From assembly GCA_018828505.1 (NCBI GenBank), contig JAHJVF010000135.1:1-34435 (forward strand): a stretch of DNA of 34,435 nt, written 5' to 3'. The stretch is from Bacteroidota bacterium. Its GTDB lineage: Bacteria; Bacteroidota; Ignavibacteria; Ch128b. Below, piece after piece: positions 1-34,435 of this stretch. Under the pieces are notes generated by a model. It ran no database searches and was not told the DNA's origin. It saw only the letters and a list, made by a program, of their open reading frames with translations. Each line of letters begins with the position of its first letter. The first letter of the stretch is position 1. Made by a program: the position numbers and the translations under genes.

Positions 1-50
1 CATTTTTATAGTTCTTTAATGTCTTTGCTATTTTCTTCATCGGCTCTATA

Positions 51-69
51 CCTGCTTGCAGCAGGCAAG
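51..69. repeat. short palindromic element in ISL3 pseudogene (copy a)
   Basis: Nested inverted repeats: CCTGC/GCAGG (51-55, 61-65) and CTTGC/GCAAG (55-59, 65-69). It separates the transposase motifs DSWYENVVKSN and EPMKKIAKTLKNY, so it looks inserted. Confidence 0.55.
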
Positions 70-100
70 TTGGATTTAACAACGTTTTCATACCAACTAT

Positions 101-121
101 CCTGCCTGACGGCAGGCAGGC
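101..121. repeat. short palindromic element in ISL3 pseudogene (copy b)
   Basis: CCTGCC/GGCAGG arms (101-106, 111-116) around TGAC, followed by CAGGC. On the minus strand, removing 20 nt joins ASAFF directly to DSWYENV, which reads as a normal ISL3 C-terminal region. That supports an insertion. Confidence 0.65.
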
Positions 122-171
122 AAAAAATGCCGAAGCTTGTTCTGTTGTCTGCTTTTCAAATATTTCCATAA

Positions 172-186
172 TCCGCCAAAGGCGGA
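172..186. repeat. 15-nt palindrome TCCGCC-AAA-GGCGGA in ISL3 pseudogene
   Basis: Perfect 6-bp arms around AAA. On the minus strand it adds about five codons (VRLWR) in frame between RAWKMK and IMEIFEKQ, with no stop. Similar in design to the 16-nt element at 13346-13361. Confidence 0.65.
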
Positions 187-214
187 CTTTCATCTTCCAG
201 GCTCGTGAGGTTAA

Positions 215-230
215 TCCGTCAGCTGACGGA
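215..230. repeat. 16-nt perfect palindrome TCCGTCAGCTGACGGA
   Basis: Perfectly self-complementary. On the minus strand it lies between KFIEINQ and LTSRAWKMK of the transposase and shifts the frame. Confidence 0.65.
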
Positions 231-254
231 CTTGATTTATTTCGATGAACTTTG

Positions 255-270
255 TCCGTCAGTTGACGGA
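255..270. repeat. 16-nt palindrome TCCGTCAGTTGACGGA
   Basis: Differs from 215-230 by one base in the centre and lies only 24 nt from it. It sits between KLTDK and KFIEINQ in the transposase. It keeps the frame but adds a TGA stop. Confidence 0.65.
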
Positions 271-382
271 TTTGTCTGTTAATTTATCTGAATTTTTTAG
301 CATTACATACTTAGCTTTCTTAAGCAACGGTTCTGTTTTTACTTCCTTCTTGCGTGTATCGTCTATGCCTTTATTAAGATAC

Positions 383-417
383 CTGCCCGCCACGTCAGAA
401 CTAATGAGGCAGGCGGG
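383..417. repeat. 35-nt palindromic element in ISL3 pseudogene (copy 1)
   Basis: Arms CTGCCCGCC and GGCAGGCGGG around a variable centre. Same length and arms as 945-979 and 14801-14835. It lies between HVVK and YLNKGIDDTRKKE of the transposase, in the opposite orientation relative to the gene from 945-979, and costs the frame (about 38 extra nt). Confidence 0.75.
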
Positions 418-703
418 GGCTTGACCACGTGATATTTGTCATGTACAATTTCAACATCCGAACATTTTTTTTTACTGCTGCAATAAATGCATCCCACATA
501 TCTACGCATACAGCTTTCATACCAGCTAATTGTTTATCTGTAAAGGTTTTTTTGAACAATTCTTCGGTTGCTGATAATGTTCTGTCTTTACCAACTTCTA
601 ATACACGATTTGCCTTGCTATCACTGATGACTGTTATGTATTGATGACCTTTTTTATAACTCTTTTCATCTATATTGATTACGGGAATATCATCTTTATT
701 GTA

Positions 704-914
704 ACTTAAAAAACCACCTTCTTAGAAGGTGGTTATGTACTTTTGGCTACGCCATTACTGTAAAAGATAAATAACAATTGAATAAAAGATATCTTGATCC
801 TGGTCTTTAAAGGAACTCAGAAATTCACATTCTCAAAAGGTGAATTTAAAAAAATTAATGAACGCTTCGCGTGTTTCTTAAAGCCACGTTCTTAGAACGT
901 GGTTGTTTACTTAA
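704..914. mobile_element. non-autonomous IS200/IS605-like (PATE-like) insertion
   Basis: A segment of about 205 bp splits the ISL3 gene between RRQLS and YNKDDIPVINIDEKS. Each end has a near-perfect hairpin: AACCACCTTC/GAAGGTGGTT (712-734) and AGCCACGTTC/GAACGTGGTT (882-904). ACTTAA occurs at both outer edges (704-709 and 909-914). There is no coding capacity. Subterminal hairpins without a transposase fit IS200/IS605-derived palindrome-associated elements; the ACTTAA repeat could instead be a target duplication of another element type. The family assignment is inference. Confidence 0.55.
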
Positions 915-944
915 TTGTCGTCTTTGGAGTCCACGTTCTACACT

Positions 945-979
945 CCCGCCTGCCTCTCTCATCTCAACAGGGCGGGCAG
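945..979. repeat. 35-nt palindromic element in ISL3 pseudogene (copy 2)
   Basis: CCCGCCTGCC at the left and GGGCGGGCAG at the right, same length as 383-417 and 14801-14835. On the minus strand it is read in frame as PARPVEMREAGG between VNRIMC and VERGLQRR. That is the same frame and similar peptide (x-A-[RH]-x-V-[EQ]-[ML]-[RH]-E-A-G-G) as the copy in the aldose epimerase gene. Confidence 0.75.
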
Positions 980-1173
980 GTACGCACATTATTCGGTTAA
1001 CTTTTTCGTAGCTAATATCAAGCAATTCTCCTGTTTATCTTCAGACCTTTGTCTGGTTATGGGTTGCCTTTAGTACTTTGATAGCATAATCGTCAAATTT
1101 CTTCGTGTGGCGACCATCATCGTCTGCCCACGGTACTGGTATACTCACAACATTGCCAAGTGAATTTTTTACT

Positions 1174-1204
1174 CCCTGCCACAAGATAGCTATGTCGTGG
1201 CGGG
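1174..1204. repeat. 31-nt palindromic element in ISL3 pseudogene (copy 3)
   Basis: Arms CCCTGCCAC and GTGGCGGG. On the minus strand it adds an in-frame peptide of about 12 residues (TRHDIAILWQG) between LYCRVP and VKNSLGNVVSIPVPWA, where ISL3 proteins as I recall them continue directly. Related by its arms to the 35-nt elements. Confidence 0.5.
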
Positions 1205-1370
1205 TCGGTACACGACAATACAAATAGCTGTTATATCCCAATATATCAAGATGTCTCCAGGTCCTTTCCGGACGATAATCATAAATTGGGCATATCTCTC
1301 CTGTTTCTCTGCATACACCTTCGTCATCTGTGTAACGGATAGAAATGTGAACTTCCTTTTTCTGGCTTTT

Positions 1371-1403
1371 ACCGAAGGGACTCATTCGAGCACTCTCTTC
1401 GGT
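1371..1403. repeat. 33-nt palindromic element in ISL3 pseudogene
   Basis: ACCGAAG (1371-1377) pairs with CTTCGGT (1397-1403); the inner part is partly self-complementary. It encodes about 11 in-frame residues (ESARMSPFG) between NEINFT and KKEVHISI on the minus strand. Different arm sequence from the GCCTGCC family. Confidence 0.45.
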
Positions 1404-1549
1404 GAAGTTAATTTCATTTACCTCCCATTCAGGAGGTAATTGTAATAGCTCGGTAATAAATTCTGTTGTTTCCATACCTTTAATTTAATAACTTTTCACA
1501 CAATTAACGGTAGAACCGTAATTTTTATATTAAAAAAGTTTGGGAATCT

Positions 1550-1562
1550 ACCCCTTCGGGGT
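1550..1562. repeat. small hairpin ACCCC-TTC-GGGGT
   Basis: Perfect 5-bp stem with a TTC loop, flanked by A/T runs, in the leader of the ISL3 gene. It could be a terminator remnant or the IS end; not resolved. The rest of 1476-1723 shows only short A/T-rich sequence. Confidence 0.3.
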
Positions 1563-1723
1563 TGGAAAGTTTTTTATGTCACATTATAGTACAATTACAG
1601 GGTTAATTTCAATTAAAGTTGAGAATAATCATCATATATTAAAGAGGGGAAGTTGGTGTTCATAATTATTTATCGTTTAGTTATTTTTGATTGTTGTTTA
1701 TTAAACTTAAGGAGGATCGAGAT

Positions 1724-1951
1724 ATGAAGTTTACGAGGATAACAGTTAATCCTAATCAAATGAATGGAGTACCCTGTATAAGAGGCTTAAGAATACCTGT
1801 CTCGGTAATTGTTGGAATGATTGCCGAAGGGATCAGAAATGAAGAAATTTTGAACTTATATCCTGACCTGGAAAAAGAAGACATTAAAGAAGCTTTGCAA
1901 TATGCGGCGGAAGCAGTTAGAGAGCAGCAAATTCCACTTATTAATACATGA
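1724..1951 (+). CDS. DUF433 family antitoxin
   Basis: 75-aa protein of the DUF433 family. Proteins of this type are usually the antitoxin partner of a DUF5615/PIN-like protein. Motifs seen are the N-terminal ITVNPNQMNGVPCIRGLRI segment, typical of DUF433 (…GxPxIRGxRIPV…), and a C-terminal helix with LYPDLEKEDIKEALQYAAE, the predicted winged-helix part that binds DNA. The ATG at 1724 is chosen because GGAGG lies at 1711-1715, ahead of it; an upstream in-frame ATG at 1691 has no such site. The stop overlaps the start of the next gene by ATGA, so the two are translationally coupled. DNA binding and autoregulation are inferred from the family. Confidence 0.85.
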   Translation: MKFTRITVNPNQMNGVPCIRGLRIPVSVIVGMIAEGIRNEEILNLYPDLEKEDIKEALQYAAEAVREQQIPLINT

Positions 1952-2316
1952 TAAAATTTTTAGTTGATAATGCTCTTTCACCTCTATTATCTACCAAGCT
2001 GTGTGAAAGTGGTTATGATTCAGTTCATGTTCGGGAATTAAATCTCCAAAATTCAGACGATCTTATTATTTTCAATAATGCATTAGAACAGAATAGAGTA
2101 ATAATCTCTGCTGATACCGATTTTAGTACGATTCTCTCAACATGGAAATATTCGTTTCCCTCATTAATTTTATTCAGAAGAGGTATAGCAAGACATCCTC
2201 TAAAGCAAATAAAGATATTACTCGAAAATCTTTCCTCGATTGAGTCTGCATTAGAATCGGGCAGTATTGTAGTGATTGAAGAAAGCCGTATAAGAATTCG
2301 CTCATTACCACTTTAA
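1948..2316 (+). CDS. DUF5615 PIN-like toxin
   Basis: 122-aa protein of the DUF5615 (PIN-like) family, the putative ribonuclease toxin of the pair. Acidic positions typical of the fold are visible: FLVDNALSP at residues 4-12 and the ISADTDFSTIL segment near residues 52-63. Strand-rich LILFRR follows around residue 75. The start overlaps the antitoxin stop (ATGA), so the two genes form a bicistronic operon. It lies directly behind a degraded insertion sequence, a common place for such modules. Target and activity are not known from the sequence. Confidence 0.8.
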   Translation: MIKFLVDNALSPLLSTKLCESGYDSVHVRELNLQNSDDLIIFNNALEQNRVIISADTDFSTILSTWKYSFPSLILFRRGIARHPLKQIKILLENLSSIESALESGSIVVIEESRIRIRSLPL

Positions 2317-2369
2317 ATACTTGAATTGATTTACAAGAAGATTTATTCTATTTAATCATTTTAATCAAA

Positions 2370-4796
2370 ATGAAAACTGTACTTAAAAAAGAGATGTTTA
2401 ATAACAAATACGGATTTTTTACAGACGATTTCAGAGAATTTGTGATTACCGATCCACGCACTCCGCGGCCGTGGTTTAATTATATGTGGAATGATGAATA
2501 CGTCGGTCTGATTTCTCATACAGGCGGCGGATTTAGTTTTCTGGAAAGCCCGCGCGATAATCGTTTGACAAGAATGCGATACAACTCTTTGCCGTGGGAT
2601 AGACCCGGAAGGTACGTCATCGTTAAAGATGTTGAAACAGGCAAATATTGGTCGTTGAGCTGGGCTCCAACGATCGATCAAAAATATAAATTATTTGAAT
2701 GCAGGCATGGACAAGGTTACACAAAAATCATTACCGAAATTAACGGTATTCGCGGAGAAATAACTTACTTCGTTCCGATAGATTGTAATGCTGAAATTTG
2801 GAGAGTAAAACTCACAAATCTTACCAATCGAAAAAGAAATCTTGAAGTCTACTCTTTTACTGAATTGTTGATGGGAAATGCATTGAACGATTTAATCAAT
2901 CAACCCAACGATAAACATTTCACTGAAATTTATTTCAATAAAAAACATAAAACGCTTGTTGCAACAAGACGCTATTGGGTTTTGAATAGAAGAGTAACTG
3001 TCGAACAACCCAATTTAGATTGGAAGTATAAAATTCTTTTTACTCAAACACTTCCGATAAAAGGATTTGATGGAAGTCTCGATAATTTCATCGGACGTTG
3101 GCGTGCAGAATCAAATCCCGAATCCATCGAAACAGGAAAGATGAAAAATACCGAAATTACGGCAGGCGATCCGGTTGCGGCACTTCAATCAAAAATATCT
3201 CTCAATCCAAAATCTGAAAAAGATTTTGCCGTAGTGATGGCTGTATCGCCGAAAGAAGTCGAAAATCCTTATGAGCATTTAAATTGGGATTTGTTGACCA
3301 AAATCGAAACTATCGATGAAAAATTTTCTGAACTCAGAAAAAAATGGGATGATTACCTTTCGGCTTTTAAGGTTTATTCATCAGATAGTAAATTTGATTT
3401 GATGTTAAACGTTTGGAATCAATATCAAGCCGCGGTTACTTTTGATATGTCGCGAAATGCAGGATACTATCATGGTGGACTTTTATTCGGAACCGGCATG
3501 CGAGATCAATTTCAGGATATTCTCGGAGTGGTTATCGTAAATCCGGAGAACGTCCGCTCTCGTCTAATCAATGCACTTCGATTTCAATTTAAAGATGGTT
3601 CAACTCTTCATAATTTTTTCAAATTGACAGATTGGGGAGAACGTACAAATCACTCCGATACTCCACTTTGGATTCCTTTTGGAATTGTTGAATACCTGAA
3701 TGAAACCGCAGATTTTTCGATTCTTGATGAAGTAGTTAAATTTTATGATGAAGGGGAAGCAACTGTTTATGAGCATTTAAAGAGAGCAATTGATTTTTGT
3801 CTTTCTTTGACCAGTTCGCGAGGAATTCCTAAAATCATGAATGGCGATTGGAATGATACTCTCGATAAAGTTGGGCCCAAAGGTGAAGGTGAAACAATTT
3901 GGGGTGCTTTCTTTTTGGCATACATTATCAAAAAAGTCCTTGAGCTTCTGGAATGGAAAAAAGATTTCGATACATTGAACAGATGGAAAACCAAATATCA
4001 AAAAATTTCAGAAGTTGTCAACAAAGTCGCTTGGGATGGTGAATGGTACATCCGCGCATTCAAAGATAATGGCGAACCACTCGGTACTCACAAAGCAAAG
4101 CAAGGAAAAATTTTTATTAATGTACAATCGTGGTCGGTGATCTCTGGACTTGCACCGAAAGAGAGAGCAGATAAATGTATTTCGTCGGTTAAAAAATATC
4201 TTGCAAGACCAAACGGAATTCAAATTTGCTGGCCGTCATTTACAGAAATTGAAGTAGATGTCGGTTTGATTAGTCGTTGCGTCCCTGGTAAAAAAGAAAA
4301 CGGTGCAATCTTCAATCACGCTTCATCGTGGTTTGTTCTTGCTTCAATTCTAAATGGCGATGTTGATTTTGCTTATGATGTTTACATGCGAATGAATCCT
4401 TTGAATTCATCGAAGAGAATTGACAGATATGAGGTCGAACCTTACGTTTACGCAGAATATATTACAAGCCCCGATCATCCAACCGAAGGACAAGCAAGTC
4501 ATTCATGGCTAACAGGTACGGCAGTGTGGATGTTGAGAATTGGAATCGATTACATTCTCGGCTTCAATACATCGTTAAAAGGATTGACAATTAATCCAAA
4601 CATTCCTTCACATTGGAAAGAATTCAGAGCGGAGAGAAAATTCAGAGGGAAATTAATCAAACTGCATGTTCTCAATCCACACGGAAAAAATTCCGGATTC
4701 AGCGAAATAAAAATTAACGGAGAGAAAGTTGATAATAACTTTATTGAAGTTGAAAAGTTTAACGAACATGAAATCGATGTAGAGTTGATTTTATAA
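2370..4796 (+). CDS. GH94 glycoside phosphorylase (cellobiose/chitobiose phosphorylase-like)
   Basis: 808-aa cytoplasmic enzyme with no signal peptide, the usual size for GH94 disaccharide phosphorylases (about 790-820 aa). Such enzymes split a beta-linked disaccharide with phosphate to give a sugar 1-phosphate. The N-terminal beta-sandwich starts with NNKYGFFTDDFREFVITDPR and TGGGFSF. The (alpha/alpha)6 barrel has GTGMRDQFQDILG and the catalytic motif GDWNDTLD; Asp493 is the likely general acid. HSWLTGTAVWM follows near the C-terminus. Substrate (cellobiose, chitobiose, laminaribiose or other) cannot be settled from sequence alone. It starts 53 bp after the toxin gene, without a clear ribosome-binding site. 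A MITE lies directly downstream. Confidence 0.85.
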   Translation: MKTVLKKEMFNNKYGFFTDDFREFVITDPRTPRPWFNYMWNDEYVGLISHTGGGFSFLESPRDNRLTRMRYNSLPWDRPGRYVIVKDVETGKYWSLSWAPTIDQKYKLFECRHGQGYTKIITEINGIRGEITYFVPIDCNAEIWRVKLTNLTNRKRNLEVYSFTELLMGNALNDLINQPNDKHFTEIYFNKKHKTLVATRRYWVLNRRVTVEQPNLDWKYKILFTQTLPIKGFDGSLDNFIGRWRAESNPESIETGKMKNTEITAGDPVAALQSKISLNPKSEKDFAVVMAVSPKEVENPYEHLNWDLLTKIETIDEKFSELRKKWDDYLSAFKVYSSDSKFDLMLNVWNQYQAAVTFDMSRNAGYYHGGLLFGTGMRDQFQDILGVVIVNPENVRSRLINALRFQFKDGSTLHNFFKLTDWGERTNHSDTPLWIPFGIVEYLNETADFSILDEVVKFYDEGEATVYEHLKRAIDFCLSLTSSRGIPKIMNGDWNDTLDKVGPKGEGETIWGAFFLAYIIKKVLELLEWKKDFDTLNRWKTKYQKISEVVNKVAWDGEWYIRAFKDNGEPLGTHKAKQGKIFINVQSWSVISGLAPKERADKCISSVKKYLARPNGIQICWPSFTEIEVDVGLISRCVPGKKENGAIFNHASSWFVLASILNGDVDFAYDVYMRMNPLNSSKRIDRYEVEPYVYAEYITSPDHPTEGQASHSWLTGTAVWMLRIGIDYILGFNTSLKGLTINPNIPSHWKEFRAERKFRGKLIKLHVLNPHGKNSGFSEIKINGEKVDNNFIEVEKFNEHEIDVELIL

Positions 4797-4800
4797 CAAA

Positions 4801-4949
4801 TAATATTACTCAAGTTGACCGCCTTATTTGTAATTGATTATTTTATAATGAGTTAAAGAAAGTTAAAAATTTTAATGTTCTTCATAAAAACATTATATTT
4901 TTCAAAAAATAGACTTTTTCTTTTTACGCGGTCAACTTGAGTAATATTA
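4801..4949. mobile_element. MITE with 22-bp perfect terminal inverted repeats
   Basis: Positions 4801-4822 (TAATATTACTCAAGTTGACC…) are the exact reverse complement of 4928-4949. The 149-bp element is AT-rich and non-coding. It starts 4 bp after the GH94 stop and ends 19 bp before the next start. The terminal repeat shares TACTCA-GTTGA with the element at 29754-29913. Non-autonomous DNA transposon by structure. The arms could also fold in RNA and act as a terminator between the two genes. Confidence 0.75.
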
Positions 4950-4968
4950 ATAGGAGTCAAACAGAACA

Positions 4969-6834
4969 TTGAAGAAAATTTTTATCTTAATCGTAGTTAT
5001 TTTGGGTATCAAAGAGCTAAGTGCACAAGAACTAAGAGGTACATGGATTGCACGCGACCAGCTTGCAACGAAAGAAGCCCTCGCACTTGCAATGGACAGT
5101 CTTGCAGCAAATAATTTCAATGTGGTTTACGTTAATGCGTGGAGTCGCGGCTATCCTCTATGGCAAAGTGATATTTTTTATCAACATACCGGAACAGCTA
5201 TTGATCCAGCATTCGTTGGACGTGATATATTAGCGGAAGCAATTGCTGAAGGGCATAAGCATGGGCTTCACGTTGAAGCTTGGTTCGAATATGGATTCGT
5301 TGGCGGATACGTATTGTATTATCCGGGGACAAGCGGAAAAGGAAAAATATTTGACGTTCATCCGGAATGGGTTGCAAAACGTCAAGATGGCGGAGAAAAA
5401 GACAACAGCAATTTTTATTGGATGGTTCAAACGAGAAGAGATGTGCAAGATTTTTTAATTGCTCTTTGTACAGAGATGGCTCGCAAATATGATCTCGATG
5501 GAATTGAATTGGACCGAATAAGATACTCGAGTTTGCAGTATGGCTATGATTCGTACACTGATAGTTTATATCGTCTAGAACATAGCGGAAATCCTCTACC
5601 GATCAATTATTCAGATGCATCATTTATCCGCTGGCGTGCAGATAAATTAAATGAGTTTGCTGCCAGAATCTACGACAGTCTTAAAGCAATAAATCCTAAT
5701 CTAAATATTTCGAATGCACCGAGCTTATACAGTTCAAGTTCATATACGTCGTATACTAATTTTTGTCAGGATTGGGCCTGGTGGGTGAATAATAATAAGA
5801 TCGATAACGTTCAGGTTCAGATGTATGTAAGTTCTCCTGCTTCTTTTTCATCTATATTAGATTATGCAAATACATTAGCCGCTAATAAATCAAAAGTTTT
5901 TCCGGCTTTTGCCGTAGCACCATCGGGAACTCCACTTATTCTCGAATCGGTGTTACAGTTTATCGATATCGCAAGAGCTAAAGGTCATAATGGGAATTCA
6001 ATTTGGTACTATACCGACCTTCGTTCATATTTCTCCGGAATAAAAAATGCACGTTATAATGATAAAACATATCCGCCATTCTCAAAAACTGATTGGAGAG
6101 AAGTAAAAAAGATAATCAGCATCTCAAACTCCGCAGATGCAGTAAGATTCGGCAATTGGTTCAACAGTTTAGTTTATGGTTATGATGGTCCTTCAATTTA
6201 TTCTAACTATGGCGATTCTGCTGCGGTGAGTTATTACATCGATGTACCGGCAAATGGATTTTATGAAGTCTATGCATTTGTTCCGATCGGTGCAGACCGT
6301 GCACAGAATGCGGAGTACATTGTTATTGATCCCTCTGGAGTTGAAAAGAGAGTTTACGTTGATCAGTCTGATGTTAACAATAAACGCTGGTTTAAATTGG
6401 GTGATTTCAAACTGAAAGCCGGTAGAAGTCTTGTTGCTGTTTTAAGCAATCGTGGAATTGCAGCCGGTAAAAGAGTTAGTGCTGATGCGATAATGATAAA
6501 ATTGAACAGAAGATTATCCCCGGAAGTAATAACATCAGTTGAAACTGAAAAGAATTTGAATGAAAGTTTTGAACATAAGATCAATTTGAAAAATTATCCG
6601 AATCCTTTTAATGATCAGACGACTGTTACTTTTGAATTAACTGAATCAAAAAGAGTAGATCTTTCACTATATAATATATTAGGTGAAAATGTTATGAAGG
6701 TTGAGAGGTTTAGTGGTAAAAAGGGAATAAATAACATTCAGATCGATACTTCTTCCTTTCCGAGCGGAATTTATTTTTGCTCGCTTGAGCTTGATGATAA
6801 AATTTATTTCGGTAAGCTGCTTCTCTTGAAATAG
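4969..6834 (+). CDS. secreted GHL10 (DUF187-type) glycoside hydrolase with T9SS sorting domain
   Basis: 621 aa. Residues 1 to about 19 are a signal peptide (KKIFILIVVILGI…LSAQ). Residues about 22-350 match the glycosyl-hydrolase-like 10 (DUF187/YngK) TIM barrel: ELRGTWIA at the start, HKHGLHVEAWFEYGF, then KYDLDGIELDRIRYS carrying likely active-site acids. Residues about 380-510 look like a golvesin/Xly-type beta domain (YYIDVPANGFYEVYAFVP). The end, from LKNYPNPFNDQTTVTFEL, is a Por (T9SS) C-terminal sorting domain, so the protein should cross the outer membrane and be anchored or released. The start is TTG with AGGAG at 4952-4956. Its stop is adjacent to the convergent AlaX-like gene, with no intergenic DNA. 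Substrate unknown. Confidence 0.85.
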   Translation: MKKIFILIVVILGIKELSAQELRGTWIARDQLATKEALALAMDSLAANNFNVVYVNAWSRGYPLWQSDIFYQHTGTAIDPAFVGRDILAEAIAEGHKHGLHVEAWFEYGFVGGYVLYYPGTSGKGKIFDVHPEWVAKRQDGGEKDNSNFYWMVQTRRDVQDFLIALCTEMARKYDLDGIELDRIRYSSLQYGYDSYTDSLYRLEHSGNPLPINYSDASFIRWRADKLNEFAARIYDSLKAINPNLNISNAPSLYSSSSYTSYTNFCQDWAWWVNNNKIDNVQVQMYVSSPASFSSILDYANTLAANKSKVFPAFAVAPSGTPLILESVLQFIDIARAKGHNGNSIWYYTDLRSYFSGIKNARYNDKTYPPFSKTDWREVKKIISISNSADAVRFGNWFNSLVYGYDGPSIYSNYGDSAAVSYYIDVPANGFYEVYAFVPIGADRAQNAEYIVIDPSGVEKRVYVDQSDVNNKRWFKLGDFKLKAGRSLVAVLSNRGIAAGKRVSADAIMIKLNRRLSPEVITSVETEKNLNESFEHKINLKNYPNPFNDQTTVTFELTESKRVDLSLYNILGENVMKVERFSGKKGINNIQIDTSSFPSGIYFCSLELDDKIYFGKLLLLK

Positions 6835-7275
6835 TTATTTATCCAAGAGCTTAAATCTTAATCTCAGCACATCATTTTCAAAACTTGTCGAAATGATTTT
6901 AAAGCGTCCAATTTCTGAAGTTGAGTTTACGTGAATTCCGCTGCAAGGGCAAGAATCGTAATCGCCAATTTTAATAATTCGCAATGTGTCGCCAGCCTCA
7001 TCCGGAAGTCTTTCCAAATTAAACATCTTTTCAGCTTCTAAGCGCGGGATGAATTCTTCGTAAACATCCAAGCTCTTTACGATTACCTCATTAACACGTT
7101 TTTCAATTTCGTCAATCTCGAGTTCAGTTATTTCTCTATTGAACTTGTAATCGCACTTGGATTTTTTCTTTTCGATATGGGCGCTAAATGCTCTTCCGCA
7201 ATCGAACATTCTAACCATAGTTTGGTTAAGAATATGTTCAGCAGAATGCATTCTTGGATCATAATCTTTTTTCAT
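6835..7275 (-). CDS. AlaX-like alanyl-tRNA trans-editing protein
   Basis: 146-aa protein with the tRNA-editing (SAD) domain of alanyl/threonyl-tRNA synthetases. Zinc ligands are visible: HSAEH (His10, His14) and CPCSGIH (Cys111, His115). Free-standing proteins of this type hydrolyse mischarged aminoacyl-tRNA, such as Ser-tRNA(Ala). The short length fits the AlaX-S class. The start lies inside the end of the MDR oxidoreductase gene (17-nt overlap), so the two are probably co-transcribed and coupled. It ends back to back with the convergent gene. The preferred amino acid cannot be read from the sequence. Confidence 0.8.
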   Translation of the reverse strand: MKKDYDPRMHSAEHILNQTMVRMFDCGRAFSAHIEKKKSKCDYKFNREITELEIDEIEKRVNEVIVKSLDVYEEFIPRLEAEKMFNLERLPDEAGDTLRIIKIGDYDSCPCSGIHVNSTSEIGRFKIISTSFENDVLRLRFKLLDK

Positions 7276-8308
7276 AGTAGGAATTATCCCTATTTACTTG
7301 AACAACAATTTTTCCAATCGTCTTTCCCGATTTTAATTTTGATACTGCATCCGGCAGCTTATCATATGGAAATCTTTCACCAATAAAGGGTTTTGGCAGA
7401 TTGAGTTCCTGCACTTCTGCTAAAATTTCTTTTAACATTTCTACTTTATCGTAAAGCCAGATAAGATTAAAACCGCTTACAGTTTTGTTTTGCTCAATGA
7501 TCCGAAGAGTATCGATTTTAGGTCGTCGTAAATAATTAGCAGCAAGCTTAAAATAATTTGAACTAAACTTACCGGTTGAGAAACTAGCTCCGCCGTAAAT
7601 CATCATTCTCCCCATTGGAGCGAGTAAATCGTATTTGATCTTTAAAACATCTCCTCCAATAGATTCCAGAGCTAAATCGAGTGTTCGATCTTTTAGTGCA
7701 CGTATTAGATTCTTTTTAAAATATTTATCTCTTACAATGATTTGGTCATAACCTTCTGATTTGGCAAAATCAGTTTTTGATTCATTGCCTATGACCCCTA
7801 TAGTATAAGCATTAAATCTTTTTGCAATTCTATTCGCATAAAGTCCTACACCACCGACAGCACTTTCAATTAAAACAGTTTGTCCAAATTGAAGATTACC
7901 AAGTTTCGTCAGAGCGTAATAAGCAGTCAATGAATTAACGATAAAACTTGCTCCTTCATCGAATGTCCAATCGTTCGGGATTTTCAAAATGTATCGTTGG
8001 TCGATATTCAAGTGTGTTGTAAAGCTTCCAAATTTAATTACTCCCATGACCCTATCGCCAATTTCGGATTCTCTAACTAAGTCTCCTTTATTTATAACTA
8101 ATCCGGAAAATTCAATTCCCGGGATAAAATCTCGTTTCGGTGCAGCTTTGTACAGACCAAGAACAGTAAAGACGTCTGCGAAATTAAGTCCGATTGATTT
8201 TATTTCAATTGTAACTTCATGATCTTGCGGAAGAGGAAGCTCTTCCGAGACCAATTTCAGTTTTTTTATTGAACCGGGTTTTGAAATTCTATAAGACTTT
8301 CTAATCAT
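7259..8308 (-). CDS. MDR-family NADPH:quinone/zinc-type alcohol dehydrogenase-like oxidoreductase
   Basis: 349 aa, cytoplasmic. The N-terminal GroES-like domain has SIGLNFADVFTVLGLY and FIPGIEFSGLV…GDRVMG. The Rossmann domain has ESAVGGVGLYANRIAKRF (about residues 149-166), a variant of AxxGGVG, and GGDVLKIKYDLLAPMGRMMIYGG. The catalytic-zinc Cys/His pattern of true alcohol dehydrogenases is absent, so this is a quinone oxidoreductase/VAT-1-like enoyl reductase type using NAD(P)H. Substrate unknown. It is the first gene of a two-gene minus-strand unit with the AlaX-like gene, divergent from the M3 peptidase. Confidence 0.85.
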   Translation of the reverse strand: MIRKSYRISKPGSIKKLKLVSEELPLPQDHEVTIEIKSIGLNFADVFTVLGLYKAAPKRDFIPGIEFSGLVINKGDLVRESEIGDRVMGVIKFGSFTTHLNIDQRYILKIPNDWTFDEGASFIVNSLTAYYALTKLGNLQFGQTVLIESAVGGVGLYANRIAKRFNAYTIGVIGNESKTDFAKSEGYDQIIVRDKYFKKNLIRALKDRTLDLALESIGGDVLKIKYDLLAPMGRMMIYGGASFSTGKFSSNYFKLAANYLRRPKIDTLRIIEQNKTVSGFNLIWLYDKVEMLKEILAEVQELNLPKPFIGERFPYDKLPDAVSKLKSGKTIGKIVVQVNRDNSYYEKRL

Positions 8309-8607
8309 AAGGGGATATTCTCATAACTTAGCGGCAAGCTAAAAAGTTTAAGAAATAATAACAAGAAATCTCTATCAATTGATATAGAGATTCGTTTATA
8401 TTTAATACCCCCAAAAAAAGATTCCATCTTTTAACAATTCATTTTAGCAGTGTTAAAGATGGAATCTTTATTTGTTCGAGAAAATTCATGCCATTATAAT
8501 TTTTATTGAGTATTATAATTCTGAACACCATATTTGAATTAAAAATATAAAGCTAATTATTAGATCATTAAACATAATTACACAAAAATAAAAAGTGAGA
8601 AAAAGAA
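8309..8607. other. divergent intergenic region with two hairpins
   Basis: 299 bp between divergent genes, so it should hold both promoters. AATCTCTAT/ATAGAGATT form a hairpin at 8367-8392. AAAGATTCCATCTTTTAAC (8417-8435) pairs with GTTAAAGATGGAATCTTT (8452-8469), an 18-bp stem with one bulged T and a 16-nt loop. Neither position fits a terminator for the flanking genes, so they may be regulatory or remnants of a palindromic element. No coding signal is seen. Confidence 0.5.
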
Positions 8608-10719
8608 ATGAGGACATTTGTTTACCTTCCAATCATTTTATCAGTAGTGATCAATTTTTCATTTGCACAGGACAGTAAGATAAATATTAAAAATCCTTTT
8701 TTTCAAAAGTATGAGACACCTTTTGAAGTCCCTCCATTCGATAAAATTAAAGAAGAGCATTATCTGCCCGCCTTCAAAGGCGGTATCGAGGCACAACAAA
8801 AAGAAGTGCAGGATATTGTCAATAATCCGCAGCCTCCAACATTTTCGAACACGATTCAAGCTCTTGAATACAGTGGAAACTTACTCACAAAAGTCGGTTC
8901 TGTTTTTTACAATCTTAATTCTGCAAATACAAATGACGAGCTTCAAAAAATTGCTAAAGAAGTTTCGCCGTTATTATCAAAACATCGAGACGACATTAAC
9001 CTAAATGAAAAATTATTTCAGAGGATTAAAACAATTTATGAAGGGCGTGGCAAATTAAATTTAACTGCTGAACAGATGCGTCTACTTGAGGAACATTACA
9101 AAGATTTTGTCCGTGGCGGTGCAAATCTGAACGAAGAACAAAAGACGAAATTAAGAGAGATAAATAAAGAACTATCACTACTTACGTTGAAATTCGGTGA
9201 AAATATTTTGAAAGAAACTAATTCCTTCAAAATGATCCTTGATAAAAAAGAAGATCTTGACGGACTGCCAGAATCAGTCATCGAAAGTTCGAGCAAAGCA
9301 GCTCAAGATGCGGGGTTGAAAGATAAATGGCTTTTTACATTGGACAAACCGAGCTTTATACCTTTTCTACAATATTCAAAAAGACGTGATTTGCGCGAAA
9401 AGATTTTCAATGCATATATCAATCGCGGCAACAATAACAACGAATTCGATAATAAAGAAATCTTATCAAAGATCGTTTCATATAGGATAGAGAAAGCAAA
9501 ATTACTCGGATATAATAATCACGCTGAATTCATACTCGAAGAGAATATGGCGAAGACACCTGATAAAGTATACGACTTCATCCGTCAACTTTGGGAGCCT
9601 GCATTAAAGGTTGCACAAAGTGAAGCCGCGAAACTTCAAGAGATGATAAAAAAAGAAGTACATGATTTCAAATTAGAACCATGGGACTGGTGGTATTATT
9701 CAGAAATCATAAAAAAAGAAAAATATGAACTTGATGAAGAAATTCTTCGTCCATATTTCAAACTTGAGAATGTTCGGAACGGAGCGTTTGATGTTGCAAA
9801 TAAACTTTTTGGAATTACGATTCATGAAAGAAAAGATATTCCTGTTTATCATCCTGATGTTCAAGTATTTGAGGTGAAAGAATCTGACGGCAAGCACATT
9901 GGATTGTTATTTATGGATTTTCATCCGCGACCCGGAAAAAGAGTTGGTGCATGGATGAACTCATTCAGAAAACAGTACAAAGAAAAAGGAAAGAATATCA
10001 ATCCGCTTATTGCTAACGTCTGTAACTTTTCTAAACCGACAACTGATAAACCTTCTCTTTTAAGCTTCGAGGAAGTTGAAACATTATTTCATGAGTTTGG
10101 TCATGCGCTTCACGGTTTGCTTTCTAATAGTACATACCCGAGTTTAACAGGTACTTCAGTTCCGAGAGATTTTGTTGAGCTTTGTTCTCAGATCATGGAA
10201 AACTGGGCGAACGAGCCTCAAGTCTTAAAATCTTACGCAAGACACTACGTAACAAATGAACCCCTTCCGGATGAACTAATTGAAAGAATGAAAAAAGCCG
10301 AGCACTTCAATCAAGGTTTTGCAACGGTGGAATATCTTTCTGCAGCATTTTTGGATATGGATTGGCATACATTGACCGAACCAATTTCTTCCGATCCGAT
10401 GGAGTTTGAGCAAAAATCCTTATCAAGCATTCAGCTAATTCCGGAAATAGTCGTTCGTTATCGAAGTCCTTATTTCAATCATATTTTCTCTGGCGGATAC
10501 TCTGCGGGCTACTACAGTTACATCTGGGCAGAGGTTCTTGATGCCGATGCATTTGAAGCATTCAAAGAAACAAGCCTGTTCGATAAAAAGACGGCTCAAA
10601 GTTTTAGAGAAAATATTCTTGCGAGAGGCGGAACAGAAGATCCTATGGTACTCTATCTTAAATTTAGAGGAAGAGAACCTCGAGTTGAACCGTTATTAAA
10701 AAGAAAAGGACTTAATTAA
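8608..10719 (+). CDS. M3-family zinc metallopeptidase (peptidyl-dipeptidase Dcp/oligopeptidase A-like), exported
   Basis: 703 aa. Residues 1 to about 20 form a signal peptide (MRTFVYLPIILSVVINFSFA), so the enzyme should act in the periplasm or outer membrane. The helical N-terminal part has YLPAFKGGIEAQ and NNPQPPTFSNTI, typical of M3A enzymes. The catalytic motif is FHEFGHALHGLLS, with zinc ligands His495 and His499, catalytic Glu496 and third ligand Glu524 (RDFVELCSQIMENW). The C-terminal GGYSAGYYSYIWAEVLDADAF is the substrate-binding Tyr region. Such enzymes trim short peptides, releasing C-terminal dipeptides in Dcp. It appears to be a single-gene unit. Its length is typical for the family. 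Confidence 0.92.
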   Translation: MRTFVYLPIILSVVINFSFAQDSKINIKNPFFQKYETPFEVPPFDKIKEEHYLPAFKGGIEAQQKEVQDIVNNPQPPTFSNTIQALEYSGNLLTKVGSVFYNLNSANTNDELQKIAKEVSPLLSKHRDDINLNEKLFQRIKTIYEGRGKLNLTAEQMRLLEEHYKDFVRGGANLNEEQKTKLREINKELSLLTLKFGENILKETNSFKMILDKKEDLDGLPESVIESSSKAAQDAGLKDKWLFTLDKPSFIPFLQYSKRRDLREKIFNAYINRGNNNNEFDNKEILSKIVSYRIEKAKLLGYNNHAEFILEENMAKTPDKVYDFIRQLWEPALKVAQSEAAKLQEMIKKEVHDFKLEPWDWWYYSEIIKKEKYELDEEILRPYFKLENVRNGAFDVANKLFGITIHERKDIPVYHPDVQVFEVKESDGKHIGLLFMDFHPRPGKRVGAWMNSFRKQYKEKGKNINPLIANVCNFSKPTTDKPSLLSFEEVETLFHEFGHALHGLLSNSTYPSLTGTSVPRDFVELCSQIMENWANEPQVLKSYARHYVTNEPLPDELIERMKKAEHFNQGFATVEYLSAAFLDMDWHTLTEPISSDPMEFEQKSLSSIQLIPEIVVRYRSPYFNHIFSGGYSAGYYSYIWAEVLDADAFEAFKETSLFDKKTAQSFRENILARGGTEDPMVLYLKFRGREPRVEPLLKRKGLN

Positions 10720-10877
10720 AAAAATCAGTTGAATTATATTTACTTAAATTATACAGGAAGACAAAGCATTTTGAACAATAAATCGAATTCTGTTACGAAA
10801 TAATGCGAATAAAAACAATAATTATTTTATGATAAAAATTTTTTATCATCACGAAAAAGGACTTCTGTAATCCTGTA

Positions 10878-12458
10878 TTGAAAACAAATAATAATTTTGA
10901 ATATGATTTTTTAATAATCGGCAGCGGGTTTGGCGGTTCCGTCGCTGCACTTCGTTTGGCGGAAAAAGGTTATAAAGTTCTCGTAGTTGAAAAAGGAAAG
11001 TGGTATTCAACCAAAGATTTTCCTAAAACTAACTGGAATCTTAAACGATGGCTCTGGTTACCGATATTTAGATTTTTTGGATTCTTTAAAATCACTTTTT
11101 ATCGGCACGTTGGAATCTTATCTGGGGTAGGAGTTGGCGGCGGCTCTTTAGTTTACGCAAACACGTTACCAGTTCCTAAAAAAGAATTCTTTGAAGCTGA
11201 ATCATGGTCACATCTTGCTGATTGGGAAAAGGAATTGGCTGAACATTATCAGACCAGCCAAAAAATGATGGGTGTAGTAACAAGCCCAAGATTAGAGAAT
11301 GGAGATAAAGCACTTCAACAATTAGCAAGAGAAATCAATAAAGAGGATTTTTTTGAACCAACTCAAGTAGCTCTGTTTTTTGGTGAGCCGGATAAAATTG
11401 TTAAAGATCCTTACTTCAATGGAGAAGGTCCGGATCGATTAGGCTGTACTTTTTGCGGTGCTTGTATGGTTGGCTGTCGTGAGAACGCAAAGAATTCACT
11501 CGACAAAAATTATTTATACCTTGCTCAAAAAAAAGGAGCTGAAATCAAATCAGAATCGGAAGTCTATGACATAATTCCGATTGACAATGATGATGCGTCT
11601 GAAGGATATATAGTCAAATGGAAATCATCGACAAAAATATTTAAGAAGAAAAGCGAAGCAAGAGTGAAAGGAATTGTTTTTGCCGGAGGAGTTCTTGGCA
11701 CTGTTCCTCTGATGCTAAAATTTAAAGAGACTTCGTTACCGAATTTATCAGAAAAAGTCGGTTACAACATCAGAACAAATTCCGAAAGTCTGATGGGAAT
11801 AGTAGCCCCACAAAAAGAAACTGTATTTTCAGATGGAATAGCTATCAGTTCAATTTTACATATAGATGAACATAGCCATCTTGAGCCGGTGAGATATCCG
11901 TCAGGCTCAGGTTTTTGGCGGCTTCAATTAGCTCCGGTAACTGTTGGTAATAATGTGGTTACAAGATTGATAAAGGCAATTGTAGAAATTTTAAAACATC
12001 CTGTACGTTACTTTAAAGTTTACTTTGTACGAGACTGGGCAAAAAAAACTCAAATACTTCTTTACATGCGGACAATTAGCGGAACATTGAGATTTACACA
12101 TGGCAGGTTTAGAATGAAATCGAATATAGGAGAGGGTGCACTTCCAACAGCGTTCATGCCCGAAGCAGAAAAGTTAGCTAAAAGATTTGGTGAAATCGTA
12201 AATGGCACGCCTGGTGCATTGTTATCAGAAATTATTTTGGGAATTCCTACCACAGCGCATATTCTCGGCGGAGCAACAATGGGAAAAAATATTAATGAAG
12301 GAGTGATAGATAAAGATAACCGGGTCTTTGGTTATAAAAATATGTTTGTTTGTGATGGATCGATGATATCAGCAAATCCTGGGGTGAATCCGTCACTAAC
12401 GATTTTAACACTCAGTGAAAGGGCGCTGAGTAAAATAGAAGTTAAAGTTTCTAATTGA
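10878..12458 (+). CDS. GMC-family FAD oxidoreductase (cholesterol-oxidase-like) with CX2CX2CX3C cluster
   Basis: 526 aa, no signal peptide. The FAD-binding fold starts at DFLIIGSGFGGSVAALRLAE (GSGFGG, residues 15-20), with VGVGGGSLVYANTLP as the second dinucleotide/FAD segment. The C-terminal GMC domain has TAHILGGATMG and NMFVCDGSMISANPGVNPSL, typical of cholesterol oxidase-like GMC enzymes. Cys190, 193, 196 and 200 form GCTFCGACMVGC, a ferredoxin-like spacing; related Cys-rich stretches occur in some GMC proteins. The substrate is probably a hydrophobic or bulky alcohol, by family only. The TTG start at 10878 is chosen because the conserved fold starts eight codons later; the purine-rich AAAAAGGA lies some 18 bases upstream, so the start is not certain. 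Confidence 0.85.
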   Translation: MKTNNNFEYDFLIIGSGFGGSVAALRLAEKGYKVLVVEKGKWYSTKDFPKTNWNLKRWLWLPIFRFFGFFKITFYRHVGILSGVGVGGGSLVYANTLPVPKKEFFEAESWSHLADWEKELAEHYQTSQKMMGVVTSPRLENGDKALQQLAREINKEDFFEPTQVALFFGEPDKIVKDPYFNGEGPDRLGCTFCGACMVGCRENAKNSLDKNYLYLAQKKGAEIKSESEVYDIIPIDNDDASEGYIVKWKSSTKIFKKKSEARVKGIVFAGGVLGTVPLMLKFKETSLPNLSEKVGYNIRTNSESLMGIVAPQKETVFSDGIAISSILHIDEHSHLEPVRYPSGSGFWRLQLAPVTVGNNVVTRLIKAIVEILKHPVRYFKVYFVRDWAKKTQILLYMRTISGTLRFTHGRFRMKSNIGEGALPTAFMPEAEKLAKRFGEIVNGTPGALLSEIILGIPTTAHILGGATMGKNINEGVIDKDNRVFGYKNMFVCDGSMISANPGVNPSLTILTLSERALSKIEVKVSN

Positions 12459-12490
12459 AATTGAAGAACTACAACCCTACTCATAATCAA

Positions 12491-12507
12491 TGGCGGAGAG
12501 AAAGGGA
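12491..12507 (-). other. tRNA-Ser-like 3'-end fragment (copy 1)
   Basis: TGGCGGAGAGAAAGGGA. The reverse complement resembles the acceptor/T-arm end of a bacterial tRNA ending in CTCCGCCA. Repeated with two mismatches at 12828-12844. The rest of a tRNA is not present, so it is at best a fragment left by an integrated element. Confidence 0.35.
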
Positions 12508-12541
12508 CTGACTACGTCCCGTTGAGCGGGGCTTCGTCAGT
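12507..12541. repeat. palindromic element ACTGAC…GTCAGT (copy 1)
   Basis: 35 nt. ACTGAC/GTCAGT outer arms and TCCCG/CGGGG inner arms. Shares ACTGACTACG and CTTCGTCAGT with the next copy, four bases away. Confidence 0.6.
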
Positions 12542-12544
12542 TAA

Positions 12545-12577
12545 AACTGACTACGCTACGGAGTCGCTTCGTCAGTT
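12545..12577. repeat. palindromic element AACTGAC…GTCAGTT (copy 2)
   Basis: 33 nt. AACTGACTACG and CGCTTCGTCAGTT. It supplies the last codons and stop of the GIY-YIG fragment on the minus strand, so it probably inserted at the 3' end of that gene. Confidence 0.6.
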
Positions 12578-12715
12578 AAAATTCTTTTTTTTAGGATGGC
12601 TTTACCAGAACCAGTTTTGAAATATTTCTCTAGTTCTCTCGCTTTGGATTCAGTTTTAACTGCAATGAATGCCTCTAAAGTCAATGGCTTATGTCGAATG
12701 TTAATAAATCAGTTT
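12556..12715 (-). pseudogene. GIY-YIG nuclease C-terminal fragment
   Basis: The minus strand reads, from about 12710, INIRHKPLTLEAFIAVKTE, then SKARELEKYFKTGSGKAILK, ending in LTDEATP at a stop in 12556-12558. AFIAVKTESKARELEKYFKTGSGKA matches the C-terminal helix region of small GIY-YIG endonucleases (…KALEFEKYLKSGSGRAF…). The catalytic GIY…YIG half is missing, so the gene is truncated. In related bacteria such genes often sit next to tRNAs, in keeping with the tRNA-like repeats here. Family call from a short match. Confidence 0.55.
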
Positions 12716-12737
12716 AGGAAGCTTGGCCAGCCAACCG

Positions 12738-12768
12738 ATTGACTACATTCCTTCGGAATTTTGTCAAT
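12738..12768. repeat. palindromic element ATTGAC…GTCAAT (copy 3, diverged)
   Basis: ATTGAC/GTCAAT outer arms, ATTCC/GGAAT inner arms. ATTGACTACATTCC… parallels ACTGACTACG… of the copies at 12507 and 12545, and AAAA follows in copies 2 and 3. Confidence 0.5.
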
Positions 12769-12795
12769 TAAAAAGCCCCCTTTCAAAATTGGCCA

Positions 12796-12831
12796 GCCAA
12801 CCGAAGCCGATTTATCGAGACGTAGGTTGGC
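12796..12831. repeat. 36-nt palindromic element (GCCAACC…GGTTGGC)
   Basis: 7-bp perfect arms with a partly paired centre. The GACGTAGGTTGGC end resembles GACGTAGATTGGC in 13047-13081, so it is probably a diverged member of the same 31-36-nt family. Confidence 0.5.
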
Positions 12832-12844
12832 GGAGAGGGAGGGA
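12828..12844 (-). other. tRNA-Ser-like 3'-end fragment (copy 2)
   Basis: TGGCGGAGAGGGAGGGA. The reverse complement TCCCTCCCTCTCCGCCA is typical of a tRNA 3' half, but the sequence departs from tRNA pattern just after it. With 12491-12507 it forms an imperfect direct repeat around the GIY-YIG remnant, as old attachment sites might. Confidence 0.35.
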
Positions 12845-13046
12845 TTATCCGCTGATGAGCTATTGGTTGCATTTTCTTTGAGAAAAGAAGTTTTTCAAGA
12901 AGTAAGTGTCATAAAAGTGTCATAGAATTTTTGCTAATCTCATGTATTCATCCACTCCAAAATAATTCATAACACAAAAAAGTTTAGAACGGAAATCACG
13001 CGAATGCATGTAGAAGAACGATTAAACTATCGAGTAATATCAAACC

Positions 13047-13081
13047 AGCCCGCCTTGTTGTTCTGACGTAGATTGGCAGGG
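13047..13081. repeat. 35-nt-class palindromic element inside the DDE transposase
   Basis: AGCCCGCC at the left, GATTGGCAGGG at the right. Shares GTTCTGACGT with the complement of 383-417. It interrupts RVIS and RIREKYY. The flanking codons stay in frame (about 39 nt added) but the element brings a TGA. Confidence 0.65.
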
Positions 13082-13345
13082 AGGATACGGGAAAAATATT
13101 ATATAAGAATTACACCAGGTCGTCTTTGTGATATGGTAAATGAAGTAGCAACTCATACAAAAGGTAGTAAACAGATAAAAGAAGAGCACCACCCCAATTG
13201 GGAAGGATATTTAATCGTCGATGAAAAATACATAAACGTCAAAGGTAAGAAGCAAGTTAGTCTGATAGCTGTAGATTCAAGTTGCGATATTGTACACGAG
13301 GAATTCTTAGCATATCAAGAGCAGACAAGATATGATGAATTTTTC

Positions 13346-13361
13346 GTCCGCCGTGGCGGAC
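13346..13361. repeat. 16-nt palindrome GTCCGCCGTGGCGGAC inserted in transposase
   Basis: Near-perfect palindrome (GTCCGCC/GGCGGAC around GT). Removing exactly these 16 nt joins YDEFF to IKSHLKYPFRSVITDLD in one open frame, so it is a precise insertion without a target duplication, or with one of at most a base or two. Same class as 172-186. Confidence 0.8.
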
Positions 13362-14238
13362 ATAAAGTCTCACCTTAAATATCCATTTAGGTCAGTTATA
13401 ACAGATTTAGATTTTATGTTAGAAAAGTCAATAAAAACAGTACTTAACAGCGATATTCCTCATCAGAAATGTTTGAAACACATGATAGAGAACGTAAAGA
13501 GGATACTAAATTATTCTAGCACGAAAGCCCAATACAACAAGCTGATGCGGATGCATCCCTTTGGGAAAAAACATGTCGAAAATAGAATTGTTATCAGTCA
13601 GGAAAAAGCAGAGCAATTAGAAGCCATAGAAGATAAATATTTTGTATAGGAGAACTTTTGTCTGGTATAAGAGAGATTTTGTATTGTACAAATAGAGCTG
13701 AATCAAATCTCAAGTTAAAACAGTTAAGAAATAGATTTGGTCCGAAATATTCGAAGGTGTTCAATTTGATTGATCATCATTTGACCGGGTTACTTAATCA
13801 TCAAAAGGATAACTTGATCCCAAAGACAAATAACCTGGCAGAAAATAAAAATTGACAGATTAAAAGAAGATTTAAAACAATTGAAGCATTTCAATCTAAA
13901 CAAAATGCTAGTAACTACTTAAGGTTCAAGCCATATACTGATTATCGTAAAAATAGAAAGTCACGCAATGGTAAATCTCTTTTAGAAATCTGTGGTGTAG
14001 TTCTAAGAAAAGAAGATCGGTTAAAAAATTCTGTAAATGTATATTAATTCAGTAGCCGAAAAGTGGTATGCGACCTTATTATTTTGATTTACAATAATCA
14101 TTGATTTATATAAATTAAAAATAAATGTTTACTTCCAAATTCTGGATATTGATTAGTAATTTTGGAAAGAAGATTTACTCTCTTGTACAATAAACTTATA
14201 TATTTAATCAGTATTAGATTTCAATTACATGCAATTAT

Positions 14239-15288
14239 ATGAGATTTGAAGTCAATAATTCATCACTGGGGCAGTTTAAAACTCTATTAATTAATGATAA
14301 TGAAACCAGAAGTAAAATTGAGATTGCTTTAAGAGGTGCAATGCTTCTTAGCTACTATGTAAAGCTCGATCAAAATATTTTTAACATCATTGATGGTTTT
14401 CAATCTCAAGATGAATTGGGATCGGGTACAGGTGCACGATGCTGGATCATGGCGCCGTTTCCCAATCGAATTGAGAATGGTATATATAAATTTCTCGGGA
14501 AAACTTACCAGCTACGCCCGATCGCTCCAAGAACTCAGGTAATTCATGGTTTTACATCAAATGTCGATTTCAAAATTATTGATACGGAATCTAATGATGA
14601 AGAAATTATAATTACTTTTTATACAAATATTCTTCGACCAGGAGTATTTGAGGGTTATCCATTTAGTGTCGATGTTTACATTAAATACATTTTTAACGGA
14701 TTAAAATTAAATATTGAAGTAATAGCTAAAAATGTTGGAAATGAACCGGCTCCGTTCGGAACCGGGTGGCATCCATATTTCAGAACCTCCGAGAAAGGGT
14801 CTGCCCACCATGTCCAGCTGCACGAGGCAGGCGGGATTGATCATCTAATCCTTACGCTCAACGCGAATCAATTAATACTTACTGATAAGAATTTAATACC
14901 GCTCAAAGATGAAAAGGCTTATGGTAAACTAAACGATTATTTAGACTTTGATTTTAGAGATACGAGAACAATTGAAGAACGTGTGATAAAAAATAGAATA
15001 CTCGATAATTGTTTTGCTGATCTGAAAGTAGATGAAAATGGAATTTCTTCAACAACATTATATGATCCCACCAATGATCTGCAAATAAAAATTTTTCAGA
15101 AAGGAGGCCTTACACTAGTTTTTTCCGGTGACACACTTTCTGAAAGACAAAGAAAATCAATTGCAATTGAACCTGTGCAATTTATGACGAATGCATTTAA
15201 CCGTCCGGAATTAGAAGAAAAGATTAGAATCAATCCTGGAAAAGAATCAAAATTCGAATTTGGAATTGAAGTTTATTGTAACAAATAA
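14239..15288 (+). CDS. galM: aldose 1-epimerase (mutarotase) carrying a palindromic insert
   Basis: 349-aa cytoplasmic enzyme of the GalM family. It interconverts alpha and beta anomers of aldoses, the entry step of galactose use. Catalytic-site residues are visible: His103 in QVIHGF, His178 in GTGWHPYF, and Glu311 in AIEPVQFMTN as the likely general base. MAPFPNRIENGIYKF holds the sugar-binding Asn-Arg. A 35-nt palindrome at 14801-14835 encodes residues about 188-199 (SAHHVQLHEAGG) in frame between HPYFRTSEK and IDHLILTLNANQL, an extra loop not expected in the family. The gene stays open. No strong ribosome-binding site is seen. It lies upstream of the GH35 remnant and fits with galT at the window's end. 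Confidence 0.88.
   Translation: MRFEVNNSSLGQFKTLLINDNETRSKIEIALRGAMLLSYYVKLDQNIFNIIDGFQSQDELGSGTGARCWIMAPFPNRIENGIYKFLGKTYQLRPIAPRTQVIHGFTSNVDFKIIDTESNDEEIIITFYTNILRPGVFEGYPFSVDVYIKYIFNGLKLNIEVIAKNVGNEPAPFGTGWHPYFRTSEKGSAHHVQLHEAGGIDHLILTLNANQLILTDKNLIPLKDEKAYGKLNDYLDFDFRDTRTIEERVIKNRILDNCFADLKVDENGISSTTLYDPTNDLQIKIFQKGGLTLVFSGDTLSERQRKSIAIEPVQFMTNAFNRPELEEKIRINPGKESKFEFGIEVYCNK
14801..14835. repeat. 35-nt palindromic element in frame within galM
   Basis: CTGCCCACC and GGCAGGCGGG arms, 35 nt, matching 383-417 and 945-979 in length, arms and the GAGGCAGGCGGG end. Translated as SAHHVQLHEAGG, with no stop or frameshift. Reading frame and peptide resemble the copy at 945-979 (PARPVEMREAGG). Confidence 0.75.
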
Positions 15289-15600
15289 TTTTGTTCGCAA
15301 TCAACGCACAGCTGTCAAAAAAAAAGGGAACATTAATAAATCTTTTAATTTGATAGATTTTGGACAGATGCGGATTAAATAATTAATAAAATTGACAAGA
15401 GGTATTGACTTTATATAAAAAATACTGTAGTATTTATCTAGAATGTTAACGCTAACACGGAGCTATATACAAGTTTATCAAAGTATCACCGAAAAGATAA
15501 ATTTATATACAGTTTTAGTGTGTCGACCAAGAATTAAAAATACATTCAAATCTTTTAATTCATATCCAAAACAAATTACAATTAACAACAGGAGGCATGT
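15289..15600. promoter_or_regulatory. promoter region of the GH35 remnant
   Basis: About 310 bp, non-coding and AT-rich. TTGACT at about 15404 and A/T-rich TATATAAAAAATACT just after may belong to a promoter, but the match is loose. A LacI-type operator is at 15444-15457 and AGGAGG at 15590-15595 before the ATG at 15601. Confidence 0.4.
15444..15457. promoter_or_regulatory. LacI-family operator candidate TGTTAACGCTAACA
   Basis: A 14-bp palindrome with the central CG typical of LacI-family sites; only one base pair breaks symmetry. It sits 144 bp upstream of the GH35 start, close to a possible promoter. A second site of the same type precedes galT. The regulator is not in the window. Confidence 0.5.
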
Positions 15601-16310
15601 ATGAAGTTCTTGCAACTTTTCCTGCGATTTTCTCTTCTGAGTATAATCACAATTTTTCTGAGTAAAGGTACAAGCTTTGCTCAAGAACCAATTGGTGGTC
15701 CATATACAGAACAAAATTAGTCGGACGACCCAAGAAGGGGAAACTTGTTTTTAATAAGCTGCACGATTACGCACAAATTTATCTTGATGGGAAATTTATT
15801 GGGACTGTCTACCGGAATAAAGAAGAAAATTCGATGATTGAGTTGCCGGAAACAGATGACCCAAATCCAACATTAGATGTTTTGGTTGAAGCTCTTGGAC
15901 GAATAAATTTTGGACCAAGACTTCTTGATAGAAAAGGTATAACGAATTATGTTGAGCTTAATGGTGTCACTTTGATGAATTGGAAAGTTTATAATCTTCC
16001 TATGAATTACTCCGATCTCAATAAATTGAAATTTACAGAAGAGATTGTTTCAACTGCACCTGCATTTTACAGCGGTCATTTCGATCTGGAAAAAACAGGA
16101 GACACGTTTCTTGATTTAAGCAAATGGAAAAAAGGATTTGTTTTTGTCAATGGGCATAATCTCGGTCGATACTGGGATATTGGTCCTCAACGTGATCTGT
16201 ATTTACCCGGTGTCTGGCTTAAAAAAGGAAGAAATGAAATTATAATTTTTGATTTATTGATAGATAAACCCGCACCGCTCAGCAGTTCTTCAATGAGAAA
16301 TAAAGATTGA
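15601..16310 (+). pseudogene. GH35 beta-galactosidase with catalytic barrel deleted
   Basis: A well-made start (AGGAGG, ATG at 15601) gives a signal peptide MKFLQLFLRFSLLSIITIFL…FAQ, but the frame ends at a TAG at 15717-15719. In another frame, from about 15693, comes WSIYRTKLVG, GKLVFNKLHDYAQIYLDGKF, and then GFVFVNGHNLGRYWDIGPQR and DLYLPGVWLKKGRNEIIIF, the C-terminal beta-domains of GH35 beta-galactosidases, to the stop at 16310. The whole TIM barrel (some 400 residues, with both catalytic Glu) is missing. A deletion joined the signal-peptide region to the C-terminal part out of frame. The protein was probably an exported galactosidase. No activity is expected now. Confidence 0.8.
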
Positions 16311-16395
16311 AAGTGTAACTGATTTTAAGCAATCACAAATATTTTTGTTGTAATAAATAACCATATATTAAACAACAATATAAAGGAGTACCAAA

Positions 16396-18780
16396 ATGAA
16401 AAGGCTTACTTATGTTCTTTTAGCAACTTTGTTGATGGCATTGAGCGGTTTTGCTCAAAGCACATCAATACTGTTTTTCTCGGGCAACGCTGGTGGACTT
16501 TCGGACAGCGTTACATACAGCTCCTGGGGGTTTGCCCAGAATCGGCTGCATTTAGCTGAACAACAAGGATATACCCCGGGTACCGATGCGTTACTTTGGG
16601 CTACGTCAAATTGGAGCTGGCAAGGTATTAATTTTGGTCTTAAACGCAAGCAGAATCTTAAAGCTACCTGGAATTCCGATACACTTAGTTTCAAGATTAA
16701 AGCTCCTGCCGGTATAAACACACTGCTTTCAAAAATTAAAGATAATGCAGGGAAAGCCGGTGTGTACATTTTTACCGGTTTAGATACTCTTTCTAAAGGA
16801 GACTGGCTGCAAGTTAAAGTTCCATTAAAGAACTTCGTACTCGAAACTCCGTTTGATACCACTCAGGTTCAAAATCTTACTTTTGAAGCAGCATACGAAA
16901 ACAAAACCATTCCGGAGACACTCTTATTTGATGATATACAAATCGGTTCTCCCAAAGTGGTCGTTCATGTAGTTGTATTTAACGGCAGGTCGCTGCAATA
17001 CGGGATAAGTTATAACGCTTGGGGATTTCCAAATAATAATCTTGTCATCGCTCAGGGTGAGGGATATGTTCCCGGAACGAACGCTATCAATTGGGAAGGG
17101 TCAAATTGGAGCTGGCAAGGGATGGAGTTTAAAATGCGTCCGCAGGATTTTACTAATTCTTGGCCTGCTGATACTCTTAAGTTTAAGATAAAAGCACCGG
17201 CAGGTATTAATTCGCTGTTAGTGCGTTGGAAAGATGCAAATGGAAAAAACGCAACTCGCATTCTAACAAGCAGTGATGTGGTTTATGACGGCACCTGGAA
17301 AAAGGTAAACGTACCGCTTAATTATTTTACTCCGGATGCAGGTTTTAACATGTCAAAAATTACAGCTTTCAGGATTGAAGCTGCTGTAGAAAATTTAACC
17401 GTTCCACAGCGTCTTCTGTTTACCGATATTTGGACCGGTAACCCTTCAATAGATGTTATTCCTCCTGCTGCACCTGCGAGTGTGTCGGTATCTACCGATC
17501 CTTCTTACCCGTATGTAAATCTGGTTTCTTGGGCTGATGTAACGAGCGAAACCGGCGAGACCTATAATGTTTATGCAAGTCTTTATCCTATAACTAAACT
17601 GGATACAAACACTGTTGTGCAAATAGCTGCAAATGTTCCGGAAGGTACAACCTCAATTCCTCACAGGCTTTATTATCCATTAAAGGATCATGCTATATCA
17701 TACTATTATGCAGTTGAAACGGTTGATAAAGCCGGGAATGTTTCTACAACTTTTGCTGCAACTCCAGCTCCTTACACAAATGTCGGAAAGAAGAGAGCTG
17801 TAATTTCATTAAATCCGCCCCAGAATTTTATAGCCGATGCCAACCTAAATGAGTGGACAAATATCGTTCCTTATACTATGAATCCAAAACGGAATATTTA
17901 TTCAGGGATAATTAGTGATTCACTCGATTACTCGGCTGAAGTTTATGTGGCAATAGATAGTGCCTTTTTGTACGTAGCCTTTGATGTATTAGATGATGTG
18001 TTCTCTTGGAGATCTACCAATACTCAACAATGGTGGGAGGATGAAAACATAGAGTTCTACTTCGGGCTTTATCAGTTATCCCGTCCGCATCAGGTCTTTC
18101 AACGCGGTAAAGAACCTGATTACCGGATTGTTTTTATACCTAACAGGCTGATGAGATCTACTCCTGGCTATCCTGATTTAGACATTTATCAGAACAATAC
18201 TGCCAATTATATTTGGAAAGATTTCGGCGGACGAGACTACATTATTGAAGCCAAAATTGCCTTGTCCAACATTCGGGTTTCGGACGACGCAATCTTTAAA
18301 CCGAAAAGAGGTATAGAAATTCCATTTGAAATATTCGCCGCCGATGCAGATGTTGTTAATGGCGGAAATCAAAGCTATCTTCAATTAGGAGACAATCCGG
18401 CGCTTAATCCTTTCCATGGGGGTCCTTCTAAATGGACATTTGCGTGGATAGGTGTCCCAGATTGGGTTACAGGTGTGGAAAAAACTGATAACAGTATCCC
18501 CACAATGTTTGAGGTAATGCAAAATTATCCAAATCCATTCAATCCTTCTAGTACAATAAGATTCGCAATACCTCATCAATCATTGGTTACTATTAAGATA
18601 TACAACATGCTTGGTCAAGAAGTAAAAACTCTCATGAATAAGGAAATGTCGCCTGGCTTGTATAATGTTCAATGGGATGGTAAAGATAATCATGGACAAA
18701 GTGCCGTAAGCGGTGTTTATGTTTATAGAGTTGTTGCCGGGCAATATTCTCAAAGCATGAAAATGCTTTTGCTTAAATGA
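16396..18780 (+). CDS. secreted multi-domain carbohydrate-binding protein with T9SS sorting domain
   Basis: 794 aa with AAGGAG before the ATG. Residues 1-20 are a signal peptide (…LLMALSGFA-Q). Two tandem repeats of about 165 aa follow (about 22-190 and 195-355). Each has an SWGF/AWGF start, SNWSWQG, and DTLKFKIKAPAGIN…, and resembles a beta-sandwich carbohydrate-binding module, though I cannot name the family. Residues about 360-460 look like fibronectin type III (VNLVSWADVTSETGETYNVY). Residues about 478-690 resemble CBM9/DOMON (FIADANLNEWTNI, YVAIDSAFLYVAFDVLDDVF, WWEDENIEFYF). The last 85 residues are a Por sorting domain (NYPNPFNPSSTIRFAIP). No hydrolase domain is seen. Probable surface glycan-binding protein, next to galactosidases. 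A terminator follows. Confidence 0.8.
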   Translation: MKRLTYVLLATLLMALSGFAQSTSILFFSGNAGGLSDSVTYSSWGFAQNRLHLAEQQGYTPGTDALLWATSNWSWQGINFGLKRKQNLKATWNSDTLSFKIKAPAGINTLLSKIKDNAGKAGVYIFTGLDTLSKGDWLQVKVPLKNFVLETPFDTTQVQNLTFEAAYENKTIPETLLFDDIQIGSPKVVVHVVVFNGRSLQYGISYNAWGFPNNNLVIAQGEGYVPGTNAINWEGSNWSWQGMEFKMRPQDFTNSWPADTLKFKIKAPAGINSLLVRWKDANGKNATRILTSSDVVYDGTWKKVNVPLNYFTPDAGFNMSKITAFRIEAAVENLTVPQRLLFTDIWTGNPSIDVIPPAAPASVSVSTDPSYPYVNLVSWADVTSETGETYNVYASLYPITKLDTNTVVQIAANVPEGTTSIPHRLYYPLKDHAISYYYAVETVDKAGNVSTTFAATPAPYTNVGKKRAVISLNPPQNFIADANLNEWTNIVPYTMNPKRNIYSGIISDSLDYSAEVYVAIDSAFLYVAFDVLDDVFSWRSTNTQQWWEDENIEFYFGLYQLSRPHQVFQRGKEPDYRIVFIPNRLMRSTPGYPDLDIYQNNTANYIWKDFGGRDYIIEAKIALSNIRVSDDAIFKPKRGIEIPFEIFAADADVVNGGNQSYLQLGDNPALNPFHGGPSKWTFAWIGVPDWVTGVEKTDNSIPTMFEVMQNYPNPFNPSSTIRFAIPHQSLVTIKIYNMLGQEVKTLMNKEMSPGLYNVQWDGKDNHGQSAVSGVYVYRVVAGQYSQSMKMLLLK

Positions 18781-18790
18781 TCTTTTAATG

Positions 18791-18826
18791 GTGAAGATTT
18801 TAAAGCTAAAAGGGCTTCACTTTTTC
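18791..18826 (+). terminator. Rho-independent-type terminator
   Basis: GTGAAG/CTTCAC outer stem and TTTTA/TAAAA inner stem, followed by TTTTTC. It starts 10 bp after the preceding stop. Confidence 0.6.
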
Positions 18827-18835
18827 TAAGTGTAA

Positions 18836-18964
18836 AAAAGCAAGTCCCTTTTTCAAAAATATTTATTACAAAATCTCGATGACTTTCACGGTTACTCGTA
18901 TGTTATGCGTCATGCTTTGGCGACAGTGCGAGCATTAACCGACAGGAATAAAATTGAACAATGA
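18836..18964 (+). other. possible remnant ORF, 42 codons
   Basis: An open frame without a clear start reads QKYLLQNLDDFHGYSYVMRH then ALATVRALTDRNKIEQ and stops. The composition looks protein-like (amphipathic, no low complexity), but I do not recognise it. It may be the 3' end of a lost gene. It lies between the terminator and the GH2 gene. Confidence 0.25.
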
Positions 18965-18997
18965 ATACGAACTCATATCTTTGACAACTTAAAATAA

Positions 18998-22234
<3,237 letters not shown>

Positions 22235-22279
22235 CCGGTGAAGAGAAAAGAGATTTATGTGAAATGAAGATTGGAGTGC

Positions 22280-22297
22280 AAGTTATTTGCATAACTT
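22280..22297. promoter_or_regulatory. palindrome AAGTTAT-TTGC-ATAACTT upstream of receptor gene
   Basis: Perfect 7-bp arms with a 4-nt centre, 50 bp before the TonB-dependent receptor start. It could be an operator or a weak hairpin. Confidence 0.3.
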
Positions 22298-22346
22298 TTC
22301 ATAAAGAAGTATTTTTTGCCAACTTGTAGAGGCGAAGGATTTTAAT

Positions 22347-25112
22347 ATGCCTACATCAACTGACTTACTAAACCAATTTTACCACAGAATTACAGCATGG
22401 ATAAGTTTGATTATCGTCTTATTTCTGTTTTACAGTGTTCCGACGCTAAGCCAAACCACCGGAAAAATTTCCGGAAAGGCTACGGATGCCGAAACCGGCG
22501 AACCGCTCATCGGAGCGAATGTTTTAATTGTTGGAGCCAGCAGAGGAGCAGCAACGGATATAGACGGTGAGTTCTACATAATCAATGTTTCGCCCGGTAA
22601 TTATAAACTTCGTTTTCAAATGGTTGGTTATGAAGCTTTGGAGTTAGAAGATTTAAGAGTTTCAATAAACCGTACAACAACTGCGAATGTAAAACTGAAG
22701 CAAACCGCAATAACTGTGGGTGAAGTTGTGGTAAAAGCGGATAGGGTGACTCAAAAGGATCAGACCGGTTCGATTAGGAATATTTCCGATAAAGAAATTT
22801 CATTTCTTCCTGTTGAAACAATTAACGACGTTGTTGCTTTGCAGCCGGGTGTGGTAGCAGGTCATTTTAGAGGCGGCAGAACCGGCGAAGTGCTTTATCT
22901 TTTGGACGGCATACCGGTTAATGAGAATTTCTCTTCGGGTAATGCTATCAATGTGGAAAAAGAAATAGTAAGGGATCTTGAAGTTATCTCAGGTACCTTT
23001 AGTGCAGAATACGGGCAGGCAATGAGCGGAGTTGTAAATGTTGTAACAAAAGACGGCGGAAACAGCTTTAGCGGTTCAGTATCCCGAAGCATGTCAAACT
23101 ACTATACTTCGCATAACGATATATTCATCGGACTAAAGAATAGTGAAATCAATAGAAATCAGGATTATAAGTTCCAGCTAAGCGGTCCGGTTATTCCGGA
23201 TGAGCTTACCTTCTTGTTTAACGTCCGGTACCAAGATAACAAAAACCATTTAAACGGGATTCACAGATTTGATGTTAATAATTACAGCGATTTTTCCTCG
23301 TCTGACTCGAGCCGGTGGTACACCAAACACACCGGCGGTAATGAGTACGTTCCCATGAACTTCAGCAAGAATCTGTCCTTATTTGGAAAGATTACTTCTA
23401 AATTGTCCGAAGATATTAAGGTTTCTTTACTTTATGATTATGGTAAGAACGACTATGAAGACTACAACCACATGTATAAGTATAATCCTTATGGTTCGCC
23501 AATAACCCACACCATAAGCAAACTGTCTGCATTGCAGCTAAATCATATTATATCAAAAGATCTTTTCTATGAAGCGAAGTTTTCGAATTTGTATTACTAC
23601 TTCGGAAACTACCCCTATGAAGATCCTTTCGATAGCCGTTATGTTCATGATGCTTATTTGAGAAGTACTGGGCCTGGTTTCTATACAGGGGGTCAAAGTA
23701 AGAATCATAACATTCACAAAGAGAATAAGTATTCGGTGAAGGTAGACCTTTCCTGGCAGGCAAATAAGCATCATCTCTTTAAGGTAGGAATACTGGGCAA
23801 TTTGATTAATTTAATAAACGACTGGCATACCATTAGAAATGCCTATGAAGGTACCGGTGTGCATCAAGATTATTTCTATTTTGATACTACTTCCGGAAGA
23901 GTGGTCTTCCCGTATTACAAGCCTGCGGTTTATGGAGATACCACAATCTATGCCGATGTTTACAGTGTATGGGCTAAGGATTTTGGGGCTTATATTCAGG
24001 ACAAAATGGAATATGACGAACTGGTGATTAACTATGGTTTGAGGTTCGACTATTTCAATCCGTCTTCCGTATATCCTTCACAGATTAGAAATCCCGGCAA
24101 CCTGCTTTCCTTCCCGGACAATCCGGAGAGAATGTCCCAATACCTAAGAACTAAACCGACTTATCAATTAAGTCCTAGAATAGGATTAGCATATGAATTA
24201 GGTCAGTATGCTGTTCTGCATTTCGGCTATGGTCATTTCTTTCAGACACCGCCGCTTTATGCATTATATCAAAACCATGCCTTTCTTGTTGGTCCAACTT
24301 CTTATTCAACAGTTATGGGGAATACGGAGCTTAAGCCGCAAAAGACAGTGCAATATGAAGTTGGTCTCGGGCAAGAATTAATTACGGGGATGAATTTAGG
24401 GGTTGCTGTTTTCTATAAGGATATTTATAATTTATTGAGTACTAAAGTTGTAACTACTTACAACCAGATTGCCTACGGAATGTACACAAATAAAGATTAT
24501 GGAAATGTAAAAGGTCTGGAAGTAAAATACGATTTCAGATTTGGGAATTTTGCCGCCTATTTAAACTACACTCTTCAGTATGCTACAGGCAATGCAGACA
24601 ATCCTACACAGACATTCACACGCGCAGGTAATAGTATGGATCCGATTTCTACATTGATTCCATTAGCCTGGGATCAACGTCATACTCTGAATTTAACTTT
24701 ATCTTATTCACTGCCGAGATTTAGTCTGACGGTTACAGGTTATTACAATTCAGGGGTTCCGTTTACATGGTCTCCTCCTACTCAAAACAGATTGGCTGAC
24801 ATAAACTTATATCCTAACAACTCGATACAGCCTTCTACGTTTGATGTGGATTTATATGGTTATTATAATTTATTAAATATAAAGCCGCTGCAAATTGAAC
24901 TGACGCTGAATATCTATAATTTATTCGATAGACTCAACGCAAGATGGGTCAATAGTCAAACCGGTCAACCTTACACTGCTATTGTACAAACATCAGACCT
25001 TACGAGTCATCACAGCGACTTCAATAGTTATTATGACATTATTCGTAATCCGGATATGTACTCAGTGCCACGTCAAATCAAACTTGGTCTAAGAGCCAAC
25101 TTCGATTTTTAA
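22347..25112 (+). CDS. TonB-dependent receptor (SusC-like uptake channel)
   Basis: 921-aa outer-membrane protein with GAAGGA before the ATG. The signal/membrane segment is residues about 15-36. A CarboxypepD_reg-like beta domain (about 40-125) has GKISGKATDAETGEPLIGAN and GYEALELEDL. The plug domain (about 135-235) has VETINDVVALQPGVV, YLLDGIPVN and EYGQAMSGVVNVVTK. The 22-strand barrel follows, with NPYGSP and NTELKPQKTVQYEVGLGQEL, and ends in the terminal aromatic NFDF. Such receptors import oligosaccharides or other large ligands using TonB energy. No SusD-like gene follows; the next gene (40 bp away) codes for a large secreted protein. First gene of a four- to five-gene cluster in one direction. 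Confidence 0.9.
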   Translation: MPTSTDLLNQFYHRITAWISLIIVLFLFYSVPTLSQTTGKISGKATDAETGEPLIGANVLIVGASRGAATDIDGEFYIINVSPGNYKLRFQMVGYEALELEDLRVSINRTTTANVKLKQTAITVGEVVVKADRVTQKDQTGSIRNISDKEISFLPVETINDVVALQPGVVAGHFRGGRTGEVLYLLDGIPVNENFSSGNAINVEKEIVRDLEVISGTFSAEYGQAMSGVVNVVTKDGGNSFSGSVSRSMSNYYTSHNDIFIGLKNSEINRNQDYKFQLSGPVIPDELTFLFNVRYQDNKNHLNGIHRFDVNNYSDFSSSDSSRWYTKHTGGNEYVPMNFSKNLSLFGKITSKLSEDIKVSLLYDYGKNDYEDYNHMYKYNPYGSPITHTISKLSALQLNHIISKDLFYEAKFSNLYYYFGNYPYEDPFDSRYVHDAYLRSTGPGFYTGGQSKNHNIHKENKYSVKVDLSWQANKHHLFKVGILGNLINLINDWHTIRNAYEGTGVHQDYFYFDTTSGRVVFPYYKPAVYGDTTIYADVYSVWAKDFGAYIQDKMEYDELVINYGLRFDYFNPSSVYPSQIRNPGNLLSFPDNPERMSQYLRTKPTYQLSPRIGLAYELGQYAVLHFGYGHFFQTPPLYALYQNHAFLVGPTSYSTVMGNTELKPQKTVQYEVGLGQELITGMNLGVAVFYKDIYNLLSTKVVTTYNQIAYGMYTNKDYGNVKGLEVKYDFRFGNFAAYLNYTLQYATGNADNPTQTFTRAGNSMDPISTLIPLAWDQRHTLNLTLSYSLPRFSLTVTGYYNSGVPFTWSPPTQNRLADINLYPNNSIQPSTFDVDLYGYYNLLNIKPLQIELTLNIYNLFDRLNARWVNSQTGQPYTAIVQTSDLTSHHSDFNSYYDIIRNPDMYSVPRQIKLGLRANFDF

Positions 25113-25152
25113 CTTTTAGAAATTAGATTGTTTCTTCAAATTGGAGGTTACG

Positions 25153-28100
25153 ATGACAATTAAGATTCTCTTGCTCATAATGTTGTTGATCATCAGCAGT
25201 TCATCTTTCAGTCAAGTTTTGAAATACCAGGGACCGGATGATCCTGCAGGCGATCCCGCCGCAAGAAGGGAAGCTTACATGAGGGGAAACCGTGTATTGC
25301 TTTATTTCCAGAATACAACCGAATTATCTTATTGGCCTAAATCAGATGCCTCACTATGGCCAAATAATTATGAAGGCACACGAATGCTTGACGGTATAGC
25401 ACTGATGGTTGGTGCAAAAGTGTATTTAGAAAAAGATACGATCCCTGTTGAAAACCCAAAAGGGAGAAGCGGCCTCGATACGCTTTATTATTGTCAGACA
25501 AGTTACCGGCAGGGAATGGATAGAAATCTAACAGGAACAATCACATGGGGATTTTATCCTGTGTTCGGATATTTCAATCCTACAAGTGAAACACCTGCTA
25601 TGAGCAATCGTCCGAATTCCTGGCCCCCTAACGGCTGGCCCTCACAGGGTGATCAAACAAAATGGCACGGAGAATGGGACGGCAGATTCGGCAGAGGTGT
25701 ACAGTATGCAGATTTGGAGACTTACTTTGTTGTAAATGATGCACAGGATCAAGAGTATCTTGTGTGGGGAAATAGAGTAAAATATTATCCGCGCCCGGGA
25801 GTGCGTATTGGCGATAAACGTCCGCAGGTAACAATTCAAAAAGGAATGCCGTGGGGAGGTATCGGTATCAGGGTTGCACAACGGGGATTTCAATGGAATA
25901 ATCCTCAAGCAAGGGATGCACTTTTCTGGGAGTATTCGGTTGCTAACATCTCAGATTATGATTTGCCTGATGTAGCTTTTGGTTATCGGGTAGATACCTG
26001 GATTGGCGGCGAAAGTTCAAGTGATGACGTCGGATATTATGATGCCTACGTCGATATGATGTATTGTTGGGATACCGACGGAATAGGTTTCGGAGGCAGA
26101 CCTACCGGGACCCTTGGTATTGCTTACCTTGAAAGCCCCGGGGCACCGGATGACGGTAAAGATAACGACGATGACGGAATTGTCGACGAGAAAAGAGACA
26201 ATGATGCTGGAACTAAAATTGTTGGACGCGACAATATAGTTGCTTATATGCAATCCCGTTACAATATGGCTAAGTTTCTCAAATATTATCAGTACAACAG
26301 TGTTGACGATATTCCTGCCGTTCAGCAAGGTGTTTGGTGGACCGGCGATGAAGATGGAGACTGGCGATCATTTGATGATCTTAACGGCAACGGTAAATTG
26401 GATAAAGGTGAACCGCTTAATAATGATGTTGGGCTTGACGGAGTTGGACCCGGCGATATAAACTATACCGGTCCCGATGAAGGTGAAGGAAACGGTAAAC
26501 CGGACTACGTTCAGGGTAAAGGCTGCGAACCTGAATTTAATGCTACCGACGTATCCGAATCAGATATGTTGGGTTTGACATCTTTCCAGATGTTTACCGA
26601 ACCGGACCCATCTTCTTCATATCGTTGGTTTCGGGGTGACAAATCGATGTGGGAACTAATTGGTACTGGACTGCTGCCAACAGAGTTTTGGTCAGGCAGT
26701 CTTTCAAATCTAGGGTTCACAATGTCTACCGGTCCTTTTCCGCTTAAAAAAGGGAGTGAAGAAAGGATATCAATGGCGGAACTGCATTCGTATGATCCCT
26801 TAGCCGGGTTGAATTCTAGCGTACATACTGCACCGGCGCTATTCGAGAAAAAAAGAATTGTTCAAGTTATATATGAAAAAGATTATCGATTCGCACAACC
26901 TCCGCTTTTACCTACGCTTAGTGCAACAGCAGGCGACGGTAAAGTGATATTGACGTGGGATGATAGGTCGGATACAAAAACAAGAGATCCTTTTGTAGGC
27001 AATGTAAATGATTTTGAAGGTTATAAGTTATTTAGAGCTACCGATAAAAACTTTTTGGATGCCTTGGTAATTACAGATGGTTTTGGCACAAAGAGCGGAC
27101 TAAAGCCGATTTTTCAATGCGATTTAGTTGATGGCATTTTCGGGTTTGCAAATTTTGGTGCAGTTAGCGGCGCCGAATATTATCTTGGTAATGAAAGCGG
27201 CATAGTCCACTGGTTCATTGATAACACAGTTCGAAACGGAGTTACATATTATTATGCTTTAGTTGCTTATGATTACGGCATACCTTCTTTGGGTGTTGCC
27301 CCTTCGGAAAACAATATTGTTGTGGAATTAGATGAGGCGGAAAACATCACCTTTACGGGGCAAAATGTTCAAGTTGTTACTCCACATCAGATGGCGGCAG
27401 GTTACCAACCTCCTTCACTTAAAGTCTTAAGCAGACCAAAAATTGGCAGCGGTAGTATAACTCCCGAAATACTCGCAACAGGCGATATTAAAACAAATCA
27501 TACCTACAAAATTAAATTTGATATCGACACTATCTACTCGGTACCTAATTATAATTACGGTCTTCAATACACAACAAGCGGTTTCTCCGTCTTTGATGAG
27601 ACTGATAACAACAAGCTCGTATATTCCGAATCGCCGCAAAATTACATGCCGGGTCATATTCTTTTCAATGACCAGTATAAATACTATTACCTTAATCCGG
27701 GAAAGGAAATCACAACCGATGTTTTCGACGGTTTAAATCTGAAAATAAATCTACCTTTAATCACTGCATCTTTCAATAAAAATAAATCCGGATGGCTGCA
27801 AGGAAACTCTCCGATTAGAATAACTCCCACAATCAAAGAATCAAGTTACTTCCCCTGGAATTATGAAATTATATTTCAGCCCAATGCTTATGTAAGCAAG
27901 GTTACGGATACCAGATTTGTTCGAGATGAAGCAGGCATTGGAAGACTTTCTAATCTTCTTACGAATCAGACATTTAATTTTAAGGTTCTGAATACCTCTT
28001 TCCCCGATTCAAACGGGAATTTTCAGGAAATGGATCTTGTGGCTCAAGATCAAAATTTTAACGGCGTTTTTGACATGAGAACCGATAGAGTCTTCGTCGG

Positions 28101-28614
28101 AGCTTTAACTCCAAGCGTAGTTTGGGCAGGAACAGTGTTCATCATCGACTTTAAACAAGCAGAATCGGATCAGCAGCTTCCTCGTGACGGAGATAAATAT
28201 TTCGTTACCTTTGACAGACCTTTCTTTCTTACAGATTCGATGACATTTATTGTTATGCCGGAGAAGTCGTTAGATCCCGGGAAACTAAAAGAAACGATGG
28301 ACCGGATCAAAGTTGTACCGAATCCTTATGTTGCTACTAATGCTATGGAACCGGCAGTATCCAATAAATTTCTCAACCAGAGAAGGAGTCTGCTGTTTAC
28401 CCATCTGCCGGCTAAGTGCACTATTAAAATTTTTACTGTGAGCGGAGTTTTGGTCGATGAGTTTCATGTAGATAATCCTTCGGATAATGGAACAGCCCAT
28501 TGGGATATGCTCAGCAGAGAGGGGCTCGATATTGCTGCCGGAGTCTACATATACTATGTAAAATCGGATTTAACAAGCGATACCAAAATTGGAAAGTTCG
28601 CAGTCATAAAGTAA
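25153..28614 (+). CDS. large secreted protein with acidic EF-hand-like repeats and C-terminal sorting-type domain, function unknown
   Basis: 1153 aa. The start at 25153 has GGAGG at 25143-25147. A signal peptide MTIKILLLIMLLIISSSSFS is followed by Q. Near residues 335-360 and 400-450 are Asp-rich stretches (DDGKDNDDDGIVDEKRDNDA, DLNGNGKLDKGEPLNND) that look like calcium-binding dockerin/EF-hand-type loops. Residues about 595-720 have fibronectin-like features (GDGKVILTWDDRSD, GVTYYYALVAYDYG). The end resembles a Por sorting domain variant (IKVVPNPYVATNAMEP, then LDIAAGVYIYYVKSD…KFAVIK). It lies between the TonB-dependent receptor and a PorV-like gene (20 bp), so it probably works at the cell surface with the receptor, perhaps in the SusD role. 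That role is inference. No enzyme motif is seen. Confidence 0.7.
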   Translation: MTIKILLLIMLLIISSSSFSQVLKYQGPDDPAGDPAARREAYMRGNRVLLYFQNTTELSYWPKSDASLWPNNYEGTRMLDGIALMVGAKVYLEKDTIPVENPKGRSGLDTLYYCQTSYRQGMDRNLTGTITWGFYPVFGYFNPTSETPAMSNRPNSWPPNGWPSQGDQTKWHGEWDGRFGRGVQYADLETYFVVNDAQDQEYLVWGNRVKYYPRPGVRIGDKRPQVTIQKGMPWGGIGIRVAQRGFQWNNPQARDALFWEYSVANISDYDLPDVAFGYRVDTWIGGESSSDDVGYYDAYVDMMYCWDTDGIGFGGRPTGTLGIAYLESPGAPDDGKDNDDDGIVDEKRDNDAGTKIVGRDNIVAYMQSRYNMAKFLKYYQYNSVDDIPAVQQGVWWTGDEDGDWRSFDDLNGNGKLDKGEPLNNDVGLDGVGPGDINYTGPDEGEGNGKPDYVQGKGCEPEFNATDVSESDMLGLTSFQMFTEPDPSSSYRWFRGDKSMWELIGTGLLPTEFWSGSLSNLGFTMSTGPFPLKKGSEERISMAELHSYDPLAGLNSSVHTAPALFEKKRIVQVIYEKDYRFAQPPLLPTLSATAGDGKVILTWDDRSDTKTRDPFVGNVNDFEGYKLFRATDKNFLDALVITDGFGTKSGLKPIFQCDLVDGIFGFANFGAVSGAEYYLGNESGIVHWFIDNTVRNGVTYYYALVAYDYGIPSLGVAPSENNIVVELDEAENITFTGQNVQVVTPHQMAAGYQPPSLKVLSRPKIGSGSITPEILATGDIKTNHTYKIKFDIDTIYSVPNYNYGLQYTTSGFSVFDETDNNKLVYSESPQNYMPGHILFNDQYKYYYLNPGKEITTDVFDGLNLKINLPLITASFNKNKSGWLQGNSPIRITPTIKESSYFPWNYEIIFQPNAYVSKVTDTRFVRDEAGIGRLSNLLTNQTFNFKVLNTSFPDSNGNFQEMDLVAQDQNFNGVFDMRTDRVFVGALTPSVVWAGTVFIIDFKQAESDQQLPRDGDKYFVTFDRPFFLTDSMTFIVMPEKSLDPGKLKETMDRIKVVPNPYVATNAMEPAVSNKFLNQRRSLLFTHLPAKCTIKIFTVSGVLVDEFHVDNPSDNGTAHWDMLSREGLDIAAGVYIYYVKSDLTSDTKIGKFAVIK

Positions 28615-28634
28615 TGTTGTAGAAAGGTTCGGGT

Positions 28635-29720
28635 ATGAGGACTATAAAAGAGTTTTATATGAAATCTGGTAAACTGGCGTTAATTTCTATCATTGCAGTT
28701 TTTATGCTTACTCCAGGAGTTATTGCTCAAGTACCAAATAGGGTTGGCACAACTGCAGCAAACTTTCTGGAAGTTGGATTTGGCGCCGCTGCCACTGCCA
28801 TGGGCGATTCGTATGTTGCTGATGCCAACGACGTATCGAGCATTTATTGGAATCCTGCCGGGCTTGCCTATCTGGAGAATTCAGAAGCCATGTTTACAGT
28901 TAAGCCCTGGATCGCAAATATAAATATGGGTTTTGCCGGCGTTGGAGTTCCTATTCCAAATATAGGAACATTAGGATTGGGAATAGTATATGTAAATTAT
29001 GGTCAAATGGAAGTAACTACACTTGATATGCAGGACGGCACAGGCGAGGAATTTTCGGCAAGCGATTATGCATTCTCTCTTACTTATTCCCGGAAAATTG
29101 CCGAATGGTTTTCCTTTGGGCTCAGCGCTAAATACATATCTTCTTCCATATGGCATACAAGCGCCAGTGCCTTTGCAATGGATCTTGGTGTTATAGTCAA
29201 AACGAATTTCTTCTCGCCTACATCTCAAAGAGAAGGTGGAATGAAGATTGGTATGAGCATTTCAAATTATGGAACCAAGATGCAATACGACGGTATGGAT
29301 TTATTGAATCCTATTGACATCCTCCCTTATGAAAGTGGAAACTATGCATACGTACCGGGTCAATTCAGGTTAAGTTCGTGGGAGCTGCCGCTTATTTTCA
29401 GAATCGGCATATCCGTAACACCGATTGTTACAAACTCATCCAGATTAAAGCTGGAAGTAGGCGCTCTTCATCCTAACAATAACTATGAATCCGTTAACGT
29501 AGGCGGACAGTATATGAGGGATGTGATATCTTTCGGAACCTTATATTTTAGAGGAGGATATAAAGCCCTATTTATGCAAAACTCAGAATACGGACTTACA
29601 CTTGGTGCAGGATTTAAACTTCAACTGCCCCAAAACATTCATGTTCAGGTGGATTATTCTTACCAGGCTATGGGAATATTTGGTTATGTTAATTCATATT
29701 CTGTTAATGTTGCATTTTGA
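28635..29720 (+). CDS. PorV/PorQ-like (UPF0164) outer-membrane protein
   Basis: 361 aa. GAAAGG precedes the ATG at 28635; a second ATG at 28659 would also give a good signal peptide (MKSGKLALISIIAVFMLTPGVIA). The mature part starts with VGTTAANFLEVGFGAAATAM then GDSYVADANDVSSIYWNPAG, the hallmark of UPF0164/PorV-PorQ proteins. The remainder alternates beta-strands (FSFGLSAKYISSS, LYFRGGYKALF) and ends in VNVAF, typical of a FadL-like barrel. PorV shuttles T9SS cargo to the attachment complex. This copy sits next to a cargo-type protein and a TonB receptor, so it may serve that partner. Placement is seen; the role is inferred. Confidence 0.8.
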   Translation: MRTIKEFYMKSGKLALISIIAVFMLTPGVIAQVPNRVGTTAANFLEVGFGAAATAMGDSYVADANDVSSIYWNPAGLAYLENSEAMFTVKPWIANINMGFAGVGVPIPNIGTLGLGIVYVNYGQMEVTTLDMQDGTGEEFSASDYAFSLTYSRKIAEWFSFGLSAKYISSSIWHTSASAFAMDLGVIVKTNFFSPTSQREGGMKIGMSISNYGTKMQYDGMDLLNPIDILPYESGNYAYVPGQFRLSSWELPLIFRIGISVTPIVTNSSRLKLEVGALHPNNNYESVNVGGQYMRDVISFGTLYFRGGYKALFMQNSEYGLTLGAGFKLQLPQNIHVQVDYSYQAMGIFGYVNSYSVNVAF

Positions 29721-29753
29721 TATCCTAAATTAAAATATTTATAATAAATTTTT

Positions 29754-29913
29754 TTGTAACTACTCAGTCTGTTTTTTGTGATTTCTTTGTTTGCTCCAAG
29801 AAAATAAAGAAATCCCCCTCACCCCCTTTGGAAAGGGGGATACAGGCTGAAAGCCCGACTTCTTTTTGGCGGGGGGATTTTTTGAATCAACGACTTCAAC
29901 TGAGTAGTTACAA
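29754..29913. mobile_element. MITE-like element, 15-bp inverted repeats, internal hairpins
   Basis: TTGTAACTACTCAGT (29754-29768) is the reverse complement of 29899-29913. Inside are AAATCCCCC…GGGGGATTT arms (29810-29818, 29872-29880), a perfect CCCCCTTT/AAAGGGGG hairpin (29822-29839) and GGCT/AGCC (29845-29855). The end shares ACTCA-GTTGA with the MITE at 4801-4949. It lies in the gap between the PorV-like and SurA-like genes and may act as a terminator or attenuator. Confidence 0.65.
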
Positions 29914-29965
29914 TATTGTTAATCCTAACTCAAAATTCAAAGGGTAGTGAAAGGAAATAATTTCT

Positions 29966-31504
29966 ATGAATAGAAAAATTTTCACCTTGATTTTTTTAGT
30001 AATTTCAGTTTTTCTCTCGTTTCAATTCTGCCAGGGTAAAGGAAAAAAAAGCGGGAACTCTGATATTGTGGCTAAGGTGGGAAACCAGGTAATTACCACC
30101 GGGGAATTTATCAGAAGAGCAGAGTATACAGTTAGACCTCTTTACTGCCAAGGAAGCAGTAATGTAGACAAGCAGATTATTCTTAACTCATTGATTGCTG
30201 AAAAGCTGCTGGCACAAGAAGCGGCTGAAGATTCAGACTTTTATTCTAATAAGAATATTATGTCTTATTTAGAAGGACGAAAAGAGCAGGCAATGCGGCA
30301 GGTTCATTATTACTACGAGGCATATAACAAGGTTAAGGTGAATCCGGATGTAGTAAAAAGAATTTTTCCGCTGGCAGGCAGAAAGTATAATGTTTCATAC
30401 TTTACTGTTGATAAGGAAAAGGAAGCTGCTTTTGTAAGAAAGAAGCTTTTTAAAGATAAGATGCCTTTTAACAAAATGTTCGCTTTGCTTTCACACACAA
30501 AAGGAGATTCACTGCCTTCAAGACAAGTTTCATGGGAGAAAGGGGAAGTGAAAGAAATTGAGCAGGCATTGTTTTCCTATCCTCTAAAAAAAGATGAGAT
30601 TGTAGGACCTGTAAGTATAAACGGCAAATTTATATTTATGAGAATTAACGGATGGATAGATTCGCCGCGGCGAACTGTTTCGGAAAATCAGGCTGATCAA
30701 AGATTAGACGATATAACTGATTGGCTTAAAGAAAATAAAGCATGGGAAAACTACAAGTTGTACGTTGCCGGATTAATGAAAGGGAAAAAAGTTGAGTTCG
30801 TTAGAGAAACTTTTGAGAACCTTGCTGTGCTTGCAGCTAAAGCGACAATTGTAAGTGATTCTATCCGGAAGGCGATATTAAAAAAAGAAATCTGGGATCC
30901 CAACAAAGAAATGAGAGGATTAACTGCAGATATGGTGGAAGATATTAGAACTATTGCAGACCATCCTTTGCTTAAGATTGATGGGAAGATTTGGACTATT
31001 AAAGACTTCCAGGCTGAGATTAAAAAGCATCCGTTGGTTTTCAGAAACAGATACTTGAGCAAGAAAAACTTTGTAGAAGAGTTTAGACTGGCAATAGTCG
31101 ATTTAATTAGTGACAAGTACATAACTCTTGATGCTTATAAAAAAGGTTATGATAAAGACAAGATGGTTACGGAAAACTACAACATGTGGAAAGAGAGCTT
31201 GCTTGCATTATATCAGAAGCATAAATTTCTAAATGAAAGAGGAGTAAAGGAACATGATCAAATGGAGATTATAAAAAAATATTTGGATCCTTATGTTGTG
31301 TCGCTATTTAAAAAGTACAGCGGTGAAATCCAGATAAATGTTCCTGCGTTCAACAAGATTGAGTTGACAAGAATAAGCATGGTATCGGTGCAGCCGGAAA
31401 TGGCATTCCCTTTATTAGTTCCTTCCTTTCCCACACTTACTACCAACAGCAGACTTGATTATGGAAAGAACCAAGACTATTTTTTCATCAAAATATTTCC
31501 GTAA
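29966..31504 (+). CDS. SurA/PpiC-like peptidyl-prolyl isomerase or periplasmic chaperone
   Basis: 512 aa, AAAGGA before the ATG. Residues 1 to about 22 are a hydrophobic export signal (IFTLIFLVISVFLSFQFC); the Cys could be a lipid site, but the lipobox is poor. The N-terminal chaperone part has IVAKVGNQVITTGEFIRRAE and IILNSLIAEKLLAQEA, the SurA/PrsA pattern. A parvulin-like domain is near residues 130-230 (YNVSYFTVDKEKEAAFVRKK, ALFSYPLKKDEIVGPVSINGK). The C-terminal third is helical and not recognised. It may fold the outer-membrane proteins encoded just upstream. A MITE separates it from the PorV-like gene, so read-through may be reduced. Confidence 0.75.
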   Translation: MNRKIFTLIFLVISVFLSFQFCQGKGKKSGNSDIVAKVGNQVITTGEFIRRAEYTVRPLYCQGSSNVDKQIILNSLIAEKLLAQEAAEDSDFYSNKNIMSYLEGRKEQAMRQVHYYYEAYNKVKVNPDVVKRIFPLAGRKYNVSYFTVDKEKEAAFVRKKLFKDKMPFNKMFALLSHTKGDSLPSRQVSWEKGEVKEIEQALFSYPLKKDEIVGPVSINGKFIFMRINGWIDSPRRTVSENQADQRLDDITDWLKENKAWENYKLYVAGLMKGKKVEFVRETFENLAVLAAKATIVSDSIRKAILKKEIWDPNKEMRGLTADMVEDIRTIADHPLLKIDGKIWTIKDFQAEIKKHPLVFRNRYLSKKNFVEEFRLAIVDLISDKYITLDAYKKGYDKDKMVTENYNMWKESLLALYQKHKFLNERGVKEHDQMEIIKKYLDPYVVSLFKKYSGEIQINVPAFNKIELTRISMVSVQPEMAFPLLVPSFPTLTTNSRLDYGKNQDYFFIKIFP

Positions 31505-31582
31505 ACTATGTTTTTAGAGGTTCCCATAATATATTCTATGGATTTTAAGCAAAACCATCACTCATTTCTTACGGCAATATTG

Positions 31583-33433
31583 ATGAAAAGTAAAACTCTT
31601 TTGTTCATTTTGATCGCAGTTTCTTTCGCAGACTGCCAATCTCAAAATATTCAAATTAATATTGATGCGTCGGTAAAGTATCAGACAATTGATAATTTCG
31701 GAGCTTCCGATGCCTGGTGGGCTCAAAAGGTTGGCGGATGGTTTCTTCCGAATAAAGAGAAAGTTGCCGATTTGCTCTTCTCTGAAACAAAAGGAATTGG
31801 ATTGAGCGCCTGGAGGTTTAATGTCGGCGGCGGAATCAATACAACTACTATTACCGATCCATGGAGAACTGTTGCGACATTTGAAGTTGGAAAAGATCAA
31901 TACGATTGGACAAGACAGGCAAACGAACGATGGTTCCTTCAAGCTGCAAAAAAAAGAGGTGTCAAACAATTTATAGCATTTGTTAACAGTCCGCCAGGCA
32001 GAATGACTAAAAACGGATATACTAATTGTACCGACGGACTGGGAACAACTAATTTGAAATCCGGATATGAAAAAGAGTATGCAAAGTATCTAACAGATAT
32101 ACTTAAGCATTTTCAGGATTCTTTAGGGATAACATTCAATTATATAAGTCCGGTTAACGAGCCAGAATGGGAATGGAATGCAAAGTCGAATCAAGAGGGG
32201 AATAGAGCATCCAATGACGACATAAAACGAATAGTAAAGGCTCTCTATTCTGAACTGAAAAGTCAAGGCGTACCAACTGAAATAAACTTGATTGAATCGG
32301 GCGCATTGAAACATTGGTATTTATATCAAAATGACATATCCAGCAAGTACGGCGCACAGTACGGTAATTACTTGTATGATATCTTTGTGGATACAACAAT
32401 TAGCAATAAAGTTGCAAAGATATTGGGAGGACATTCATACGGATCGGATCTCATCTCAACCCAGCTTACTCAAGAAAGAGAACAACTGAAATCTCGTATT
32501 GATCCTTTCTTAAATAACGGACGGAAATATTGGGTTACAGAGTACTGCATTCTGCAAGGTCCTGATGGTGAAGGCGGAAACAGGAGAGACCTTAGTATCA
32601 ATACTGCCATAAATGTTGCTCGAATTATTCATTATGATTTGACTACCTTAAGTGCCAGCGCCTGGCAATGGTGGTTAGCCGTTTCACCATACGATTACAA
32701 AGATGGTTTACTTTATACCGATTACCACAATGCAGGTGATTATCAATCAATAATACCATCTAAGACGTTGTGGGCAGTCGGAAACTTTAGCAAATTCATT
32801 AGACCTGGATCTTTGCGAATTCAATATCAAGGAGCTGATGATAAATACGGGCTAATGGCATCGTCATATTTAGACGAAGCAAATAATAGACTTGTTATTG
32901 TCTTAATAAATGCCGGTACGGATAAAAAGGATGTGCAAATAAAGGTTTCGGGTTTGGATTCGGGTAAGGTGATTACTGCTTTTACACCTTTTGTTACAAG
33001 CGACGATCCCGGCGATAACTTAACGCAATACGCATCATTTGAAAAAGATTCGACTTATATTGTTAAGCCGAGGTCTGTTGTAACATTGATTGGCAATCTG
33101 GACGGGACAATACTTTCTTCTGTAAAAGATCAGCCCATGTTGCCGCTGCAGTTAAACTTATTTCCAAATTTTCCTAATCCGTTCAATTCATCTACTATAA
33201 TTGCATATTACATCCCCCGCAAAAGTTTTGTGACAATCAAAGTTTACGATGTGCTCGGAAATGAAATCGCCAATTTAGTTCAAGAGGAAAAAGAAATGGG
33301 CAAGTATCAAATCAGATTCAATGGATTTAATCTCCCGAGCGGCGTATATTTTTATCGACTTGTGGTGAGCGGGGCGAATCCATTAACTGCCGACGGTTTT
33401 ACTCAAACTAAAAAAATGCTTTTGATTCGCTAA
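31583..33433 (+). CDS. GH30-family secreted glycosidase (endo-beta-1,6-galactanase-like) with T9SS sorting domain
   Basis: 616 aa from the ATG at 31583, where a signal peptide starts (KSKTLLFILIAVSFADC-QSQ); an in-frame ATG at 31508 would add 25 odd residues. The TIM barrel starts YQTIDNFGASDAWWAQKVGG, then GLSAWRFNVGGG, VNSPPGRMTKNGYTN, YISPVNEPEWEWN (acid/base Glu193) and KYWVTEYCILQGP (nucleophile Glu320). The beta domain follows (RLVIVLINAGTDKKDVQIKV). The last 80 residues are a Por sorting domain (FPNFPNPFNSSTIIAYYIP). The pattern is GH30, closest in memory to the endo-beta-1,6-galactanase subfamily; the subfamily is inferred. It would cut galactan or arabinogalactan side chains outside the cell. 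It lies 78 bp after the SurA-like gene. Confidence 0.82.
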   Translation: MKSKTLLFILIAVSFADCQSQNIQINIDASVKYQTIDNFGASDAWWAQKVGGWFLPNKEKVADLLFSETKGIGLSAWRFNVGGGINTTTITDPWRTVATFEVGKDQYDWTRQANERWFLQAAKKRGVKQFIAFVNSPPGRMTKNGYTNCTDGLGTTNLKSGYEKEYAKYLTDILKHFQDSLGITFNYISPVNEPEWEWNAKSNQEGNRASNDDIKRIVKALYSELKSQGVPTEINLIESGALKHWYLYQNDISSKYGAQYGNYLYDIFVDTTISNKVAKILGGHSYGSDLISTQLTQEREQLKSRIDPFLNNGRKYWVTEYCILQGPDGEGGNRRDLSINTAINVARIIHYDLTTLSASAWQWWLAVSPYDYKDGLLYTDYHNAGDYQSIIPSKTLWAVGNFSKFIRPGSLRIQYQGADDKYGLMASSYLDEANNRLVIVLINAGTDKKDVQIKVSGLDSGKVITAFTPFVTSDDPGDNLTQYASFEKDSTYIVKPRSVVTLIGNLDGTILSSVKDQPMLPLQLNLFPNFPNPFNSSTIIAYYIPRKSFVTIKVYDVLGNEIANLVQEEKEMGKYQIRFNGFNLPSGVYFYRLVVSGANPLTADGFTQTKKMLLIR

Positions 33434-33441
33434 GCTGATGA

Positions 33442-33524
33442 ATCCCATTGGATAATTTATTTTTATATTTCATGATATTTTTTATGCGAATGCACCACTT
33501 TGTGGAAAGTTTATCCAACGGGAT
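33442..33524. repeat. inverted repeat ATCCCATTGGATAA / TTATCCAACGGGAT
   Basis: 14-bp arms with one mismatch (33442-33455, 33511-33524) and a loop of about 55 nt, right after the GH30 stop. Too open for a simple terminator; possibly a small MITE remnant or RNA fold. Confidence 0.4.
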
Positions 33525-33541
33525 GAACTCGATTAAAAATA

Positions 33542-33557
33542 TTGAAAACGTATTCAA
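33542..33557. promoter_or_regulatory. LacI/CcpA-type operator candidate TTGAAAACGTATTCAA
   Basis: Fits the general cre-like pattern TGNAANCGNWNNCA, with a central CG and near-palindromic arms. It lies 82 bp before galT. A similar site precedes the GH35 remnant, suggesting shared control by a LacI-family regulator. Confidence 0.5.
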
Positions 33558-33638
33558 AATAAATTTTCTATTAAAATTTTTATTCTGTATTACGGTTAAG
33601 TCACCAGGGCAATCGGTATAAGTACAGAAAAATAAATA

Positions 33639-34435
33639 ATGATAAATTTACTTTCACATCCCCATCGTAGATACAACATTCTCACTGATGAGTGGATACT
33701 TGTATCGCCTCAGCGTGTAGATAGACCCTGGCAGGGAAAAGTTGAAGATTTCCTAAAAGAAAAAATTCCTCAGTACGATTCTAATTGTTACTTATGTCCA
33801 GGTAATGAACGTGCTAACAATAAAATTAATCCCAACTATAAAAGCACTTATGTATTTGATAATGATTTCAGTGCATTATCATTTGAAAAAGAAAATTGGA
33901 TTCCGTCTTTCGATGGAATGACAAACGAGGAACAACTCTTAATCTTACAGCCAGAACATGGCATTTGCCGTGTTGTTTGTTTTTCACCGCGACACGATTT
34001 AACACTCGCCCAAATGGAAATTGAAGACATAATGAAGGTTGTAGATGTTTGGATCGATGAGTATCAAACTTTGGGAAGCAAGGATAAAATTAATTATGTA
34101 CAGATTTTTGAGAACAAAGGTGAGTTGATGGGATGCAGCAATCCTCATCCGCATGGACAAATTTGGGCGCAGCAATCGATCCCTGCCGAATCGTCAAAAG
34201 AAACTAAACAAATGAAAAGACATTTGAGTGAAAAAGGAAGATGCCTGTTATGCGATTATCTCTCGGAAGAATTGAATTGTGGTGAAAGAATAGTCACTGG
34301 AAATTCTGACTTCATTGCTATCGTTCCATTTTGGGCAATATGGCCTTTTGAGATTTTGATTTTAAGTACTCGTCACATTATTAACATTAACCAATTCAAT
34401 GATTTAGAGAAGAAATCTTTTGCCGAAATCATCAA
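33639..34435 (+). CDS. galT: galactose-1-phosphate uridylyltransferase, 3' end beyond window
   Basis: First 265 codons of galT, open to the window edge. The enzyme transfers UMP from UDP-glucose to galactose 1-phosphate in the Leloir pathway. Seen: the N-terminal HRRYNILTDEWILVSPQRVD…PWQG; the zinc-site pair CYLC (Cys50, Cys53); and the active site SNPHPHGQIWA, where His172 is the UMP-carrying nucleophile and His170 its neighbour, close to the numbering in Escherichia coli (164/166). IVPFWAIWPFEILILSTRH follows as in the family. No clear Shine-Dalgarno. A LacI-type operator upstream suggests sugar control. It completes a galactose route with galM, the GH2 and the GH30 enzyme; galK is not in the window. 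Confidence 0.93.
   Translation, partial: MINLLSHPHRRYNILTDEWILVSPQRVDRPWQGKVEDFLKEKIPQYDSNCYLCPGNERANNKINPNYKSTYVFDNDFSALSFEKENWIPSFDGMTNEEQLLILQPEHGICRVVCFSPRHDLTLAQMEIEDIMKVVDVWIDEYQTLGSKDKINYVQIFENKGELMGCSNPHPHGQIWAQQSIPAESSKETKQMKRHLSEKGRCLLCDYLSEELNCGERIVTGNSDFIAIVPFWAIWPFEILILSTRHIININQFNDLEKKSFAEII

Follow-up and report, generated by a model that had tools for sequence, protein, structure and literature searches.

A recurrent TonB-dependent receptor, giant secreted protein and PorV-like barrel as a possible SusD-free route for complex-sugar uptake in Ignavibacteria

A set of three adjacent genes, encoding a TonB-dependent receptor (TBDR), a giant secreted protein (here termed BIG) and a PorV-like barrel, is repeated beside sugar-degrading genes in bacteria where SusC and SusD are few or none, and may represent a route for the uptake of complex sugars. 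The module was analysed in a window of 34,435 nucleotides, the whole stretch of DNA considered here, from a Bacteroidota bacterium of the class Ignavibacteria. The original prediction proposed the order TBDR, BIG, PorV-like protein and foldase for positions 22347 to 31504, and all four genes are real, correctly placed and carried on the plus strand (Table 1). The best start of BIG is the ATG at 25153, located just after a GGAGG, which matches the predicted length of 1153 residues; an alternative TTG at 25141 would give 1157 residues. The inverted-repeat element ahead of the foldase gene occurs as a single copy in the assembly and is probably an insertion outside the machine.

Table 1. Positions of the module, its domains and its neighbours in the window
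Feature	Position	Strand	Evidence
CBM30/CBM9 protein with T9SS tail, same cluster	16396..18780	+	
LacZ-type GH2 beta-galactosidase, upstream neighbour	19004..22234	+	NF052611, 1156.6 bits (cut-off 999)
TBDR with N-terminal CarboxypepD_reg-like extension, 921 aa	22347..25112	+	PF00593, PF13715, PF07715
BIG, giant secreted protein, 1153 aa, no Pfam family	25153..28614	+	ATG after GGAGG
BIG residues about 30-580, predicted beta-supersandwich domain (approximate limits)	25240..26892	+	VIA-align
BIG residues about 585-720, putative Fn3-like domain	26905..27312	+	Foldseek, weak sequence match
BIG residues 1041-1153, C-terminal domain resembling the retained ones of PorZ and PorU	28273..28611	+	
PorV/PorQ-family FadL-type barrel, 361 aa, likely dedicated BIG holder	28635..29720	+	NF033709
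160-bp element bounded by perfect 14-bp inverted repeats, located between the PorV-like gene and the foldase gene	29754..29913	.	
SurA/PrsA-type peptidyl-prolyl isomerase, 512 aa, optional fourth gene	29966..31504	+	SurA_N_3
GH30 protein with ordinary T9SS tail, downstream neighbour	31508..33433	+	PF14587, 305.6 bits; PF18962, 30.7 bits
galT, galactose-1-phosphate uridylyltransferase, runs off the window	33639..34433	+	TIGR00209, 316 bits (cut-off 102)

The genome to which the window belongs possesses ten complete TBDR-BIG-PorV modules of the same order, that of the window included, plus cut-off remnants, and the module is also found in Ignavibacteria, Neomarinimicrobiota, Calditrichota, KSB1 and further genomes labelled as Bacteroidota. 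A cultured relative, Stygiobacter electus 09-Me (L101), possesses it as well. Among 80 named loci, a TBDR lies upstream of BIG in 68 of the 73 that have at least 600 bases visible on that side, and a PorV gene lies downstream in 64 of the 71 with at least 600 bases visible there, which bears out the suggested conservation of gene order across Ignavibacteria and relatives. In a phylum sample of 30 loci the corresponding figures were 28 and 30 (loci L126 to L155 include one, L126, from the window's own genome). Across ten closed or nearly closed genomes, 65 of 117 PorV-family genes were located directly 3' of BIG or of a BIG-tail match, one of these 65 adjacencies being the PorU-PorV pair of genome G188, against about 0.1 by chance. 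The recurrence in the window's own genome, the 80 named loci and the ten near-closed genomes rules out chance gene order; some loci show a reversed order or tandem BIGs. The three proteins also co-diversify, with Mantel correlations of 0.92, 0.92 and 0.87 for the ten own-genome modules (p 0.0013 or less) and of 0.96, 0.88 and 0.92 across 35 loci (p 0.001); within a close set of seven own paralogues, BIG and PorV correlate weakly (r 0.42, p 0.145).

The receptor of the window had been described as SusC-like. Its identity as a TonB-dependent receptor is clear from the domains PF00593 (94 bits), PF13715 (CarbopepD_reg_2, 71 bits) and PF07715 (Plug, 36 bits), all over their cut-offs, but it scored only 76.8 bits against the SusC/RagA model TIGR04056, for which the cut-off is 368, so that SusC-like can be used only as a loose label. 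The absence of a SusD was correctly anticipated: BIG comes next after the TBDR, and the SusD models PF07980 and PF12771 had no match anywhere in the assembly (539 contigs, 97.9% complete). PF07980 is likewise missing from 27 of the 31 BIG-bearing genomes of the window's class. Outside this class, however, BIG and SusD are found together in 38 of 46 BIG-bearing genomes, and BIG is therefore not simply a SusD replacement.

Links to glycan use are seen in the genes around the modules, in agreement with the original prediction. Copies in the window's own genome adjoin, in different places, a GH130 gene with a sugar ABC transporter; GH3, GH16, GH5-CBM6 and SSF genes; or a LacI regulator with GH94. 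The 179 flanking ORFs tallied at the named loci include 48 with T9SS tails, 21 ABC permeases, 15 sugar-binding proteins, 15 CBM9, 13 GH16, 12 GH3 and 7 LacI; this tally omits 5 of 184 ORFs (three of L108 and two of L119) and covers plus-strand ORFs of at least 250 aa that are free of ambiguous residues. The modules thus combine an outer-membrane importer with neighbouring glycan-active enzymes, transporters and regulators, as in a polysaccharide utilisation locus in the broad sense. A variant with a short BIG adjoins not glycanases but a T9SS-tailed OB-fold protein, an NHL protein and a gene of the endonuclease/phosphatase family, and the substrates are therefore not always glycans.

A Pfam profile search with BIG returned no family match, including none of CAZy type. 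The acidic calcium-type loops originally noticed were recovered as conserved D-x-D-x-D-G loops. The AlphaFold model of BIG (pLDDT 88.2) consists mostly of strands, and its N-terminal domain is predicted to be a beta-supersandwich. In VIA-align it matched 9ju0 with a Z-score of 19.8 (2.9 A over 255 residues), GH94 3rrs with 18.2 and GH116 8i5o with 16.7, and the matches to GH15, GH94 and GH116 chains as a whole reached Z 16-20 over 235-279 residues. An acidic-loop insertion is located within this domain, near residues 330-470. The region that follows matched fibronectin-type chains in Foldseek at low TM-scores and gave a weak Fn3-like sequence match to 3mpc (E 0.15). BIG is probably not a plain relative of SusD: it has no sequence match to SusD, SusD is absent among the structural matches listed for the predicted model in Foldseek and VIA-align, and the modelled N-terminal domain is, as far as seen, not SusD-shaped. 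A supersandwich fold in a model is by itself no proof of glycan binding.

The C-terminus of BIG had been called sorting-type. It misses the cut-off of 23 bits for the type A sorting model TIGR04183, with 14.7 and 19.4 bits, but a C-terminal domain is present and is PorZ-like. Among curated families, the PorZ tail matches it best; it aligned to the C-terminal domain of PorZ 5m11 with a VIA Z-score of 11.7 (2.1 A, 87 residues, 25% identity), and the BIG family profile gave E-values of 0.0078 and 0.25 against the tails of 6za2 and 5m11. A model built from BIG tails scored 44.3 bits with the PorU of the same genome and 0.7 to 28 bits with 27 ordinary cargo tails. From the tail comparison of 30 loci, four were dropped (read in a wrong frame, their letters showing no tail), as was L157, which has no open frame. 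The BIG tail thus belongs to a different class from ordinary sorting tails and is nearer to the retained tails of PorU and PorZ. Passages of PMC10202324 state that the PorZ and PorU tails stay on PorQ and PorV and propose protection by cognate PorV-like barrels, and passages of PMC9143113 describe type B cargo as held by PorP-like barrels. The barrel encoded next to BIG was rightly assigned to this family, with 212.6 bits against a cut-off of 90 for NF033709, and its family profile matched PorV 6h3i with 95 bits. It is not a canonical PorV or PorQ, as it scored 102.3 bits with NF033710 (cut-off 250) and 102.2 bits with NF033711 (220); the canonical PorV candidate of the genome adjoins PorU on contig C479. 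The original prediction of an own shuttle holds for the dedicated PorV-type barrel but not for a shuttle-only role: since the BIG tail is of the retained kind, a holding function suits the PorV-like protein better. The T9SS dependence foreseen for BIG is consistent with the presence of PorU, the T9SS sortase, in all 77 BIG-bearing genomes surveyed, as compared to 59 of 121 other genomes.

The fourth gene was predicted to encode a SurA-like foldase serving as the module's own chaperone. Its identity was upheld by SurA_N_3 (29.1 bits, cut-off 27.2) and by the match of the family profile to the PrsA parvulin chain 4wo7 (E 4.3e-8), which places it with the SurA/PrsA type; the single sequence reached 15 bits with Rotamase_2, below the cut-off of 27. 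It is probably a lipoprotein, as judged by eye from a Cys in the aligned N-termini. It recurs in part of the family, directly after PorV in 15 of the 48 named loci with a visible next gene, and these 15 fall into two related subfamilies of 8 and 7. In the window's own genome it accompanies two of the ten modules, the copy on contig C324 being a divergent homologue. These frequencies rule it out as a core part. It is rearranged or displaced in L056, L066, L073, L077, L081 and L082.

We consider it somewhat more probable than the contrary that the TBDR-BIG-PorV core forms the outer-membrane portion of a SusD-free polysaccharide utilisation locus, in which a retained BIG captures glycans beside the TBDR. 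BIG would be exported by the T9SS, its PorZ/PorU-type C-terminal domain would stay uncleaved and seated on the adjacent PorV-like barrel, and the protein would in this way be displayed next to the receptor, which it might cap in the lid role originally suggested. The supersandwich domain would capture glycan chains; in the window the glycan probably contains galactose and would be cut by the T9SS-sorted enzymes encoded nearby. Import of the oligosaccharides would fall to the TonB-driven receptor. ABC transporters or symporters of the inner membrane, followed by phosphorylases or hydrolases, would complete glycan use, and the foldase of some copies may aid the folding of large exported proteins. 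That the module fulfils the SusCD function through unrelated components and has branched out to a wide range of glycans, the short-BIG variant perhaps acting on extracellular nucleic acid or organophosphate, is a wider reading to which we give slightly less than even credence.

BIG might instead be an ordinary T9SS glycan-binding protein, with the PorV-like protein acting only as a shuttle, PorU cutting the tail, BIG being attached to LPS or released into the medium, and the linkage to the TBDR reflecting co-regulation and no complex. PorV is known as a shuttle, according to passages of PMC9143113, and the genome has a single PorU and about 104 proteins whose ordinary sorting tails exceed the cut-off. 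In addition, a prediction in which the TBDR barrel and the BIG N-terminal domain of L102 were fused gave no interface (pTM 0.59, pLDDT 66.9); this was a single chain with the plug left out to stay below 1200 residues, based on only 21 sequences (L102 and 20 in-frame rows), and its pTM roughly equals the fraction of the chain taken up by the larger domain, as for two unrelated domains, so that it speaks neither for nor against a contact. However, there would be no need for a PorV paralogue in each module if the one canonical PorV next to PorU were enough, the BIG tail is closer to the retained class, and the three genes co-diversify, so that ordinary cargo appears unlikely.

Retention of BIG as a binding protein has also to be weighed against an enzymatic function, with an active site in the supersandwich domain, as suggested for the fucanase family GH174 or some polysaccharide lyases, and surface cleavage coupled to uptake. 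This domain matched GH174 8jd7 (VIA Z 14.0) and PL26 5xqj (Z 13.6), and at least eight Trp residues, from W69 to W602, show 96-100% conservation across the family, as do many Asp and Glu. The conserved acids, however, fit calcium loops, no CAZy-type Pfam match supports an enzyme, and the BIG model has no helical domain after the supersandwich, whereas in GH15, GH94 and GH116 the catalytic residues sit in an alpha/alpha barrel; we regard an enzyme as improbable. A mainly structural or adhesive surface assembly, similar to an S-layer or adhesin, in which the TBDR would be a mere passenger, seems very improbable: S-layer and adhesin chains are among the weak Foldseek matches, but at TM-scores of about 0.1 and from common Ig/Fn3 folds, and the linkage to transporters, LacI regulators and phosphorylases fits nutrition.

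The proposed importer resembles several known systems. As in SusCD importers, a TonB-dependent receptor with a CarboxypepD_reg-like extension is encoded with a surface partner, glycanases and a regulator are present in the locus, and many paralogues exist per genome; here, however, the partner is not a lipoprotein but a T9SS-type supersandwich protein of 1000-1400 aa, a PorV-like barrel is added, the window's genome has no SusD, and its TBDR falls below the SusC/RagA cut-off. With PorZ-PorQ and PorU-PorV, described in passages of PMC10202324 and PMC8545088, the module would share a surface protein retained through its C-terminal domain on a FadL-type barrel of the PorV/PorQ family, and the match of the tail to PorZ agrees with this, whereas the body of BIG has, as far as seen, neither the PorZ propeller nor the PorU protease and the module is TBDR-linked and present in ten copies in this genome. 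A dedicated FadL-type barrel encoded beside each secreted protein is also known from SprB-SprF and PG1035-PorP (PMC9143113, in part), but these use a PorP/SprF barrel and a type B tail instead of a PorV/PorQ-family barrel, a PorZ-like tail and a link to nutrient uptake. In the BamG-BamH(-PPI) canopy of the Bacteroidota BAM complex, as presented in sections of PMC12611786 and PMC12578637, a FadL-type pillar holds an extracellular protein over a neighbouring barrel and PPI-fold partners occur, but this canopy serves outer-membrane protein folding and its subunits are lipoproteins, not T9SS cargo. GH15, GH94 and GH116 have the fold predicted for BIG residues of about 30-580, together with the catalytic barrel that the BIG model lacks.

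In the open full-text literature, bioRxiv excluded and with few subscription papers, no description of the TBDR-BIG-PorV module was found. Sections of PMC10576277 report that susCD genes were scarcely detected in the CAZyme clusters of Ignavibacteriales and were absent from Ca. Kapabacteria, and call the polymer-use machinery of these groups distinct. The module is a concrete candidate to fill this SusCD gap in Ignavibacteria. If the proposed reading is correct, the T9SS would have a nutritional role beyond enzyme secretion, in building the importer itself, and the ten or so PorV paralogues in these genomes would be accounted for. The combination of TBDR, BIG and PorV would then also provide an annotation marker for SusD-free polysaccharide utilisation loci in uncultured lineages.

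The giant secreted protein of the window, here termed BIG, recovered a family of paralogues when used as a query against its own 3.9-Mb assembly. The order TonB-dependent receptor (TBDR), BIG and PorV-like barrel on one strand, hereafter the module, was found in ten complete sets, the window included (contigs C74, C324, C310, C50 with two, C412, C38, C454, C83 and C385), and in two remnants truncated at contig ends (C198 and C115). In C385, BIG did not reach the threshold when searched for with the window sequence, and was recognised by its matching tail. Of 14 PorV-family genes over the cut-off, 10 are located within modules and 1 adjoins the single PorU gene. No match to the SusD families PF07980 and PF12771 was detected in this assembly; about 104 ordinary T9SS sorting tails are over the cut-off. 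Contig C154 carries an orphan BIG-like gene (1149 aa) without adjoining TBDR or PorV, whose tail scored 66 bits on a model built from the tails of BIG relatives.

Features of the window and of two further contigs of the same genome
Feature	Coordinates	Strand	Remarks
Transposase-like gene	1-1490		apparently broken, several frames (by eye); weak HTH_Tnp_ISL3 trace
Transposase-like gene	12551-14044		apparently broken, several frames (by eye); flanks the cluster, as does 1-1490
GH35-type beta-galactosidase remnant	15666-16310		in frame only C-terminal all-beta and galactose-binding domains; no catalytic domain seen
LacZ-type GH2	19004-22234	+
TBDR	22347-25112	+	CarboxypepD_reg extension
BIG	25153-28614	+	1153 aa; no Pfam family matched
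PorV/PorQ-family barrel	28635-29720	+
MITE-like element	29754-29913		160 bp; perfect 14-bp terminal inverted repeats (TTGTAACTACTCAG); one copy in the assembly
SurA/PrsA-type foldase	29966-31504	+
GH30 enzyme	31508-33433	+	T9SS tail
galT	33639-	+	3' end beyond the window
Response regulator, C310	L017:17948-19405		sigma-54 interaction domain
Orphan BIG-like gene, C154	L196:1523-4972

The original prediction was correct in the coordinates, lengths and order of the receptor, BIG, barrel and foldase genes. The receptor, which it described as SusC-like, has the CarboxypepD_reg extension, but its score against the SusC/RagA model was only 76.8 bits, far under the cut-off of 368. The MITE-like element lies between the barrel and foldase genes.

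The gene order, whose conservation had been proposed as a check, recurs widely. Among the best 80 of 518 confirmed loci in a scan of named genomes by BIG alone, a TBDR was found immediately 5' of BIG at 68 of the 73 loci with room and PorV immediately 3' at 64 of 71. These 80 were labelled Ignavibacteria/Melioribacteraceae/Stygiobacter (21), Marinimicrobia/Neomarinimicrobiota (20), Bacteroidetes/Bacteroidota (16), Calditrichota-type (8), KSB1 (6), Chlorobiota (1) and Deferribacteres (1), with 7 unlabelled, and such relatives are in keeping with the Ignavibacteria of the original prediction. In 30 loci taken from the phylum survey, the TBDR was upstream in 28 and PorV downstream in all 30. Departures were mainly inverted orders or tandem BIGs (L048, L049, L051, L056, L077, L078 and L081); the KSB1- and Caldithrix-labelled loci L049 and L051 have three BIG genes in tandem. 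Ten closed or nearly closed genomes together contain 117 PorV-family genes, and 65 of these begin -50 to 600 bases from a BIG or BIG-tail match (expected, about 0.1), a count that scored the BIG-PorV pairing only and that includes one pair (G188) that is PorU-PorV judging from its coordinates. The window BIG shares up to 58-63% identity with Calditrichia and Neomarinimicrobiota copies and 31-38% with its own paralogues: subtypes of the module are shared between phyla, either through transfer or because the paralogy is old.

The three components have also diversified together. Among the ten own-genome modules, where species history is no confounder, the TBDR, BIG and PorV distances correlated with r of 0.92, 0.92 and 0.87 (p 0.0013 or less); for the seven closest sets, r was 0.70, 0.76 and 0.42, the last (BIG-PorV) not being significant (p 0.145). 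Across genomes, 35 loci gave 0.96, 0.88 and 0.92 with species history left in.

At 48 of the named loci (best 80 of 518) the gene beyond PorV can be seen. Foldase homologues, which form two related subfamilies (hhalign 99.9%), directly follow PorV at 8 and 7 of these, respectively, and also in C324. The chaperone assigned to the module is recurrent, but it is an accessory gene and not part of the core.

BIG was present at an E value of 1e-20 in 77, and SusD in 104, of 198 genomes of the phylum sample. In the class of the window (49 genomes), 27 had BIG only, 4 both and 4 SusD only, whereas the corresponding numbers for the remaining 149 were 8, 38 and 58, suggesting that the module replaces SusD in this class and coexists with it elsewhere. 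The T9SS dependence foreseen for BIG is supported by PorU, which was found in 77/77 BIG-bearing versus 59/121 BIG-less genomes (Fisher p 1e-17, shared ancestry uncorrected).

An AlphaFold2 model of BIG, generated with 66 relatives, had a mean pLDDT of 88.2 and a pTM of 0.75. Residues of about 30-580 correspond to the beta-supersandwich of GH15, GH94 and GH116 (VIA-align, maximum Z 19.8, 255 residues aligned at 2.9 A), and GH174 and PL26 were also matched (Z 13-14). The catalytic site of GH94-type enzymes is located in the alpha/alpha barrel, and since no such barrel follows the supersandwich domain in the model, a catalyst of this type is unlikely. The last domain superimposes on the PorZ tail (Z 11.7, 2.1 A, 25% identity), and Foldseek placed PorZ first and PorU fourth by E value, at low global TM-scores. 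The BIG-tail model gave 69-168 bits for own BIG tails, 44.3 for own PorU and 0.7-28 for 27 ordinary cargo tails. According to excerpts of published work, the PorU tail is uncleaved and stays on PorV, the PorZ tail is kept on PorQ, and cognate PorV-like barrels were proposed to protect such tails (PMC10202324; PMC8545088). BIG and its barrel also resemble SprB-SprF, where a secreted protein is held by a dedicated barrel (excerpts of PMC9143113), and BamG-BamH, where a FadL-type pillar holds an extracellular protein (excerpts of PMC12611786 and PMC12578637). By analogy with these pairs, BIG is probably held on its own PorV-like barrel with its tail intact. As to contact between BIG and the receptor, a model of the TBDR barrel and the BIG N-domain fused in one chain had a pTM of 0.59, close to that expected of two unrelated domains, and a pLDDT of 66.9.

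Several modules neighbour genes for glycan use: that of C324 adjoins GH130 and a sugar ABC transporter, that of C310 lies near GH3, GH16, GH5-CBM6, CBM9 and a sodium symporter, and C50 has two LacI-type regulators and GH94. The copies of C454, C83 and C385 are without clear glycanases, C385 having a GHL10 protein. A response regulator adjoining the C310 cluster is a possible regulator of that locus. The leading families in 179 flanking ORFs of the named loci (best 80 of 518) were T9SS tails (48), ABC permeases (21), sugar-binding proteins (15), CBM9 (15), GH16 (13) and GH3 (12). A conserved locus with a shorter BIG of about 700 aa (L203, L204 and L205, in genomes G124, G132 and G003) contains a T9SS-tailed OB-fold protein, TBDR, PorV and an NHL-repeat protein, with an additional endonuclease/exonuclease/phosphatase gene in G124. 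This content suggests that the module architecture reaches beyond glycans, possibly to nucleic-acid or phosphate scavenging. In most of the ten closed genomes, a BIG tail and a PorV gene are similarly separated by 7 kb.

The available excerpts of two genome papers, which report that Melioribacter roseus has a single SusCDE operon as well as Por sorting domains (PMC3534657) and mention other TBDRs in Caldithrix abyssi (PMC5317091), contain no description of the module. Its parts are of known kinds, and their combination is undescribed as far as the literature was searched. The central point of the original prediction is strengthened, the rest being supported in part: the module may be regarded as a recurrent, SusD-free, T9SS-dependent uptake module, in which BIG would bind glycan and, retained by its tail, would serve uptake through the receptor.
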